Below are positions 1-64,000 of a stretch of DNA of 64,000 bases, one piece after another. The position numbers and the translations under genes were made by a program. The notes beneath the pieces were generated by a model, which did no database searches, was not told where the DNA came from, and saw nothing but the letters and a program-made list of their open reading frames with translations. Source of the DNA: Jiangella muralis (GTDB taxonomy: Bacteria; Actinomycetota; Actinomycetes; Jiangellales; Jiangellaceae). Positions within the stretch are counted from its first letter, which is position 1, and each line of letters begins with the position of its first letter. Where the stretch lies: contig NZ_KQ434756.1 in the NCBI RefSeq assembly GCF_001270745.1, positions 1 through 64,000 of the forward strand. The letters run 5' to 3'.

Positions 1-45
1 GCATCACACGCCACACACCACCCCGGCAGACGTGAAACCCCGAGG

Positions 46-212
46 CTAGGGCGTGTCTCCCAAATCCGTGGCCTACTGCGCGGCGTCCAGGCGGCGCCTC
101 GCTGCGTTCTCGTCAGTCGCCATAGAACCCCGCTATGACTCCTTCCTCGGCCTTGCGAGGCATCCACCTGAACGCCGCTCGCTACGGCCGAGACTTGGGA
201 GACACCCCCTAG
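46..212. repeat. MITE-like imperfect palindrome bounded by CTAG
   Basis: This is a 167-bp element whose two ends are near-perfect inverted copies. Each begins with CTAG followed by GGG(C/G)GTGTCTCCCAA(A/G)TC. The similarity continues inward through GGCC, GCGGCGT(C/T)CAGG and GCCTCGC. The centre folds on itself as CATAG..CTATG. It encodes no transposase. CTAG at both borders fits a YTAR-type target site of the kind IS5-family transposases use, which is an inference. An open reading frame running through it is an artefact of GC-rich sequence. Confidence 0.6.
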
Positions 213-237
213 CGCCGAGCCGTCCCCGCAACGCGAA

Positions 238-264
238 GGCCCCGCCGAACGAGTCGGCGGGGCC
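238..264 (-). terminator. Strong GC hairpin downstream of sigma-factor gene
   Basis: Perfect 11-bp arms (GGCCCCGCCGA / TCGGCGGGGCC) flank a 5-nt loop, 24 bp beyond the stop codon of the sigma-factor gene. There is no clear U-tract, as is common in high-GC actinomycetes. It is probably the terminator of that gene. Confidence 0.65.
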
Positions 265-287
265 TGGTGCGCTGCGGCCGGGGGACG

Positions 288-1241
288 TCAGCCGGCCCAC
301 TCGATCAGCGGCTGGTGCCGCTCGGGGTCGCGCAGCTCGGCCAGCGCCAGCTTCTCCAGCTGCCGCACCCGCTCCTTCGTCAGGCCGACGCGCTGGGCGA
401 CCTCCTGCAGGGTGTGCTGCTCGCCGTCCTCCAGGCCGAAGCGCATCGAGACGATCAGCGCCTCGCGCGGGGCCAGCGTGTTGACGAGGTCGCGCACCTG
501 CTCGCCGAGCGCCCGGAACTCGATGACGTCAGTGGCCTGCGGCGTCTCGGTGTCCTCGATGAGGTCGCCGAGGCTCGCGCTGCCCTCGTCGCCCACCGGG
601 GTGTCGAGGCTGACGGTGTCGCGCCGGATGCGGCGCAGCTCGATGATCCGCGCCGGCGTGAGGTCGATCTCCTCGGCCAGCTCGTCGGGCGTGGGGTCGC
701 GGCCGAGCTCGACGGTGAGCTTGCGCTCGGCCCTACCCAGCTTGGACAGCGTCTCGAGGACGTGTACCGGCAACCGGATGGTGCGGGCCCGCTCGGCCTT
801 GCCACGCTCGATGGCCTGCCGGATCCACCACATCGCGTAGGTGGAGAACTTGAACCCCTTCGCGTAGTCGAACTTCTCGACCGCGCGGATCAGCCCCAGG
901 TTCCCCTCCTGCACGATGTCGAGGAACGGCAGCCCGCTGTTGCGGTAGTACTTGCGCGCCGCGGACACGACCAGCCGCAGGTTCGCGCGGATCATGTGGT
1001 CCCTGGCCTGCTCGCCGTCGCGCACCAGCGCCGCCAGCTGGTCGCGGCGCCGGCCGGGCTTCGTGGTCTCCAGCAGCGTCGCCGCGTACACGCCGGCCTC
1101 GATGCGGCGCGCCAGCTCGACCTCCTCGGCCGCCGACAGCAGCGGCGTCGTGCCGATCTGCTTGAGGTACTGGCCGACGAGGTCGTAGTCCTCGTCGCGT
1201 CCCCGGTCCGGGGAGCGCACCTGCTCCTGCACCATCGTCAT
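288..1241 (-). CDS. RNA polymerase sigma factor, sigma-70 group 2 (RpoD/SigB-like)
   Basis: A 317-residue group 2 sigma factor that directs RNA polymerase to promoters. Region 1.2 lies at about residues 18-50. Region 2 (about 80-150) has the RANLRLVV core-binding helix and KFSTYAMWWIRQAI for -10 melting. Region 3 follows, and the C-terminal region 4 carries the -35-binding helix-turn-helix around TLQEVAQRVGLTKERVRQLE. The acidic region 1.1 of the primary sigma is absent, so this is an alternative or accessory factor of the SigB/HrdA-D class. I chose the ATG at 1241 because GAGGGAG lies about 8 nt upstream; a longer in-frame start at 1310 has no such site. A hairpin terminator follows. Which promoters it recognises is unknown. 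Confidence 0.9.
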   Translation of the reverse strand: MTMVQEQVRSPDRGRDEDYDLVGQYLKQIGTTPLLSAAEEVELARRIEAGVYAATLLETTKPGRRRDQLAALVRDGEQARDHMIRANLRLVVSAARKYYRNSGLPFLDIVQEGNLGLIRAVEKFDYAKGFKFSTYAMWWIRQAIERGKAERARTIRLPVHVLETLSKLGRAERKLTVELGRDPTPDELAEEIDLTPARIIELRRIRRDTVSLDTPVGDEGSASLGDLIEDTETPQATDVIEFRALGEQVRDLVNTLAPREALIVSMRFGLEDGEQHTLQEVAQRVGLTKERVRQLEKLALAELRDPERHQPLIEWAG

Positions 1242-1350
1242 TCGTTCGTCTCCCTCACTCGTCTCGCTGTCGTCGCGGCGGCCCATGGCACGCCCAGGCC
1301 GCGCGCGCACGGCGCGAACCGTCGGTGGTATGCGTTGGTGGGTTGCTCTG

Positions 1351-1383
1351 CGGGAACCCGCGGATCTTTCGATCCGGTTCCCG
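1351..1383. promoter_or_regulatory. Dyad symmetry in the divergent sigma/ligase intergenic region
   Basis: The arms CGGGAACC (1351-1358) and GGTTCCCG (1376-1383) are perfect inverted copies. A nested GGATC..GATCC pair sits between them, so the site could be an operator or a short hairpin. It lies in the 260-bp gap between the divergent sigma-factor and ligase genes. Further towards the ligase, GGAAC (1427-1431) and GGGTAT (1446-1451) resemble an ECF or SigB-type promoter, but the pairing is imperfect. Nothing else is evident in this gap. Confidence 0.35.
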
Positions 1384-1501
1384 AAGCCCCGGGCCGATGC
1401 CGGCCTACCGAGGACTTCCAGCTAGGGGAACGTCCCGATAGCACCGGGTATTCCGGCGTTCGCGCTTGTCGGCGGGGTGCTCCCCGGCGACGATGGAACG
1501 G

Positions 1502-2875
1502 ATGAGCGACGACGATGGTTCCGGCGGGCGGTTCGTCGTCCAGGAGCACCATGCCCGCCGGCTGCACTGGGACCTGCGGCTCGAGCACGACGGCGTGCTG
1601 GCGTCGTGGGCGCTGCCCCGCGGCTTCCCCCGCACGCCGGACGAGAACCGGCTCGCCGTCCGCACCGACGACCACCCGCTGGAATTCCTCGACTTCGACG
1701 GCGAGATCCCGGCCGGCCAGTACGGCGGCGGCGCCCTCACGATCTGGGACCACGGCACCTTCGAGGCGGAGAAGTTCCGCGATGACAAGGTCGTGGCGAC
1801 GCTGCACGGCGAGAAGGTCCGGGGCCGGTTCGCGCTGTTCCGCACCCGCGGCGACGACTGGATGATCCACCGCATGGACGGACCTGCCGACGACGGTGAG
1901 CCGCTGCCGCCGACGCTGTTGCCGATGGCCGCCACGCTGTCGACGCTGCCGCCCGACCAGGACGCCTGGGGCTTCGAGATCAAGTGGGACGGCGTGCGCG
2001 CGCTCGCGTTCGGCGAGCCCGGCCGGCTCCGCCTCGTCGGGCGCAACGGGCGCGAGTTCACCCGCCAGTACCCCGAGCTGCGGCCGCTGACGAACGCCGT
2101 CGGCGCGCATCGGCTGGTGCTCGACGGCGAGATCGTCGCGTTCGGCGACGACGGCCGGCCCAGCCTCCAGCGCATCCAGCCGCGCATCCACCTGGCCTCC
2201 GACGCGGACATCCGGCACCAGGCGCAGGCCGTGCCGGTCGTCTACGTGATCTTCGACCTGCTCCACCTGGACGGCCGGTCGTTGCTGGACGCGCCGTACG
2301 AGGAGCGACGGCGCGAGCTGGCGGCGCTCGGGCTGGCCGGGCCGCACTGGCAGGTGCCCGACTACCAGCGCGGCGACGGCGACGTCCTGCTCGACGCCAC
2401 CCGGCGGCAGGGGCTGGAAGGGGTCGTCGCGAAGCGCCTGAACAGCCGGTACCAGCCGGGCCGGCGCAGCCGCGACTGGCTGAAGATCAAGAACGTGCGC
2501 CGGCAGGAGGTCGTCATCGGCGGCTGGATCGCGGGGCAGGGACGGCTGGCCGGGTCGCTCGGCGCGCTGCTGGCCGGCTACTACGACGACGAGGGCGCGT
2601 TGCGGTTCGCCGGCAAGGTGGGCACCGGCTTCGACGACGCCACCCGCGGCCGCCTGCTCCGGCGGCTGGAGGGTCTGCGCACGGACGAGAGCCCGTTCAC
2701 CGGCCGCCAGCCGCAGCGCGACGCCGTCTTCGTCCGGCCCGAACTGGTCGCCGAGGTCGAGTTCGCCGAGTGGACCGGCGCCGGCACGCTGCGCCACCCG
2801 TCGTTCGAAGGGCTGCGCGAGGACAAGCCGGCCCGCGACGTCGTTCGCGAGGAACCGGTGCCGCCGCCGGCCTGA
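1502..2875 (+). CDS. ATP-dependent DNA ligase, LigD type with 3'-phosphoesterase domain, no polymerase domain
   Basis: The protein is predicted to seal nicks or double-strand breaks with ATP. The first ~115 residues form the LigD 3'-phosphoesterase domain (FVVQEHHARRLHWDLRLEHDG and EIPAGQYGGG motifs). An adenylation domain follows with the nucleotide-attack lysine in FEIKWDGVRA, then DGEIVAF, an EGVVAKR motif and WLKIK, and a C-terminal OB-fold. The LigD primase/polymerase domain is missing, so it is a two-domain PE-ligase that would need a separate polymerase partner for full non-homologous end joining. Ku is not in the window. The start is uncertain: ATG at 1502 has GGA just upstream, while ATG 1493 and TTG 1466 are in frame. 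It is divergent from the sigma-factor gene. Confidence 0.88.
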   Translation: MSDDDGSGGRFVVQEHHARRLHWDLRLEHDGVLASWALPRGFPRTPDENRLAVRTDDHPLEFLDFDGEIPAGQYGGGALTIWDHGTFEAEKFRDDKVVATLHGEKVRGRFALFRTRGDDWMIHRMDGPADDGEPLPPTLLPMAATLSTLPPDQDAWGFEIKWDGVRALAFGEPGRLRLVGRNGREFTRQYPELRPLTNAVGAHRLVLDGEIVAFGDDGRPSLQRIQPRIHLASDADIRHQAQAVPVVYVIFDLLHLDGRSLLDAPYEERRRELAALGLAGPHWQVPDYQRGDGDVLLDATRRQGLEGVVAKRLNSRYQPGRRSRDWLKIKNVRRQEVVIGGWIAGQGRLAGSLGALLAGYYDDEGALRFAGKVGTGFDDATRGRLLRRLEGLRTDESPFTGRQPQRDAVFVRPELVAEVEFAEWTGAGTLRHPSFEGLREDKPARDVVREEPVPPPA

Positions 2876-2877
2876 CC

Positions 2878-2892
2878 TGGGAGACACACCCC
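2878..2892. repeat. Solitary end motif of the 46-212 palindrome family
   Basis: TGGGAGACACACCCC matches the end sequence of the 46-212 element (TGGGAGACACCCCC) with a single base difference in the core. It lies 2 bp beyond the ligase stop codon. A further copy is at 38215-38227, 1 base beyond the SDR stop. No partner end is visible here, so it may be a decayed remnant or a short hairpin. Confidence 0.4.
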
Positions 2893-2982
2893 GGCGGTGC
2901 GGACCGCGGGAATGCCCGTCGCGCCCACGGGTACTGGTGCGGGATGCCGCGGCCACCGTGGTCGCGGCGGAGGGAGGTACCC

Positions 2983-3411
2983 ATGAGTACCGAGCTCATC
3001 GTGGCGCTGATCATCATCGTGGTGCTCATCGCCGTCGCCGCGTGGCTGCTGTCGCGCCGTCGCGCCCACAGCGCCGCGGCCCGCCGCGAGGCGGCCGTCC
3101 AGGAGCGGCAGGAGGCCGACGCCGCCGAGCGGGCCGCCGAACGGCACCGCGCCGAGGCCGACGAACGAGCGGCGCAGGCCCGGCACGCCCGGGCAGCTGC
3201 CGCGGAGCAGGAGGCCGAGGCGGAACGGCTGAAGGCCACCGCCGGCGAGGAGGCCGCGGCGGCCGCCGAACGGCGTCGCACGGCCGACACCCTGCACCCC
3301 GACGCCCCGGATCCCGCGACGCCGCGGGACGGCGGTCCGGATCCGGACCGGCCCCATCCCGACGGCCACGACGTCATCGCGGACGACAGCGACCGCCGGC
3401 CGGGCTGGTAG
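2983..3411 (+). CDS. Single-pass membrane protein with charged helical tail, function unknown
   Basis: A 142-residue protein with an N-terminal transmembrane helix at about residues 5-24 (LIVALIIIVVLIAVAAWLLS). An Ala/Glu/Arg-rich region with strong coiled-coil character covers about residues 28-105, and the tail is Pro/Asp-rich. The C-terminal part is presumably cytoplasmic given the RRR after the helix. The ATG is preceded by GGAGGGAGG, an excellent ribosome site. Similar short 'membrane anchor plus coiled coil' proteins are common in actinomycetes and have no assigned role. It ends 5 bp from the convergent WhiB gene. I do not assign a function. Confidence 0.75.
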   Translation: MSTELIVALIIIVVLIAVAAWLLSRRRAHSAAARREAAVQERQEADAAERAAERHRAEADERAAQARHARAAAAEQEAEAERLKATAGEEAAAAAERRRTADTLHPDAPDPATPRDGGPDPDRPHPDGHDVIADDSDRRPGW

Positions 3412-3416
3412 TGCGG

Positions 3417-3776
3417 TCAGCTGGAGCGGCGCTTCCCCCGTCGCCGCCGCTCCAGCTGCCGCCGCTCCTCGGTGTCCAGCCCGCCCCACACGCCGTACTG
3501 CTCGTCCCGCTCCATCGCCTCGGCGAGGCAACGGTCCCGGACCGGGCAGGTCCCGCAGATCCGTTTCGCTCGGGTCTCCTGAGCGCGTCTGCGGCTGGGC
3601 GACACCCCCTCGGGGACGCAGAACAGGTCCGCGTCCCACTCCCGGCACAGCCCGTACTCCCACCACGACGCCGAGTCGACCCGCGCACCAGGCTCGTCCG
3701 GACTCGGCACCACCACATCGCTGCGTCGCCCGGCCTCCGTCCTCCGGACGATGCGCATCACCCCGACAGTCATCAC
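3417..3776 (-). CDS. WhiB-family iron-sulfur transcriptional regulator
   Basis: A 119-residue WhiB-like protein that binds a [4Fe-4S] cluster and modulates transcription with the sigma factor. The four ligand cysteines are C44, C74, C77 and C83 (C-X29-C-X2-C-X5-C). The GVWGG turn follows at about 95-99, then a basic RRRRGKRR tail for DNA contact. There is an extra cysteine at C53 in LFCVPEG, where the family usually has LFF. Starts are ambiguous: GTG 3776, ATG 3773 and ATG 3758 are in frame. The -10 of a stress-sigma-like promoter ends at 3783, so the mRNA may have almost no leader. The gene is convergent with the small membrane protein upstream. Confidence 0.9.
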   Translation of the reverse strand: MMTVGVMRIVRRTEAGRRSDVVVPSPDEPGARVDSASWWEYGLCREWDADLFCVPEGVSPSRRRAQETRAKRICGTCPVRDRCLAEAMERDEQYGVWGGLDTEERRQLERRRRGKRRSS

Positions 3777-3782
3777 CCCCGG

Positions 3783-3807
3783 TTACCCACGGGTTCCAGC
3801 GGCAAAC
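3783..3807 (-). promoter_or_regulatory. SigB/SigF-type promoter of the WhiB gene (predicted)
   Basis: Read on the minus strand, GTTT (3807-3804) is followed after exactly 15 nt by GGGTAA (3788-3783). This matches the actinomycete general-stress sigma consensus GTTT-N14-16-GGGTAT except for the last base. Transcription would begin near 3776, at or just before the proposed start codon. Confidence 0.5.
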
Positions 3808-3825
3808 CGGCTGAACGGCCCCGGT

Positions 3826-4509
3826 TCAGGGCTCGTCGGGCAGCCGCCCCGTGGCGATGACCCGTTCGGCGACGACGCGCAGCTTGACGTTGCTGTTGCG
3901 GGAGTAACGGCGCAGGACGGCGAACGCGCGGTCGGCGTCGAGGCCGTACCGCTCCATGAGGATGCCCTGGGCCAGCCCGATGAGGTGCCGGGCGCCGATG
4001 GCCTGGCGCAGGCCGTCCTCCTCGCGCGCCGACGCGAGCGCGACGGACGCGTGCCGGGCGAAGATCTCCGCGACGTCGGTGTCGTCGTCGTCGAACATGC
4101 CCGGCCGGTGGCCGTAGAGGTTGAGCGTGCCGAGCGTGGTGTTGCCGGTGCGCAGGCACACCGACAGCACGCTGCGCAGGCCGAGGTCGGCGGCCTGCGG
4201 ACCCCACGAAGGCCAGCGCGGCTCGGCGGCGGTGTCCTCGATCAGGATGGACGTCCGGGTGTCGATGGCCGCCCGGCTCGGGCCTTCGCCGAGGGAGGTC
4301 TGCAGTTCGTCGGCCTTGCCGACCCGCGGGTCGGTGGCGACGGTCGTCTCGATGCGCCCGCCGCCGTGCAGCAACATCAGGCCGGCGTCGTCGCAGACGG
4401 TGGCCTGCTGTGCGTACTCCACGACCCGCTCGAGCGTCTGCTCGACATCGGGTTCATCGTGCAGCGCGAGCGCCATGTCGGCGAAGTCGCCCGCATCAGG
4501 TTCGGTCAC
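3826..4509 (-). CDS. GAF and ANTAR domain RNA-binding antitermination regulator
   Basis: A 227-residue protein. A GAF domain (about residues 15-160) with the LGEGPSRAAIDTRTSILIED and SVLSVCL segments probably senses a small molecule or redox state. A C-terminal ANTAR domain (about 165-220) contains the RHLIGLAQGILMERYGLDADRAF signature and binds hairpins in nascent RNA to block termination. GAF-ANTAR proteins are abundant in actinomycetes. It is divergent from the epimerase gene at 4604. Targets cannot be inferred from the neighbours. Confidence 0.88.
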   Translation of the reverse strand: MTEPDAGDFADMALALHDEPDVEQTLERVVEYAQQATVCDDAGLMLLHGGGRIETTVATDPRVGKADELQTSLGEGPSRAAIDTRTSILIEDTAAEPRWPSWGPQAADLGLRSVLSVCLRTGNTTLGTLNLYGHRPGMFDDDDTDVAEIFARHASVALASAREEDGLRQAIGARHLIGLAQGILMERYGLDADRAFAVLRRYSRNSNVKLRVVAERVIATGRLPDEP

Positions 4510-4603
4510 CCACGTCCTCCGCCACGTAGAGCCCTATCGGGCCACCATCCTCCCCGAGCGGGTCGGCTGTGTCGATCCTCCCCCATGGGGTACGCACCGG
4601 AAC

Positions 4604-5575
4604 ATGGTGGGCGATGGTGAGGTGCAGCCGCACGCGGTGGTCACGGGTGGGGCCGGATTCCTCGGCTCGCATCTGTGCGACGCGCTGCTGGCGACCGGAC
4701 ACCGCATCACCTGCATCGACAACTTCGAGACCGGCCGGGCGGCGAACGTCCGGCACCTGGACGACGAACCGGCCTTCGCGCTGCTGCGGCGGGACCTCAA
4801 CGACGAGCTGGACGGCGCTCTGACCGGTCCGGTCGACGTCGTCTTCCACCTGGCGGCGCCGGCCGCGCCCAGCGACTACCTGCTCGACCCGGTCGCGACG
4901 ATGCGCAGCGCCAGCTCGGGCACGCTGAACGCGCTCGACCTCGCCCGTACCCGGTCGGCCCGATTCGTCCTGGTGTCGACGTCGGAGGTGTACGGGCCGG
5001 TCGGCGAGCTGCCCAGCCGCGAGGACCGCGTCGGTCAGGTCGACCCCGCCGACGGCTACGGCGCCTACTACGAGTCGCGCCGGTTCGCCGAGGCGCTGAC
5101 GGTGGCGTACCGGACGACGTACGCGTTGCGGACGGCGATCGCGCGGATCTTCAACACCTACGGGCCGCGGATGCGCCTGGACGACGGCCGGGTGCTGTCG
5201 CGGCTCATCCGGCAGGCGCTGGCCGGGGCGCCGCTGACGGTGCCCGGCACCGGCACCCAGACCCGTTCGCTGTGCTACGTCGACGACGCGGTCGCCGGGC
5301 TGCTGGCGCTGGCCGGCGGCAGCTACCCGGGCCCGGTGAACATCGGCAGCCCGGAGGCGGTGCCGGTATACGCGATCGCTCAGGAGGTCGCGGAGGTCAC
5401 CGGCCCGGACGCCGAGATCGTCTTCGTCGAGCCGCCGGCCACCGACAGCCAGGCCCGCCGTCCCGACATCACGCTGGCCGGGCAGTTGCTGGACTGGCGG
5501 CCGCAGACCTCCGTGCACGACGGCCTGGCCGCCACGCTGGCATGGTTCCGGCGCCGCCGAGCGGTCCGGCCATGA
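4604..5575 (+). CDS. NAD-dependent epimerase/dehydratase, UDP-glucuronate decarboxylase-like
   Basis: A 323-residue extended short-chain dehydrogenase acting on a nucleotide sugar. The Rossmann motif TGGAGFLG lies at about residues 14-21, followed by the NAD-contact aspartate in CIDNF. The catalytic Thr/Ser in STSEVYG and a YYESRRFAE helix supply the Tyr-X3-Lys-like motif, but the usual lysine is arginine here (YYESR), which deserves checking. The overall pattern, FNTYGPRMRLDDGRV and QTRSLCYVDD, resembles UDP-xylose synthases. The start ATG 4604 is chosen by homology to the family; GTG 4622 is an alternative. The stop codon lies inside the inverted repeat 5570-5625. Confidence 0.82.
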   Translation: MVGDGEVQPHAVVTGGAGFLGSHLCDALLATGHRITCIDNFETGRAANVRHLDDEPAFALLRRDLNDELDGALTGPVDVVFHLAAPAAPSDYLLDPVATMRSASSGTLNALDLARTRSARFVLVSTSEVYGPVGELPSREDRVGQVDPADGYGAYYESRRFAEALTVAYRTTYALRTAIARIFNTYGPRMRLDDGRVLSRLIRQALAGAPLTVPGTGTQTRSLCYVDDAVAGLLALAGGSYPGPVNIGSPEAVPVYAIAQEVAEVTGPDAEIVFVEPPATDSQARRPDITLAGQLLDWRPQTSVHDGLAATLAWFRRRRAVRP

Positions 5576-5625
5576 TCATCAACCTTGTGGGCTGTCATAG
5601 CAGCTCAAAAGGTTGATGATCATGG
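5570..5625. terminator. 17-bp-arm stem-loop between convergent genes, contains a stop codon (TGATCATCAACC family)
   Basis: CCATGATCATCAACCTT (5570-5586) and its exact complement (5609-5625) flank a 22-nt loop. The TGA of the epimerase (5573-5575) is the first triplet of TGATCATCAACC. The arms are AT-rich for this genome. The same arm sequence builds the stem-loop at 35816-35865, so this is a repeat family and probably a bidirectional terminator. Confidence 0.7.
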
Positions 5626-5631
5626 TGGACG

Positions 5632-5898
5632 TCATCCTGTGCTGCCCTTGGACCGCATGCTGGTGGCCAGCAGCACACCGGCGGCGGCCAGGCCGATCTG
5701 GACGATGACCTCGATCCAGTCGACGCCGCTGGTGTCGCGCAGCGGGCCGACGATGGCGGTGCCGATGAGCGCAGCGACGATGCCGATGACGACGGTCAGC
5801 CAGATGGGGATGGCCTGCTTCCCCGGGATGACGAGCCGGCCCAGCGCGCCGATGACCGCTCCGACGACGATGGCCGAGATGATGCCGCTGACCTCCAC
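5632..5898 (-). CDS. GlsB/YeaQ/YmgE-family small membrane protein
   Basis: An 88-residue membrane protein of the GlsB/YeaQ/YmgE (transglycosylase-associated, stress-response) family. The diagnostic start SGIISAIVVGAVIGALGRL is followed by VIPGKQ, a second hydrophobic segment (WLTVVIGIVAALIGTAIVG) and a third (VQIGLAAAGVLLATS), with a short basic tail. The GTG at 5898 has GGGAGGG at ideal spacing; upstream in-frame sequence belongs to another frame. Its exact role is unknown even in well-studied bacteria; it is often induced by envelope or acid stress. It is convergent with the epimerase across the 5570-5625 stem-loop. Confidence 0.82.
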   Translation of the reverse strand: MEVSGIISAIVVGAVIGALGRLVIPGKQAIPIWLTVVIGIVAALIGTAIVGPLRDTSGVDWIEVIVQIGLAAAGVLLATSMRSKGSTG

Positions 5899-5984
5899 GG
5901 GCCCTCCCCGAACTGGATGGTGTGCCGGTTCCGATCTTGCCCGATGGCGTACCCCGATGGAAGGAGCCGCGGCGCGGGCCGGCG

Positions 5985-6872
5985 CTACCGAGTAACGGGA
6001 GCGATGATCTCGTCGGCCAGCCAGTGCGCGACGCCGTCGGGCAGCGGCGGCCGCACGCTGAGGACGATGTGCCCGAACCCCGCCTCGATCAGCTCCTCGA
6101 CCGTCGCGCGAGCGGCCGCGGCCTGGTCGTAGTCGACGATCAGCTGGACGGAGCGGACGATCGTCGCCGGGTCGCGCCCGATCTCCGCGCAATGCCGGTC
6201 CAGCAGCGCCGACCGCTCCCGCAGCAGCGCGAGGTCGAAGTGCGGCGGCCCGGGCACGTTCCACACGTCGGCGTGCTCCGCGACGACCCGCAGCGACCGC
6301 GGCCCGTAGGCGCCGATCAGCAGCGGCGGCCCTGGCCGCTGCACCGGCTTGGGCTCGCAGACGGCGCCGCGCAGCGTGTAGTGGTCGCCGTCGAAGTCGA
6401 ACGGGTCGTCGTTCCACAGCCGGCGGATGATCGTGCACGCCTCCGCCAGCGCTGCCCGGCCCGCGGCGGGCGGCACCAGCGGCAGCCCGTACGCGGCGTG
6501 CTCGCGGGCGGCGAACTCCTGGCCCGCGCCGTGTGCGTCGGTCGCGCCGACGCCGAGCCCGAGGTTCAGGCGGCCGCCGGAGACGATGTCGACCGTCGCC
6601 GCCATCTTCGCCAGCAGCGCCGGCGACCGGAATCGGTTGCTGGTGACCAGGTGCCCGAGCCGGATCCGCGACGTCTGAGCGGCGAGCGCGGCGAGCAGCG
6701 TCCAGCCCTCGTGCCCCGGCGTCGTCGGCGGGCCGATGATCGGCACCAGGTGGTCCAACAGCCAGGCGTCCGCGAGCAGTGGGACCTCGTCGGCCTCGCG
6801 CCACACCCGCACGATGTCGGCGTAGTCCACGTTCACCTGGGTGGTCTTGATCCCGAAGCTGACACCGTTCAT
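5985..6872 (-). CDS. LLM-class F420-dependent oxidoreductase
   Basis: A 295-residue luciferase-like monooxygenase-fold protein (TIM barrel) of the F420- or FMN-dependent class. Diagnostic stretches are LADAWLLDHL near residue 35, TSRIRLGHLVTSNRFRSPALLAKMAATVDIVSGGRLNLGLGVG (about residues 68-110) and PPLLIGAYGPRSLRVVAEHADVWN. Its substrate cannot be read from sequence. The gene is divergent from the MarR gene and their shared 71-bp promoter carries a perfect dyad at 6897-6923, so it is almost certainly controlled by that MarR protein. A detoxification role would be typical but is an inference. Confidence 0.85.
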   Translation of the reverse strand: MNGVSFGIKTTQVNVDYADIVRVWREADEVPLLADAWLLDHLVPIIGPPTTPGHEGWTLLAALAAQTSRIRLGHLVTSNRFRSPALLAKMAATVDIVSGGRLNLGLGVGATDAHGAGQEFAAREHAAYGLPLVPPAAGRAALAEACTIIRRLWNDDPFDFDGDHYTLRGAVCEPKPVQRPGPPLLIGAYGPRSLRVVAEHADVWNVPGPPHFDLALLRERSALLDRHCAEIGRDPATIVRSVQLIVDYDQAAAARATVEELIEAGFGHIVLSVRPPLPDGVAHWLADEIIAPVTR

Positions 6873-6896
6873 GGCGATCTCCTTTCGTCAGTCATG

Positions 6897-6923
6897 CTGA
6901 TCGTCAGTGTAGCTGACGATCAG
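6897..6923. promoter_or_regulatory. Predicted MarR operator, perfect 11-bp inverted repeat
   Basis: CTGATCGTCAG (6897-6907) and CTGACGATCAG (6913-6923) are exact inverted copies with a 5-bp spacer. They sit midway between the divergent LLM oxidoreductase and MarR genes. The location and symmetry suit autoregulation plus control of the oxidoreductase. Confidence 0.75.
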
Positions 6924-6943
6924 TCAAGTGGCAGAATCGAGGC

Positions 6944-7393
6944 ATGGCCACCGACGACGACTCCGGCTCGCCGCCACCCGCCTTCCGGCTGCACTACCTG
7001 CTCAAGCGGGCCCACCTGCACCTGGCCACGCTGGTCGGGCAGGCACTGGAGCCGTACGGCGTCGACCCGCGCGAACTGGCGGCACTGGTGCTGCTGACCC
7101 GGGGCGACGCGCTGTCGCAGCAGGACCTGGCCCGCCAGCTGCAGGTGGACCGGACGACGATGGTCGCGATGGTCGACCGCATGGAGGCGCTCGAGCTCGT
7201 GCGCCGGCGCCCGGATCCGGCCGATCGCCGGAAGAACCTGGTCGAGCCGACCGACCACGGCCGGCGTATCGGGGCCGACGCGACCCGGGCCGTCGACTCG
7301 GCCGAGCAGCGGTTCCTCGCCGCCGCGCCGGAGCTGAGCGGGCCGGCGTTCCGCGACCTGCTCTGGACGCTGGGGCGCGACTTTCGCCACTGA
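6944..7393 (+). CDS. MarR-family transcriptional regulator
   Basis: A 149-residue winged-helix repressor. The N-terminal dimerisation helices (HYLLKRAHLHLATLVGQAL) are followed by the recognition segment ALSQQDLARQLQVDRTTMVAMVDRME and the beta-wing RRRPDPADRRKNLVEPTDHGRR, all at the expected spacing for MarR. It presumably releases DNA on binding a phenolic or other small ligand. The ATG lies 21 bp after the perfect dyad 6897-6923, indicating autoregulation and control of the divergent oxidoreductase. Confidence 0.9.
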   Translation: MATDDDSGSPPPAFRLHYLLKRAHLHLATLVGQALEPYGVDPRELAALVLLTRGDALSQQDLARQLQVDRTTMVAMVDRMEALELVRRRPDPADRRKNLVEPTDHGRRIGADATRAVDSAEQRFLAAAPELSGPAFRDLLWTLGRDFRH

Positions 7394-7497
7394 TCGGGCC
7401 AGTTTCTCAATTCACCGGCTCTTGGACCTTCCCTTCGGCCCATGATGATCAGTACGATCGCTGGGCAACCGCTTTCCAGCGTCGGAGGGTGATTCGT

Positions 7498-10047
7498 GTG
7501 TCTCCCGAACCCACCCGCCGCACTGTGCTGGGGGCCGCCGGCGCCGGGGCCCTCTGGCTGGCCGCGGGCGTGCCGGCGCCCGCGGCCGGCGCTCCACCCG
7601 CACCCGGCGCCGCGCCGGGCACAGCCGTGGTCGGGCCGGGGCAGCACCCCGGGCTGCGCTACTGGTACCCCGTCCCCCGCGACCCGGGCGTGGTGCGCAC
7701 CGACGTCTGCGTCTACGGCGGCACGTCGGCCGGGGTGACGGCGGCGGTGCGGGCCGCGCAGGCCGGCCGCAGCGTCGCCTTCGTCGTGTTCGGACGGCAC
7801 CTGGGCGGCCTCAGCTCGGCCGGGCTGGGCGCGACGGACACCGGGCGGATCGAGTCGATCGGCGGGCTGAGCCGCGAGTTCTACCGCCGCCTCGGCGCGC
7901 ACTACGGCCGCCCGGAGTCGTTCACGTTCGAGCCGCACGTCGCCGAGCAGACCTTCGACGCGTGGGTCGAGGAGGCGGGCGTCGAGGTCTACCGCGACCA
8001 CCGGCTCGACGACGTCCGGCTGGTGGGCGGGCGCATCCACTCGCTGCGCGCCGAGAACGGGAAGGTCTTCGTCGCGCAGGCGTTCATCGACGCCAGCTAC
8101 GAGGGCGACCTCATGGCGGCGGCCGGCGTCGGCTACACCGTGGGCCGGGAGGCGAACGCGACCTACGGCGAGACGCTGAACGGCGTCCAGATCCGCTCCG
8201 GCCACCAGTTCCAGCGCCAGATCGACCCGTACGTCGTCCCGGGCGACCCGGCCAGCGGACTGCTCCAGGGCATCGCACCCGACCCGCCCGGCACGACCGG
8301 CCAGGGCGACGACCGCATCCAGGCGTTCAACTTCCGCGTCTGCCTGACCCGGGCGGCCGACCGGCGCCCGTTCCCGCAGCCGCCGAACTACGACCCGAGC
8401 CGGTATGAGCTGCTGCTGCGCTACCTCCAGGCCGGCGTGTGGGACGCGATGCGGCTGAACACCCCGATGCCGAACGGCAAGACCGACCTGAACAACCACG
8501 GCGCGGTCAGCACCGACAACATCGGCCGCAACTACGCCTGGCCGGACGGCGACCACGCGACCCGCGAGGCGATCTTCCAGGATCACGTGACCTACCAGCA
8601 GGGGCTGCTCTGGTTCCTGGCCAACGACCCGCGGGTGCCGGACGCGGTCCGGGCCGAGGTCAACGGGTGGGGACTGACGAACGACGAGTTCACCGGCACC
8701 GGCGGCTGGTCGCACGAGCTGTACATCCGCGAGGCGCGCCGGATGGTCGCCGACTACGTCATCACCGAGCACGACTGCCGGTGGACGGTGGCCGCGCCGG
8801 ACCCGATCGCGCTGGCGTCGTACACGATGGACTCGCACAACTGCGCTCGCGTCGTGGTCGGCGGATTCGCCCGCAACGAGGGCGACGTGCAGGTGCCGCC
8901 GGCCGGTCCGTACGGCATCTCCTACCGCGCCATCGTCCCGGCCCGCGGTGAGTGCGCGAACCTGCTGGTGACGTGCGCGATCTCGGCGTCGCACATCGCG
9001 TTCGGGTCGGCCCGGATGGAGCCGGTGTTCATGGCGACGGGGCACGCGGCGGCGGTCGCGGCCGACCTCGCGCTGACGGCCGGCGTCGCGGTGCAGGACG
9101 TGCCCTACCCGGCGCTGCGGCAGCGGCTGCGCGCAGAGGGGATGGTGCTGACGTGGCCGCCGAACGCCGGCGTGCTCGCGTTCGACGCGCCGGACGAGCT
9201 GCGGCCGGGCGCCGCCGACGACGTCACCGTCACGTTCGTCAACGAGGAGCCGGCGACGGTGACCGGGGTACGGCTCGCGCTGGCCGCGCCGGCCGGCTGG
9301 ACGGTGACGCCGTCGACGCCGGTGGAGGTCGGCGCGGTGCAGCCGGGCGCGGAGTTCGCCGCGACGTGGCGGGTGACGGCGACGGCTCCGGCCGAGCCGG
9401 TCGGGCAGGGCACGCTGGAGGCGTCCGTCACGTACGCCGGCGCTAGCCACCAGGCGCGGCACGCCGTCGCCGTCGCCGAACCCGTCCAGGCGCCGCTGCA
9501 GACGGCGGCGTCGACGCGGGCGCACTTCGGGCAGCGGGGCGCGCGGCTGGCGATCCTGGGCAACGGCGTCGACCTCTGGACCGGTGTCGACCACTACGGC
9601 GCGATCTTCCACGACGGCGCGGCCGGCCCCACGACGACGGCGACCGTCACCGTCGTCTCGCAGGAGGCCACCGACCCGAACGCGCGCGCCGGACTGGTGT
9701 TCCGCAACGACCTGCGCGGCGCCGGGACGTCGGCGGGCTACGTCGCGCTGGTGGTGAAGCCGGAGAACGGGCTGCTGCTGCTCTGGGACGCCGACGGCAG
9801 CGGGACGGTGGAGTCGGTGCTGCGCGCCCCGATGACGCCGTCGCCGTACCCCGTCCACCTGCGGCTGGCCCGGACGCAGGCCCGGTTCGACGGCTCGTAC
9901 AGCCTGGACGGCGTGACGTGGCAGCCGGTCGGCTCGATCGACCTCCCGTCCGCCGCCGCCACCCAGGACGTCGGCGTGCTGTCCTGCGCGCACGTGCAGG
10001 ACAGGCTCGGCCTGGCGGTGTTCGAGAACCTCGTGGTCAATTCCTGA
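7498..10047 (+). CDS. Tat-exported FAD-dependent oxidoreductase with NEW3 and C-terminal beta-sandwich domains
   Basis: An 849-residue secreted flavoprotein. The N-terminus has a twin-arginine signal (RRTVLGAAGAGALWLAAG). The FAD_oxidored domain (about residues 60-560) begins with CVYGGTSAGVTAAVRAAQAGR, a Rossmann variant, and continues with FGRHLGGLSSAGLGATD and FIDASYEGDLMAAAGVGYTVGRE. A NEW3-like alpha-galactosidase-associated domain follows (about 575-660, PAGWTVTPST). The last ~170 residues look like a LamG/concanavalin-type sandwich (GLVFRNDLRG, HLRLARTQARFDGSYSLDGVTW). GTG 7498 is chosen because GGAGG ends 9 nt upstream. Such proteins are often annotated as xanthan-lyase-like, but the substrate is unknown. 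It overlaps the convergent EEP gene by 11 bp. Confidence 0.82.
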   Translation: MSPEPTRRTVLGAAGAGALWLAAGVPAPAAGAPPAPGAAPGTAVVGPGQHPGLRYWYPVPRDPGVVRTDVCVYGGTSAGVTAAVRAAQAGRSVAFVVFGRHLGGLSSAGLGATDTGRIESIGGLSREFYRRLGAHYGRPESFTFEPHVAEQTFDAWVEEAGVEVYRDHRLDDVRLVGGRIHSLRAENGKVFVAQAFIDASYEGDLMAAAGVGYTVGREANATYGETLNGVQIRSGHQFQRQIDPYVVPGDPASGLLQGIAPDPPGTTGQGDDRIQAFNFRVCLTRAADRRPFPQPPNYDPSRYELLLRYLQAGVWDAMRLNTPMPNGKTDLNNHGAVSTDNIGRNYAWPDGDHATREAIFQDHVTYQQGLLWFLANDPRVPDAVRAEVNGWGLTNDEFTGTGGWSHELYIREARRMVADYVITEHDCRWTVAAPDPIALASYTMDSHNCARVVVGGFARNEGDVQVPPAGPYGISYRAIVPARGECANLLVTCAISASHIAFGSARMEPVFMATGHAAAVAADLALTAGVAVQDVPYPALRQRLRAEGMVLTWPPNAGVLAFDAPDELRPGAADDVTVTFVNEEPATVTGVRLALAAPAGWTVTPSTPVEVGAVQPGAEFAATWRVTATAPAEPVGQGTLEASVTYAGASHQARHAVAVAEPVQAPLQTAASTRAHFGQRGARLAILGNGVDLWTGVDHYGAIFHDGAAGPTTTATVTVVSQEATDPNARAGLVFRNDLRGAGTSAGYVALVVKPENGLLLLWDADGSGTVESVLRAPMTPSPYPVHLRLARTQARFDGSYSLDGVTWQPVGSIDLPSAAATQDVGVLSCAHVQDRLGLAVFENLVVNS

Positions 10048-10987
10048 AGGTCGCGACGACGGGCGCGTGGTCGGAGTCCTCGGCCGCCGCGCGCCGCCGC
10101 GGGTCGTCGGTGACCGACGCCAGCCCGCGGTCGATCAGACTGTCGACGGTCTCGGTGCGCCCCAGCAGCTCGTGCGAGACGAGGATGTGGTCGATCAGCT
10201 CGCCGCGGCCGCGGTAGACGCGGCTGTAGCGGCGCGCCTCCGGGATCAGCGGCGCGGTGTTCCACAGCCGCCACGGGTCGCCCTGGTCCGGCTGCGTCTC
10301 GCCGGGCGTGCCGATCTCCGAGCCCCCGGGGCCGAGCAGGATCTGCGTGGTGGCAGCGCCGGGCTCGTCGTTGAGGTCGCCGCACACCACCAGCGCGCGG
10401 TCCCGGCCAGCGCCGTCGAGCAGGGTGTTCGCCCACTCGCGGACGGTGGCCGCCTCGGCCGCGCGGCGGTACAGCGCGAACGCGCCGTAACGGGCCCGCT
10501 CCCCCTCGTCGCGCGGGCCGAACCGGCCACCCGGGTAGCTGAGCAGCTTGGACTTGAGATGACAGGTGACGACGTCGACGGTGTCGCCGGCGGCCGTGCG
10601 GACCCGGACCCGCAGCGCGCCGCGGCCCATCTCCTCCGACAGCGCGCCGCCGTCGGACGCGCGCACCGGCCCGACGCCGTCGGCGTACGCGACGAGGTCC
10701 TCGGTCTCCTCGACCGGCAGCCGCGAGATCGCCGCGACCCGGATGCCGCGGCTGTCGGGATGCTCGGACACGCGCGTCGTCCAGTCGCCGTCGAGCCGCT
10801 CGACGAGGTCGTCCAGCGCGGCCGGCTCGCCGATCTCCTGCACCGCGAGCACGTCCGGCGCCATGCGGCCGACGGTGCCGGCCAGCGCGTCGAGCTTCGC
10901 CTCGTACGTCGCCTGGTCCGGTGGCCGGCCGTCGCCCTGGCCCGGCCGGAACAGGTTCTCCAGATTCCATGTGCCGATGACGGTCAC
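10037..10987 (-). CDS. Endonuclease/exonuclease/phosphatase (EEP) family protein
   Basis: A 316-residue EEP-fold metal-dependent hydrolase. GTWNLENLF near the N-terminus supplies the metal/phosphate-binding Asn. DVLAVQEIGE gives the catalytic Glu, VVTCHLKSK the conserved His, VVCGDLNDEPG the Asp-X-Asn motif, and EDSDHAPVVATF the terminal Ser-Asp-His. All the active-site elements are present and in order. No signal peptide is evident, so it probably acts in the cytoplasm. The substrate could be nucleic acid or a phosphodiester lipid; the family does not decide. Its 3' end overlaps the flavoprotein gene. Confidence 0.87.
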   Translation of the reverse strand: MTVIGTWNLENLFRPGQGDGRPPDQATYEAKLDALAGTVGRMAPDVLAVQEIGEPAALDDLVERLDGDWTTRVSEHPDSRGIRVAAISRLPVEETEDLVAYADGVGPVRASDGGALSEEMGRGALRVRVRTAAGDTVDVVTCHLKSKLLSYPGGRFGPRDEGERARYGAFALYRRAAEAATVREWANTLLDGAGRDRALVVCGDLNDEPGAATTQILLGPGGSEIGTPGETQPDQGDPWRLWNTAPLIPEARRYSRVYRGRGELIDHILVSHELLGRTETVDSLIDRGLASVTDDPRRRAAAEDSDHAPVVATFRN

Positions 10988-11051
10988 GGCCCGACGGTAC
11001 CGTGCCTATGCTCGGCAGGGTCAGGTCCCGGACCGAGCCGTGGGAGCAGCG

Positions 11052-11297
11052 ATGCAGGAAGACGACATCAGGGCCAGGATCAACGCGCTGGTCGAGGACG
11101 AGCACGCGCTGCGGCAGCGGCTGCAGACCGGCGAGATCTCGACCGACGAGGAACACTCCCGGCTGAGCCAGCTCGAGGAGCAGCTCGACCAGTGCTGGGA
11201 CCTGCTGCGCCAGCGCCGCGCCCGGGTCGAGGCGGGACAGAACCCCGACGAGGCCGCCGCTCGGCCCGTCGACGAGGTGGAGCGGTACCTGCAGTAG
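11052..11297 (+). CDS. DUF2630-family small helical protein
   Basis: An 81-residue, highly charged, all-helical protein matching the actinobacterial DUF2630 pattern: INALVEDEHALRQRL, a Gly-Glu-Ile turn, then LSQLEEQLDQCWDLLRQRRA and a Pro-Val-Asp-Glu-Val-Glu-Tyr-Leu tail. GGGAGCAGCG precedes the ATG. Function is unknown. It lies 12 bp before the next gene, so the two may be cotranscribed. Confidence 0.8.
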   Translation: MQEDDIRARINALVEDEHALRQRLQTGEISTDEEHSRLSQLEEQLDQCWDLLRQRRARVEAGQNPDEAAARPVDEVERYLQ

Positions 11298-11309
11298 GAC
11301 ACTGGTCGC

Positions 11310-12242
11310 ATGAACCTCGACGACGCGGCGGACGAGCTGTACGCCCTCCCGCCCGACGAGTTCGTCGAAGCCCGCAACGCGCTCGCCAAACGGCTCAAGA
11401 GCGAGGGCGCCGGCGACGTCGCGGCCCGGGTCAAAGCACTGCGCAAACCGACGGTCGCGGCCTGGCTGACCAACCAGCTGGTCCGGCAGCACGGCGACGA
11501 CGTCCGTGCCCTCGCCGACCTCGGCGAACGCATGCGCCAGGCGATGTCCGCCATGGACGGCGCCGCGCTGCGTGAGCTGACCGCGGAACGGAAGACGCAG
11601 GTCGACGGCCTGCTCAAGGCGGCCCGCAAGGTGGCCACGGCCGCCGGGCAGAAGGCCGGCCCCGACCTCATCGAGGCCGTCGCCGCGTCGCTCGACGCCG
11701 CCATCGCCGACCCCCGCGCCGCCGACGTGCTGCGGGCGGCGCGGCTGTCGCACGGCCTGGAGCACGTCGGGTTCGGCGCGGTCGAGGACGACGGCGAGGC
11801 GGCCGACGTCATCTCGCTGTCCGACGCCCGGGTCGCCCGCGGCCAGCGGCTGGAGACGACCCGACGGCCGCGCGCGACGCCCGCGGCCGAGGCGGAAGAA
11901 CCGGAGCCCGAGCCCGCCGCCGAGGAGCCGGCCGCGGAGCCGGCGAGCGACCACGCGCGGGCCGAACACGAGCTGGAGCAGGCCGAGGCCGCCGTCGACG
12001 CCGCCGAGGAGCAGGTCGACGACGCCGAGGCCGCGCTGGACGACCAGCGGCGGCGGCTGGGGCGGGCGCAGGAGGCGGTCGAGCGGCTGACCGAGGAGCT
12101 GGCCGCCGCCCGCCGCGAGCTGGAGCAGGCCCGCGACGACATCGGCGCCGCCGAGGACGACGTCGAGGCCGCGCGCCGCGCGTCCGAGGCGGCCCGCCGG
12201 CGCCGCCGCGAGGCGAAGCAGCAGCTCAGCCGGCTGCCTTGA
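11310..12242 (+). CDS. Actinobacterial two-part protein: globular N-terminus and coiled-coil C-terminus
   Basis: A 310-residue protein of unknown function. Residues 1-160 are compact and contain ALRKPTVAAWLTNQLVR, which recurs in actinobacterial hypothetical proteins. An Ala/Glu/Pro-rich linker follows at about 190-215. Residues 215-308 form a long heptad-rich coiled coil (HELEQAEAAVDAAEEQVDDA and onward). There is no signal peptide or membrane segment. It overlaps the NhaA gene (TGATG), so their translation is coupled. A structural or nucleoid-associated role is possible but not supported beyond the coiled coil. Confidence 0.78.
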   Translation: MNLDDAADELYALPPDEFVEARNALAKRLKSEGAGDVAARVKALRKPTVAAWLTNQLVRQHGDDVRALADLGERMRQAMSAMDGAALRELTAERKTQVDGLLKAARKVATAAGQKAGPDLIEAVAASLDAAIADPRAADVLRAARLSHGLEHVGFGAVEDDGEAADVISLSDARVARGQRLETTRRPRATPAAEAEEPEPEPAAEEPAAEPASDHARAEHELEQAEAAVDAAEEQVDDAEAALDDQRRRLGRAQEAVERLTEELAAARRELEQARDDIGAAEDDVEAARRASEAARRRRREAKQQLSRLP

Positions 12243-14116
12243 TGGCCAACGGGCAGACCCCGCGGTCGCGGCGGCTGGCCTCGCCGATCCGCGAGTTCAT
12301 CGCGACGCAGAGCTCCGGCGCCGTGGTGCTGCTGGCGGCCACCGTCGCGGCGCTGGTGTGGGCGAACTCGCCGTGGCCGGACAGCTACGACGAGTTCTGG
12401 CACACCGAGCTGGCGATCCGGCTCGGCGACGCGGAGCTGTCGCTGGACATCCGGGAATGGGTGAACGACGGCCTGATGGCGCTGTTCTTCTTCGTCGTCG
12501 GGCTGGAGATCCGGCGCGAGTTCGACATGGGCGAGCTGCGCGAGCGCAGCCGGGTCGCGACGCCGGTGCTGGCGGCGCTCGGCGGGATGATCATCCCGGC
12601 GCTGCTCTACCTGGCCGTCAACGCCGGCGACTCCGCCGTGCACGGCTGGGCGATTGTGATGGGGACGGACACCGCGTTCGCGCTCGGTGTGCTGGCGCTG
12701 GCCGGCAAGCGGGCGTCGCCGCGGACCCGGACGTTCGTGCTGACCGCCGTGATCGTCGACGACGTCGTGGCGCTGACCATCATCGCCATCGCGTACTCCG
12801 AGGACGTCTCGCTCGCGGCGCTGGGCGTCGCCGTCACGCTGTTCGGCGTCGTGCTGGTGCTCAAGCACAGCGGCGTGCGGCACGGCGTCCCGTACTTCAT
12901 CGTCGGCTCCGGCATCTGGCTGGCCACGCTGATCTCCGGGGTGCACGCGACGCTGGCCGGCATCGCGCTCGGCCTGATCGCGTCCGCCTTCCCGCCGTCG
13001 CGCGAGGACCTGGAGCGGGTCGGCGCGGTGTGGCGGCTGTTCCGCGAGCAGCCGGTGCCGGAGTACGCGCGGACCGCCAGCCGCACCCTCACGACCGCGA
13101 TCTCGCCGAACGAGCGGCTGCAGCACCTGTTCCACCCGTGGGTCAACTACCTGATCGTGCCGCTGTTCGCGCTGGCGAACGCCGGCCTGGTGATCAACGG
13201 CGACGTGCTGCGCGAGGCGGCGACGTCGCCGATCACGCTGGGCATCGTGCTCGGGCTGGTGGTCGGCAAGCCGATCGGCATCGTCGGCGTGACGTGGCTG
13301 GCCAGCCGGTTCGGGTTCCCGCTGACGGTGCCGTGGCCGCAGCTGATCGGCGCCGGGACCGTCGGCGGCGTCGGCTTCACCGTCTCGCTGCTGATCGCCG
13401 GCATCGCGTTCGAGGGCCACCAGCTCGACGACGCCAAGCTCGGCATCCTCGCCGCGTCGCTTATCGCGACGGTGCTCTCGCTGCTGGTGTTCCGGCTGAT
13501 CGCCCGGTTGCCGGGGCGGGCCCGGACGGCCGGGGAGGACCGGCTGGCCGCCCCGATCGTCGACCTCGCCGACCCGGTGGACCCCGAGGTCGACCACATC
13601 CGCGGCCCCGCGGACGGCCGCGTCACGCTGGTCGAGTACGGCGACTTCGAGTGCCCGTACTGCGGCCGGGCCGAGCCGGCGCTGCGCGAGCTGACCCACG
13701 CCTTCGGCGACGACCTGACGTTCGTGTTCCGGCATCTGCCGCTCACCGACGTGCACGAGCACGCCCAGCTGGCCGCCGAGGCGGCCGAGGCGGCGGGCAA
13801 GCAGGGCCGGTTCTGGGAGCTGCACGACCTGCTGCTCACCCACCAGGACGCGCTCACCTACCCCGACCTGCTGCGCCACGCCGAGGACCTCGGCCTGGAC
13901 GTCGACCGGTTCGCCCGCGACCTGTCGTCCCGGCACTTCGCCCTGCGCGTCACCCGCGACGTCGAGAGCGCCGAGCAGAGCGGCGTCGCCGGCACCCCCA
14001 CGTTCTTCGTCAACGGGCAACGCCACCACGGCCGGTACGACCTGGAGTCGCTGCGCGCGGCGATCACGCGTGAGCTGGGCGCGAACCGTTCCCAACCTCG
14101 CGATCCGGGTCCATGA
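12242..14116 (+). CDS. nhaA: NhaA-type Na+/H+ antiporter fused to a DsbA-like thioredoxin domain
   Basis: A 624-residue fusion. Residues about 15-415 are a complete NhaA antiporter. They include the DIREWVNDGLMALFFFVVGLEI segment, GTDTAFALGVLAL with D143, and the adjacent aspartates D173-D174 in AVIVDDVVALTIIA, equivalent to the ion-binding pair of E. coli NhaA. Residues about 430-610 are a DsbA/thioredoxin-fold domain with C471-P-Y-C474 and the cis-proline loop GVAGTPTFF. NhaA-thioredoxin fusions are known in actinobacteria, and their purpose (redox control of ion transport or disulfide chemistry) is unresolved. The ATG overlaps the previous stop. Confidence 0.9.
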   Translation: MANGQTPRSRRLASPIREFIATQSSGAVVLLAATVAALVWANSPWPDSYDEFWHTELAIRLGDAELSLDIREWVNDGLMALFFFVVGLEIRREFDMGELRERSRVATPVLAALGGMIIPALLYLAVNAGDSAVHGWAIVMGTDTAFALGVLALAGKRASPRTRTFVLTAVIVDDVVALTIIAIAYSEDVSLAALGVAVTLFGVVLVLKHSGVRHGVPYFIVGSGIWLATLISGVHATLAGIALGLIASAFPPSREDLERVGAVWRLFREQPVPEYARTASRTLTTAISPNERLQHLFHPWVNYLIVPLFALANAGLVINGDVLREAATSPITLGIVLGLVVGKPIGIVGVTWLASRFGFPLTVPWPQLIGAGTVGGVGFTVSLLIAGIAFEGHQLDDAKLGILAASLIATVLSLLVFRLIARLPGRARTAGEDRLAAPIVDLADPVDPEVDHIRGPADGRVTLVEYGDFECPYCGRAEPALRELTHAFGDDLTFVFRHLPLTDVHEHAQLAAEAAEAAGKQGRFWELHDLLLTHQDALTYPDLLRHAEDLGLDVDRFARDLSSRHFALRVTRDVESAEQSGVAGTPTFFVNGQRHHGRYDLESLRAAITRELGANRSQPRDPGP

Positions 14117-14150
14117 TCGGTGCACGCGCACATCCGAGGGGGGATCGCCC

Positions 14151-14951
14151 GTGTCCACTGATCGTCGTCCCGTCGTCTTCGTCCACGGCCTGTGGCTGCA
14201 CGCCGACTCGTGGAGCCCATGGGTGGAGCTGTTCCGTGAGTCCGGCTACGACGCCCAGGCGCCCGGCTGGCCCGGCGACGGCGCGTCCGCCGAGGAGACC
14301 CGCGACCACCCGGAGCGGGTCGCCGGCGTCGGCATCGACGCCGTCGTCGGCCACTACGCCGAGCTGATCCGCGCGCTGCCCACGCCGCCGGTCCTCGTCG
14401 GCCACTCGTTCGGCGGGCTGATCGTGCAGCGGCTGCTCGGCGAGAACCTCGGCGCGGCGGCCGTCGCGCTCGACCCGGCGCCGATCAAGGGGGTCGTGTA
14501 CCTGCCACCGTCGTCGCTACGGGTCGCCTCGATCGCGCTGCGCAACCCGGCCAACCGGGGCCGCGCGGTCGCGCTGGACCGTGCCCAGTTCCGCTACGGC
14601 TTCGGCAACGCCCTCACCGAGCACGAGTCCGACGAGCTGTTCGCCCGCTGGGCGATCCCGTCGCCCGGCCGGCCGCTGTTCGAGACCGCCGTCGCCAACC
14701 TCAACCCGTCCTCGCCGGCCCGGGTCGCCACCGGCAACGCCGGCCGCGGGCCGCTGCTGCTCACGCTCGGCGGCAAGGACCACACCGTCGCGCCGGCGAT
14801 CGTCCGCACGACGGCGCGGCTCTACCGCAGGTCACCGGCGGTGACGGAACTCCGGGAGTACCCGGACCGCGGGCACAGTCTCGGCATCGACGGCGGCTGG
14901 CGGACCATCGCCGACGACGTTCTCGCCTGGCTGAAAGCGCGCGGCCTCTGA
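14151..14951 (+). CDS. Alpha/beta hydrolase
   Basis: A 266-residue alpha/beta-hydrolase-fold enzyme. FVHGLWLHADSW provides the oxyanion region, GHSFGG the nucleophile elbow with the catalytic serine, LTLGGKDHTVAP the acid residue, and DRGHSLG the catalytic histidine. The triad is intact. GTG 14151 follows GAGGGGGG at suitable spacing. The family includes esterases, dehalogenases and peroxidases; the substrate is not predictable here. It lies 34 bp after the NhaA fusion on the same strand. Confidence 0.85.
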   Translation: MSTDRRPVVFVHGLWLHADSWSPWVELFRESGYDAQAPGWPGDGASAEETRDHPERVAGVGIDAVVGHYAELIRALPTPPVLVGHSFGGLIVQRLLGENLGAAAVALDPAPIKGVVYLPPSSLRVASIALRNPANRGRAVALDRAQFRYGFGNALTEHESDELFARWAIPSPGRPLFETAVANLNPSSPARVATGNAGRGPLLLTLGGKDHTVAPAIVRTTARLYRRSPAVTELREYPDRGHSLGIDGGWRTIADDVLAWLKARGL

Positions 14952-14999
14952 CGCCGTACGCTGGGGAGACCGACCGCTCGGCACCAGATGGAGGGGCAC

Positions 15000-16661
15000 G
15001 TGCCACGACAGGGACCTGTGTTGCTGACCGTCGAGGACGATCCGGCCGTGAGCCGGGCCATCGCCCGCGACCTGCGGCGCCGCTACGGCGCCGACCACCG
15101 GGTCGTACGGTCGGAGACCGGGGCCGGGGCGCTCGAGGTGCTGCGCGAGCTGACGCTGCGGGGCGAGGCCACCGCGCTGCTGCTGGCCGACTACCGCATG
15201 CCCGGCATGAACGGCATCGACTTCCTCGAACAGGCCATGGACGTCGTGCCGCAGGCGAAGCGGGTGCTGCTGACGGCGTACGCCGACACCCAGGCGGCCA
15301 TCCGCGCCGTCAACGACATCGACCTCGACCACTACCTGGTCAAGCCGTGGGACCCGCCCGAGGAGCACCTGTACCCCGTCCTCGACGAGCTGCTGGAGGT
15401 GTGGGCGCGCGACAGCCGGCCCGGCTTCGAGGGCGTCACGCTGCTCGGGCACCAGTGGGCGGCCGAGACCCAGGACCTCAAGGAGTTCCTGACCAGCAAC
15501 CAGGTGCCCTACCGGCACCTGCGCGGGCCCGACGCCGCCGCGCTACAGGAGACCGCGAACCTCCCCGACGACGCCCTGCCGGCGGTCATCATGCCCGACG
15601 GCGTGGTGCTGACCTGCCCGCCGCTGCGCGACGTCGCCGAGCGGCTGGGCCTGGCCACGACCGCGGGCAGCCCGCTCTACGACCTCGTCGTGGTCGGCAG
15701 CGGTCCGGCCGGGCTCGGCGCCGCGGTCTACGGCGCCAGCGAGGGCCTGCGCACGCTGCTGGTCGACCGCGCCGGCGTCGGCGGGCAGGCCGCCCGCAGC
15801 AGCCTGATCGAGAACTACCTCGGCTTCCCGCAGGGCGTCTCCGGCGCCGAGCTGGCCCAGCGGGCCCGCGACCAAGCCGTCCGCTTCGACGTCGAGATGC
15901 TCACCGCGGCCGCCGCCGTCGACGTCGTCGCGCAGGGCGAGGGCCGGGTCGTGCGCTTCGACGACGGCCACGAGGTCACCGCGCACGCCGTCGTCATCGC
16001 CACCGGTGTCTGGTGGTCGCAACTGCCGGCCCGCGGCGCCGACGAGTACGCCGGCCGCGGCATCTACTACGGCGCGTCCGCCCACGAGGCGCCCGGCTGC
16101 AAGGGCGAGGACGTCTACATCGTCGGCGCCGCCAACTCCGCCGGCCAGGCCGCGCTGCACTTCGCCCAGTACGCCAGCCGCGTCGTCATGCTGGTCCGCG
16201 GGCCGGACCTGCGGCTGCGGATGTCCGAGTACCTCGTCGGGCGCATCGAGAACGATCCGCGCATCGAGGTGCGCACGTGCACCGAGGTCACCGCCGCCGA
16301 GGGCGACCACCGGCTGGAGCGCATCGTCGTCACCGACACCCGCGACGGCGGCACCCAGACGCTGCCGGCCACGCGGCTGTTCGTGTTCATCGGCGCCGAG
16401 CCGCCCACGTCGTGGCTGGGCGCGGAATTCGTCCGCGACGACCGCGGCTTCCTCCTGACGGGGCCGGCGCTGCTCGACGACGACGGACGGCCGCCGCGCG
16501 ACTGGCCGCTGGCCCGCACCCCGTACCACCTGGAGTCCAGCGTCCCGGGCGTGTTCGTCGCCGGCGACGTCCGCGCCGAGTCCGTCAAGCGCGTGGCGTC
16601 CGCCGTCGGCGAGGGCGCCATGGCGGTCACGCTGGTGCACCGCTACCTGGAGGCGACGTGA
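15000..16661 (+). CDS. Receiver-domain/thioredoxin-reductase-like fusion (FAD oxidoreductase)
   Basis: A 553-residue fusion of three parts. A response-regulator receiver domain (1-125) has acidic pair D13/D14, phospho-acceptor D64, T92 and K115, all intact. A thioredoxin-like segment (about 140-220) lacks CXXC. A thioredoxin-reductase-like flavoprotein (about 225-550) has FAD motif GSGPAG at 233-238 and GVFVAGDV near the end. The redox-active CXXC of true thioredoxin reductases is absent: the region reads ASAHEAPGCKGED, with a lone cysteine. GTG 15000 is preferred (GGAGGGG 3-9 nt upstream) over ATG 14988. It overlaps the downstream kinase by 4 bp (GTGA), so that kinase is the likely partner of this receiver. 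Confidence 0.88.
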   Translation: MPRQGPVLLTVEDDPAVSRAIARDLRRRYGADHRVVRSETGAGALEVLRELTLRGEATALLLADYRMPGMNGIDFLEQAMDVVPQAKRVLLTAYADTQAAIRAVNDIDLDHYLVKPWDPPEEHLYPVLDELLEVWARDSRPGFEGVTLLGHQWAAETQDLKEFLTSNQVPYRHLRGPDAAALQETANLPDDALPAVIMPDGVVLTCPPLRDVAERLGLATTAGSPLYDLVVVGSGPAGLGAAVYGASEGLRTLLVDRAGVGGQAARSSLIENYLGFPQGVSGAELAQRARDQAVRFDVEMLTAAAAVDVVAQGEGRVVRFDDGHEVTAHAVVIATGVWWSQLPARGADEYAGRGIYYGASAHEAPGCKGEDVYIVGAANSAGQAALHFAQYASRVVMLVRGPDLRLRMSEYLVGRIENDPRIEVRTCTEVTAAEGDHRLERIVVTDTRDGGTQTLPATRLFVFIGAEPPTSWLGAEFVRDDRGFLLTGPALLDDDGRPPRDWPLARTPYHLESSVPGVFVAGDVRAESVKRVASAVGEGAMAVTLVHRYLEAT

Positions 16662-18073
16662 CCATGGGCACGCCCATCGACGTCGAGGAGCTGCGCACGC
16701 TGTTCCTCTTCGAAGGCATGACCCCGGAGCAGCTGGCCGAGGTCACCGCGAGCAGCGAGGTCCGCACCTACCCGGCCGGCAGCACGGTCTACCGGGCCGG
16801 CGAACCGTCCGACGCGCTGTGGGTGCTGCTCGACGGCACGCTGCGGCTGCTCCGGCACGCCGACGGCGACGAGGTCGTCGTCAACGAGACCGACTACCGG
16901 GGCGCCTACGCGGGCGCCGTCCGCGCCTTCGCCACCTCCGCGGCCGCCTCCTACGAGACGTCGCTGCACGCCGTCACCGACTGCCGGTTCCTGCGCTACG
17001 ACGCCGGCGCCTTCGCCGCGTTCGTGCACCAGTGGTTCCCGATGGCGGTGCACCTGTTCGACGGGCTGTACCTCGGCATCCGCACCACCGAGGCGACGGT
17101 GCGCCAGCGCGAGCACCTCGCCCAGCTGGGCACGCTGTCGGCGAACCTCGCGCACGAGCTGAACAACCCCGCCGCGGCCACCGTCCGGGCCGCCGGGCAG
17201 CTGCGTGACCGCGTCGCGCACATGCGGCAGAAGCTCGGCATGATCGCGGCCGGCCCGGTCGATCCGGAGATGATCACCGGGCTGATGGCCATCCAGGAGC
17301 GCGCCGTCGAGATCGCCGCGAAGAAGCGCGACCCGCTCACCCCGCTGCAGGAGAGCGACCTCGAGGACGAGATGGTCGACCACCTCGAGGATCTCGGCTT
17401 CGACCACGCCGTCGACGTCGCGCCGGTGTTCGTCGCCGCCGGCCTCGACACCACCTTCATCGACGACGTCGCCGCCGAGGTGGGCGACTCCCTGCCGTCC
17501 GCGCTGGCCTGGCTCGGCTACACGCTCGAGACCGAAGCGCTGATGGACGAGATCGAGGACGCGTCGAACCGCATCTCCACCCTGGTCGCGTCGGTGAAGC
17601 AGTACGCCCACCTCGACCAAGCCGCCCACCAGGAGGTCGACCTCCACCCGGGCCTCGACAGCACGCTCGTCATGCTGGGGCACAAGCTCGGCGAGATCGA
17701 GGTGCGCCGCGACTACGACACCACCCTGCCGCCGGTGCCCGCGTTCGCCGCCGAGCTCAACCAGGTGTGGACCAACCTCATCGACAACGCCGTCGACGCG
17801 ATGAAGGGACACGGCACGCTCACCCTCAGCACCCGCCTCGACGGCGACCACGCCGTCGTCGAGGTCGCCGACACCGGGCACGGCGTGCCCGAGGAGGTGC
17901 GGGGCCGGCTGTTCGAGCCGTTCGTCACCACCAAGCCGATGGGTGAGGGCAGCGGGCTGGGGCTCGACAACGCGAAGCGGATCATCGAGAAGCGGCACCG
18001 CGGCACGCTGAGCTACACCACCGGACCCGGCGGGACGACGTTCAGCACCCGGCTCCCGCTGTCGCCCGCCTGA
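16658..18073 (+). CDS. Histidine kinase with N-terminal cyclic-nucleotide-binding domain
   Basis: A 471-residue soluble sensor kinase. A Crp/Fnr-type cNMP-binding fold covers about residues 10-130 (FLFEGMTPEQLAEV, YPAGSTVYRAGEPSD). The H-box is QLGTLSANLAHELNNPA with H166. A helical spacer follows, then the ATPase domain with the N-box WTNLIDNAVDAM, the G1 box ADTGHGVPEE and the G2 box GEGSGLGL. No transmembrane segment is visible. It is translationally coupled to the receiver/oxidoreductase gene; the start could be GTG 16658 (GTGA overlap) or ATG 16664. A nucleotide or redox signal controlling the flavoprotein by phosphorylation is plausible but untested here. Confidence 0.87.
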   Translation: MTMGTPIDVEELRTLFLFEGMTPEQLAEVTASSEVRTYPAGSTVYRAGEPSDALWVLLDGTLRLLRHADGDEVVVNETDYRGAYAGAVRAFATSAAASYETSLHAVTDCRFLRYDAGAFAAFVHQWFPMAVHLFDGLYLGIRTTEATVRQREHLAQLGTLSANLAHELNNPAAATVRAAGQLRDRVAHMRQKLGMIAAGPVDPEMITGLMAIQERAVEIAAKKRDPLTPLQESDLEDEMVDHLEDLGFDHAVDVAPVFVAAGLDTTFIDDVAAEVGDSLPSALAWLGYTLETEALMDEIEDASNRISTLVASVKQYAHLDQAAHQEVDLHPGLDSTLVMLGHKLGEIEVRRDYDTTLPPVPAFAAELNQVWTNLIDNAVDAMKGHGTLTLSTRLDGDHAVVEVADTGHGVPEEVRGRLFEPFVTTKPMGEGSGLGLDNAKRIIEKRHRGTLSYTTGPGGTTFSTRLPLSPA

Positions 18074-18097
18074 CGGGCGGTGGCCCAGAAACAGAAG

Positions 18098-18120
18098 ACC
18101 CGACGCCAGAGGCGCCGGGT
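18098..18120. terminator. Hairpin between convergent kinase and NYN genes
   Basis: ACCCGACGCC and GGCGCCGGGT pair with one mismatch around a 3-nt loop, midway between the kinase stop (18073) and the NYN stop (18135). It is probably a bidirectional terminator. Confidence 0.65.
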
Positions 18121-18134
18121 GGTATGCATTCAGA

Positions 18135-18869
18135 CTACCACGGCGCCGGTTTGACGATCCGATCCGTGACGACCGCGGGCAACTGGTGTGCTCGCAGGTC
18201 AGCCGGCTCAAGGCGGTACCACCAATGGTTGCCGGCACCGTCACTCGGCAACCCCGCCAGCTTGCCGGCGCGGACACCCTTGGTCGGGTTGACCAGCCCC
18301 ACGGGCACTCGGGCGCGCGCGATTCGCACGGGATAGGCGAGATCACTGTCGTTGCTGATGACGATGGCCGCGTCGACGACATCCGTGAGCACGTCGATCA
18401 GCAGATGTGACGCGACGTTGACATCCGACCCCTTCTCCTCGCGCCGCGCGATCGACGCCATGAACGTCGCACCTGGCACGTCGGCTCCTGCGGCGTCCTG
18501 AACCATGATCGGCCAGCTCGGCTCGACAAGGACCGGCTTGCCGTTGCGCCCCTTCACGGCGAGTGGCGCTGTCGCGACCCTCGCCACGTAGGTGCCGTAG
18601 CTGATCCTGGTCGCGGAACCCGTATGTGCCAGTGCCCGGAGATACACATCCTGTTCGCGCTGTCCGACCGGATTAGATGCGCCGCTGATACGCGCCGTGC
18701 AGTAGGTGACATTGTCAACGACAGCGCCCACCCACTGTGCGCGCAACGCGATCAGATGCTCCGCCAGCGCCCGCAGATCCAGCCATCGCCAACCAGGGGT
18801 TGATCGCCCGCAGAGTCCCCGAGCACCGTAATAGAGGTTGTAGCCGTCCACATAGACACCGACTCGCAC
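18135..18869 (-). CDS. NYN-domain (PIN-like) putative ribonuclease
   Basis: A 244-residue NYN-family protein, a PIN-like metal-dependent nuclease fold. The N-terminal [13 protein letters not shown] has acidic D8 and N11. The middle [18 protein letters not shown] and the later [15 protein letters not shown] supply the remaining acidic ligands, so the catalytic site looks complete. The C-terminal tail is short and has no extra domain. Three 60-base rows I counted are only 58-62% G+C, lower than most rows in the window, which hints at recent acquisition. It stands alone, without an obvious antitoxin partner. RNA processing or defence are possible roles. Confidence 0.85.
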
Positions 18870-18941
18870 GCGAGCGAGGTTAGTGCGAATCGTCGGCTCG
18901 CGCAGTTGGCGGCGGACAAAGCGGACACGGGCCGACCTGAG

Positions 18942-19520
18942 TCACCCGTGCCGGCTGGGCCGGTAGACGAGCTCCTGGGTGCGGCCGTCGAGGGTCCGGC
19001 TCTCGATCAGCTCGAGGTCGAAGTCGGCCGCGCCCCGGAAGATCGGGGCCGCTCCCGTCTGCCCGGTGATCACCGGGAAGAGCGTCACCTGGACGCGGTC
19101 GACCAGCCCGGCGGCCAGCAGCGCCCGGTTCATCGACAGGCTGCCGTGGGAGCGCAGCGGCACCGCCGACTCCTCCTTGAGCCGGGCGACGACGTCGACG
19201 GCGTCGCCGCTCGCGATGGTCGCGTCCGGCCAGTCGAGCGGTCCCCGCAGCGTCGTCGACACCACCGTCGCCGGCAGGTTCAGCATCCGGGTCACCCACG
19301 GGTCGCGGACCTCGGACTCCTCGGTGCTCGCGGCCAGCATCGCCGCGAACGCGCGGTAGGTGGTGGCGCCGAACACCATGCGCTGCTCCTCGCCGTAGAG
19401 CGCGAGGCGGTGCTCGAGCAGTTCCGGGCCCTGCTTGCCCCAGTAGCCGCCCCAGTCGCCGGTCGCGGCGCCGAAGCCGTCGAGGCTGGTGAAGACGTCG
19501 TAGGTGTAGGTCGCGGTCAT
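18942..19520 (-). CDS. RibD C-terminal/dihydrofolate-reductase-like protein
   Basis: A 192-residue reductase of the RibD C-terminal domain type (dihydrofolate-reductase fold), probably NADPH-dependent. It begins YDVFTSLDGFGAATGDWGGYWG, continues with RMVFGATTYRAFAAML and KEESAVPLRSHGSLSMNRALLAAGLVD (the dinucleotide-binding loop), and ends with VTLFPVITGQTGAAPIF. The length suits the stand-alone actinobacterial family, often called deaminase-reductase, whose substrates are unknown. ATG 19520 follows GGAGT. A 157-bp region separates it from the divergent NIF3 gene; I see no recognisable element there. Confidence 0.83.
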   Translation of the reverse strand: MTATYTYDVFTSLDGFGAATGDWGGYWGKQGPELLEHRLALYGEEQRMVFGATTYRAFAAMLAASTEESEVRDPWVTRMLNLPATVVSTTLRGPLDWPDATIASGDAVDVVARLKEESAVPLRSHGSLSMNRALLAAGLVDRVQVTLFPVITGQTGAAPIFRGAADFDLELIESRTLDGRTQELVYRPSRHG

Positions 19521-19677
19521 GATGACTCCTCGGTTCGATGGTCGCTCACCTCTGCAACGAACGGCGCGGCCCCGTTTCGACACCCGAAGGACGGGGCGCT
19601 GCAGTTTCTCGGGCTGCCGGTCATCGCCGGGTGGACGTGGCTGGCGGTGCTGTTCGTGGCCGCTTAGGTTGGGTGCC

Positions 19678-20517
19678 GTGACGACGCTGACCGCCGCCAG
19701 CCTGCTCGCTCGCATCGCGGCGGCGGACGGCGCGTTGCCCCGGCCGACGACCGTCGACGGCGTCGTGGCGGGCGACCCGCACACCGTCGTCGCGGGGGTC
19801 GCGGTCACGACGCTGGCCACACTCGACGTGCTGGACCGGGCCGCGAAGGCCGGCGCCAACGTCGTCATCACCCACGAGGCGCCGTTCTACGACCACCTCG
19901 GCGCCGCGAACGACGACCTCGCGGCCGAACAGGACCCCGTCTACCTCGCCAAACGCGCCTTCATCGACGCGCGCGGGCTGGTGGTCTGCCACTACCACGA
20001 CGGCTGGCACCGGCGCCGTCCCGACGGCGTCGACGAGGGTGTCGCGCGGGCCCTGGGCTGGACGCTCGACCCGGAGCCGGCCGCCGCGGGCGTCGCGCTC
20101 TGCACCGTCGCGCCGACGACGCTCGGAGCGCTCGCGGCCCACGTCGCGACGGCGCTCGGGGCGCGGGCGGCGCGGTTCGTCGGCGACCCGGAGCTGCCGG
20201 TCACCCGGGTCGGCCTCGACCTCGGCAACCGCGGCTTCGCCCGCAACCGCTCACTGCTGCGCCGCGACGACGTCGACGCCGTCGTCGTCGGCGAGGCGCA
20301 CGAGTGGGAGACCGGGTCGTACGCCACCGACGCGGCGTGGCTGGCCGGGCGCGGCGGTTCGCCCGCGGGGCTGGTCGTCGCCGGGCACGTGCCGTCCGAG
20401 CAGGCCGGCCTGCGGTTCTTCGCCGACTGGCTGGCCGCGCTGGTCCCGGAGCTGCCGGTGCGCTTCGTCGAGACGCCCGACGCCTACACCGCGGCCAGCA
20501 GCCCGGCCGGGACGTAG
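19678..20517 (+). CDS. NIF3-family (DUF34) dinuclear metal-binding protein
   Basis: A 279-residue NIF3/DUF34 protein, a hydrolase-like fold that binds two metal ions. VGVAVTTLATLDVL-like strands lead to NVVITHEAPFYDH, which carries the HE/H metal ligands. VCHYHDGWH adds histidines, and VVVGEAHEWE with GLVVAGHVPSEQAG completes the site. The family is universal and was once mis-annotated as GTP cyclohydrolase I type 2; its biochemical role is unsettled. GTG 19678 is chosen because the family core starts soon after. The last 34 bp overlap the convergent aldo/keto reductase. Confidence 0.83.
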   Translation: MTTLTAASLLARIAAADGALPRPTTVDGVVAGDPHTVVAGVAVTTLATLDVLDRAAKAGANVVITHEAPFYDHLGAANDDLAAEQDPVYLAKRAFIDARGLVVCHYHDGWHRRRPDGVDEGVARALGWTLDPEPAAAGVALCTVAPTTLGALAAHVATALGARAARFVGDPELPVTRVGLDLGNRGFARNRSLLRRDDVDAVVVGEAHEWETGSYATDAAWLAGRGGSPAGLVVAGHVPSEQAGLRFFADWLAALVPELPVRFVETPDAYTAASSPAGT

Positions 20518-21389
20518 CCCGCGTCGCCCAGCTCGGCCCACAGCGCGGCCGGGATCTCGTGCCCGGCCGCCGCGACGTTCGCGGCCACCTCGGCGCCGGA
20601 CCGGCAGCCCACCAGCACCGTCCCGACCGCCGGGTGCAGCAGCGGGAACTGCACGGCGGCCGCGGTCAGCGGCACGTCGTACCGCGCGCAGAGCTCCTGG
20701 CAGCGCAGCGCCCGCGCCAGCACGTCCACGCCGACCGGCCGGTAGTCGTACATCGTCGACGCCGACGGCTCGGCCAGCAGGCCGGTGTTGAAGACGCCGC
20801 CCACGACCACCTGAGTCGCGGTGTCCGCGCAGGCCGGCAGCAGCGTCGTCAGCGCCCGATGGTCGAGCAGGGTGAACCGGCCGGCGATCAGCACGACGTC
20901 GGGGTCGAACTCGCGGACCAGCGCGGCCAGCGGATCGGCGTGGTTCATCCCGAACCCGATGGCCCGCACCACGCCCTCGTCGCGCAGCCGCCGCAGCGCC
21001 GGGAAGGCCGTGCGCCGGACCTCGTCGGCGGCGTCGTCCGGGTCGTGGATGAACGCGATGTCGACGTGGTCGCGCCCGAGCCGCGCCAGGCTGGACTCCA
21101 GCGACGCGCGGATGCCGCGCTCGGTCCAGTCCGGCTCGACGGCGTCACCGTCGCGCAGCAGCCAGCCGACCTTCGTCGACACGACCGCGTCGGCGCCGGT
21201 CGCGCGCAGACCGCGGGCCAGCCGCGTCTCGGCCAGCCCGTGCCCGTAGCGCGGAGCGGTGTCGAAGTAGCCGACGCCCAGCTCGGCCGCGACCCGTACC
21301 GCGTCCAGCGCGTCGGCCTCGGCGACCGGCGTGAACAGCCCGCCGAACGCCGCCGTCCCGATGCCCAGGCGCGGCAGCGCGACCGTCAT
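20484..21389 (-). CDS. Aldo/keto reductase, D-threo-aldose 1-dehydrogenase/L-fucose dehydrogenase-like
   Basis: A 301-residue aldo/keto reductase. The tetrad D43, Y48, K73 and H115 is intact (YFDTAPRYGHG, VVSTKVGW, IAFIHDPDD). The opening LPRLGIGTAAFGGLF is characteristic of the subgroup containing D-threo-aldose 1-dehydrogenase and bacterial L-fucose dehydrogenase, which oxidise an aldose to its lactone. Context agrees: a COG3618-type lactonase, an alpha-L-fucosidase and an importer are close by. It is cotranscribed with and overlaps (ATGA) the upstream 615-residue gene. Assignment to fucose is an inference from family and neighbours. Confidence 0.85.
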   Translation of the reverse strand: MTVALPRLGIGTAAFGGLFTPVAEADALDAVRVAAELGVGYFDTAPRYGHGLAETRLARGLRATGADAVVSTKVGWLLRDGDAVEPDWTERGIRASLESSLARLGRDHVDIAFIHDPDDAADEVRRTAFPALRRLRDEGVVRAIGFGMNHADPLAALVREFDPDVVLIAGRFTLLDHRALTTLLPACADTATQVVVGGVFNTGLLAEPSASTMYDYRPVGVDVLARALRCQELCARYDVPLTAAAVQFPLLHPAVGTVLVGCRSGAEVAANVAAAGHEIPAALWAELGDAGYVPAGLLAAV

Positions 21390-23233
21390 GCGCCCGCCAC
21401 CAGCGTCGGCGTCGTCGCCCGCAGCGTCAGGGCCAGCGTGAGCCTGGCCTGCGCGCGTGGCTCCAGCCGCACCGTCACCCGCGGCCCGCCGACGTCCTCG
21501 GCCGGGCCGTCGTCGAGCGCGATGGTGCGGATGCGGTGCTCGGCGAACGAGCCGCCCTGCACGACCAGCGTCCGCGGCCGGTCGCCGGTGTTGACCAGCT
21601 CGGCGACGGTGCGGTCCGGGTCGATCGACGACACCAGCGCGGCGACGTCGTCGGGCAGGCCGGGCCGGACGCCGTCGCCGTGGAACCAGCGCAGGTGCAG
21701 GTGCGCCGGCGAGCCGTTGTAGAGCACCTGCGGCGTGCCGGTGGTGAGCTGCAGCAGGATCTCGGTGACGACCGGGTTGCGGTGCTGCCAGAGGTGGATG
21801 TCCAGCGCCGACGGCCCGGCCGCCGGATCGGTGTCGTCGCGGGCGATGTCGTCGAGCCGCTGCTCGCTGGTGGCCAGCGCGCTGCGCAGGGCCCGCTCCG
21901 GATAGTCGGGGTTGCGGCCGGCGAGGTACTCGAACCACGGCTCCTCGTGGCCGTTCTCCTCCTTGGTCCGCTGGTCGTGGACGGCGGTCCAGTCCCAGGA
22001 GGCGCCGGCCCGCAGTGCGTCGACGCGGCGCCGGTCCTCGTCGGCGCGGCCGAAGTGCCACAGCCAGATCGCGTACTGCGTCGGCGGCAGGTTCCAGTCG
22101 AACCAGCCGGCGTCGCCGCGGCGGTGCGGCACCATCAGCGTCGGCCGGTCGCCCAGCCCGGCGAGGTGCGTCGTCCACCGCGAGGTGACGGAGGGGACGT
22201 CGTCCGGGCGGCGCTGCTCGGCCTGTTCGAGCGCGACGTCAAACGGGTTGCGGGCGAGGTCGAGGAAGGCGTCGTCGCCGGTGACGAACGCCGCGTTCGT
22301 GCCCGCGACCACCGCCGCGCAGGCCATCGACTGCAGCCCGTGCGGCCAGGACCAGCCGTAGTGGCCGCCGTACCACCGTCCGCCCAGGTACTCGCCGACC
22401 TGTCCGCTCAGCCCCGCGTTGTCGGGGACGACCGGGCCGCCGGCCCAGCGGTCGCGCCAGGCGCCGACGTACTCGGCCACCCAGTCGGCGTAGCGCTGCT
22501 CGCCGGTGAGCAGCCAGGCGTGCACGGCCAGGCTGGTGGAGAGGACGTTCGCGAAGGTGTCGCCGCGGCCCATGCGATCCCACATCTCCCGGCCGTAGGC
22601 GCGCGCCTTCGCGGGGTCGGCCACCAGCTCGTCGAAGGAGTCGTAGCCGAGCCAGTCCAGCGGCAGCCCGTACGGCCGCAGCGGCAGGCTCCACGGGAAC
22701 GCCACCTCATGGTCGCCGAACCCCCAGCGCGGCCCGCCCGCCCCGTTGTGCGGCGCGCGGATGATCCGGTGCTCGGGGTCGTAGTTCGGGCCGCCCGGCA
22801 GGTAGAGGTCCGCGAACCGTCGTGCGCTGCCCTGGGCCACCCCGGGTCGCGCCAGGCAGCGCGCGTAGAAGAACAACAGGCTCTCGCCCTGGTGGAACCA
22901 GTCGTAGCCGCGCTCGTAGCCGTCGACCAGCATGCCCATCTCGGTCAGCTGCGCGGTGACGCCGTCCCAGTGCCGCTCGGACGCCGCCAGCAGGTCGTCG
23001 CTGCCGCCGAGCAGGTACAGCATCGGCCAGTTGAAGAACGCCTCGTAGAAGTCGTCCACGCCGTCGCGGTCGTCGGAGCCCTCGCCGAGGGTGTCCGCGA
23101 AGACCAACCGGCCGTCGGCGGCGGTGTAGCGGTCGGCGAACGTCCGCCACGCCTTGTCCTGCTGGGCGAACAGCGACCGCTGCAGCCGGGCCCACTCCGG
23201 GACCTCGGCCGGCCGGCGGGACGACACGAGCAC
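21386..23233 (-). CDS. Uncharacterised protein, possibly an (alpha/alpha)-barrel glycosidase-like enzyme
   Basis: A 615-residue protein I cannot place in a named family. It is rich in aromatic and acidic patches typical of carbohydrate-active enzymes: WFHQGESLLFFYARCL, YLGGRWYGGHYGWSWPHG and HRRGDAGWFDWNLPPTQYA. Repeated helical segments over about residues 30-420 suggest an (alpha/alpha)6 toroid. The last ~110 residues look like a beta-sandwich with no catalytic signature. It has no signal peptide and should act in the cytoplasm on imported oligosaccharides. GTG 23233 is preferred over 23245 because GAGGTG lies upstream. It forms an operon with the aldose dehydrogenase and faces the lactonase gene. 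Confidence 0.7.
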   Translation of the reverse strand: MLVSSRRPAEVPEWARLQRSLFAQQDKAWRTFADRYTAADGRLVFADTLGEGSDDRDGVDDFYEAFFNWPMLYLLGGSDDLLAASERHWDGVTAQLTEMGMLVDGYERGYDWFHQGESLLFFYARCLARPGVAQGSARRFADLYLPGGPNYDPEHRIIRAPHNGAGGPRWGFGDHEVAFPWSLPLRPYGLPLDWLGYDSFDELVADPAKARAYGREMWDRMGRGDTFANVLSTSLAVHAWLLTGEQRYADWVAEYVGAWRDRWAGGPVVPDNAGLSGQVGEYLGGRWYGGHYGWSWPHGLQSMACAAVVAGTNAAFVTGDDAFLDLARNPFDVALEQAEQRRPDDVPSVTSRWTTHLAGLGDRPTLMVPHRRGDAGWFDWNLPPTQYAIWLWHFGRADEDRRRVDALRAGASWDWTAVHDQRTKEENGHEEPWFEYLAGRNPDYPERALRSALATSEQRLDDIARDDTDPAAGPSALDIHLWQHRNPVVTEILLQLTTGTPQVLYNGSPAHLHLRWFHGDGVRPGLPDDVAALVSSIDPDRTVAELVNTGDRPRTLVVQGGSFAEHRIRTIALDDGPAEDVGGPRVTVRLEPRAQARLTLALTLRATTPTLVAGA

Positions 23234-23260
23234 GGCACACCTCACAAGCTTTGTGGGCGA

Positions 23261-23277
23261 TTATCTTTGATCGATAA
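23261..23277. promoter_or_regulatory. Predicted operator A of the carbohydrate regulon
   Basis: TTATCTTTGATCGATAA has TTATC/GATAA arms around 7 bp. It lies in the 68-bp AT-rich gap between two divergent catabolic genes. Twelve of its first 15 bases match the site at 34361-34375, in the locus's other divergent promoter. Confidence 0.5.
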
Positions 23278-23301
23278 CCGATTGCGTCATACTGTGGTCC
23301 G

Positions 23302-24165
23302 GTGCTCACCCCTGTCAAGACGGACATCGTGGACGCCCACGTGCACGTGTGGGACCCCGCGCACGGCTTCCCGTGGATCCGTCTCGGTTCGCCGCACCAC
23401 CGCGCCTTCACGCTCGCCGACCTGGAGGCGGCCGGCGCCCCGGACGTCGCCGGGGCCGTGCTTGTCGAGGCGTCCCGCGGCGACGCGGGCGAGACGGCGG
23501 CGCTGCGGGACGCGGCCCGGCGCCGTCCGGACCTCATCGCCGGCTACGTCGACAACCTGCACTGCTACGCCGGCCGGACGCCCCGTCAGTTCGCCGCGCT
23601 GCTGCGCCGCTGGGGCCGCACCGGTCCCGCCGGCCTCCGGGCCGGCGGCTCGACCTGGGCCGACGTCCCGGCGGGGGCGCGGGCGCTGCTCCCCGTCCTC
23701 GCCGATCACGGGGTCGCGCTGGAGCTGAACCTGCACGCCGGCGCCGTCCGCACGGCTGCCGACCTGGCCGAGCGGCACCCTGGCCTGGTGGTCGTCCTCG
23801 ACCATCTGGGCAACCCGCCGAACGTCGCTCGCGCCGACCCCGGCGACTGGCTCACCGACCTGGCCGAGCTGAACGGCCGGCCGAACGTCGTCGTGAAGAT
23901 CTCGGGGCTGCTGACGCAACAGCGGGGCGCGCCGACGGCCGACGTCGACGCGTTGGTGGCGGCGGCGCTGGACGCGGCCGGGCCGGACCGGTGCATGATC
24001 GGCTCGGACTGGCCGATCTGCCTGCCCGCCGCCTCCCGCGCGGACTCGCTCGCGGCGGCCACGCGGGCGCTCGATCACCTCCCCGCCGACGCCAGGACGA
24101 TGGTGCGGCGCGGAACGGCCCTGCGGGTGTACGGAAGTGGCACGATGGACGGAGCTCACTCGTGA
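23302..24165 (+). CDS. Amidohydrolase-family lactonase (L-fuconolactonase-like)
   Basis: A 287-residue TIM-barrel metal-dependent hydrolase of the COG3618 group, which includes L-fuconolactonase and L-rhamnonolactonase. The metal-binding H13-V-H15 is in DAHVHVWD. LVVVLDHLGNPP and VVVKISGLLT are conserved strands, and MIGSDWPIC carries the catalytic aspartate. The predicted step is opening of the sugar lactone made by the neighbouring aldose dehydrogenase. Start GTG 23302 has a weak ribosome site. The gene overlaps the GntR gene by 1 bp (TGATG), so the enzyme and regulator are coexpressed. Confidence 0.83.
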   Translation: MLTPVKTDIVDAHVHVWDPAHGFPWIRLGSPHHRAFTLADLEAAGAPDVAGAVLVEASRGDAGETAALRDAARRRPDLIAGYVDNLHCYAGRTPRQFAALLRRWGRTGPAGLRAGGSTWADVPAGARALLPVLADHGVALELNLHAGAVRTAADLAERHPGLVVVLDHLGNPPNVARADPGDWLTDLAELNGRPNVVVKISGLLTQQRGAPTADVDALVAAALDAAGPDRCMIGSDWPICLPAASRADSLAAATRALDHLPADARTMVRRGTALRVYGSGTMDGAHS

Positions 24166-24950
24166 TGATCGATGGGGACGGCATGACAGTGCGTGGTACC
24201 ACCCAGCCCGAGGGCGGCTTCGCCTCGTCCCTCGCCGGCAAGGACCGCCTGCGCCCGGCGCTGCTGTCCGACCAGGTGTACGACCTGCTACGCGCCGCAC
24301 TCATCGACGGCGACCTGCAGCCGGGCGAGCGCGTCGTCGAGTCCGAGATCGCGCGGCGGCTCGGCGTGAGCCAGGCGCCGGTCCGCGAGGCGGTCAAGCG
24401 GCTGGCCCGCGAGGGCGTTCTCGAGCACATCCCGCGGCGCGGCAACTTCGTCGCCGAGGTGTCCGAGCGCGACGTCGAGCACGCCCGCCAGGTGCGCGAG
24501 CCGCTGGAACGGCTGGCCGGCGAACTGGCCGCCACCGCCATCACGGCCGCCGAGCTGTCCCGCCTCGACGACCTCGTGCGCGAGATGCACGACGCCGTCG
24601 CCCGCGGCGACCTCGGCCGGTTCCGCGACGCCGACATCACCTTCCACGCCACCGTCGGCGAGGCCGCCGGCAACCCGTTCCTCGCCCGCATGTGGGGCGT
24701 CCTCGAGCCCAGCCTGCGCACGCTGCGCGCCATCGCCGACCCGCTGTTCGACGGCGACTGGCAGGCCATGGCCGACGAACACGGCCGGCTGGTCGCGCTG
24801 CTGCGCGAAGGCGACCCGCAAGCGGCCGGCCAGGCCTTCGCCGAACACGCCGCCGGCCGCGGCCCGGTCCCCGACCGCCGCTCCACCCGCGCGAAGCGCC
24901 CCCCGCCCGCTGGTCCTGCGTCACGTCCTGGTTCCAAGTCGCGTTCCTAG
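24165..24950 (+). CDS. GntR-family regulator with FCD ligand-binding domain
   Basis: A 261-residue FadR-subfamily GntR regulator. The winged helix (about residues 35-100) includes LSDQVYDLLRAALIDGDLQPGE, then ESEIARRLGVSQAPVREAVKRL. The helical FCD domain (about 105-235) binds an effector through acidic and histidine residues (DITFHATVGEAAGN, EHAAG). It probably controls the carbohydrate locus through the shared TTATC..ATCGAT motif, by proximity. Starts ATG 24165 and ATG 24183 are both possible. The last ~15 residues, Pro/Ser/Arg-rich, are encoded by the left arm of the inverted repeat 24904-25013, so the tail may be acquired rather than ancestral. Confidence 0.85.
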   Translation: MIDGDGMTVRGTTQPEGGFASSLAGKDRLRPALLSDQVYDLLRAALIDGDLQPGERVVESEIARRLGVSQAPVREAVKRLAREGVLEHIPRRGNFVAEVSERDVEHARQVREPLERLAGELAATAITAAELSRLDDLVREMHDAVARGDLGRFRDADITFHATVGEAAGNPFLARMWGVLEPSLRTLRAIADPLFDGDWQAMADEHGRLVALLREGDPQAAGQAFAEHAAGRGPVPDRRSTRAKRPPPAGPASRPGSKSRS

Positions 24951-25013
24951 GCAAGAAACGGCCGAATTGCGCTACTGGGAACCAGGACGCGACGCAGGAC
25001 CAGGAAGCGGGCG
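24904..25013. repeat. Long imperfect inverted repeat overlapping the GntR gene end
   Basis: Arms 24904-24935 and 24978-25013 match as inverted copies except for one substitution and a 4-base TTCC insertion in the right arm. Both arms contain the core CTGGTCCTGCGTC and CGTCCTGGTTCC. The left arm supplies the last codons and stop of the GntR gene. Confidence 0.65.
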
Positions 25014-25051
25014 TGCCCACACTCCCCCCGTCCCCCTGATAACTGCCCGCA

Positions 25052-25145
25052 CTTGGCCGCGCACGCGCGGGTCAAGTCCAAGCCCCCAACCCCTGCGAAC
25101 GCCGACCCAGAGGGCGCGGACTTGAGGCGCGCGTGCGCGGCCAAG
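25052..25145. repeat. Second long inverted repeat before the convergent LLM gene
   Basis: CTTGGCCGCGCACGCGCG at the left edge (25052) and its complement at the right edge (ending 25145) extend to about 34-bp arms with a few mismatches, sharing TCAAGTCC inward. No coding sequence or transposase is present. Together with the 24904-25013 repeat it fills most of the 266-bp gap between the GntR and LLM gene ends; the remaining bases show nothing else. Confidence 0.6.
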
Positions 25146-25216
25146 ACCATGGGCAGCAGGGGGACGGCCCACGTGCGGACAACGGCCAACGCGGCGGGCA
25201 CACCGGTCAACAGGCG

Positions 25217-26053
25217 TCAGTGGGCGGCCGCCAGCGGCGCCCACTCGTCCAGCGTCCCCAGCAGCTCGGACTCGGGCCCGGCCGGCAGCAGCAGGAGGCA
25301 CCGGTCGATGCCGCCGGCGGCGAGCCCGTCGAGCAGCCGCTTGTCCGGCGGCGGGTTGAACACCGTGACCGGGATCGGTCCGCGGCCGGCGTCGGCGGCC
25401 CGCCGGCGTAGCGCCGCGACCCGCCGACTGAGTTCGTCGACGTCGGCCAGTCCGTCGCACTGGGGGAACCAGCCGTCGCCGAACGCGAGCACCCGGTCCT
25501 CGACCCCGGGGCCGTTGCCGCCGACGAGGACGGGCGGGTGCGGGCGCTGCGACGGCTTGGGCCACGACCACACGGGATCGAAGTCGACGTAATGGCCGTG
25601 GAACTCGGCCTCGTCGGTGGTCCAGATGCGGCGCATCGCCTGCACCCGCTCGGCCAGCAGCGCCATCCGGGTGCGTGGATCGGTGCCGTGGTTGGCCAGC
25701 TCCATGCGGTTCCAACCGGCGCCGACGCCGAAGATGAACCGGCCGCCGGACAGCCGGTCGAGGCAGGCGACCTCCTTGGCCGTCACGATCGGGTCGCGCT
25801 GGGTCACCAGGCACACGCCGGTGCCGAGGGTGAGCGTGCGGGTCACCGCGGCGACCGCGGACAGCGCGACGAACGGGTCGTAGGTCTCGGCGTAGCTCCG
25901 GGTCGGGCTACCGTCGGCCCGCCGGCTCTGCACGGGAATGTGGGTGTGTTCCGGGTAGAACAGTGACTCGAAGCCGCGGTCCTCGACGGCGCGGCCGAGG
26001 GCGGGCGGCTCGATGCCGTAGCTGCCGGAGAAGGTGGTGATCCCGATGTCCAC
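25217..26053 (-). CDS. LLM-class F420-dependent oxidoreductase
   Basis: A 278-residue luciferase-like oxidoreductase of the F420-dependent class. Hallmarks are EDRGFESLFYPEHTHIP, TRTLTLGTGVCLVTQRDPIVTAKEVACLDRLSGGRF (about residues 70-108), FGVGAGWNRMEL and PPVLVGGNGPGVEDRVLAFGDGW. The EHTHIP element is typical of the 'probable F420-dependent oxidoreductase' clade. It is unrelated in sequence detail to the other LLM gene at 5985 and is not obviously part of the sugar pathway. It sits between two long inverted repeats and a strong terminator. Confidence 0.84.
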   Translation of the reverse strand: MDIGITTFSGSYGIEPPALGRAVEDRGFESLFYPEHTHIPVQSRRADGSPTRSYAETYDPFVALSAVAAVTRTLTLGTGVCLVTQRDPIVTAKEVACLDRLSGGRFIFGVGAGWNRMELANHGTDPRTRMALLAERVQAMRRIWTTDEAEFHGHYVDFDPVWSWPKPSQRPHPPVLVGGNGPGVEDRVLAFGDGWFPQCDGLADVDELSRRVAALRRRAADAGRGPIPVTVFNPPPDKRLLDGLAAGGIDRCLLLLPAGPESELLGTLDEWAPLAAAH

Positions 26054-26082
26054 GCCGCCAACGTACCGCCCTGACCCGCGGC

Positions 26083-26110
26083 CCGGGCCGGGCGCGAACG
26101 CCCGGCCCGG
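26083..26110 (-). terminator. Perfect 12-bp-arm GC hairpin after the beta-helix gene
   Basis: CCGGGCCGGGCG (26083-26094) and CGCCCGGCCCGG (26099-26110) pair perfectly around CGAA, 15 bp beyond the stop of the beta-helix protein. It should end the importer operon. Confidence 0.75.
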
Positions 26111-26125
26111 CTGCGGACCCCCGGC

Positions 26126-29100
26126 TCACTCCAGGGGCGTCCAGTGCGCGACGACGGACAGCGGGCCGTACACCCGCGTCGCGGTCGTCACCGGCACGCC
26201 GGCCGGCGTGAACCAGCCGTCGAACCCGTACCCGTCCCGCTTCGGCAGCGGCAGCACCCGCAGCGCCGTCCCGGCCTTGACGGTGCGCGACCCGACGGGG
26301 CCGCCGCCGGCGGCGTCGAACGCGACCTGGTGCACGGCATCCACCCGGAGCCGGACCGACACCGAGACGGTGGTCGTGGCGCTCTCGTAGGCGATGGTCA
26401 GCGGCAGCGACGAGGTCGCCGTCGCGCTGTCGAACCCGCTCACCATTTCCGCCGTCACCGGGACGACGGTGGTGGTGCCGTCGCTCCACGTCGCCTCGAC
26501 CGCGAGCCCGTCGACGTTCAGCTCCTCGCCGACGCGGTACTGGGTCTGGTACCCGGTGCCCTCGATCGGCGCGATGCCGGTGACGACGGCCGAGCCCTCC
26601 GACGGCCGCAGCCGGATCGCGTTGTCGCCGCCCGCGTAGTGGTACACGTTGAGGTAACCATCGGCGCCGATCGGGTTGGCCGCGTCGCGGTCCAGCCCGC
26701 TCCACACCGTCGTGCCGTCCACCCGCAGCACCAGCCGGGTGCCGCCGTCGACGGTCACGGCGCCGAACTCGAGGTCGTGCTCCTGGCCGGCCTTGATCGA
26801 CGTGTTCGGGATGACGTCGATCATCGTCTGGCCGGGCTTCCAGCTCTGGAACTCGATCTGGTCCTCCTTGACGACGACCAGGTAGCCCTTGTTGGCGTTG
26901 ACCCAGGTCGGGTCGCCGGCCCGGTCGGAGCGGACGGCGAACCCGTACCAGCCGCCGGCGAACTCGCCGATCGACGCGGTGAAGTGGAGCAGGCCGCTGC
27001 CGAATCGCTCGGCCTGGTAGCCGTACACGCCGTTGGCGGACATCCGGACGGTGCCCTCGTCGAAGTCGACGGCGTCGGAGACCGGCCAGTTCGCGGCGTC
27101 GGACAGCTGCCCGCCGAGGTCGATCACCGGGTGCTCGGCCGCGCCGACGGTGACGGCGACGGTCGCGGTCAGCTCCGGGTTGGCCCGCGACGTCGCGGTG
27201 ATCGTCGCGCTGCCGGGCGCCACGCCGCGCACCGTTCCGTCGGCGTCGACCGTCGCCACCGACGGCGCGGACGAGGCCCAGTCGACCCGCCGGTTGGTGG
27301 CGTCGGGCGGGCTGACGGACGCGGTGACGGCGCGGCTCTCGCCGGGCTCCAGCGTGAGCTGCGCGGGGCTCACCTCGATGCCGGTGACGTCGGTCGGCAC
27401 CAGCGAGACGGTGACGTCGTCGACGTCGATGTGTGCCGCGCCCGCGACGTAGAACCCGAGCGTGCCGGACGGGCTGTGCCCCGGGTTCTCGCCCTCGACC
27501 ACCGTCGCGCCGTCGACGACGACCGAGACGGACGGCCCGCGGGCCACCACGCGCACGGCGTAGACGGTGTTCGGCTGGAGGCCGCCGCCCGCGGGCAGCA
27601 CCGTCTCGGCCAGCGTCTGCCACTGCGCGTTGTAGAGGGTCCAGGTCGCGCCGCCGGCGGCGTGCCGGTAGCGGATGAAGCCGCTGCCGTTGGCGCCGTT
27701 GCGGTCGTACGTGATCAGCTCGGCGCCCTCCGGCAGTTCGGCCGGCGTCTTGAGCCGGTAGTCGAGCACGTAGTCGGAGAACGCGCGGTCCAGCTGGCCG
27801 TTCGCGCCGTTCAGGATCCGGTACCAATGGTTGCCGGTGTCGTCGGCGACGATCGGGCGGTTGCCGTCGACCGGCCAGCCGTTGCCGCCGGACTCGAAGT
27901 CGGTCGCGTGCAGCACGCCATCGCCGTCGGCCACGGTGACGACCGCCTCGTCCCGGATCGCCGGGTCGGCCACCGACGCCACGGACACCACCGTCTCACC
28001 CGGCGCCAGCGCGGTGATCTCACCGGAAGCCGACACCGTCGCGACCGCCGGATCGCTGCTCGCGTACGTCACCTCCTGCGAGGTCGCGTTCCACGGCACC
28101 GGCTCGGCCCGGAACGGCACGGTCGCGCCCAGCTCGACGGTGAAGGTGTCGCCCGGCAGGTACAGCCCGGCCAGCGGGACGGTCTGCGGGCCGTGCGGCA
28201 GGCCGACGACGCCCTGCGGGCCGATCTCCTCGAACGCCACCGGCGCGAAGCCCGGGATGCGGTCGTACGCGACGGCGTCGGCGGTCAGCCGGAAGTCCCC
28301 GGCCTCCCAGTCGACGAAGCCCGGGTTCTGGTCGGCCACCCAGTTGTCGGCGTAGTTCATCAGGTTCTCGACGTCGCGGGCGCCGTGCTGGTTGACGTCC
28401 GGCGAGCGCTCCATGGTCGGGTTCCAGACCAGGTTCTTCGCGAAGAAGTTGTGCTCCGGGTAGTAGTGGTTCTCGTCCCAGAAGCGCAGCAGCTCGGGGT
28501 ACTTCTCGCCGTACGGCGTGCCGATGAAGTCGTTGTTCTCGGCGAACAGCTTCTCCCAGGCCGGCCGGTAGTCGGTGTCGACCTTGTTGCCCGGCTGGTC
28601 GCCCATCCACATCTCGTAGTTGTCGTACGGGACGAAGGTGTCGACGAAGATGTTGTTCTCGGCGGTGATGTGGTCGCCGGAGCCGCTCTTGATGGCGTCG
28701 TTGCCCATCCGGTAGAAGACGTTCTCGCTGATGGTGAGGCCCATCGTGAGGTTGTCCGGATAGACGCCCTCCACGCCGTGCCGGCCGATGCCGGTGTCGT
28801 GGAAGTAGTTGCGCCGGATGACGGTGCCGCGCTCGTGCGGCGTCGCGCCGGCGTTCATGTAGATGGCGCCGAGGTCCTGGAACTGTTTGCAGATGTCGTA
28901 GATCTCGTTGTACTCGATCAGGTGGTCGTTGCCGTGCACGATGATGCCCGGATGCGGGGCGTCGTTGATCTCGTTGTTGCGGGCCACGTTCCCGACGCCG
29001 TCGAACATCACGCCCGGGTTGTACGCCTTGTGGTAGTAGGCGAAGTCGTGGATGTGCGAGTTCTCGACCCGGTTGTTGCCCGGCTCCAGCGTGTCCTCGT

Positions 29101-30379
29101 TGCCGCCGTTGAGCACCACGCCGACGCCGCCGACGTGCCGCAGCTCCGACGAGACCACGGCGTGGTCGCGGCCGTCCCAGCCGCTGGGGATGCCGTCGTA
29201 GACGTAGCGGCCGGGCGAGTTGATGTAGACGCCGCCGTCGGTGAAGTTCTGGATGTCGCTGCGGGCGAAGGTGACGTTGCTGCCGCCGAGGACGGTGGCC
29301 GCGGTGGCCCGGCCGTACTCCATGACCAGCTCGTCGAAGGTGATGTAGGACGCGTTCTCGGTCCGGACCATCGGCTCCTTCAGCATGGTGACGGTGACGT
29401 CGCCGCTGCGGGTGCGGAACGCGGCGTTCGGCACCAGGTACAGCACGCCGGTCGCGCGGTCGATGTAGTACTCACCGGGCGCGTCCAGCTCCTCCAGCAG
29501 GTTCTCGGCGAAGTGGAAGTCGGGGTACCACGACTTCATCAGGCCGGACATCTCGCCGTAGCGCAGCGTGATGGTCTTCGCCTGAGGGTCGATCGACTCG
29601 ATCCTGTTGTACGACCACTCCCAGCTGTAGCCGAAGATGCCGTCCAGCCAGACGTCCTCGGCCTGCGTCCAGTACTGCGGCCGGTCGTAGGTGTAGCTGA
29701 ACGTGCCGCCGCGCTCCTGCAGGTCGGGGTCGTCGACGGTGGGGCCCGGGTCGACGATCTCGTTCATCTGGACGGTGCCCTCGTTCGGCCAGCGGGCCAG
29801 CGTCATGCCCTGGCCGCCGACGTACAGCTCCATCGGCGGCACCTTCGAGACGTCGTTCGCCTTCCAGTAGCCGTGCCGGCTGGTCTCGCCGTAGTCGGTG
29901 ATGCCGAGCGCCGCGAGGTCGACCTGGAGGACGTCGTCGCGGGCGGACTCGTCGATGATGCGGCCGAGCACGGTGTCGTCGGTGACCGCGGCGAAGCCGT
30001 CGTGGTCGAGCTGCCGGCCGCCGCTGAGCCGGACCGTCTCGCCGGGGAACGAGCGGTAGACGATCGGCGCCTCGGCGGTGCCGGAGTCCTGCTCCCCCAG
30101 GCGGAACGACGACGTCCGCTCGTAGGTCCCCTCACGCAGGTAGACGGTGACGCCGCCGGCCGGCAGGCCGCCGTCGGCCTTGAGCGCGCGGATCGCGTCG
30201 CGGGCGCCTTCGAGGGTGGCCAGCGGGGCGGACTCGGAGCCGTTCTGGGCGTCGTCGCCGTCGGTGGCGACGTACAGGACGGCGCCCGGCTCGGCCGCCG
30301 CGGGCTCGGCCTGAGCGGCCGGTTGCAGGCCGGCGACCAGCAGGCACGCCAGCACGACGATGGGCATGAGGCGTTTCAT
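26126..30379 (-). CDS. Secreted multidomain right-handed beta-helix protein (GH141-like candidate)
   Basis: A 1417-residue exported protein. A Sec signal peptide (about 1-27) ends in AQA. Residues about 33-750 form a right-handed parallel beta-helix starting LYVATDGDDAQNGSESAPLA with APIVYRSFPGETVRLSGG and repeated Asn/His/Gly turns (NNRVENSHIHDF, LIEYNEIYDI, GTVIRRNYFHDTGI). A Big_2 Ig-like domain follows at about 780-865, a LamG-like sandwich at about 870-1040, a second Big_2 at about 1045-1130, and another sandwich at about 1135-1275. An Ig-like module and a Flg_new-type repeat (RDGYGFDGWFTPAGV) end it. The architecture resembles GH141/GH120-type enzymes acting on plant pectins or fucosylated glycans; the exact family needs a profile search. 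It is the last gene of the importer operon. Confidence 0.8.
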   Translation of the reverse strand: MKRLMPIVVLACLLVAGLQPAAQAEPAAAEPGAVLYVATDGDDAQNGSESAPLATLEGARDAIRALKADGGLPAGGVTVYLREGTYERTSSFRLGEQDSGTAEAPIVYRSFPGETVRLSGGRQLDHDGFAAVTDDTVLGRIIDESARDDVLQVDLAALGITDYGETSRHGYWKANDVSKVPPMELYVGGQGMTLARWPNEGTVQMNEIVDPGPTVDDPDLQERGGTFSYTYDRPQYWTQAEDVWLDGIFGYSWEWSYNRIESIDPQAKTITLRYGEMSGLMKSWYPDFHFAENLLEELDAPGEYYIDRATGVLYLVPNAAFRTRSGDVTVTMLKEPMVRTENASYITFDELVMEYGRATAATVLGGSNVTFARSDIQNFTDGGVYINSPGRYVYDGIPSGWDGRDHAVVSSELRHVGGVGVVLNGGNEDTLEPGNNRVENSHIHDFAYYHKAYNPGVMFDGVGNVARNNEINDAPHPGIIVHGNDHLIEYNEIYDICKQFQDLGAIYMNAGATPHERGTVIRRNYFHDTGIGRHGVEGVYPDNLTMGLTISENVFYRMGNDAIKSGSGDHITAENNIFVDTFVPYDNYEMWMGDQPGNKVDTDYRPAWEKLFAENNDFIGTPYGEKYPELLRFWDENHYYPEHNFFAKNLVWNPTMERSPDVNQHGARDVENLMNYADNWVADQNPGFVDWEAGDFRLTADAVAYDRIPGFAPVAFEEIGPQGVVGLPHGPQTVPLAGLYLPGDTFTVELGATVPFRAEPVPWNATSQEVTYASSDPAVATVSASGEITALAPGETVVSVASVADPAIRDEAVVTVADGDGVLHATDFESGGNGWPVDGNRPIVADDTGNHWYRILNGANGQLDRAFSDYVLDYRLKTPAELPEGAELITYDRNGANGSGFIRYRHAAGGATWTLYNAQWQTLAETVLPAGGGLQPNTVYAVRVVARGPSVSVVVDGATVVEGENPGHSPSGTLGFYVAGAAHIDVDDVTVSLVPTDVTGIEVSPAQLTLEPGESRAVTASVSPPDATNRRVDWASSAPSVATVDADGTVRGVAPGSATITATSRANPELTATVAVTVGAAEHPVIDLGGQLSDAANWPVSDAVDFDEGTVRMSANGVYGYQAERFGSGLLHFTASIGEFAGGWYGFAVRSDRAGDPTWVNANKGYLVVVKEDQIEFQSWKPGQTMIDVIPNTSIKAGQEHDLEFGAVTVDGGTRLVLRVDGTTVWSGLDRDAANPIGADGYLNVYHYAGGDNAIRLRPSEGSAVVTGIAPIEGTGYQTQYRVGEELNVDGLAVEATWSDGTTTVVPVTAEMVSGFDSATATSSLPLTIAYESATTTVSVSVRLRVDAVHQVAFDAAGGGPVGSRTVKAGTALRVLPLPKRDGYGFDGWFTPAGVPVTTATRVYGPLSVVAHWTPLE

Positions 30380-30424
30380 AAGGCGGTTCCTTTCTGGGTT
30401 CGGTGCAGGAACGGGCGACCGGGG

Positions 30425-31288
30425 TCACCCCTTGAGCGCGCCGACCGTGAGGCCGCTGATGATGTGCCGTTGCATGTAGATGAAGAAGATGATCACCGGC
30501 GCGATGGCCAGCAGCAGGTTCGGGAAGACCTTGGTGAGGTCGGTGGAGTACTGGCTGACGCCGGCGTAGATCGCGGTGGTGACCGTGTAGTTGCCGGAGC
30601 CGGGGGTGAGCAGCACCTGCGGGCTGATGAAGTCGTTCCAGATGCCGATCGAGTTGAGGATCAGCACGGTGACGACGGCGGGCCGGGTGAGCGGGAAGAT
30701 GATCTGCCAGTACGTGCGCAGCCGGCCGGCGCCGTCGATCGCGGCGGCGTGGTCGATGTCGCGCGGGATCGTGCGGATGAAGCCGACGAACAGGAAGATG
30801 CTCACCGGCAGCGTCATCGCCACGTCGTGCAGGATCAGCCCGGTCACGGTGTTGCCGAGGCCGATCGAGCGCAACACGTAGATCAGCGGCACGATCAGCG
30901 CCGCCGACGGGATGAACGTCCCGGCCAGGAAGTACAGCAGCAGGAGCTGCGTCCGCCGCTTCAGGCTGCGGGCGATGACGTAGGCGGCCGGCCCGGCGAA
31001 CGCGATGCACAGGATGTCGACGCAGACCACCAGGAAGAAGGTGAAGCCGTAGCTGCGCAGCACGTTGTACTGCGGGCTGCTGACCGCCGCCTCCAGGTAC
31101 TCCAGCGTCAGCCCGCCGAACGGGATCGCGAACGGGTTGCCCTGGATGTCCTGCTGCGACTTGAAGCTGTTCACCAGCAGCAGGTACGCCGGGATCGTCA
31201 TGACGACGAACAGCACCGCGAGCAGCACCACCCGGGTGACGGGCGGCCGCCGGCGCGCGGCCGGGGCGAGGTCCGTGGAGAGTGCCAT
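30425..31288 (-). CDS. Carbohydrate ABC transporter permease (MalG/CUT1 type)
   Basis: A 287-residue inner-membrane permease with six predicted helices. The cytoplasmic EAA loop reads DHAAAIDGAGRLRTYWQIIFPLTRPA, the contact with the ATPase. It pairs with the MalF-type gene 8 bp upstream and the lipoprotein before it. GGAGC precedes ATG 31288. No ATPase gene is nearby; actinomycete CUT1 importers commonly share MsiK, encoded elsewhere. The substrate is inferred to be an oligosaccharide released by the neighbouring secreted enzymes. Confidence 0.9.
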   Translation of the reverse strand: MALSTDLAPAARRRPPVTRVVLLAVLFVVMTIPAYLLLVNSFKSQQDIQGNPFAIPFGGLTLEYLEAAVSSPQYNVLRSYGFTFFLVVCVDILCIAFAGPAAYVIARSLKRRTQLLLLYFLAGTFIPSAALIVPLIYVLRSIGLGNTVTGLILHDVAMTLPVSIFLFVGFIRTIPRDIDHAAAIDGAGRLRTYWQIIFPLTRPAVVTVLILNSIGIWNDFISPQVLLTPGSGNYTVTTAIYAGVSQYSTDLTKVFPNLLLAIAPVIIFFIYMQRHIISGLTVGALKG

Positions 31289-31296
31289 TGTCGCTC

Positions 31297-32244
31297 CTAG
31301 TTCGCCGCGGCCTGGTCCTGCCGGTTCCGAAGCGCGGCCACCAGCACGGACAGGACAGCGGACACCACCATCAGGGCCACCGCCTGCGCGGTCGCGAAGC
31401 CGACGTCGGTACTGGCGAACGACCGGCTGAGGATGACGTACGCGATGGTCTCGGTGGACCCGGCCGGCCCGCCGTCGGTGAGGCTGACGACGATGTCGTA
31501 GACCTTGATCAGCCCGACCAGGTTGAGCACCATCGCGACCGTCACCACGGGCGAGATCATCGGGATGACGATCCGGCGGTTGATCTGCCGCCGGGACGCG
31601 CCGTCGATCTGCGCGGCCTCGATGAGCTCGTGCGGCACCGTCTGCAGCGCCGCGACGAACAGCACGACGTTGAACCCGAAGCCGGCCCACACGATGACGC
31701 CGACCAGCGTGATGACCGCCAGCGTCTCGTCGAACAGGAACCCGACCGGCCCGACGCCGAACCGCTCCAGCGTGGTGTTGATCGCGCCGTTGGTGCCGAG
31801 GATCGCGCTCCACAGGAAGCCGAGGATCAGCGCGCTGATGACGTGCGGGTAGTAGGCCAGCGCGCGGAAGAACGAGTTCGTCCGCGACCGCTCCTTCAGC
31901 TGCAGCGCGTACGCCAGGCCGAGGCCGAGCATGCCGACCGAGCCGAACGCCGCCACCACGAACGTGACCAGCCAGGCCCGGCTGATGCCCGGGTCCTCGA
32001 ACAGCCGCAGGTAGTTCTCGGTGCCGATGAAGGTGGCGTCGGAGAAGCCGTTCCAGTCGGTCAGGCTCAGGTACAGGGCGACGACGACCGGGACGATCGT
32101 CATCACCGTGTACACGAGGACGGCCGGGGCCAGCATGCCGAGGCTGAGCGCGCCGCCACGCCAGCGGCGACGGCGCACGGCGGCGGCCGTGCCGGGGTGG
32201 CCGGGAGCCGGCGCGGGCGGGTCGTCCGTCCGCGCCGGGCTCAC
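31297..32244 (-). CDS. Carbohydrate ABC transporter permease (MalF/CUT1 type)
   Basis: A 315-residue permease with an N-terminal basic cytoplasmic tail, six membrane segments starting LGMLAPAVLVYTVMTIVP, and the EAA loop ELIEAAQIDGASRRQINRRIVIPMI. It is the partner of the MalG-type permease. GTG 32244 lies 2 bp after the lipoprotein stop and gives a natural N-terminus; GTG 32268 is an in-frame alternative overlapping that gene. Regulation is presumably with the whole operon starting at the RraA-like gene. Confidence 0.9.
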   Translation of the reverse strand: MSPARTDDPPAPAPGHPGTAAAVRRRRWRGGALSLGMLAPAVLVYTVMTIVPVVVALYLSLTDWNGFSDATFIGTENYLRLFEDPGISRAWLVTFVVAAFGSVGMLGLGLAYALQLKERSRTNSFFRALAYYPHVISALILGFLWSAILGTNGAINTTLERFGVGPVGFLFDETLAVITLVGVIVWAGFGFNVVLFVAALQTVPHELIEAAQIDGASRRQINRRIVIPMISPVVTVAMVLNLVGLIKVYDIVVSLTDGGPAGSTETIAYVILSRSFASTDVGFATAQAVALMVVSAVLSVLVAALRNRQDQAAAN

Positions 32245-32246
32245 CT

Positions 32247-33500
32247 TCAGCGCTGCGAGTCCCACCACGAGTCCAGGTTGGCGGCGACGTCACCGGCCGA
32301 GGAGCCGGTGAACAGGGACTGGACCTGCGTGTTCAGCTCCTCCGCGTAACCGTGCACCGGCTGCCGCTCGCCCTGCTTGACGATCACCATCGGGCTCGCG
32401 TCGAGGACCGCCTGGACGCCCTCGCCGAGGCTGGACACGTCGTAGCTGAAGCCCTTGCGCAGGTTGCCGTCGGCGGCGAGCTGGATCTCGATCGCTTCGT
32501 CGTCGGTGACCAGCCACTCGACGAGGTCGATCGCCTCCTCCTTCGCGTCGGAGGCCTCGACGACGGTGTACGGCTGGGCCATGTTGCCGAACTGGCCGGG
32601 CGGGTAGGTGCCGTCGGCCGGGACGGGGAAGACTCCGATCTGGTCGCTCAGCCCGGCCTCGTCGGCGGCGGGCACGAAGTACGAGCCCATGATGTACATC
32701 GCCGAGTCGCCCGCGAGGAACGCGGCCTGCCCGTCCGGATACTCCAGGCCGAGCGCGCTCTGGGTGAGGAAGCCTTCCTTCAGCCACGACTCGTACAGCT
32801 CGAAGTAGCGCAGGTAGCCGCTGTCGGCGAAGGACGTCTCACCGTTCTTGCGCTCGATCACCCAGTCCGGTTCCTCGGTGAGGACGCCGGCGTCGGCCAG
32901 CATGGTGAACTGCGCGCCGGTGACCCACTGGCCGGCCGACTGCAGCGGCTGGTAACCGGCCGCCTGGAGCTTGCGCATCGCGTCCTCGAACTGCGCGATG
33001 GTCTGCAGCTGGGTGGCGTCGACGCCGGCCTCCTCGAAGGCGGCCTTGTTGTAGAACACCAGCGACTGGATCTGCTCGCCGACGCCGACGACGTAGTGCC
33101 CGCCGTCGATCGCGTAGTCGTCGTACAGCGGAGTGTCGGGGGCCCAGTCCTCGTCGGACAGGTCGACGAACAGCTCCGCCGTCTCCGGGTTCGGGATGAC
33201 GTGCTGGGCGATGTCCGGCGGATCGCCCGCGGCGAGGTCCTGCTGCAGCTTGGCCTCCGCCTCGATGGTCCCGGTCAGCTCCAGCTCGACCGTGATGCCG
33301 GGGTTCTCCGCCTCGTACTTGTCGAACAGCTCGTTCCAGAACTGCTCGGTGAGGTTGGGGGTGATGTTGACGATCATCCGCAGCGTGGTGTCGCCGCCCT
33401 CGCCGCCCGCGACGTCGTCGTCACCGCCACCGCACGCCGACGCCGTCAGCACCGCTCCGGCCAGCACTCCGGCCGTCAGGAATCGCCGCCTGGTGTTCAT
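32247..33500 (-). CDS. Sugar ABC transporter substrate-binding lipoprotein
   Basis: A 417-residue extracellular solute-binding protein (family 1). The leader RRRFLTAGVLAGAVLTASAC combines a twin-arginine motif with a lipobox whose cysteine becomes lipid-modified. The mature protein shows typical signatures such as DPPDIAQHVIPNPE, LVFYNKAAFEEAGVD and FLAGDSAMYIMGSYFVP. It delivers sugar to the two permeases encoded downstream. ATG 33500 is preferred over ATG 33506 because GGAG then lies 8 nt upstream. The tail LDSWWDSQR is followed directly by the MalF-type gene. Confidence 0.92.
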   Translation of the reverse strand: MNTRRRFLTAGVLAGAVLTASACGGGDDDVAGGEGGDTTLRMIVNITPNLTEQFWNELFDKYEAENPGITVELELTGTIEAEAKLQQDLAAGDPPDIAQHVIPNPETAELFVDLSDEDWAPDTPLYDDYAIDGGHYVVGVGEQIQSLVFYNKAAFEEAGVDATQLQTIAQFEDAMRKLQAAGYQPLQSAGQWVTGAQFTMLADAGVLTEEPDWVIERKNGETSFADSGYLRYFELYESWLKEGFLTQSALGLEYPDGQAAFLAGDSAMYIMGSYFVPAADEAGLSDQIGVFPVPADGTYPPGQFGNMAQPYTVVEASDAKEEAIDLVEWLVTDDEAIEIQLAADGNLRKGFSYDVSSLGEGVQAVLDASPMVIVKQGERQPVHGYAEELNTQVQSLFTGSSAGDVAANLDSWWDSQR

Positions 33501-33539
33501 GGTCATCTCTCCGCTCGCTCCGTTGCGTGGGTGGGTGAT

Positions 33540-34328
33540 CTACCGGCCGTTGCTGCTGCCCTGGTGGGCGACGTACTCGTCCAGGCCCCGTCCGGTCAGC
33601 GGGTAGTAGTCGGACAGCCGTCCGCCGGCATCGAGCCGCCGGCGGGCGAACTCCTCCTTGTCCTGGTGGGCGAGCGCGTCGTCGGCGATCGCCTGGGCGT
33701 GCGACGGCGGCACCACCACGGCGCCGTCGTCGTCGGCGATCACCAGATCGCCGGGCCGCACCAGCGCCCCGCCGACCGCGACCGGCACGTTGTACGCGTA
33801 CGGGAACAACTCGGTCTGGGACGCATAATGCGGGGTGATGCCGGTGCACCAGACCGGCACCCCGAGCGCGCGCACCCGGCCGGCGTCGCGGATACGCCCG
33901 TCGACGACGATGCCGGCGCCGCCGCGCAGCTTGAAGTACCGCACGAGCATGTCGCCGAGGCAGCCGGTGCGCTGGGCCGCCTGCGCCGACACCACCAGCA
34001 CGTCGCCGGGGCGGATCGATTCCAGCACCGCCCACAGCGCCGACCGCCGCTCCGCGTCCTCCTGCCCCTGACCGGAGAACACGTCCTCGCGCTGCGGCAT
34101 GAACTGCAGCGTGACGGCGGCGCCGGTGACGCGGGTCTCGGCGTCGCGGTGCAGTGGGGCCGGCCCGTCGATGAACGTCCGGGTGACGCCCTGGTGGTGC
34201 AGCTTGGCGCAGGCGGTGGCCGCGCTCACCCCGGACAGAGCCTCGACCAGGTCGCGCGGCGGCCGCCCGGGCGGGTCGGAGAGCAAGGGGGTGTGGCCGG
34301 TCGGATAACCGTCCCGCTCGGTGTTCAT
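33540..34328 (-). CDS. RraA-family protein, 4-hydroxy-2-oxo-acid aldolase/decarboxylase-like
   Basis: A 262-residue RraA-like protein. ITPHYASQ and QRTGCLGDMLVRYFKLRGGAGIVVDGRIRDAGRVRALGVPV show the family core, including the GD-X2-R-X20-RD pattern used by HMG/CHA aldolases for metal and substrate binding, present here. VVIADDDGAVVVP-like sequence precedes the C-terminal helix. Members act as class II aldolases or oxaloacetate decarboxylases; true RraA inhibits RNase E, which is unlikely in this context. As first gene of the sugar-import operon it probably cleaves a late 2-oxo-acid intermediate, an inference. It is divergent from the fucosidase across operator B. Confidence 0.82.
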   Translation of the reverse strand: MNTERDGYPTGHTPLLSDPPGRPPRDLVEALSGVSAATACAKLHHQGVTRTFIDGPAPLHRDAETRVTGAAVTLQFMPQREDVFSGQGQEDAERRSALWAVLESIRPGDVLVVSAQAAQRTGCLGDMLVRYFKLRGGAGIVVDGRIRDAGRVRALGVPVWCTGITPHYASQTELFPYAYNVPVAVGGALVRPGDLVIADDDGAVVVPPSHAQAIADDALAHQDKEEFARRRLDAGGRLSDYYPLTGRGLDEYVAHQGSSNGR

Positions 34329-34360
34329 CCGGCGTCCTCTCGGAGTATGATCGCGATCAC

Positions 34361-34385
34361 TTATCGTCTATCGATTGAGCGATAG
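34361..34385. promoter_or_regulatory. Predicted operator B of the carbohydrate regulon
   Basis: TTATCGTCTATCGAT (34361-34375) matches the 23261 site at 12 of 15 positions. It overlaps a second palindrome, CTATCG-N6-CGATAG (34368-34373/34380-34385). The 138-bp AT-richer gap separates the RraA-led importer operon from the fucosidase. Confidence 0.5.
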
Positions 34386-34466
34386 GAAACCGTCGTCCCT
34401 GCCGTCGTGTCAAGACCCCGGCCGCGAGACGATGGTCGGCCGGCTACTGAACGGAGTGAGGAACCG

Positions 34467-35762
34467 ATGGCGACGACGGCACCCGCGGCCACCGGCCGGG
34501 ACTGGTTCACGCAGGCCAGGTTCGGGATGTTCGTGCACTTCGGGCTGTACTCACTGGCCGCCCGGCACGAGTGGGTGATGTCGCGGGAACGGACGCCGCT
34601 CGAGGACTACGAGCGCTACGCGGAGGTGTTCGATCCGGACCTGTTCGACGCCCGGGCGATCGCCCGCGCCGCTCGGGCGGCGGGCATGGGGTACGTCGTG
34701 CTGACCAGCAAGCACCACGAGGGCTTCGCGCTGTGGGACTCCGCCGTCAGCGACTACACGTCGGCCGCGGCGTGCGGGCGCGACCTCGTCGCGGAGTTCG
34801 CCGACGCCGTCCGCGCCGAGGGTCTGCGGGTCGGGCTGTACCACTCCCTCATCGACTGGCACCACCCGGACTTCACCGTCGACTATCTGCACCCTCGCCG
34901 CGACGACGCCCCGGGCCCGGCCCGGGACATGAGCCGGTATCGCGCCTACCTGCACGCCCAGGTGCGCGAACTGCTCACCGGCTACGGCCGCGTCGACTAC
35001 CTGTTCTTCGACTACACCTACGCCGAGGACCGCGACGGGTGGCGCGGCAAGTACCCGGACGACTGGGCCGCGGACGAGCTGCTGGCCATGGCCCGCGAGC
35101 TGCAGCCGGGCATCGTCGTGAACGACCGGCTGGGCATCCCGGGCGACCTCGTCACGCCGGAGCAGTACCAGCCGGCCGAGCCGATGCGCGGGCCGGACGG
35201 GTCGCCGATCGTGTGGGAGGCCTGCCAGACGCTGAACGGGAGCTGGGGCTACGACCGCGACAACACCCGGGTCAAGACGCCGGACCTGCTGGTGCGCATG
35301 CTGGTCGACACCGTCGCGAAGGGCGGCAACCTGCTGCTCAACATCGGGCCGGACGGGCGGGGCGCGATCCCGGCGCGCGACGCGTCGACGCTGGCGGCGC
35401 TCGCGGAGTGGATGCGGCTGCACGGGCGGTCGGTGGTGGGCGCCGGACCGGCCGACCCGTCCATCGCCTCGGCGGTCGCGCCGGGCCTGCCGCCCGGCGC
35501 CGTCCTCACGCAGCGCGGCGACCGGCTGTACGTCCACCTGTTCGCCTGGCCGTTCGAGCACGTGCACCTGCGCGGGATGGCCGACCGGGTCCGCTACGCG
35601 CAGCTGCTGAACGACGGGTCGGAGCTGGCGACGATCCGGCTGGCGCCCGGCCAGCAGGCCTGGAACACGACGCCGGGCGGGCAGCCGCCGGGCACGCTGA
35701 CGCTGCGGCTACCCACGGTCCGCCCGGACGTCGAGGTACCGGTGGTGGAGCTGTTCCTCTAA
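34467..35762 (+). CDS. Alpha-L-fucosidase, glycoside hydrolase family 29
   Basis: A 431-residue GH29 enzyme releasing L-fucose by a retaining mechanism. Family marks are ARFGMFVHFGLYSL, GYVVLTSKHHEGFALWDSAVSDY, GLRVGLYHSLIDWHHPDF, and DYLFFDYTYAED, whose aspartate is the probable nucleophile where the family usually shows FDG. Later come VWEACQTLNGSWGYDRDN and KGGNLLLNIGPDGRG. There is no signal peptide, so it acts on imported oligosaccharides. GGAGTGAGG precedes ATG 34467. A C-terminal beta-sandwich occupies about residues 340-431. It is divergent from the importer operon, which fits intracellular degradation after uptake. Confidence 0.9.
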   Translation: MATTAPAATGRDWFTQARFGMFVHFGLYSLAARHEWVMSRERTPLEDYERYAEVFDPDLFDARAIARAARAAGMGYVVLTSKHHEGFALWDSAVSDYTSAAACGRDLVAEFADAVRAEGLRVGLYHSLIDWHHPDFTVDYLHPRRDDAPGPARDMSRYRAYLHAQVRELLTGYGRVDYLFFDYTYAEDRDGWRGKYPDDWAADELLAMARELQPGIVVNDRLGIPGDLVTPEQYQPAEPMRGPDGSPIVWEACQTLNGSWGYDRDNTRVKTPDLLVRMLVDTVAKGGNLLLNIGPDGRGAIPARDASTLAALAEWMRLHGRSVVGAGPADPSIASAVAPGLPPGAVLTQRGDRLYVHLFAWPFEHVHLRGMADRVRYAQLLNDGSELATIRLAPGQQAWNTTPGGQPPGTLTLRLPTVRPDVEVPVVELFL

Positions 35763-35815
35763 CTCAGAGCGGCGGTCACTCGGACGCGGCGGTCTGGGTG
35801 AGAGGAAGATCAACG

Positions 35816-35865
35816 TGATCATCAACCGGTAGCGACGTCATGGTGTCGCCACCGGTTGATGATCA
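35816..35865. terminator. 15-bp-arm stem-loop of the TGATCATCAACC family, contains a stop codon
   Basis: TGATCATCAACCGGT (35816-35830) and its exact complement (35851-35865) enclose a 20-nt spacer that also pairs (AGCGAC/GTCGCC, one mismatch). The stop codon of the ATP-grasp gene is the TGA at the outer edge of the right arm, as for the epimerase at 5570-5625. It lies between convergent genes and is probably a bidirectional terminator. Confidence 0.7.
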
Positions 35866-37125
35866 TGGTCGGACCGGACTCACCACGGTGCCGTCGGCCA
35901 GGCGTAGCCGCAGCGAGCCGACGGCGGTGGCGGCCAGCTCGCCGGCGCGGTCGCCGTCCGGGTCGACGGCGAGCACGTGGCCGACGCGGTCGTTGTTGTC
36001 GCGCGGCCGCCGCACCGGTCCGGGCACGTCCAGCTGCCAGCGGACGATCGCCGGGTTCTGGTCCAGCGCGTCGCGGCCCTCGACGCCGGTGACGATGCCG
36101 TCGACCGGCGCCAGCACGAACGCGACCGCCGCCGTGCCGCGCGGGACCACGTCCAACTGCGGCGTGTGGCCGAGGGCGAGGTCGACCAGCAGCGCCAGCG
36201 GGTGCACCCCGGTCACCGTGCGGACGAGGTCGAACACGTAGCCGCCGCCCTGGCGCGGGTTGATCTCGACGATCCGCGGCCCCGACGGTGTCAGGCGCAG
36301 CTCGGTGTGGCCCAGGCCGTGGCTGACGCCGAGGGCGGCGAGCGCGGCCCGGACGTGCTCGGTCACCTCGGCGACGACGGCGGGCGGCAGTGGGGCCGGG
36401 AACACGTGCCCGGCCTCGACGAACGTCGGCGTGACGCTCTTGCCGGTGATGCCGAGCACCGTCGTCCGCCCGGCGGCCGTGACCGTCTCGACGCTGACCT
36501 CGGGGCCCTGCAGGACCTCCTCGAGCAGCAGCCGGCGCGCCAGCGGCTGGTCACGGGTGTTCCGCTCGACGCCGGTGACCTCGTGCAACGCGTCCTTCAG
36601 CGCCGCCTCGCCGTCGACGAGGTGCACCGACGTGCCGGAGTTGAGGTCGACCGGCTTCGCGACCAGCGGGAAGCCCACCTTCGCCGCGGCGGCCAGCGCG
36701 TCCTCCCACGTCGCGGCGACCGCGAACCGTGGTCCGGGCAGCCCGGCCCGAGCGAGCACCGCCCGGACCGCATCCTTGCGCACGGCCCGGCGCACGATGT
36801 CCGGCGACGCCCCGGCCAGCCCGAGCATCTTCGCCAGCTCGGCGACCGCGTCGAGGTAGTAGTCGCAGGTCGTGAGCACGCCGTCGATGCGCCGACGGCA
36901 GACGATGCCGATGACGGCGCCGGTCATCGCGGCCCGGTCGTTGGTGTCGACGACGATCACCTCGTCGGCGTCGCGCAGCACCGGGTGCCGCTCGCCGTCG
37001 ACGTCCGGGTAGAGGCCGGGGTCGCTGGTGAACAGGAGGTAGTCGTGGCCCAGCTCGCGCAGCAGCGGCGGCAGCGCGAGCCCCGTCGACTGCACCCAGC
37101 TCTCCACCATGAGCAGCGTCGCCAC
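35863..37125 (-). CDS. ATP-grasp domain ligase linked to a nicotianamine-synthase-like gene
   Basis: A 420-residue carboxylate-amine ligase of the ATP-grasp superfamily. A pre-ATP-grasp Rossmann-like part (1-110) is followed by ATP-binding K157 (FPLVAKPVDLNSGTSVHLV), a LEEVLQGPEVSVE hinge (201-213), and Mg-binding residues in HTELR (273-277) and EINPR (287-291). The C-terminal ~90 residues resemble the domain of carboxylases and L-amino-acid ligases. It would form an amide bond between an acyl-phosphate and an amine. The ATG is 2 bp after the stop of the nicotianamine-synthase-like gene, so the two products probably act in sequence. The substrate is unknown. Confidence 0.85.
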   Translation of the reverse strand: MATLLMVESWVQSTGLALPPLLRELGHDYLLFTSDPGLYPDVDGERHPVLRDADEVIVVDTNDRAAMTGAVIGIVCRRRIDGVLTTCDYYLDAVAELAKMLGLAGASPDIVRRAVRKDAVRAVLARAGLPGPRFAVAATWEDALAAAAKVGFPLVAKPVDLNSGTSVHLVDGEAALKDALHEVTGVERNTRDQPLARRLLLEEVLQGPEVSVETVTAAGRTTVLGITGKSVTPTFVEAGHVFPAPLPPAVVAEVTEHVRAALAALGVSHGLGHTELRLTPSGPRIVEINPRQGGGYVFDLVRTVTGVHPLALLVDLALGHTPQLDVVPRGTAAVAFVLAPVDGIVTGVEGRDALDQNPAIVRWQLDVPGPVRRPRDNNDRVGHVLAVDPDGDRAGELAATAVGSLRLRLADGTVVSPVRP

Positions 37126-37126
37126 G

Positions 37127-37990
37127 TCAGCCTCCGGCCCGGGCCAGGATCGCCGAGTTGATGACGTCGTTCACCGGGTGCACCTCCGTCAGCGGCTCGA
37201 ACCCGTCGAGCGCGGTCCGGTCGATCGGCGGGTAGAGCAGCGTGCGCAGGCCGCGGGCGCTGCGGGCGAGCAGGACGGCGCCGGGGCGCATCGTGGCGGC
37301 CAGGTGCCGCAGGACCCGCCGCTTCGCCTCGAACGTGTCGCCGACCAGCGCGGCCAGCACCACCACGTCGTAGCCGGACAGGTCCGCCGCCAGCACGTCC
37401 GCCTCGTGGAAGCCCAGCTCGCCGTACCCGAGCGCGGCGGACACCTCGGCGCCGGCCTGCAGCGCCACCGGGTCGTGGTCGAAGTTGTCGACCGCGACGT
37501 CCAGCTCGCCGGCCAGGTACAGCGAGCTCAGCGGCAGCGGCCCGGACCCCACGAACGCGAGCGACCGCACGCGGCGCGGCAGCGCGGACGCCAGAATGCC
37601 GATCTCCATGCGGCTGAGCTGGCGGTAGTTGCCGAAGTACGGGAACCGCGCCAGCTCCTCCCGCGGCGGCCGCCCGGCGACGATCCGGTTCGCCCAGGCG
37701 TGCTCCAGCTGCCCCTCGCCGCGGGCGCAGAGGGCGCGCAGGCGGGGCGCCAGCCGCTGGATCTCGACGTCGTTCAGGACCGCCGGCACCGTCTCGGCCG
37801 GTGCGGTGAGCACCAGCCGCACCAGCCGCCCGAACAGCCCGTCGACCTCCGGCCCCGGCCGGAGATCGTCGCGCGCGGCCAGCTCCCGGTACACGTCACC
37901 CACCGACGCGGCGACGTCCTCCGCGGTCGGGCTGCGATGGTCGGTCAGGTCGGATTGACCGAATATGTTGCTAGTGAGACTCATGTTCAT
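37127..37990 (-). CDS. Nicotianamine synthase-like protein
   Basis: A 287-residue protein of the nicotianamine synthase family, which transfers aminobutyryl groups from S-adenosylmethionine to make nicotianamine-type metallophores. Diagnostic stretches are RFPYFGNYRQLSRMEIGIL (115-133), the SAM-binding FVGSGPLPLSSLYLA (146-160), the acidic VDNFD ending at D171, and ARSARGLRTLLYP (242-254). Plant, archaeal and staphylopine-type (CntL) enzymes share them. There is no opine dehydrogenase or histidine racemase beside it, unlike staphylopine clusters; instead an ATP-grasp ligase follows immediately. ATG 37990 lacks a clear ribosome site, and ATG 37984 is possible. Confidence 0.85.
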   Translation of the reverse strand: MNMSLTSNIFGQSDLTDHRSPTAEDVAASVGDVYRELAARDDLRPGPEVDGLFGRLVRLVLTAPAETVPAVLNDVEIQRLAPRLRALCARGEGQLEHAWANRIVAGRPPREELARFPYFGNYRQLSRMEIGILASALPRRVRSLAFVGSGPLPLSSLYLAGELDVAVDNFDHDPVALQAGAEVSAALGYGELGFHEADVLAADLSGYDVVVLAALVGDTFEAKRRVLRHLAATMRPGAVLLARSARGLRTLLYPPIDRTALDGFEPLTEVHPVNDVINSAILARAGG

Positions 37991-38063
37991 CGCGGCTGAT
38001 CATGGCACAGCGGACGGCGGCGGCGCTGCCGAAACCGCGAAGATCGAGTCGACTGACGAGAAC

Positions 38064-38182
38064 GATCAGGTGACGGAACCGCCCAGCATTCGCACGTGTG
38101 TCACCTGATCATCTCCACGATGCGGACACAAAACGATCAGGTGACGAACGCGCGGCGAATCCGGGCGATACGTCACCTGATC
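38064..38182. repeat. Two tandem stem-loops with GATCAGGTGAC/GTCACCTGATC arms
   Basis: Loop 1 has arms 38064-38074 and 38100-38110; loop 2 has arms 38135-38145 and 38172-38182. All four arms are the same 11-mer or its complement, and each right arm continues ATC. The unit repeats every ~71 bp with unrelated loop sequences. They lie between the SDR end and the start of the nicotianamine-synthase-like gene, so they may act as terminator or operator. The rest of the 237-bp gap shows only the motif at 38215. Confidence 0.65.
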
Positions 38183-38214
38183 ATCGGCAGCAGCAGCGGT
38201 GCCGCCGCGGACCC

Positions 38215-38227
38215 GGGAGACACACCC
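38215..38227. repeat. Second solitary end motif of the 46-212 palindrome family
   Basis: GGGAGACACACCC is identical to the core at 2879-2891 and close to the right end of the 46-212 element. It abuts the SDR stop codon at 38228. No second end is present. Confidence 0.4.
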
Positions 38228-38982
38228 TCACCCCTGTTCGGTGGGGACCAGGATCAGCTCGGCCACGTTGAGCCGCGGCGGGACGGCGACGGCGTAGGTG
38301 ATGGCGTCGGCGATGTCGGCCGGGGTGGGCGTGGCCATCGACGTCCGCCACTGGTCCAGCGCCGCCTTCGTCGAGCCGTGCAGCATGCCGTCGCCCAGCT
38401 CGGTCGGGACGACTCCGGGCTCGATGGTCTTGACGCGGACGCCGCGCGGCCCCAGTTCGGCGCGCAGGTTCCGGGTGAGGTGCGCGACGGCGGCCTTGGT
38501 GGCGTCGTAGACGCCGTAGTGCGGGAAGACCTGGTGCCCGCCGATCGACCCGACGTGCACCAGGTCGGCCCGGTTCCGGCGGCCGCGGCGGCGATCAGGT
38601 CGTCGATGAACGCCCGGCCGGTGTGCAGCAGGCCGCTGAGGTTGGTGGCGATCATCCGGTCCCACTCGTCCGGGTCGGCGGACTCGAACGGCGCGCCGAG
38701 CATGACGCCGGCGTTCGCCACGACGAGGTCGGCCGGCCCGAGCCCGGACCGGACGGCGCCGGCGGCGGCCTCGACCGCGGCGCGGTCGGTGACGTCGACG
38801 GGCACGGCCAGCCCGCCGATCTCGGCGGCGATCGCGTCGAGGCGGTCCTTGCGCCGGCCGAGGACGGCGACGGCGGCGCCGGCCGCGGCGAACGCGCGGG
38901 CGGTGGCCTCGCCGAGCCCGCTGGTGGCGCCGGTGACGACCGCGATGCGGCCGGTCAGGGTTGCTTCGGTGAACGTGGTCAT
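38228..38982 (-). pseudogene. Frameshifted short-chain dehydrogenase/reductase
   Basis: Two reading frames together encode one classical SDR. The first frame from ATG 38982 gives the cofactor motif TGATSGLG, the NAG motif in VVANAGVMLG and FIDDLIAAAAAG. The sequence then continues only in another frame with ADLVHVGSIGGHQVF, the catalytic Y-X3-K in YDATKAAVAHL, and a normal C-terminus ending PTEQG. The shift is in the GC run 38575-38590, and the 755-nt span is one base short of 252 codons, so a single-base deletion explains it. It may be a true lesion or a sequencing error. The divergent regulator at 39098 is intact. Confidence 0.8.
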
Positions 38983-39097
38983 GCGCCCAGCGTGCGGCGG
39001 CGGCCGGAGCCCGGCCAGCTCCCGCGACGACCAGGAGACGGGACCCTGGGAGTCGCACGGCCACCCACGGTGCGCACTCCCCGCCTACCCTCGAAGG

Positions 39098-39961
39098 GTG
39101 ACGGACAACCGGCTCGGCGAGTACCTGCGGGCGCGGCGCGAGCTGACCCAGCCCGCCGACGTCGGGCTGCCCGACGGCGTCGGCCGCCGGCGGGTGCCGG
39201 GGCTGCGCCGCGAGGAGGTCGCGATGCTGGCCGGGGTCAGCGCCGACTACTACGTGCGGCTCGAACAGGGCCGCGACAAGCACCCGTCCGAGCAGGTCAT
39301 CGAGGCGCTGGCCGGGGTGCTCGGGCTCGACGGCGACGGCGTCGCGCACGTGCGCGAGCTGGCCCGGCCGGCGCGCCGACGCCGACGGGCGCCGAGCCGG
39401 CCGGAACGCGTGAGCGACGGCATCCAGTCGCTGCTGGACGGCTGGACCCACACGCCCGCGCTGGTGCTCGGCCGCCGCCTCGACGTGCTCGCCGTCAACG
39501 CGCTCGGCGCCAGCATCGCCTCGTGCTCCGTGCCCGGGGTGAACCAGGTGCGTGAGGTGTTCCTGAACCCCGACGCGTGCGAGCTGTACCCCGATTGGGA
39601 CGTCGTGGCGGCCGAGGCGACGGCCAGCCTGCGCGCGGCCGCCGGCGCGGACCTCGACGACCCCGCGCTCACCGACCTCGTCGGCGAGCTGTCGCTGAAG
39701 AGCGCCGAGTTCCGCCGGCTGTGGGCGCGGCACGACGTCCGGCCCAAGACGTCGGGTAGCAAACGGTTCCGGCACCCGCTGGTCGGCGAGCTGACGCTGC
39801 GGTACGAGTCGCTGGCGGTGAACGGCGCGCCCGGCCAGCTCATCGTCGCCTACCACGCGGCGCCGGGCAGCCCGTCCGAGCAGGCAATCGCGCTGCTCAG
39901 CAGCACGATCACCCGGCCGGCGGCCGGAAAACCCGCTGCGGACGAGCGTTCTCGCGTGTGA
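39098..39961 (+). CDS. XRE-type helix-turn-helix regulator with MmyB-like ligand domain
   Basis: A 287-residue regulator. The N-terminal HTH includes LGEYLRARRE and GLRREEVAMLAGVSADYYVRLEQGRD (about residues 30-60). The remainder (about 105-270) is an MmyB/PAS-like ligand-binding fold with LDVLAVNALG, FLNPDACELYPDW and FRHPLVGELTLRYESL. Proteins of this class commonly repress an adjacent divergent SDR gene, the arrangement seen here. GTG 39098 directly follows a GAAGG site. The 115-bp gap to the SDR start presumably holds the operator, but I cannot identify it. Confidence 0.86.
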   Translation: MTDNRLGEYLRARRELTQPADVGLPDGVGRRRVPGLRREEVAMLAGVSADYYVRLEQGRDKHPSEQVIEALAGVLGLDGDGVAHVRELARPARRRRRAPSRPERVSDGIQSLLDGWTHTPALVLGRRLDVLAVNALGASIASCSVPGVNQVREVFLNPDACELYPDWDVVAAEATASLRAAAGADLDDPALTDLVGELSLKSAEFRRLWARHDVRPKTSGSKRFRHPLVGELTLRYESLAVNGAPGQLIVAYHAAPGSPSEQAIALLSSTITRPAAGKPAADERSRV

Positions 39962-39971
39962 CGATCGGGTC

Positions 39972-40661
39972 ATGCTCCCGACCTGGATGCTCGACGAGAC
40001 CGCCCACGCCGGCCCGGAACACCTCGACCCCGGCTTCGTCGCCGGGTTCGACCGCAAGCAGGGCTACCCCGACCCCGCGTCCGACATCGAGCTACTGGCC
40101 GGGCGCGGGGTCCGATCCGTGGTCGATCTGGGCGCGGGCACCGGCCAGTTCGCCGTCCCGGCGGCCGCGGCGTTCGACCGCGTGGTGGCCGTCGACGTGT
40201 CGCCGGCGATGCTGGCGCACCTCGGCGAGCGGGCGCGGGCCGCCGGGGTCACCGTCGAGCTGGTGCAGGCCGGGTTCCTCAGCTACTCCCATGCGGGCGA
40301 GCCCGCTGACGCCGTCTACACCCGGCACGCGCTGCACCAGCTGCCCGACTTCTGGAAGGTGGTGGCGCTGCACCGCATCGCCGGCCTGCTCCGCCCGGGC
40401 GGCGTGCTGCGGCTGCGCGACCTCGTCTACGACTTCCCGTCCGCCACCACCGAGCAGGTCATGGACGGCTGGGTGGCCGGCGGCGTCGACGACCCGTCGG
40501 CGGGCTATACCGGCGCGGACTATGCGGAGCACGTCCGCACCGAGCACAGCACGTTCCGCTGGCTGCTCGAGCCCATGCTCGACCACGCCGGCTTCGACCT
40601 CGCCGACGTCGAGTACGACGACGCCGGCCTGTTCGGCGCCTACACCTGCGTGCTGCGTTAG
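39972..40661 (+). CDS. Class I SAM-dependent methyltransferase
   Basis: A 229-residue Rossmann-fold methyltransferase. Motif I is VVDLGAGTGQFAVPAA (about residues 49-64), followed by VVAVDVSPAML for the ribose-binding acidic residue, and LRPGGVLRLRDLVYDF as motif III. The methyl acceptor is not predictable. It starts 10 bp after the HTH regulator, suggesting cotranscription, and its last 4 bp overlap the convergent gene. The opening residues before motif I are short, as in ubiE-like small-molecule methyltransferases. Confidence 0.85.
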   Translation: MLPTWMLDETAHAGPEHLDPGFVAGFDRKQGYPDPASDIELLAGRGVRSVVDLGAGTGQFAVPAAAAFDRVVAVDVSPAMLAHLGERARAAGVTVELVQAGFLSYSHAGEPADAVYTRHALHQLPDFWKVVALHRIAGLLRPGGVLRLRDLVYDFPSATTEQVMDGWVAGGVDDPSAGYTGADYAEHVRTEHSTFRWLLEPMLDHAGFDLADVEYDDAGLFGAYTCVLR

Positions 40662-41536
40662 CCGCGGCCGTGGGCGAGCAGGATCCGCGCCGCCCACACC
40701 GTCTGGTAGCCGCGCCACTCCAGCGCGCCGGCCGCCGACGACGAGTCGAAGTCGACGATCCAGCCGCCGTCGTCCTGCTGCAGCGCCGCCAGCCGGTCGA
40801 GGTCACGCTCGACGGCGGCCGGGTCGAGCAGCGCGCGCAGCGGGCGGCCGGGCTCGGGCGACAGGTCGAGCAGGTGCATGGCCTCGCCCTCGATGCCGCC
40901 CTCGACCGGGATGCCGCCGTCCGACGGCACCAGCGCGCCCAGCCGCTCCAGCTGGGCGGCCGCCTCGGGCCGGGTCTCGTGGACGGCGTCGAGGAAGACC
41001 AGCGAGAACATCAGCTCGTGGGCGTGCGGCCGCTCGGTGGCGGCGATGGTGCGCAGGCAGAAGTCGGTGATCCGCTCCAGCCACGGGTGCCCGGCGACGA
41101 CGGGGTCCAGCCGGGCCGCGCGGTGCGCCTGGCCGGCGACGGCGGAGCTGATCTGCAGCGACGACGTCGTGGGGTCGGCGCCGATCCACCAGTGCGACGT
41201 GCCGGCCGGGATGGTGACGGGCAGCGCGAACGGCAGCCCGCCGTCATGCAGCGTCACCGACGTCAGCCAGTCGCACAGCGGCCCGGCGAGCCCGGCGTCG
41301 CCCGGCCCGGTCTCGGCCAGCACCTCGAACGCGTGCAACGCGGCGGGCGGCTGGCTCTCCGGCGAACGCAGGTCGGGTTCGAGGCCCCAGCCGAAGCCGC
41401 CGTCGGGGTTGCGGTACGCGGCCAGCGCGGCCAGCGTCGCCGTACGGTCGCCGGTACCGGTCAGCAGCGCGAACCGGAGCCGGTCCAGCTGACGGGCGTG
41501 ACCGGCGAGGAACGCGGCGGCGGCGGTGAGGTCCAT
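40658..41536 (-). CDS. Terpene-cyclase/prenyltransferase-like alpha-alpha repeat protein
   Basis: A 292-residue protein with repeats of the squalene-cyclase/prenyltransferase beta-subunit type: YRNPDGGFGWGLEPDLRSPESQPPA, HDGGLPFALP, PSDGGIPVEGG and QQDDGGWIVDF at helical spacing. It is shorter than squalene-hopene cyclases and lacks the DXDD protonation motif, so it is unlikely to be an active cyclase. Such stand-alone repeat proteins are frequent in actinomycetes without a known role. ATG 41536 has GGGAG upstream. It is divergent from the DrrAB-type exporter. Confidence 0.78.
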   Translation of the reverse strand: MDLTAAAAFLAGHARQLDRLRFALLTGTGDRTATLAALAAYRNPDGGFGWGLEPDLRSPESQPPAALHAFEVLAETGPGDAGLAGPLCDWLTSVTLHDGGLPFALPVTIPAGTSHWWIGADPTTSSLQISSAVAGQAHRAARLDPVVAGHPWLERITDFCLRTIAATERPHAHELMFSLVFLDAVHETRPEAAAQLERLGALVPSDGGIPVEGGIEGEAMHLLDLSPEPGRPLRALLDPAAVERDLDRLAALQQDDGGWIVDFDSSSAAGALEWRGYQTVWAARILLAHGRG

Positions 41537-41592
41537 ACCGCCATGCTCCCGCGTCTGTCGACCTCGGTCTTGAAGGTTTCGGACGCCGCACG

Positions 41593-41605
41593 CCGACATT
41601 GTCGG
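41593..41605. promoter_or_regulatory. Small palindrome in the exporter promoter region
   Basis: CCGACATTGTCGG has CCGACA/TGTCGG arms about a single central base. It lies 50 bp before the first DrrA-type start, in the gap shared with the divergent repeat protein. TTGAAG upstream (about 41570) might be a -35. An operator function is a guess from position. Confidence 0.3.
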
Positions 41606-41654
41606 TGGGGCACGGCATGCTGGTCTCCTGCCAGGTGGAACGAGGAGGTTCCCC

Positions 41655-42613
<959 letters not shown>

Positions 42614-42617
<4 letters not shown>

Positions 42618-43459
42618 CCACCGTCACCGCGGCCCGGCCCGCACCGGCCGAGCTGAGTCCACGCGTGGGCGTCGGCGAAGGCGTCCGGCAGACCATGACA
42701 CTGGCCTGGCGCACCATCGTGCAGGTGCGGCACAACCCATGGGAGCTGGGCGACTACAGCATCCAGCCCATCATGTTCGTGCTGCTGTTCACCTACGTGT
42801 TCGGCGGCGCCATCGCCGGGTCGACCAGCGAGTACCTCACGTTCGCGCTGCCCGGCATCATCGTCATGAACATGCTGTTCATCACCATGTATGTCGGCAC
42901 CGGGCTCAACACCGATCTCACCAAGGGCGTCTTCGACCGGCTGCGGTCGCTGCCCATCGCCCGGTGGGCGCCGATGGCCGGGCGCATCCTCGCCGACCAG
43001 GTCAAGCAGGCGTGGTCGATCTTCCTGCTGCTGGCCATCGGCATGGTCCTCGGCTTCCGCATCGGCACCGGCGTCTGGTCGCTGCTGGCGGCGGTGGGGC
43101 TCCTGCTGCTGTTCGCGCTGGCGTTCTCGTGGGTGTCGGTGCTGGTCGGCGTGCTGGCGAAGGATCCCGAGAAGGTGCAGCTGTTCGGCTTCACCGCGCT
43201 GTTCCCGGTGACGTTCGTCAGCAACGTGTTCGCACCCACCAGCACCATGCCGGGCTGGCTGCAGCCGATCGTCGAGAACAACCCCGTCACCATCCTGTCC
43301 GACGCCTGCCGGGCGCTCATGGTCGGCGACGACACCATCGGCACCGAATGGCACGTGGCGTCCGCGACCACCCCCGTGGTGCAGTCGCTGATCTGGGCGG
43401 CCGCCATCGCCGCGGTGTTCGCGCCGCTTTCCGTCTGGGCGCTGCGCCGCCGCGTCTGA
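42614..43459 (+). CDS. DrrB-type ABC-2 permease
   Basis: A 281-residue ABC-2 membrane subunit with six predicted helices, including PIMFVLLFTYVFGGAIAGS, FALPGIIVMNMLFITMYVG and LLLFALAFSWVSVLVGVLA. The conserved cytoplasmic TDLTKGVFDRLRSLPIARW loop contacts the ATPase. VENNPVTILSDACRALM near the C-terminus is diagnostic of DrrB. Translation is coupled to the ATPase gene. A hairpin at 43468-43490 follows, before a second ATPase/permease pair. Confidence 0.9.
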
Positions 43460-43467
43460 CGTGGGCC

Positions 43468-43490
43468 GTCACGGCGTCAGCGGCCGTGAC
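43468..43490 (+). terminator. Hairpin between the two exporter pairs
   Basis: GTCACGGC and GCCGTGAC pair perfectly across a 7-nt loop, 8 bp beyond the first permease stop. It could terminate or attenuate transcription. Immediately after it GTGTCAG occurs twice (43497 and 43508), one helical turn apart, which could be a regulator site for the second pair. Confidence 0.5.
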
Positions 43491-43536
43491 AGACGCGTGT
43501 CAGGTCGGTGTCAGAGGAGGCGCCGACCGTGGAGGC

Positions 43537-44475
43537 ATGACAAAGGCGATTGAGGTTTCGGGCCTGCGCAAGGCCTTCGGGGACAAGATCGTGCTCGACG
43601 GCATCGACCTCGACGTCGAGGCCGGCACGGTCTTCTCCCTGCTCGGCCCCAACGGGGCGGGCAAGACGACGACGGTCAACGTCCTGACCACCCTCCTGCG
43701 CGCCGACGGCGGGACGGTCCGCGTCGCCGGACACGACGTCGCGGCCGAGCCCAAGCCGGTGCGGCGAGCGATCGGCGTCACCGGGCAGTTCGCCGCGGTC
43801 GACGAGCTGCTGACCGGCGAGGAGAACCTCCAGCTGATGGTGGATCTCAGCCCGGTCGACGCCAAGGACGGCAAGCGGATCGTCGCGGAGCTGCTGGAGC
43901 GCTTCGACCTGGTGGAGTCGGCGCAGCAGCCGGCCTCCACCTACTCCGGCGGCATGCGGCGCAAGCTCGACCTGGCGATGACGCTGGTCGGCAGCCCGCG
44001 GATCATCTTCCTCGACGAGCCGACGACGGGCCTGGACCCACGCAGCCGCCGGACGATGTGGTCGATCGTCCGCGACCTGGTGGCCGACGGCGTCACCATC
44101 TTCCTCACCACCCAGTACCTCGACGAGGCCGACAAGCTCGCCTACCGGGTCGCGGTGCTCGACCAGGGCCGCATCGTGGCCCAGGGCACCCCTGACGAGC
44201 TCAAGCGCCGGCTCCCCGGCACCCACGTCCAGCTCCGCTTCACCACGGCCGAGGAACTCGACGCCGCCGCACGGATCCTCCCGGACGCCACCCGCGACGA
44301 CGAGTCGCTGACCCTGCGGGTGCCCAGCGACGGCGGCACGGCCTCGCTGCGCGCGCTGCTGGACCGGCTCGACGAGTACTCGCTCAGCGCCGAGGAGTTC
44401 TCCGTCCACACCCCCGACCTCGACGACGTCTTCCTGGCCCTGACGGGCCACGGCACGGAGGTGCCCACGACATGA
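43537..44475 (+). CDS. DrrA-type ABC exporter ATP-binding protein (second copy)
   Basis: A 312-residue ATPase closely resembling the one at 41655: GPNGAGKT Walker A, GVTGQFAAVDELLTG, YSGGMRRKLDLA, IIFLDEPTTGLDPRSR and LTTQYLDEADKLAYR. The C-terminal regulatory tail is present but diverged, so the copies are old paralogues rather than a fresh duplication. GGAGG lies only 1 nt before the ATG and GAGGAGG further upstream, so the ribosome site is ambiguous. It overlaps its own permease by 4 bp. Direct repeats upstream suggest separate control from the first pair. Confidence 0.92.
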   Translation: MTKAIEVSGLRKAFGDKIVLDGIDLDVEAGTVFSLLGPNGAGKTTTVNVLTTLLRADGGTVRVAGHDVAAEPKPVRRAIGVTGQFAAVDELLTGEENLQLMVDLSPVDAKDGKRIVAELLERFDLVESAQQPASTYSGGMRRKLDLAMTLVGSPRIIFLDEPTTGLDPRSRRTMWSIVRDLVADGVTIFLTTQYLDEADKLAYRVAVLDQGRIVAQGTPDELKRRLPGTHVQLRFTTAEELDAAARILPDATRDDESLTLRVPSDGGTASLRALLDRLDEYSLSAEEFSVHTPDLDDVFLALTGHGTEVPTT

Positions 44476-45215
44476 CTGCCCACGCGATGGTGATGCTGCG
44501 CCGCGACTTCAAGCACCTCACCAGGAACCCGACCTCGGTGTTCAACGCCGTCCTGATGCCGATCGTGCTCATGCTGATGTTCGTGTACATGCTCGGCGAC
44601 GCGTTCAGCGTCGGCGTCGACTACGTCGACTACGCGACACCGGGCCTGATGCTGATGGCCGTCTGCTACGGGCTCGGCGGCACCGCGACGGCGGTGAACG
44701 CCGACATGACGAAGGGCGTCATCAACCGGTTCAAGGTCATGGACGTCTCCCGCGGCGCGGTGCTGACCGGCCACGTCGTCACCAGCGTGCTGACGAACCT
44801 GATCGCGATCGCCGCCCTCGTCGGGGTGGCCTTCCTGCTCGGCTTCGACGCGTCGGCGAGCGCGCTCGACTGGCTCGGCGTCGTCGGCATGATCGTGCTG
44901 CTGGCCACCGCGGCCGGCTGGTTCACCGTCGCGCTGGGGCTGGCGGCGAAGTCGCCGGAGACGGCGGGTATGGCCGCGGTGCCGCTGGTCATGCTGCCGT
45001 TCTTCAGCAGCGCGATCGTGCCGGCCGACAAGATGGGCCCGGGCCTGCGCGAGTTCGCGGAGTACCAGCCGTTCACGCCGATCATCGAGACGCTGCGCGG
45101 GCTGCTGGCCGGCGGGCCGTCGGCCGGCGACGTGATCCCGGCCATCGCCTGGTGCATCGGCATCGCCGTGGTCGGCTACGTGTGGGCCCGGTCGACGTTC
45201 AGCAAGCGAGCGTGA
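44472..45215 (+). CDS. ABC-2 exporter permease (DrrB-like, second copy)
   Basis: A 247-residue ABC-2 permease with six predicted helices. It carries the NPTSVFNAVLMPIVLMLMFVYM first segment, the DMTKGVINRFKVMDVSRGAV coupling loop, and YQPFTPIIETLRGLLAG near the end, equivalent to the DrrB signature. It is shorter than the first permease and poorly similar outside these motifs. Its last 17 bp overlap the convergent BTAD regulator gene. Confidence 0.88.
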   Translation: MTAHAMVMLRRDFKHLTRNPTSVFNAVLMPIVLMLMFVYMLGDAFSVGVDYVDYATPGLMLMAVCYGLGGTATAVNADMTKGVINRFKVMDVSRGAVLTGHVVTSVLTNLIAIAALVGVAFLLGFDASASALDWLGVVGMIVLLATAAGWFTVALGLAAKSPETAGMAAVPLVMLPFFSSAIVPADKMGPGLREFAEYQPFTPIIETLRGLLAGGPSAGDVIPAIAWCIGIAVVGYVWARSTFSKRA

Positions 45216-48200
45216 CCTCGGCCAGCTCCCGCCAGTCCGCCCGCATCCCCTCCTGAGCCGCCTCGGCGTACCGCGCGTCGCCGAGGCGGCTCCGCGCCTC
45301 GTTCTCGATCCGGACGACGTCCGGGTGCGGCCCGTTCGGCAGCCCGCGCGCGACGGCGCTCGCCGCCAGCAGCCGGGCTGCCTGGTCGTACTGCTCGCGG
45401 CGCACGGCCAGGTCCGCGACCCCGACCAGCACCCCCGCGACAACCAGCGCGTGCCCCGCCTCGGCCGCCGACGCGCAGGCCGCCGCGCGGTACTCGCGGG
45501 CGGCGTCGACATCGGCGGCGAGATAGCCCAGCAGGTTCTGGATCGGCGCGCGGATGTACGGCAGCTCCGCCTCCTCGCCCAGCACGGCCCGCAGCACGTC
45601 GATCTGCCGGTACGCGTCCTCGGCGTCGCCGCGCCAGCGGGCCAGCTCCGCCTTCGACAGGGCCAGCGCGGCCAGCGTGCCCGGCCAGGTCACGCCGTCG
45701 GCGCGGCGTTGCGCCTCGGCGATGGCGGCGGCGCTGGACTCCTCGTCGCCCAGCTGCCAGTACAGCTCGGCCTGGCGGGCCCGCATCCGGATGACGTCGT
45801 CGACGGCGCCCACTTCGGCGACTGCCGCGACGGCCTCGTCGTAGTACGCGCACGCGCGGGCCAACTCGCCGCGCGCGGCGATGAGATCGGCCAGCTCGGT
45901 GAGCGCGAAGGAGATCCCGAAGCGTTCGCCGATGGCGCGGAACTCGGCGAGCGCGGTCTCGAGGTACCCCTCGGCGTCGCGCCCGCCCTGGCCGCTCACG
46001 ACGCGCATCTTGCCCAACTGCAGCCGGGCCAGCGCCCGGGCCCAGGGATCGTCGTCGTCGAGCACCGGCTCGAACGCGGTCAGCGCCGCCTCCGGCCCCT
46101 GCAGCAGTCGTTCCGTCGCACCGACGAGGCCCATGGCCGGGTGGCCGCCCCGGACGTGCCGGCTCGCCTCGTAGGCCCGGTGGATCCACTCCGCGGCCTG
46201 GTGCTCGTCGCCCGGTCCGGTCGACAAGAACAGCACGATGATGGCGTACACCGTGGCCCGGATCGGGTCGGTCACCCCGCCGGGCAGCTCCGTCGCCGCG
46301 GTGATCAGTTCCAAGCCCTCGGTCTTGTGCCCGGCCAGCCACCAGTACCACCCGGCGCCGGCCGCGAGCCGCATGGCCGCCCGCGCGTCGCCGACCGCGA
46401 GCGCGTCGCGCATCGCCGCGCCGAGGTTGTCGTGCTCGGCCTCCAGGATGGCCAGCCACTCCACCTGGTCGGCGCGGCGCAGTCGCGGCTCGGCGGTCTC
46501 GGCCAGCTCGGTGAAGTGGTCGAGGTGCGCCCGGCGCGTGCGGCCGGTCTCGCCCGCCTCCGCGAGCCGCTGCTCGGCGTACTCCTTGATGGTGCCGAGC
46601 AGGCGGTAGCGCTCGCCCTCGGCGACCACCAGCGACTTCTCCGTCAGAGCGGTGAGCAGGTCGAGCACCTGCCCCGCCGCCACGTCGCCGTCCGCGCAGA
46701 CCCGCTCGGCCGCGTCGAGACCGGCGCCGCCGGCGAACACCGACAGCCGCCGCAGCACCGCCCGTTCGGGCTCGGTGAGCAGCTCCCAGCTCCAGTCGAC
46801 CATCGCGCGCAGGGTGCGGTGCCGCGGCAGCGCGGTCCGGCTGCCGCCGGTGAGCAGGCGGAACCGGTCGTCCAGCCGGTGCGCCAGCTGGTCGAGGGAC
46901 ATCGTGCGCAGCCGGGCCGCGGCCAGCTCGATCGCCAGCGGCATGCCGTCCAGCGCCCGGCAGACCCGGGCCAGCGTGGCCAGGGTGGGTGCGTCGGCGA
47001 CGAGGCCGGTGCGCACCGCCCGGGCCCGTTCCAGCAGCAGCCGGACGGCCGGCGACGCCTCGATCGCGCCGGCTTCGGCGCCGTCGGCCGGGACGACCAG
47101 CGGCGCGACCGGCCACAGCATCTCGCCGGTGATGCCCAGCGGCTCGCGGCTGGTCGCCAGGATCCGCACCCGCCGGCATTCACCGAGCACACGGTGTGCG
47201 AACGTCGCCGCGGACTCGATGACGTGCTCGCAGTTGTCCAGGACCAGCAGCATCGCCCGCTCGCGCAGCGCCGCGACGACCCGGTCGGCCGGCTCGGCGT
47301 CCGGTGCGTCGCCGAGCAGCGAGTCGCGCAGCCGGAGCGCGGCCAACGTCGCTTGAGCAACGTCCCCGTCGGGACCGATGGCGGCCAGCTCGACCAGCCA
47401 GACGCCGTCCGGCAGGTCGTCGAGCAGCAGGCGCCCGGTCTCGGTGGCCAGCCGGGTCTTCCCCGAGCCGCCCGGCCCGATCAGGGTGGTGAGCCGGTGC
47501 TCGGCGACGAGGGCGCGGACGGCGGCGATGTCGGCGTCCTTGCCGATGTAGCTGGTCAGCTCGGCCCGCAGATTGGTCTTCCGGTCGTCGTCGCGCCGGC
47601 CCACCTCACCGCGCAGCACCGCGACGTGCAGGGCGGACAGCTCCGGCGCGGGGTCGACGCCGAGCGCGTCGGCCAGGGCCTCGCGGGTGCGCTCGAACAC
47701 CAGCAGCGCCTCGGAGTTGCGCCCGGCCGCGACCAGCGCCCGCATCAGCGCGCCGGCCAGCCGCTCGCGCAGCGGATGCGCGGCGACGACGTCGGTCAGT
47801 TCGGGGACCAGGCCGGCGCCGTGGCCGAGGCCGATCTCGGCGTCGAACAACTCCTCCATGGCCGACAGCCGCAGCCCTTCGAGCCTGGTGGCGGCCGCGT
47901 CGAGCGCCGCGCTGTCGTGCAGGCCGACGTCCTGCAGGGCGGCGCCGCGCCACAGCCCGAGCGCCTCGCGCAGCAGCTGGACCCGCAGGACGTCCTCGGC
48001 GGCGCGGGCCCGCCCGACGAGGCGTTCGAACCGGACGGCGTCGACGGCGTCGGGGTCGGCCCGCAGGCGGTAGCCGTCCGGGTGCCCCTCGATGGCGCCG
48101 TCGGGCAGCACCTTGCGCAGCCGCGAGACCAGCCGGTGCAGGGCGTTCGTGGCGTCGGCGGGCGGGTCGGCGGCCCAGATCCAGTCCAGCAGCGTCGCCT

Positions 48201-48327
48201 TCGGGACCACGTGACCGGCCTCCAGCGCGAGCGCGATCAGCAGGCCGCGCAACCGGGCGCCCGCGACCTCGGCCACCCGGCCGTCGTCGGTACGGAGCTC
48301 GAACGAGCCGAGCGTGGCGACCTGCAC
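45199..48327 (-). CDS. BTAD/AfsR-type regulator with NB-ARC-like ATPase and TPR region
   Basis: A 1042-residue transcriptional activator. An OmpR-type winged helix (1-90) is followed by a bacterial transcriptional activation domain (about 95-240). An ATPase module (about 265-520) has Walker A GPGGSGKT (284-291), LLVLDNCEHV as Walker B and ATSREPLGI, and a long helical TPR-like C-terminus (about 560-1040) follows. This STAND-type layout links ligand or partner sensing to promoter activation, as in AfsR and BTAD-LuxR proteins. No good ribosome site precedes GTG 48327, which could reflect a leaderless mRNA. Because it abuts two exporters it may control them, but no biosynthetic genes are adjacent. 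Confidence 0.9.
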   Translation of the reverse strand: MQVATLGSFELRTDDGRVAEVAGARLRGLLIALALEAGHVVPKATLLDWIWAADPPADATNALHRLVSRLRKVLPDGAIEGHPDGYRLRADPDAVDAVRFERLVGRARAAEDVLRVQLLREALGLWRGAALQDVGLHDSAALDAAATRLEGLRLSAMEELFDAEIGLGHGAGLVPELTDVVAAHPLRERLAGALMRALVAAGRNSEALLVFERTREALADALGVDPAPELSALHVAVLRGEVGRRDDDRKTNLRAELTSYIGKDADIAAVRALVAEHRLTTLIGPGGSGKTRLATETGRLLLDDLPDGVWLVELAAIGPDGDVAQATLAALRLRDSLLGDAPDAEPADRVVAALRERAMLLVLDNCEHVIESAATFAHRVLGECRRVRILATSREPLGITGEMLWPVAPLVVPADGAEAGAIEASPAVRLLLERARAVRTGLVADAPTLATLARVCRALDGMPLAIELAAARLRTMSLDQLAHRLDDRFRLLTGGSRTALPRHRTLRAMVDWSWELLTEPERAVLRRLSVFAGGAGLDAAERVCADGDVAAGQVLDLLTALTEKSLVVAEGERYRLLGTIKEYAEQRLAEAGETGRTRRAHLDHFTELAETAEPRLRRADQVEWLAILEAEHDNLGAAMRDALAVGDARAAMRLAAGAGWYWWLAGHKTEGLELITAATELPGGVTDPIRATVYAIIVLFLSTGPGDEHQAAEWIHRAYEASRHVRGGHPAMGLVGATERLLQGPEAALTAFEPVLDDDDPWARALARLQLGKMRVVSGQGGRDAEGYLETALAEFRAIGERFGISFALTELADLIAARGELARACAYYDEAVAAVAEVGAVDDVIRMRARQAELYWQLGDEESSAAAIAEAQRRADGVTWPGTLAALALSKAELARWRGDAEDAYRQIDVLRAVLGEEAELPYIRAPIQNLLGYLAADVDAAREYRAAACASAAEAGHALVVAGVLVGVADLAVRREQYDQAARLLAASAVARGLPNGPHPDVVRIENEARSRLGDARYAEAAQEGMRADWRELAEVTLAC

Positions 48328-48421
48328 GCGCCGATTTTGCCACGCACGATCCGCGCGGCCGCCGGGACGGACGTCATGCAAGGGTAAAGGCCATGCCCGG
48401 ACCACGCCGAGGAGCCGCACC

Positions 48422-49171
48422 ATGGGCCTGACCGCGACGATCATCGCGACGACCCTCGCCGTCCTCGTGGGGGTGGCGACTCTCGTGGCGTGGGGTATCG
48501 CGGAGGTGTCCTGGCGCGAGCTGCGCAAGCCACCGCAACCCCACGATTCCGCGTCCCACTTCAGGATCCGGGCCGACGTGTGGCGCCGTTCTCCCAGCTC
48601 GGTGCAGTGGTGGCTGAGCGGTGGCCGCTACAGCGAGCCCCGCACGGTGGACGGCGTCGCGGTCGGCGAGGTGCTCGCCGTGCTCGACGGCACCTGGGAC
48701 AGCGATGGCGGCGACATCGAGGCACGGCTCCGGGTGGCCCTGCCCGACGGGCGGGAGGTCAGCGTCGACACACCGGTGCACCGCGAGCGCACGGTGCAGG
48801 CCGGGACGTTCCTGCCGGTCCGGCCCTCCTCCGGGCGGGGCGACGACTGGTCGCCCGCCGTCGAGCTCGACGAAACCGGCTTGCGGACGTTGTTGGCGCG
48901 GCACCGGAGCGAACTCGGCCTGCTGGATCCCGAGACGGCCCGCGACCTGCTGGACGCCCGGCCGGCCGAAGTCCCGCTGACCTCGATCCGTCCGACCGGA
49001 CGCGTTCGGCACGGGCACGTCGAGGTCGAGGTGACAGCCGACCGCGGGGAACCCGGACCCGCCCGCGGTTTCCTGCGACCGCAGGAGATCGCGACGATGC
49101 GCGCCACCGGCACGGCGCTCGTGTGCGAGACCCGGGAAGGGCGGCGGGCGCTGTGGCCCGCGTGGTACTGA
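48422..49171 (+). CDS. Membrane-anchored protein of unknown function
   Basis: A 249-residue protein with one N-terminal transmembrane helix (about 4-27, ATIIATTLAVLVGVATLVAWG) and a soluble domain of mainly beta character. It contains GGRYSEPRTVDGVAVGEVLAVLDGTWDSDGG and RVALPDGREVSVDTPVHRERT. I recognise no family. GGAG precedes the ATG. It abuts the next gene (1 bp), which has the same overall plan, so the two probably form an operon and possibly a complex. Confidence 0.72.
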   Translation: MGLTATIIATTLAVLVGVATLVAWGIAEVSWRELRKPPQPHDSASHFRIRADVWRRSPSSVQWWLSGGRYSEPRTVDGVAVGEVLAVLDGTWDSDGGDIEARLRVALPDGREVSVDTPVHRERTVQAGTFLPVRPSSGRGDDWSPAVELDETGLRTLLARHRSELGLLDPETARDLLDARPAEVPLTSIRPTGRVRHGHVEVEVTADRGEPGPARGFLRPQEIATMRATGTALVCETREGRRALWPAWY

Positions 49172-49172
49172 C

Positions 49173-49961
49173 ATGAGCCAGGCCCCACCCGACCAGTTCA
49201 TGCTGGACGTCCGCGCCCGGGCGGTGCGCCGCGTCCGGCTCCGGCGCCGGCTCGCCCTGGCCGCCGTCATACCCACGATCGCGGGCACCGCGTGGGGCAT
49301 GGCGCAGGCGCCGGACCAGCGGCTATGGATCCTGGTGACCGGCCTCGCCGTGCTGCTGGGCCTGGGTCTCGCCCGCATCGGCTGGGAGCCCGACCCGCCG
49401 CGACCACGCCCCGACACCGGTCTCGAGGGCGCGGTGGTGGTGGGGATCGAGCCCACGACCTGGGGCAAGGCAGACGGCGACGGCCGCACCCACTGGGTGC
49501 GGGTGATCGGCCGCCCGCTCGGGTCGGGCACCGAGCACCTCGTCCACGGTCCCTACACCTTCGACGCCGAGGTCGGCTGCACCATCCGGCCCGGGATGCT
49601 CTTCGGCTTCCGCCGGCATCCGACGATGCGGCACCTGGTGTGGATCGAGCCACGCCACAGCCCGGACACCCTCGGCGCGCTGCGGCGTGACGCCACCTCG
49701 CCGGAGGCGCGGCCCGAGCCGGCCGTCGTCGAGTCGGTCGGCGTCGCCGATACTCCGGACGGCGACTGGTGGCCGACGACGGTCACCGTCCGCGCCGAAC
49801 AGGACGGCCGCCTGCTGCGCGAGACGCTGCCCCGGCTACCCGAAGAGCTCGCCGCGTTCGAGGCCGGGCAGGTGGTGTCGATCCTGCGGACCCGCGCGCT
49901 CGGTGAGTGCGCCATCGTGCCCGTCACCATGCCGCCGCGATTCGACTTGCGGACCGGCTGA
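49173..49961 (+). CDS. Two-helix membrane protein of unknown function
   Basis: A 262-residue protein with an Arg-rich N-terminus, two close membrane helices (about 27-45 and 50-68), and a soluble C-terminal region rich in beta strands. That region includes TGLEGAVVVGIEPTTWGKADGDGR and GPYTFDAEVGCTIRPGMLFGFRRHP. Its layout echoes the preceding gene. I see no catalytic motif. The following 133 bp before the protease gene contain a GCGCCG/CGGCGC hairpin (50061-50076) close to the next start codon. Confidence 0.72.
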   Translation: MSQAPPDQFMLDVRARAVRRVRLRRRLALAAVIPTIAGTAWGMAQAPDQRLWILVTGLAVLLGLGLARIGWEPDPPRPRPDTGLEGAVVVGIEPTTWGKADGDGRTHWVRVIGRPLGSGTEHLVHGPYTFDAEVGCTIRPGMLFGFRRHPTMRHLVWIEPRHSPDTLGALRRDATSPEARPEPAVVESVGVADTPDGDWWPTTVTVRAEQDGRLLRETLPRLPEELAAFEAGQVVSILRTRALGECAIVPVTMPPRFDLRTG

Positions 49962-50094
49962 CGGCTCGCGACCACCGTGGCGGGTTTCTGCCATGACGTC
50001 CATAGGCCACGACCGAGCCCTCGTCCGCGGCGGCCGCGCGCCCCTAGGCTCCGAGAATCCGCGCCGCTTTCGGCGCCTCTGCCCGGGAGGTCCC

Positions 50095-53000
50095 ATGCGC
50101 CGGTCTCGTCCCCTGCTCGCCGTCTGCGCCGCCGTGCTGCTGGTCGCGGCCGCCGCACCGGGCGCCGCTGACCCGGCAGCGCCGGCCCCGCTCCCCCAGC
50201 CGGCGGCCGACGGCGTCACGGTCACCCTCGTGACCGGTCACCGGCTGCGGGTCGACACCATGGCCGACGGCCGGCACGCGGTCACCGCGCTGCCCGCGCC
50301 GGGCGCCGTCCGCGGCAACCTCAAGGTGGTCGAGCGGCCGGAGGGCCTCTACGCGATCCCGGCCGAGGCCGAGCCGTACCTCGCCGCCGGGTCGCTGGAC
50401 CGCGAGCTGTTCAACGTCACCGGGCTGATCGAGCAGGGCTACACCGGCGACGCGCTGCCGCTGATCGTGACGCACACCGGAGGCGCCGCCGCGCGGGTCG
50501 CCGCCCCGCCCGCGCCCGAGCACGCCGTCGTCACCGCCACCCTGGAGAGCGTGGGCGCGGTCGCCGTCTCCGCGCCGGCCGCCGAGCTGGCCGCGTTCTG
50601 GAGCGACGTCGCCACGGACCTGCCCGGCACCGAGGCCACCCGCCGGGCGGCGCCGTCGATCGAGAAGATCTGGCTGGACGCGAAGGTGCGGCCGACGCTG
50701 GCCGAGAGCGTGCCGCAGGTCGGCGCGCCCGCCGCCTGGGCGGCCGGGTACGACGGCACCGGCGTCACCGTCGCCGTGCTCGACACCGGCTACGACCCCG
50801 CCCACCCGGACCTCGCCGGTCAGGTCACTGGCGCGGCGGACTTCTCCGGCAGCACCGTCCAGGACGACAACGGCCACGGCACGCACGTCGCGGCCACCGT
50901 CGCGGGGACCGGCGCGGGGTCGGACGGCGCGCGCGTCGGCGTGGCGCCCGGCGCCGACCTGCTGATCGGCAAGGTCATCGGCGCCGACGGCAGTGGCCAG
51001 AACTCGTGGCTGATCGAGGGCATGGAGTGGGCCGTCGCGCAGGGCGCCGACGTCGTCAGCATGAGCCTGTCCAGCGAGGTCACCGACGGCACCGACCCGC
51101 TCAGCCAGGCGGTGAACGAGCTGACGGCGGCCAGCGGGACGCTGTTCGTGGCCGCGGCCGGCAACGAAGGGCCCGGCGAGACCAGCGTCCGGGCGCCGGG
51201 CGTGGCCGACGCGGCGCTGAGCGTCGGCGCCGTCGACAAGTCCGACGTGCTGGCCTCGTTCTCCAGCCGCGGCCCGCGGCTCGGCGACCACGCGATCAAG
51301 CCGGAGATCACCGCGCCGGGCGTGGGGATCGTCGCGGCGCGGGCGGCCGGTACGTCGCTCGGCGACCCCGTCGACGACCTCTACACCAGCCTGAACGGCA
51401 CCTCGATGGCGACGCCGCACGTGTCCGGCGCGGCCGCGCTGCTGCTGCAGCGGCACCCGGACTGGGCGGCGGACCAGCTGAAGGGGGCGCTCGTGCAGTC
51501 GGCGCAGGAGCTGGACGAGTACACGGTCTACGAGCAGGGCGCCGGCCGCCTCGACGCCGCGCGCGCCGTCACTCAGACCACGTTCGCCGACACCGCTGCC
51601 CTCAGTTTCGGCGGCTACGACTGGCCGCACGACGGCACCGACCCGGTGGTCACGCACGCCGTCACGTACACCAACGACGGCGCCGAGCCCGTGATCCTGG
51701 TCCTCGACGCGACGCTGACCGGCGCGACCGGCACGCCCGCGCCGTCCGGCATGCTGACGCTGAGCGCTCCGTCGCTGACGGTGCCGGCCGGCGGCAGCGC
51801 CAGCGTCGACGTCACCCTCGACCCGAACCTCGGCGACCCGGACGTCTACGGCGGCCGCGTCACCGCCCGCTCGGCCGACGGCGGCGTCGTCGCGCACACC
51901 GTCCTCGGCGTGACGAAGGACCCCGAGACGATCGAGGTGACCATCGAGGGCATCGACCACGAGGGCGCACCGGCCATCGGGGGCAGCTCGGCCGAGCTGT
52001 GGAACCTCGACACCGACTGGTCGGGCACCGGTTTCTTCGGCCGCAAGGGCGGCGGCAGCGGGCCGGCCGTGTTCCGGGTGCCGCCGGGCACGTACAGCCT
52101 GTTCGGCGTGTTGTTCACCCCGGACGAGTCCGGAGAGCAGGCGCGCGAGGTGGCGATCGTCGGCGACACCGAACTGGAGCTGACCGAGGACACCCACCTC
52201 GTGCTGGACGGGCGCACCGCCACGCGGGTCGCCGTCGACACCCCGCAGCCGACCGAGCACCAGGGCCTCACGCTCGGCTGGTATCGCAGCTCCGAGCAGC
52301 ACATGTTCAACCTCAAGTACATGCTCGACCAGTACATCGACGTCGCGTACGCCGCACCGACCGAGCCGGTGCAGCGGGGCACGTTCGAGTTCTCCAGCCT
52401 GTGGGAGCTGTTCGCGCCCGAGTTGACGCTGCGGGCCGGCGACCGCGAGCTGGCGCACGAGTACGCCGTCGGCTCGCCCCGGGTCGACGGCCGGCACCGC
52501 TACCCGGTGGTCGACGCCGGCACCGGCACGCCCGCCGAGCTGGCCGGGCGCGACCTCACCGGCGCGGCCGCGCTGGTCCGCCGCTCCGACGAGATCGACC
52601 TCGACGCGCAGGTGGCCGCGGTGACGGCGGCCGGGGCGGAGGCGGTCATCGTCCACCACGACCGGCCCGGCTGGCTGCTGCTGTCCGTCGCCGAGGGCAC
52701 GACGATCCCGGTGGTGACGATCTCGCAGGCCGACGGCGCGGCGCTGCTGGACGCGGCGCCGGTCGTCCAGTTCGACGGCGTCGCCGTCAGCCCGTACCTG
52801 TACGACCTCATGCAGTCCTGGCCGGGCGCCATCCCGTCCGACGTTTCGGAGCGGGTGCGCCGGAGCGACCTCGCCGAGCTGGACAGCACGTACGTCGCGA
52901 CCGGCCCGGAGCACCTGGGCAACGACGCGCGGCACGCGTTCCGTCCGTACGACAACTTCTCCATCCGCGCCCCGCGCGAGGTGCCGCTGCCGTCGCACCG

Positions 53001-53808
53001 CGACGAGTGGGTCACGCCCGGCGACACCCGCTGGCAGCAGTTCGTGTGGGCGCAGCGGCTGCTGGTCGCGGGCATGATCGAGGGCTTGCGCACGTACGAG
53101 GCGGGCGAGTCGGACCCGCGGTCGTGGTTCGGCCCGGTGGTCCGGCCCGGCGTGCCGCTCGACACCGATCACTACGGCCAGTACGGCATGCCCGGGTTCC
53201 GCGAGGGCGACGAGCTCACCGTCCTCGTCCGTTCGTTCCTCGACGGCAGCGACCGCAACGGCGACGAGACACCCTTCGACACCACGGCCGCACGGCTCTA
53301 CCGTGACGGCTCGCTCGTCGCCGAACGCGACGCGGTGTACGGCGGCTGGCCCGCGTCGCCCTCGCCGGCGTCGTACCGGCTCGAACTGGACGTCGACCGC
53401 GACGCGCCCTGGTGGGAGCGGTCGACGTCGACGCGAACGGCGTGGACGTTCACGTCCGAGCGACCGGCCGCGGGCGCGCGGGAGCCGCTGCCGTTGTTGC
53501 AGGTCGACTACGACGTGGACGTCGACCAGTGGGGCACGGTCAGCTCCCGCGGCCGCACCCGCGTCTCGCTGACGGTGCACCGGCAGGCCGACGCCGACCC
53601 GGTCACCGGCGGCGGCCTGCGTCTCTCCGCGTCCTACGACGACGGCGCCACCTGGCAGCCCGCCCGCGTCACCCGTCGCGGCGCGGTGGACACGGCGCTG
53701 CTCGACCCGCGGCGCGGCGCCGACGCCGTCGCCCTGCGGGTCGAGGCCTGGGACGGCGACGGGAACCGGATCGAGCAGACGGTGCTGCGCGCCTACGGCC
53801 TGCGCTGA
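50095..53808 (+). CDS. Secreted subtilisin-like serine peptidase (S8) with PA domain
   Basis: A 1237-residue exported protease. The Sec signal (about 1-25) is followed by an I9-like prodomain (about 38-200). The S8 catalytic domain has D230 (AVLDTGYDPAHPDL), H261 (DNGHGTHVA) and S437 (NGTSMATPHVSG), a complete triad, with AAAGNEGPG carrying the oxyanion Asn. C-terminal sandwich domains follow. A PA-type insert lies near residues 805-890 (AELAGRDLTGAAALVRR and AEAVIVHHDRPGWLLLS). The tail (about 1040-1237) is another beta module. GGGAGG sits well upstream of ATG 50095. It probably degrades extracellular protein. Confidence 0.9.
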   Translation: MRRSRPLLAVCAAVLLVAAAAPGAADPAAPAPLPQPAADGVTVTLVTGHRLRVDTMADGRHAVTALPAPGAVRGNLKVVERPEGLYAIPAEAEPYLAAGSLDRELFNVTGLIEQGYTGDALPLIVTHTGGAAARVAAPPAPEHAVVTATLESVGAVAVSAPAAELAAFWSDVATDLPGTEATRRAAPSIEKIWLDAKVRPTLAESVPQVGAPAAWAAGYDGTGVTVAVLDTGYDPAHPDLAGQVTGAADFSGSTVQDDNGHGTHVAATVAGTGAGSDGARVGVAPGADLLIGKVIGADGSGQNSWLIEGMEWAVAQGADVVSMSLSSEVTDGTDPLSQAVNELTAASGTLFVAAAGNEGPGETSVRAPGVADAALSVGAVDKSDVLASFSSRGPRLGDHAIKPEITAPGVGIVAARAAGTSLGDPVDDLYTSLNGTSMATPHVSGAAALLLQRHPDWAADQLKGALVQSAQELDEYTVYEQGAGRLDAARAVTQTTFADTAALSFGGYDWPHDGTDPVVTHAVTYTNDGAEPVILVLDATLTGATGTPAPSGMLTLSAPSLTVPAGGSASVDVTLDPNLGDPDVYGGRVTARSADGGVVAHTVLGVTKDPETIEVTIEGIDHEGAPAIGGSSAELWNLDTDWSGTGFFGRKGGGSGPAVFRVPPGTYSLFGVLFTPDESGEQAREVAIVGDTELELTEDTHLVLDGRTATRVAVDTPQPTEHQGLTLGWYRSSEQHMFNLKYMLDQYIDVAYAAPTEPVQRGTFEFSSLWELFAPELTLRAGDRELAHEYAVGSPRVDGRHRYPVVDAGTGTPAELAGRDLTGAAALVRRSDEIDLDAQVAAVTAAGAEAVIVHHDRPGWLLLSVAEGTTIPVVTISQADGAALLDAAPVVQFDGVAVSPYLYDLMQSWPGAIPSDVSERVRRSDLAELDSTYVATGPEHLGNDARHAFRPYDNFSIRAPREVPLPSHRDEWVTPGDTRWQQFVWAQRLLVAGMIEGLRTYEAGESDPRSWFGPVVRPGVPLDTDHYGQYGMPGFREGDELTVLVRSFLDGSDRNGDETPFDTTAARLYRDGSLVAERDAVYGGWPASPSPASYRLELDVDRDAPWWERSTSTRTAWTFTSERPAAGAREPLPLLQVDYDVDVDQWGTVSSRGRTRVSLTVHRQADADPVTGGGLRLSASYDDGATWQPARVTRRGAVDTALLDPRRGADAVALRVEAWDGDGNRIEQTVLRAYGLR

Positions 53809-53813
53809 CGCGG

Positions 53814-54485
53814 CTATGACGGCGACGGTTCGATGATGCGGTAGCCCACGCCGGGCGTGGTGGTGATCACCGGGGGTGCGCCGAGTTTGCGGCGGAGCCG
53901 GCTGATCGTGACGGCGACGGTGTTGGTGAAGGGGTCGGCGTGTTCGTCCCAGACCTGTTCGAGGAGGTCTTCGGCGCTGAGGTAGGCGGGAACGGCGCGC
54001 AGCAGCGCTTCGAGCAGGGCGAACTCCTTGACGGACAGCTCCAGGTGACGGCCGTCGCGGGTGACCGTACGGCGCACAGGGTCGAGCTCGATGCCCACGG
54101 CGCACAGGGTGCGGGCGCGAGCAGACGACTGGCGGCGGGCGAGGGCGCGGATGCGCAGGACCAGCTCGGGGAAGTGGAAGGGCTTGGTCAGGTAGTCGTC
54201 GGCTCCGAGCGTCAGGCCGCTGACGCGCTCGCTGGGGGAACCGGCCGCGGTGAGCATGAGGATCATGGCCCGGGCGTCGCTCTCGGCGATCAGCCGGCAG
54301 AGGACGTCGCCGTGGATGCCGGGCAGGTCACGGTCGAGGACGACGACGTTGTAGGAGTTCAGGTCGAGCTTGGCCGCGGCTTCGAGGCCGTCGTAGGCCA
54401 GGTCGACCGCCATGCCGTTGTCGCGGAGGCCTTCGGCGATGACCGAGGCGAGGGCGCGGGCGTCTTCGACCACCAGGACCCTCAT
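53814..54485 (-). CDS. OmpR/PhoB-family response regulator
   Basis: A 223-residue regulator. The receiver domain (1-115) has acidic E7/D8, phosphorylation site D51 (VVVLDRDLPG), T79-region LMLTA and K101 (LTKPF). The winged-helix DNA-binding domain (about 130-220) includes LSVKEFALLEALLR, TNTVAVTISRLRRKLG and PGVGYRI. It overlaps its kinase gene by 4 bp (ATGA), kinase first, and is divergent as an operon from the ABC exporter at 55782, which is the expected target. Its 3' end lies 5 bp from the convergent protease gene. Confidence 0.92.
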   Translation of the reverse strand: MRVLVVEDARALASVIAEGLRDNGMAVDLAYDGLEAAAKLDLNSYNVVVLDRDLPGIHGDVLCRLIAESDARAMILMLTAAGSPSERVSGLTLGADDYLTKPFHFPELVLRIRALARRQSSARARTLCAVGIELDPVRRTVTRDGRHLELSVKEFALLEALLRAVPAYLSAEDLLEQVWDEHADPFTNTVAVTISRLRRKLGAPPVITTTPGVGYRIIEPSPS

Positions 54486-55669
54486 GCCCGGGCTCCTGCC
54501 GGTGTCTCGGCCGACGGCAGCGTGATGGTGACTGCGAGCCCGCCTCGAGGCCGGGCCCGCAGGTCGAGGCGGCCTTGGTGCGTGGACGCGATGGCCGCGA
54601 CGATCGAGAGCCCGAGACCGGAGCCGGTGTCCGAGCCGGTGCGCTCGCCACCGAGTCTTCGGAACGGCTGGGACAGCGCCGCGACCTGCTCCTGAGCGAG
54701 CACCTCGCCACCGGTCTCCACCGCGAGGACGACGGACGCGTCGTGGGTGGTGGTCTCGACCCGGATCCAGCCACCGGCCTGGTTGTGAACGATCGCGTTG
54801 TCGATCACGTTGTCGACCATGCGGGACAGCAGTGTCTGGTTGCCCTGCGTCCAGGCGCCGTCCTGGAGATCGCGGTCGTCGACGGTGAGGTGCTTGTCGG
54901 CGATGTCGGCCGCTCGGGTGCGCAGGGCGGCAGCGGTCACGCGGCCGAGCGAGACCGGCACGGAGTCGGCCGACCCGCCCACCTGGGCGTGAGCGAGCGT
55001 GAGGAGGGCTTCCAGCAGCCGATCGACCAGGTCGAGTTCGGTACGGACCCGGTCGGCCAGCGCGACGGTCTGCGCCGGCGCGGGCTCCGGCTTGGCCACG
55101 GCGACGTCCAGGGAGGCGCGCATCGTCGCCAGTGGAGTACGCAGTTCGTGGGAGGCGTTGGCCACGAACCGGCGCTGCGCCGTGAACGAGCTCTCCAGGC
55201 GGTCGAGCAGGCCGTCGATGGTGTCGGCGAGGTCGGTGACCTCGTCCGCGGGGCCGGCCAGCGCGAGCCGTTCGTGCAGGTTGTCCGCCGTGATCCGCTG
55301 CGTCGCCGCGGTGATCGTCCGCAGCGGGCGCAGCACCCGGCCCGCGACGAGGTGGCCCAGCACGATCGACACGACCGTCATGACCGCGAGCGCGATCGCC
55401 GAGCCGGTCAGCAGCTGGTGTGACTGGTCGGCCTGGACCTGCGCGAGCTGAGCCTCCAGGTCACCGATGCGCAACTGCGCCTGCGCGAGGGCGGATCGCT
55501 GCGACGCGGGGTCGTCGAGCGGCTCCGTCCGGCTGACGTCGTCGAGGCTCAGCAGGTAGGCGATGGCCAGCAGCGCGGCCCCGGACAGGAGGAACAGCGC
55601 ACCGTACAGGGCGGTATAGCGCAGCCGTACGGTGCTGCCCCGCAGCGCCACGGCCCGTGCCTTCCTCAT
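54482..55669 (-). CDS. Membrane sensor histidine kinase
   Basis: A 395-residue kinase. TM1 is about 17-36 (LYGALFLLSGAALLAIAYLL) and TM2 about 88-110, with a short extracellular loop rich in Gln/Ala coiled coil between them. A HAMP domain follows, then the H-box FVANASHELRTPLATMRASLD, the N-box with VDNVIDNAIVHN and the G-box GSDTGSGLGLSIV. ATG 55669 is chosen because GGGCAGGGG precedes it; an ORF start 63 bp upstream has no site. The order kinase then regulator, opposite to an ABC exporter, is typical of peptide-antibiotic or envelope-stress sensing modules. The ligand is unknown. Confidence 0.9.
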   Translation of the reverse strand: MRKARAVALRGSTVRLRYTALYGALFLLSGAALLAIAYLLSLDDVSRTEPLDDPASQRSALAQAQLRIGDLEAQLAQVQADQSHQLLTGSAIALAVMTVVSIVLGHLVAGRVLRPLRTITAATQRITADNLHERLALAGPADEVTDLADTIDGLLDRLESSFTAQRRFVANASHELRTPLATMRASLDVAVAKPEPAPAQTVALADRVRTELDLVDRLLEALLTLAHAQVGGSADSVPVSLGRVTAAALRTRAADIADKHLTVDDRDLQDGAWTQGNQTLLSRMVDNVIDNAIVHNQAGGWIRVETTTHDASVVLAVETGGEVLAQEQVAALSQPFRRLGGERTGSDTGSGLGLSIVAAIASTHQGRLDLRARPRGGLAVTITLPSAETPAGARA

Positions 55670-55781
55670 CCCCTGCCCTTTCGTTGCGTGCCCGGCGCTC
55701 TCAGGATCTCGCGTCCGGCCTAACACCGCCATGACAGGTCGCGTTCGGCTCGCGTTATCGCCGGCTGCCTACAACTGACCC

Positions 55782-56510
55782 ATGCAAGCCACCATTGAAG
55801 TCAACGACCTGCACAAACGCTTCGGCTCGACCGTCGCGCTCGACGGGATGACCTTCACCGTGCGACCGGGACGGGTCACCGGCTTCGTCGGCCCGAACGG
55901 TGCGGGCAAGTCAACCACGATGCGGGTGATTCTCGGCCTCGACGCCGCGGCGTCCGGCAGCGCGCTGGTGGGTGGGCGGCCATACCGGACGCTGCGCTTC
56001 CCGTACCGCCACGTCGGTGCGCTGCTGGACGCGGCGGCGCTGCAACCGAGCCGCAGCGCCCGTCACCACCTGCTGTGGCAGGCACATTCCCAGGGCCTCG
56101 GCGCACGCCGGGTCGACGAGGTGATCGACCTGGTCGGGCTGCGGCAGGCCGCCCGGCGCAAGGCCGGTGGCTACTCGCTGGGCATGCGCCAGCGTCTCGG
56201 GGTCGCCGCGGCCCTGCTCGGCGACCCGCCGGTGCTCATGCTCGACGAGCCGTTCAACGGCCTCGACCCGGAGGGCATCGTGTGGATCCGCGGCCTGCTG
56301 CGGTCACTGGCCGCCGAGGGCCGGGCCATCCTGGTGTCCAGCCACCTGATGAGCGAACTCCAGGACGTCGCCGGTCACATCGTGGTGGTGGGCCGGGGCC
56401 GGGTCGTCGCGGACACCAGCATGGCCGACCTGATCGGGCAGCACGCGACGCTGGAGGACGCCTACCTGGAGCTGACCCGGGATGCGGTCGAGTTCCGCGG
56501 GGCGTCGTGA
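55782..56510 (+). CDS. ABC exporter ATP-binding protein
   Basis: A 242-residue ATPase of the ABC-2 exporter class. Walker A is GPNGAGKS, the signature YSLGMRQRLGVA, Walker B VLMLDEPFNGLD and the switch SSHLMSELQD. No purine-rich ribosome site precedes the ATG; TACAAC 6-11 nt before it could instead be a -10 giving a leaderless transcript. The stop overlaps the next permease by 1 bp (TGATG). The divergent two-component system probably controls this cassette. Confidence 0.9.
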   Translation: MQATIEVNDLHKRFGSTVALDGMTFTVRPGRVTGFVGPNGAGKSTTMRVILGLDAAASGSALVGGRPYRTLRFPYRHVGALLDAAALQPSRSARHHLLWQAHSQGLGARRVDEVIDLVGLRQAARRKAGGYSLGMRQRLGVAAALLGDPPVLMLDEPFNGLDPEGIVWIRGLLRSLAAEGRAILVSSHLMSELQDVAGHIVVVGRGRVVADTSMADLIGQHATLEDAYLELTRDAVEFRGAS

Positions 56511-58045
56511 TGAGGCCGCGGTTCGTCCACCTCCTGCGTGCGGAGTGGACCAAACTCCGGACCGTCCGCGGCTGGACCATCGCCATGCTCGCCGCGGGCC
56601 TGGTCACCGTGGCGCTCGGGCTGCTGATCGCGTCGGGCGACCGGGCCTCGTGTGGCGACGGCGCGAGCGAGGAAGCCTGCCCCGCCGCGCCGGTGGGACC
56701 GGGCGGCGAGGCGGTGCAGGACCGCTTCTACTTCGTCCACCAGCCACTGACCGGAGACGGCACGATCACCGTCCGGCTCACCTCCCTGACCGGGATCATC
56801 ACCTATCCACCGCCCGGCCACGACGAGATCGTCGACGACGTCGTGCCGTGGGCGAAGGCCGGCATCATGATCAAGGACGGCGCCGAGCCGGGCTCGGCCT
56901 ATGCGGCCGTGATGATGACCGGCGATCACGGCGCACGGATGCAGCACGACTTCACCCACGACACCGCCGGTCTCCCCGGCGGCGCGTCGAACACGTCCCC
57001 GCGGTGGTTGCGGCTGACCCGCTCCGGCGACACGCTCACCGGCGAGGAGTCGGCCGACGGCGTCCGATGGACCGGCATCGGCACGATCCGCCTGAAGGGC
57101 CTGCCGGACGAGGTCCAGGTGGGCCTGTTCGTCGCCTCCCCGTGCGACCTGACGGTGAACTCGAGCCTTGGCGGGAGCAGCGAGGAGTGCCGCTTCACCC
57201 AGGCCACGGCCGTCTTCGACCGGGTCGACGTGCAGGGCTCCACTCCCCTCGGCACGTGGAGCGGCATCGAGGTGGCCGACGACGACGGACAGACCGACTG
57301 GGAGAAGGACCACCGCCCGAACGGACTCGTCAGGTCCGGCGACACGTTCACCGTGTCCGGAGCCGGCGACATCGCGCCCCTCGGCGACAGCGGCGCGGCT
57401 CCCATCGAGCGCACGCTCACCGGGACCTTCGCCGGGCTGATCATCGTGATCGTCGTGGCGGCCATGTTCGTCACCACCGAGTATCGCCGGGGCCTGATCC
57501 GGTACACCCTGCTCGCCAGTCCGCGGCGGGGCCGGGCGCTGGCGGCGAAGGCAGCGGTCATCGGCGTGGTCACCTTCGTCGTCGGGCTCGCCGCCACCGC
57601 CGTCACGCTCCCCCTCGGCACCCGGATCCTGCGCGCGAACGGCATCAACATCCTGCCGGTGTCCCAGCTCACCGAACTGCGGGTCGTCGTCGGCACCGCG
57701 GCGCTGCTCGCCGTCGCCGCCGTGTCCGCTCTCGCCCTGGGCATCCTGTTCCGGCGCAGCATCGCCGCCGTCACCGTCGGCGTCGCGGTGGTGGTCCTGC
57801 CCTACTTCCTCGCGGTCGGCGCCGTCCTCCCCGAGAGCGCGGCGGCCTGGCTGATGCGGGTCACTCCCGCCGCCGGCTTCGCGATCCAGCAGAGCATCCC
57901 GGCCTACCCCCAGGTGATCGGCCACTACGCGCCCTCGACCGGCTACTATCCGCTCGCACCCTGGCTCGGATTCGCGGTGTTGTGCGGCTACGCCGCAGTC
58001 GTCCTCGGCCTGGCCGCCCTCCGACTACGTCGCAGCGACGCATGA
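56510..58045 (+). CDS. ABC-2 permease with a large extracellular beta-sandwich insertion
   Basis: A 511-residue permease, about twice the usual length. TM1 lies at about 22-42 (GWTIAMLAAGLVTVALGLLI). Residues about 43-300 form an extracytoplasmic insert with paired cysteines and a DUF1349/concanavalin-like pattern: FYFVHQPLTGDGTITVRLTSL, WAKAGIMIKDG, YAAVMMTGDHGARMQ, WLRLTRSGDTLTG and VQVGLFVASP. The remaining five helices then follow (from GTFAGLIIVIVVAAMFVT), with the conserved YRRGLIRYTLLASPRRGR coupling segment. The insert may bind the exported substrate or a drug at the cell surface. It overlaps both neighbours by 1-4 bp. Confidence 0.87.
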   Translation: MRPRFVHLLRAEWTKLRTVRGWTIAMLAAGLVTVALGLLIASGDRASCGDGASEEACPAAPVGPGGEAVQDRFYFVHQPLTGDGTITVRLTSLTGIITYPPPGHDEIVDDVVPWAKAGIMIKDGAEPGSAYAAVMMTGDHGARMQHDFTHDTAGLPGGASNTSPRWLRLTRSGDTLTGEESADGVRWTGIGTIRLKGLPDEVQVGLFVASPCDLTVNSSLGGSSEECRFTQATAVFDRVDVQGSTPLGTWSGIEVADDDGQTDWEKDHRPNGLVRSGDTFTVSGAGDIAPLGDSGAAPIERTLTGTFAGLIIVIVVAAMFVTTEYRRGLIRYTLLASPRRGRALAAKAAVIGVVTFVVGLAATAVTLPLGTRILRANGINILPVSQLTELRVVVGTAALLAVAAVSALALGILFRRSIAAVTVGVAVVVLPYFLAVGAVLPESAAAWLMRVTPAAGFAIQQSIPAYPQVIGHYAPSTGYYPLAPWLGFAVLCGYAAVVLGLAALRLRRSDA

Positions 58046-58818
58046 GGTGCGAACTGCACGCCGAGTGGACGAAACTCCGCACGTCCCCGGCCACCGGCTG
58101 GCTGCTGCTCGCCGTCGTCGCGGTGACGGTGGTGTTGAGCACGGCCACCGCCGCCCTCGTCACGTGCCCGTCATCGGGGTGCGGTCACGACGCCACCAGG
58201 ATCAGCCTGACCGGCGTACAGGTCAGTCAGGCTCTGGTCGCCGTGCTGGCGGCGCTGACGATCAGCAGTGAGCACACGACCGGCATGATCCGGACCAGCA
58301 TCACCGCCATGCCGCGCCGGGTCCGGATCCTGGCCGCCAAGGCGATCGTCCTCACCGGCCCAACGCTGGCCGCGGGCGCCATCGGCGTCGTCGGGGCGGT
58401 CGTGGCCGCGGGACGCCTCCTGCCCGGCAACGGCTTCACGTCCGCGCATGGCTACGGCCCGCTGTCGCTGGCCGATGGATCGACGCTTCGAGCGGTCGCC
58501 GGCTCCGTCCTCTACCTCGTGCTGATCGCGCTGCTCAGCCTCGGCATCGCCACCGCGGTACGGGACGCCGCGACCGCCATCGGGGTCGTGCTCAGCCTGC
58601 TCTACCTCGTCCCGATCATCGCCCTGCTGATCTCCGACCCGCAGTGGCAGCGGCTGCTGCGTCAGATCTCGCCCACGAACGCCGGCCTCACCATCCAGGT
58701 GACCACCGACGTCTCCAGCCTGCCCATCAGCCCTTGGGCAGGCATGGGCGTCCTCGCCGGATGGACCGCTGCCGCGCTCCTCGGCGGCAACCTCATGCTG
58801 CGGCGCCGAGACGCGTAG
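58042..58818 (+). CDS. ABC-2 permease (partner subunit)
   Basis: A 258-residue permease of normal length with six predicted helices. HAEWTKLRTSPATGWLLLAVVAVTVVL opens it as in the preceding permease, and SSEHTTGMIRTSITAMPRRVRILAAKA is the coupling region. It has no extracellular domain, so the cassette is probably a heterodimeric exporter: one plain and one decorated permease with the single ATPase. The start overlaps the upstream stop (ATGA). The stop is 5 bp from the convergent LuxR gene. Confidence 0.88.
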   Translation: MRCELHAEWTKLRTSPATGWLLLAVVAVTVVLSTATAALVTCPSSGCGHDATRISLTGVQVSQALVAVLAALTISSEHTTGMIRTSITAMPRRVRILAAKAIVLTGPTLAAGAIGVVGAVVAAGRLLPGNGFTSAHGYGPLSLADGSTLRAVAGSVLYLVLIALLSLGIATAVRDAATAIGVVLSLLYLVPIIALLISDPQWQRLLRQISPTNAGLTIQVTTDVSSLPISPWAGMGVLAGWTAAALLGGNLMLRRRDA

Positions 58819-58823
58819 CGACG

Positions 58824-59840
58824 TCAGCCCGGAGCGCCGTCACGGCCGCCGGCCGCCGGGCCGTAGCCGTCCAGCCAGCCGTGCTGGGCGGCATGCCAGC
58901 CCAGTTGCAGCCGCGTCGACACCTGGGCGCGGTCGAGCAGCGTGCTGATCCGCCGGTGCACGGTCCGGATGCTCAGCCCCAGCTGGCCGGCGATCGCCTT
59001 GTCCGTCAGCCCGGCCAGCAGCAGCGACACCAGCTGCGCGTCGGCAGGTGCGAGCCGCGGCGGGCGGCCGGACGCGCGCGCCGTCAGCGCGGACAGGTCG
59101 AACGCGCGGTCCCACAGCGACTCGAACAGCGCGATCAGCGCCGCCAGCAGCCCGCTGCGGTGCACGACCATGAACGTCGGCTCGGTCTCCGGGTCGTCCG
59201 GCGTCAGCGGCACGAACGCCTCCGACCCGTCGATCAGCGCGAACTTCACCGGCAGCTCGTCGACGACGCGGGCCTGCTCACCGGCGGCGACGTAGCGGGC
59301 GACGGCCGCGCTGCCGCCGTCGGTCTCCAGCACCGACCGTTCGTAGACGGCGCGCGCGGTGACGCCGCGGGCGAGCAGGTCCAGCTCGCTGTCGTTGGCC
59401 TCGTGCGGTATCGCGAACGGCGGCTTGACCAGCACCAGCACCTCCCGCTCGGCCCGCCGCTGCAGCTGCTGGAAGCGCTGCGCGACGGCCGGCCGCCCGA
59501 CGACGACCTCGACCAGCTCGGCCGCCTCGCGGGGCCGGCGGCTGGCGCGGTAGCGGCGCAGCAACTCGTCGACCGCCCGCCGGGTCTCCTGCAACTCGGC
59601 CTGCCGCTGCAGGATCAGCGGCTCGATCGCGATGTCCGGCGGCGTCGCCAGGAACCGCGGCGTGCGGTCGGCGGTGCGGCTCATCAGCCCCTTCGCCTCC
59701 AGCGACGCGAGCACCGCCGTGGTCTCGTCGAACGACAGCCCGAGCCGGGTGGCGATGGCCGCCGCGGTGTCGGCGGGCGAGTCGACGAGGGCGCCGTACA
59801 CCTGCTCCTCGACGGCGGTGACGCCCGCGGCTTCCAGCAT
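58824..59840 (-). CDS. TrmB-LuxR type transcriptional regulator
   Basis: A 338-residue regulator with a TrmB-like winged helix at the N-terminus (about 5-70, TAVEEQVYGALVDSPADTAA and LASLEAKGLMSR). A middle phospholipase D/TrmB-C-like segment follows, and then a C-terminal LuxR-type helix-turn-helix (about 265-320, LLLAGLTDKAIAGQLGLSIRTVHRRISTLLDR). Such TrmB-LuxR proteins are widespread in actinomycetes and mostly unstudied. It lies 22 bp downstream of the DapA-like gene on the same strand, suggesting cotranscription and possible feedback control of that enzyme's pathway. Confidence 0.84.
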   Translation of the reverse strand: MLEAAGVTAVEEQVYGALVDSPADTAAAIATRLGLSFDETTAVLASLEAKGLMSRTADRTPRFLATPPDIAIEPLILQRQAELQETRRAVDELLRRYRASRRPREAAELVEVVVGRPAVAQRFQQLQRRAEREVLVLVKPPFAIPHEANDSELDLLARGVTARAVYERSVLETDGGSAAVARYVAAGEQARVVDELPVKFALIDGSEAFVPLTPDDPETEPTFMVVHRSGLLAALIALFESLWDRAFDLSALTARASGRPPRLAPADAQLVSLLLAGLTDKAIAGQLGLSIRTVHRRISTLLDRAQVSTRLQLGWHAAQHGWLDGYGPAAGGRDGAPG

Positions 59841-59862
59841 CCGGCCACGGTAGCCGCTGCGA

Positions 59863-60837
59863 TCAGGCCGGGAACAGCTCCGGGAGCAGCCGATGCGCGT
59901 CCGTACGGGCCGGCGCGACGGCGTCGTCCGGGGCCGATGACGCGGGCCAGCGCAGCGTCGTGCCGATGTCGGCCCAGCCGCCGACCGTGGCGAGGAACTT
60001 GTCCAGCGCCGGGTTGGACAGCCCGGCGGCCTGCAGCGGGGCGATGTGGCGGCGGAAGAACTCGGCGAGGCGCGCCTCGAGGTCGAGCGCGTCCTCCGGG
60101 TCCGTCGTCATCATGCGGTACCAGGCGACGGCGCCGCGCGGCGACATCGCGGCCACGTTGGAGTAGCTGCCGTGCGCGCCGCGGGCGAGGCCCGTCGCCA
60201 GCAGGTGACCGGGCACGAAGATGGAGAGGTCGCCGGCCAGCTCGGCCATCGCGGCATACCAGTCGTCGTCGCCGCCGGCCATCTTCACGCCGATCAGCGA
60301 CGGCGTCGCCGCGGCCGCGCGGGCCAGCAGCGCCGGCCCGACCCGCGTCTTCGCGTGCGGCGGGTTGTAGAGCACCAGCGGCACCGACCCGGCGGCCTCG
60401 GCCGCGCCCGCGAGGAACCGCACCACCTCGTCGTCGTTCAGCGGCACCCAGTCGGGCAGGATGACCTGGACGGCGCCCGGCTCCAGCGCGGCCGCCCGGC
60501 GCACCCGTCCCAGCATGACGGGCGTTGCCGGGTGCGAGCCGCCCAGCTGGAACGGCAGCCCGGCCGCCTCGCACCGCGTCGCCAGCACCTCGTTGACGCG
60601 GTCGAACTCGGCCTCGTCGATGGCATGGAACTCCCCCGCGGTGCCGTGGGCGTAGACGCCGTCGACGCCGCTGGCGGCCAGCGTGTCTACCTGCGCGGCC
60701 AGCCGGCCCCAATCAATGTCACCGCCGATGTCACCGCCGATGTCACCGCCGATGTCACCGCCGATCGCGCCGTCGCTGAGCGGCAGCAGCACCGTCCCCC
60801 ACACGCCCCTGACATCGACGGCCCGTAGCGCCTTCAT
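59863..60837 (-). CDS. Dihydrodipicolinate synthase-family (DapA-like) aldolase with N-terminal GGDI repeats
   Basis: A 324-residue class I aldolase of the DHDPS/NAL family. GVYAHGTAGEFHAIDEAEF holds the carboxylate-binding Gly-Thr-X-Gly-Glu motif, VPLVLYNPPHAK the tyrosine, and LIGVKMAGGDDD the Schiff-base lysine. The substrate is a pyruvate-derived 2-oxo acid; whether lysine synthesis or sugar-acid cleavage is not decidable. After the first strand (VWGTVLLPL) there is an insertion of about 12 residues made of GGDI units, encoded by four 12-bp tandem repeats (60716-60763). The family normally has only a short loop there. Confidence 0.85.
   Translation of the reverse strand: MKALRAVDVRGVWGTVLLPLSDGAIGGDIGGDIGGDIGGDIDWGRLAAQVDTLAASGVDGVYAHGTAGEFHAIDEAEFDRVNEVLATRCEAAGLPFQLGGSHPATPVMLGRVRRAAALEPGAVQVILPDWVPLNDDEVVRFLAGAAEAAGSVPLVLYNPPHAKTRVGPALLARAAAATPSLIGVKMAGGDDDWYAAMAELAGDLSIFVPGHLLATGLARGAHGSYSNVAAMSPRGAVAWYRMMTTDPEDALDLEARLAEFFRRHIAPLQAAGLSNPALDKFLATVGGWADIGTTLRWPASSAPDDAVAPARTDAHRLLPELFPA
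60716..60763. repeat. Four perfect 12-bp tandem repeats inside the DapA-like gene
   Basis: ATGTCACCGCCG is repeated four times with no mismatch on the plus strand, encoding GGDI units on the minus strand. As 12 is divisible by 3, copy-number change keeps the frame. The lack of silent differences indicates recent expansion. Confidence 0.85.
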
Positions 60838-61218
60838 GGCGACGACCCTAGATGAACGGGTCCACTTGATCGACGCAGCTTGGGTGGGCCGATCGCCGCG
60901 GGTGCCTTGGCACTGCTGACCAGCCCGGTCAACTCGGTCAGCCCGGGCTTCTCGTTGGCTGGCCGGACCCGTTCGCCGTGGTCCGTGCCGTTGGCCGTCC
61001 CCCTGGCGCCCATTTTCTCAGCCGCAGCTATCAGAGGGACGGGGAAAGACTGGGCACACCTCGATGCCCGCCGCCGTCTTCGATGGCGAGAAACGTCCGA
61101 ACGGCCCCTCGAACACGACTCCCGCCGTCGAAGACGGCTCCGGGAGTCGAGGACGACCAAACGGCGCACCGGCACGAACGGCCTCGGACTCACTCGTCGA
61201 GACGGCCATGATGGGCGC
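60838..61218. other. 381-bp gene-free region with a nested stem-loop
   Basis: No credible gene is present between the divergent DapA-like and epimerase starts. The clearest structure is 61107-61152: CCTCGA..ACTCCCG pairs with CGGGAGTCGAGG around an inner GCCGTC-GAA-GACGGC hairpin. The 11-mer GCCGTCTTCGA at 61073-61083 is a second complement of the inner right strand (61128-61138), so two alternative foldings exist. A riboswitch-like or attenuator role is conceivable but matches no class I recognise. Confidence 0.4.
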
Positions 61219-62187
61219 ATGCGCATCGTCGTCGTCGGCGGGACCGGTCATGTCGGCAGCTACCTGATCCCGCGGCTGGTCGCCGCCGGCCACCAGGTCG
61301 TCAACCTCAGCCGCGGCACCCGGCGGCCGTACACCGAGCATCCGGCGTGGGCGCAGGTCGAGCAGCTGACCGTCGACCGCGAGGCGGAGGACCGCGCCGG
61401 GACGTTCGCCGGCCGGCTCGCGGACCTCACGCCGGACGTCGTCGTCGACCTGGTCTGCTTCACCGAGGAGTCGGCCCGCCAGCTGGTTGACGGCCTGCGC
61501 GGACGGGTGGCGCACCTGGTGCACTGCGGATCCATCTGGATGCACGGGCCGAGCCTCGCCCTCCCGCTGCGCGAGGACAGCCTGACCGTGCCGTTCGGCG
61601 AGTACGGCGTGCAGAAGGCGGCCATCGCCCGGCTGCTGCTGGACGAGACCGCGCGCGGCGGGCTGGTGACGACGTCACTGCACCCGGGGCACATCAGCGG
61701 GCCGGGCTGGCACCCGATCAACCCGCTGGGCAACCTCGACCCGACGGTGTGGACGGCGCTCGCGTCCGGCGCGCCGCTGGCCGTCCCCGGCATCGGGGCC
61801 GAACTGCTGCACCACGTCCACGCCGACGACGTCGCGCAGGGCTTCCAGCTGGCGATCGAACGGCGCGACGCCGCGGCCGGCCAGGCGTTCCACGTCACGG
61901 CGCCGTCGGCGCTGACCGTCCGCGGGTTCGCCGGCTACGCGGCGTCCTGGTTCGGCCGCGAACCGGCGCTGGAGTTCGTCGGCTGGGACGAGTTCCGCGC
62001 CGGCACCACGCCCGAGTACGCCGGGCAGAGCTGGGACCACCTGTCGCGCAGCCAGTTCGCCTCGATCGACAAGGCCCGCCGGGCACTCGGCTACGCCCCG
62101 CGGTACGCGCCGGAGGAGGCGGTCCGCGGGGCGGTCGAGTGGCTGGCGGGCCACGGCGAGCTCGACGTCGAGCTCAGCGCCGGATGA
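61219..62187 (+). CDS. NAD-dependent epimerase/dehydratase family protein
   Basis: A 322-residue extended SDR. IVVVGGTGHVGSYL (3-16) binds the dinucleotide, and VVDLVCFTEESARQL is a later strand. The catalytic region is CGSIWMHGP...EYGVQKAAIA, where YGVQK provides Tyr-X3-Lys. LHPGHISGPGWHPINP follows as in sugar or isoflavone-type reductases. The substrate is unknown. ATG 61219 fits the Rossmann start but lacks a strong ribosome site. The nested stem-loop 61107-61152 lies in the leader. The 3' end overlaps the DUF1772 gene by 14 bp. Confidence 0.83.
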   Translation: MRIVVVGGTGHVGSYLIPRLVAAGHQVVNLSRGTRRPYTEHPAWAQVEQLTVDREAEDRAGTFAGRLADLTPDVVVDLVCFTEESARQLVDGLRGRVAHLVHCGSIWMHGPSLALPLREDSLTVPFGEYGVQKAAIARLLLDETARGGLVTTSLHPGHISGPGWHPINPLGNLDPTVWTALASGAPLAVPGIGAELLHHVHADDVAQGFQLAIERRDAAAGQAFHVTAPSALTVRGFAGYAASWFGREPALEFVGWDEFRAGTTPEYAGQSWDHLSRSQFASIDKARRALGYAPRYAPEEAVRGAVEWLAGHGELDVELSAG

Positions 62188-62659
62188 GGTAGGTCGCGAA
62201 CAGCACCACCGACGCCGTCGAGCTGACCAGCCGGACGTGGTTCCAGGCGGTCCAGCGGGACAGGTAGCGCTCCCAGACCTCGGCCCCGGCGGCGCTGCCC
62301 GGGTCGACGGCGGCGAGTTGGTCGTTGAGCGGGACGTTGAACGCCATCGTCACGACGAACGTGCCGACGAGGATGACGAGCGCCGCGGCCAGCAGCAGCC
62401 CGGACGCCGGCCGGTCCAGCCGGAGGAACGTCGCGATCGTCAGGCCGAGCGAGAACAGCGCCGTCCCGCCGAAGGCCAGCCCGAACAGCGGGTTGAGGAT
62501 GACGACGTTGATCTCCTGCATCGCGGCGACCGCCTCGGGAACCGGGCGGTTCGCCAGTGCGGGCATCAGCGCGACGGAGCAGAAGAACCACATCCCGGCC
62601 ATGAGGGCGCTGCCGGTGATCGCGACGACGGTGGCGGTGGTCTCGAGGCGGTCCGACAT
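62174..62659 (-). CDS. DUF1772-domain four-helix membrane protein
   Basis: A 161-residue membrane protein of the DUF1772 (anthrone-oxygenase-like) family. It has four predicted helices, the first containing SALMAGMWFFCSVALMPAL, and the conserved NVPLNDQLAAVDP motif followed by WERYLSRWTAWNHVR, which carries the W-X2-WN-X-R signature. Fungal and bacterial relatives include cofactor-free anthrone oxygenases, but most members are uncharacterised. ATG 62659 follows GGAG. It lies 29 bp downstream of the NmrA-type gene on the same strand, so both are probably under the nearby AraC regulator. Confidence 0.82.
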   Translation of the reverse strand: MSDRLETTATVVAITGSALMAGMWFFCSVALMPALANRPVPEAVAAMQEINVVILNPLFGLAFGGTALFSLGLTIATFLRLDRPASGLLLAAALVILVGTFVVTMAFNVPLNDQLAAVDPGSAAGAEVWERYLSRWTAWNHVRLVSSTASVVLFATYLIRR

Positions 62660-62688
62660 GGCCGGGTCTCCTTTGCGGTCTCGGTGTG

Positions 62689-63507
62689 TCAGGCGTTCCA
62701 CACGCCGCGGGCGGCGGCGTCGCGGGCGTAGTCGGTGAAGTCCTTCGGCGCGCGGCCCAGGGCCCGCTGGACCCCGTCGCTCAGGTGCGAGTTGCGGCCG
62801 TCGAGGACCTCACCGAACAGGTAGCCGATCAGCCAGGCGACCTCGGCCGGCAGGTCCGCGTCCGCCAGGGCGGCGGTGTAGGCCTCGTGCGGGACGGGGA
62901 TGAAGGGGATCTCGCGCCCGGTGGCCTTCGCGATCTCGGTGACGGCCTCGGCGAACGTCAGCAGCCGCGGCCCGGTCAGCTCGTACACCTCGCCGACGTG
63001 GCCGTCCTCCGTCAGCGCCGCCACCGCGACGTCGGCGATGTCGTCGGCGTCGACGAACGGCTCCGGCACGTCGCCGGCCGGCAGCGCGACCTCACCGGCG
63101 AGGATCGGGTCGAGCAGGTAGCCCTCGTCGAAGTTCTGGTTGAACCAGGAGCAGCGGACGATCGTCCACTCCAGCCCGGACGCCTGCACGACCCGCTCGG
63201 TGGCCTCCGCCTCCTCCTCGCCGCGGCCGGACAGCAGCACCAGCCGCTGGACGCCGGCGTCGCGGGCGGCCTCGCTCAGTGCCTTGACCAGGTCGGCCGA
63301 TCCGGGGATGGCGATGTCGGGGTAGTAGGCGATGTAGACGCGGTCGATCCCGGCGAGCGCGGCCGGCCAGGTCGAGCGGTCGGTCCAGTCGAACGGGATC
63401 TCGGCCGACCGCGACCCGACGCGGATGTCGGCGCCGCGGGCCGTCATGCGCTCGATGATCCGGGCGCCGGTCTTGCCGGTGCCGCCGAGGACGAGGGTGG
63501 TGGCGTT
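62689..63507 (-). CDS. NmrA-like NAD(P)-binding oxidoreductase
   Basis: A 272-residue atypical SDR of the NmrA/QOR2 type. TLVLGGTGKTGARIIERM (5-22) is the dinucleotide motif. VYIAYYPDIAIPG, LVLLSGRGEEEAEATERVVQASGLEWTIVRCSWFNQNF and VDADDIADVAVAAL are characteristic. Members include quinone reductases and ergot-alkaloid-type reductases. GGGAG precedes ATG 63507. It is divergent from the AraC gene with a 148-bp gap, the usual arrangement for this regulator/enzyme pair. Confidence 0.84.
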   Translation of the reverse strand, partial: NATTLVLGGTGKTGARIIERMTARGADIRVGSRSAEIPFDWTDRSTWPAALAGIDRVYIAYYPDIAIPGSADLVKALSEAARDAGVQRLVLLSGRGEEEAEATERVVQASGLEWTIVRCSWFNQNFDEGYLLDPILAGEVALPAGDVPEPFVDADDIADVAVAALTEDGHVGEVYELTGPRLLTFAEAVTEIAKATGREIPFIPVPHEAYTAALADADLPAEVAWLIGYLFGEVLDGRNSHLSDGVQRALGRAPKDFTDYARDAAARGVWNA

Positions 63508-63655
63508 CATGGTGTGCTCCCGGTGTCGTTGGTGCTTGCTTGTCGTCCAGTGAAGCAGCACCGATCCGGCGGATCTATGACTGTGTAGCCGCCGTTCATG
63601 CTCGATCGTCCAGTAGCCCTGGATGTGCGGGCATGCGCAGGTGGATACTCGTGTC

Positions 63656-64000
63656 ATGACGACGACGCCGGACCACTGGGCGCCCACCGACCCGCTCGGT
63701 GAGGCACTGCACCAGATGCGCATGAACGGCGCGTTCTACTGCCGTTCCGAGTTGACCGCCCCGTGGGGCATGACGATGCCGGCGATGCCGGGCCACATCT
63801 GGTTCCACATCGTGACGTCGGGACCGGCGTGGCTGCAGACCGAGGCCGCGGCGCCGCGGCCGCTGCTCCCAGGCGAGCTGGCGCTGGTCCCGCACGGGCG
63901 CGGGCACCTGATCCTCGGCGCGCCCGGCGCGCCGGCGCCGAACGTCATGGACCTCGAGCGTGCGGCCGCCACCGATCGGTACGAGCTGATCCGCCATGGC
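63656..64000 (+). CDS. AraC-family regulator with cupin_6 domain, truncated by the window end
   Basis: The first 115 codons of an open frame that runs off the window. DPLGEALHQMRMNGAFYCRSELTAPWGMTMP and WFHIVTSGPAWLQ, then LLPGELALVPHGRGHLI, are the cupin_6 sensor domain of AraC-type activators. The helix-turn-helix half must lie beyond base 64000. It is divergent from the NmrA-type gene and presumably regulates it together with the DUF1772 gene. Confidence 0.8.
   Translation, partial: MTTTPDHWAPTDPLGEALHQMRMNGAFYCRSELTAPWGMTMPAMPGHIWFHIVTSGPAWLQTEAAAPRPLLPGELALVPHGRGHLILGAPGAPAPNVMDLERAAATDRYELIRHG

Follow-up and report, generated by a model that had tools for sequence, protein, structure and literature searches.

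To our knowledge, the bacterial pathways known to use an enzyme like nicotianamine synthase (NAS) all end in opine-type zincophores; CntL (structure 7c9m) is the NAS-like enzyme of the staphylopine clusters. For the plant enzyme AtNAS1, PMC10248798 reports that activity is abolished by the substitution E73Q or by deletion of residues 206-VGMD-209. For the archaeal thermonicotianamine synthase MtNAS (3fpe-3fpj), PMC10491745 gives E81 and Y107 as catalytic and has the enzyme begin from glutamate.

The window (the whole 64,000-nucleotide stretch of Jiangella muralis DNA that was analysed) comes from a genome of 7.27 Mb that, among named organisms, is closest to species of Jiangella. An earlier note on this DNA had described two genes 1 bp apart on one strand, and both open reading frames are indeed present: a NAS gene and, downstream of it, the gene for an ATP-grasp ligase, with one base (37126) between them (Table 1). 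Unlike AtNAS1, the NAS described here thus belongs to a bacterial two-gene unit with a ligase, and this combination is a variant of nicotianamine-type metallophore biosynthesis whose product is probably an undescribed metal-binding molecule. We found no description of a NAS/ATP-grasp pair in open PubMed Central, a scope that leaves most subscription papers (for example the one on the EDDS genes) to one side.

Table 1 Features of the NAS-ligase locus in the window.
Feature	Position	Strand	Remark
ATP-grasp carboxylate-amine ligase, L-amino acid ligase type, LAL_C2, 420 aa, GTG start	35863..37125	(-)	
NAS, 287 aa	37127..37990	(-)	Pfam NAS, fold matches, alignment to MtNAS and CntL
5' element ATGAACATGAGTCTCA	37975..37990	(-)	at NAS start
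Candidate -10 region TGTGCCATGATCAGCCGCG	37991..38009	(-)	inferred from aligned upstream sequences

The two enzymes

The product of the upstream gene matches Pfam NAS (PF03059) over residues 25-284 with 205.7 bits (1.1e-60; cut-off 27.1), and its predicted model (pLDDT 87.5, with residues 1-17 below 50) finds its best fold matches in MtNAS (3fpg/3fpe, TMq 0.78-0.79) and then in CntL (7c9m, 0.68-0.71). The motifs picked out in the earlier note are found at F116-P-Y-F-G-N-Y122 and, from F146, as F146-V-G-S-G-P-L-P-L-S-S. When the protein is aligned to CntL and to archaeal MtNAS its catalytic residues are retained: E96 and Y122, both invariant among 16 aligned actinobacterial sequences, align with E81 and Y107 of MtNAS, and the catalytic Glu is shared with CntL (E84).

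Other residues set this NAS apart from both of those enzymes. E92, V216 and G217 are likewise invariant among the 16 sequences. E92 lies four residues N-terminal of the catalytic E96, as E73 does before E77 in AtNAS1, and the spacing of C88, E92 and E96 is that of AtNAS1 C69, E73 and E77, whereas at the position aligned with E92 MtNAS has Gly (G77) and CntL has Val. The V216-G217 loop corresponds to a four-residue gap in MtNAS, and a four-residue gap in CntL begins three residues earlier. We take C88, E92, E96, Y122 and V216-G217 to be the equivalents of AtNAS1 C69, E73, E77, Y106 and VGMD (PMC10248798, PMC12454661), a correspondence based on spacing and on the MtNAS alignment, with the plant positions taken from PMC10248798 and the plant sequence itself left unaligned. 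The loop reads VGDT here, so that VG alone is conserved and the last two positions differ from the plant VGMD. With this loop and with plant positions that come from a paper, the case for a NAS of plant type is good, short of proof. We reject a CntL-type assignment both on these residues and on score (20.1 bits on the NCBIfam CntL profile, cut-off 350). The earlier note was right about the pair, and the synthase is more plant-like than it supposed, resembling the plant type rather than CntL.

Because this NAS has features that AtNAS1 requires and that are absent from MtNAS and CntL, nicotianamine itself becomes the likeliest first product, and we make this prediction with reasonable confidence. 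Homology establishes the class of the enzyme; as to its product, NAS would join aminocarboxypropyl units of SAM, three of them most likely, and close the azetidine ring as the plant enzymes do, to give nicotianamine or a very close analogue.

The downstream gene encodes a protein above the Pfam cut-offs for ATP-grasp_4 (1.2e-16) and LAL_C2 (1.1e-13); since the Pfam matches of both genes are all above cut-off, they are not due to chance. Its best match by sequence and by fold (model pLDDT 77.3) is 3vot (BL00235), with RizA and BacD also high, and its top NCBIfam match, PRK02186.1 (ATP-grasp/argininosuccinate-lyase), reaches 198 bits, far below the cut-off of 625. The full ATP-grasp site that the earlier note had listed (K157, E287, N289) is present together with R291, and all four residues are invariant in a 14-row alignment. 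The protein has the ATP-grasp fold, the ATP/Mg/acyl-phosphate residues and the LAL C-terminal domain of an L-amino acid ligase. Sequence and fold group it with BL00235, RizA and BacD, to which it is 18-24% identical in fold alignments. With Pfam scores, fold matches and catalytic residues in agreement, the locus holds a genuine NAS and a ligase-type ATP-grasp enzyme. A perfect 15-bp inverted repeat (35816-35865) has its end on the ligase stop codon.

While the class of the ligase is clear, its substrate is inferred. The ligase would use ATP to convert a carboxylate into an acyl phosphate and would then couple an amine to it, most likely by joining an amino acid to a carboxylate of nicotianamine to give a nicotianamine amide, and the chances are slightly in favour of our prediction that it acts on the NAS product. 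That product would bind a divalent metal, most likely zinc, with nickel or cobalt possible. To the two-enzyme pathway as a whole, in which the NAS product passes to the ligase and becomes a metal-binding nicotianamine amide, we give a little less than an even chance. The order of the enzymes could also be the reverse, with the ligase first making a dipeptide or amide whose amine accepts one or two aminocarboxypropyls from NAS, yielding a ligand that resembles staphylopine and is built around a dipeptide. It is L-amino acid ligases (3vot, RizA and BacD) that are the closest solved relatives of the ligase, and the sister operons described below also carry a DgcA/dipeptide-epimerase-like enzyme, both of which fit a ligase that acts first; the plant-type residues of NAS, unlike CntL or MtNAS, speak against it, as does, more weakly, the leading position of the NAS gene in 20 of 20 loci. 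We consider this order unlikely.

Distribution and linkage of the pair

NAS is present in 20 of 22 Jiangellales genomes, that is, in 20 of the 20 that are at least 90% complete; the two genomes without a match are 75% and 81% complete. A class sample of 393 genomes held 22 with NAS (20 Jiangellales and 2 of 371 others) and a phylum sample of 396 genomes gave five NAS matches (the window genome, G098, G647 and two weak partial ones), while NAS was found in 4 of 200 genomes in the family of G290 and in 1 of 21 in that of G647. The ligase gene directly follows the NAS gene on the same strand in all 20 Jiangellaceae loci (the window, L027, L032-L044 and L047-L051; L022 is the same locus as L048), as judged with a simple purpose-written gene caller. 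The spacing ranges from -41 to +17 bp and is 1 bp in 11 of the 20, the larger overlaps hinging on the start codon picked. The neighbourhood search proposed in the earlier note accordingly bears out that the pair is conserved together, but not across actinomycetes: in the samples searched, the pair was seen in no family but the Jiangellaceae, all of whose genomes of at least 90% completeness carry it.

Apart from the two genes themselves, no neighbour in the window accompanies the pair in all 20 loci; close relatives do share flanks, and the flanking genes vary between genera. We recognised no transporter or metal regulator as a constant neighbour of the pair in the 20 loci, family searches covering nine neighbour proteins, and this counts against the proposed pathway. 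Since every well-assembled genome of the family has the pair but a constant linked transporter went unrecognised, the pair may work mainly inside the cell, or may rely on transporters encoded elsewhere. In L032 (10820-14412), and there only among the loci read, genes for two ABC exporter half-transporters (Pfam ABC_membrane, ABC_tran) immediately precede the pair in the same orientation. In a further difference from the staphylopine and pseudopaline clusters, we recognised no opine dehydrogenase beside the pair, in agreement with the earlier note, and PF10100 matched none of the 22 Jiangellales genomes, an absence that is weak because the control was silent (0 of 14 control genomes).

Across the 20 loci, the protein distances of NAS correlate closely with those of the ligase (r = 0.95, a value reached in 0 of 2000 permutations). 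Most of this co-divergence reflects common vertical descent, yet it shows that the two genes have not been swapped separately. Comparison of the window with 13 relatives gave dN/dS values of 0.20-0.47 for NAS and 0.27-0.51 for the ligase; this comparison covers 14 of the 20 loci, the six in which the 5' element lies in a separate open reading frame being omitted, and in these 14 both genes are under purifying selection. The pair consists of two intact, selected genes that stay together.

Such linkage need not mean a shared pathway. Nicotianamine could be the end product and the ligase could catalyse a separate reaction, with the pair kept together by co-regulation only. Indeed, stretches of 4.7 to 20 kb around nine other NAS genes, seven of them nearly full-length (L045, L046, L103-L106 and L086, a haloarchaeal plasmid) and two partial (L107, L108), gave no match to the ligase, and because the ligase is missing from those seven, NAS needs no ligase in general. 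The ligase subfamily is also broad, its lower-scoring members lying beside PLP enzymes or argininosuccinate lyases or in other settings. Separate reactions would leave unexplained both the adjacency in 20 of 20 loci despite genus-specific flanks and the co-divergence of the two proteins, and we rate this reading as somewhat less probable still than the reversed order of the enzymes.

A conserved element at the start of NAS

The 5' element spans 16 bases and is invariant in the 20 Jiangellaceae loci save for one A/G position. All 20 NAS-bearing genomes have exactly one copy of the pattern ATGAACATGARTCTCA, which lies at the NAS locus, and the five further sites with one mismatch are within chance expectation (an estimated ~0.3 per genome). 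The element is the start of NAS in the 14 loci of Jiangella and genus g2. In genera g5 and g6 it opens a separate open reading frame (25-52 codons), and the stop codon of this frame overlaps the start of NAS in 6 of 6 loci. Its four degenerate codons (AAC, AGT, CTC, ACT) never vary in the 14 loci, in which comparable columns elsewhere in NAS are invariant in 20 of 100 cases, and its differences between genus groups are non-synonymous (Ser to Asn, Thr to Ile). Because the degenerate codons are fixed and the differences between genus groups change residues, we disfavour the idea of a leader peptide whose amino-acid sequence is under selection. A search for structured RNA over 35500-38700 gave no Rfam match to E = 1.

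Boxes were scored against a consensus that we take to be that of Zur, and are hence called Zur-like. By this measure the element is the most Zur-like 15-mer of its region in 20 of 20 loci, with 3 mismatches, a likeness matched in at most 1 of 100 shuffles per locus. A pattern spanning both the element and the Zur consensus yields one further site only in 22 genomes, which places the element outside any visible regulon. Boxes with at most two mismatches to the consensus were found in 2 of the 9 Jiangellales genomes searched, the window genome having none, and the sites in those two genomes do not, as read, precede zinc genes. Control of the Jiangella pair by Zur through the Streptomyces consensus is therefore unsupported, with boxes absent from 7 of 9 genomes, and we keep it as a possibility.

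When the upstream sequences are aligned, most of them have TGTG.CA..AT, separated from the element by about 8 nt. Because this candidate -10 sits just upstream of the element, the alignment suggests that the transcript may start at or near the ATG and give a leaderless message. Several GTCACCTGATC-type repeats lie farther upstream of NAS in the window (38060-38190); in L035 and L038, the 250 bp that precede NAS show no repeat of this type.

Metal context of the relatives

In three of the four loci of family f17 (L045, L105 and L106) a Zur-like box with one or two mismatches lies 19-27 bp before NAS, and NAS is divergent from genes for ABC ATPases, an MFS protein, a binding protein and a permease. 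This group of genes (at about 9400-17000 in the three loci), which includes no relative of the ligase, could be a Zur-controlled nicotianamine zincophore cluster. No Zur-like box precedes NAS in the fourth f17 locus (L104) or in L103 and L046 (7 mismatches each). By our reading of the neighbouring genes, NAS lies near a zinc-type ABC uptake system and Fur- and ArsR-type regulators in L103 (about 3300-11770), and near a metal-type ABC system and cobalamin genes in L104 (about 60-6060).

Relatives of the ligase point the same way. In a class sample of 384 genomes, scores above 700 bits for the ligase come from Jiangellaceae only, the next best score being 416 bits. From the other 53 genomes with a match we examined the ten that score best, and from 303 matching plasmid records four of the top five (record H6 was omitted); 13 of these 14 loci (L082-L085 and L087-L095, L096 being different) share a gene order that we call Streptomyces-type: ligase, DUF364-like protein, SbnA-like PLP enzyme (uncalled in L095), DgcA/dipeptide-epimerase-like enzyme, MFS protein, class I methyltransferase, NikA/CntA-like binding protein and permease. 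The family names come from L085 and one methyltransferase (L083), the other loci being matched to L085 by BLAST, and the scores are all below the curated cut-off wherever one applies (DUF364 22 of 23 bits, SbnA 239 of 350, NikA 114 of 600, CntA 60 of 800). Six lower-scoring plasmid members of the ligase family have other settings, some beside PLP enzymes and lyases or kinases.

The Streptomyces-type ligases are 39-46% identical to that of the pair and form one group with the Jiangellaceae ligases, with support of 1.0 in FastTree (37 sequences, L090 omitted) and 100 in IQ-TREE (38 sequences), values read from unrooted trees with only five sequences outside the group. A Zur-like box with at most 3 mismatches precedes the ligase in 9 of the 13 clusters; the others have 4 (L093), 5 (L085 and L087) and 8 mismatches (L094). 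Their MFS and binding proteins are 36-37% and 22-24% identical, respectively, to those of L045, L105 and L106. Unlike the pair, these clusters have no NAS match in the stretches examined. That the class I methyltransferase might be a hidden NAS gains no support from the single comparison made, with the L085 protein (hhalign probability 0.1%), and the SbnA-like enzyme would supply the carbon-nitrogen bond in place of NAS. The cluster, for which we found no published description in the open literature searched, looks like an undescribed zincophore cluster.

In other lineages, then, relatives of both partners look tied to zinc-scavenging-like clusters, and the Zur-like boxes, exporter and NikA-like binding protein of the ligase's sister clade suggest metal chelation. 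The metal role that we propose in Jiangellaceae comes solely from this kinship, and we predict with good confidence that the product of the pair binds metal. One further reading takes the product to be a small natural product other than a metallophore, a signal or an antimetabolite, with an aminocarboxypropyl or azetidine unit. BacD, an L-amino acid ligase, makes the alanine-anticapsin dipeptide, which is an antibiotic, and a figure legend in PMC11794875 names ATP-grasp genes as neighbours of azetidine-carboxylate synthases, another enzyme family. Against such a product stand the metal-uptake-like context of both genes' relatives and the occurrence of the pair in every well-assembled genome of the family, unlike a patchy antibiotic cluster; of the alternatives weighed here we find it the least probable.

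With only two genes, the pair offers a compact and testable system for nicotianamine derivatives, and its relatives lead to clusters of two kinds, both with Zur-like boxes and both seemingly uncharacterised. If true, the link between a bacterial NAS of plant type and an amide ligase would add a further branch to nicotianamine chemistry, an amidation branch parallel to the opine (staphylopine) branch and the mugineic-acid branch of plants. For the Jiangellaceae, we tentatively propose, at somewhat less than even odds, that nicotianamine is a core, mainly intracellular metal ligand that is amidated in an ATP-dependent manner, with a locus-specific 5' element governing a leaderless transcript. 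In section 5 of PMC12454661, the NAS gene tree is rooted with Actinobacteria and one moss NAS is inferred to derive from bacteria, so that bacteria which universally carry NAS, and carry it as part of a pair, may reveal the role of the enzyme on its home ground.
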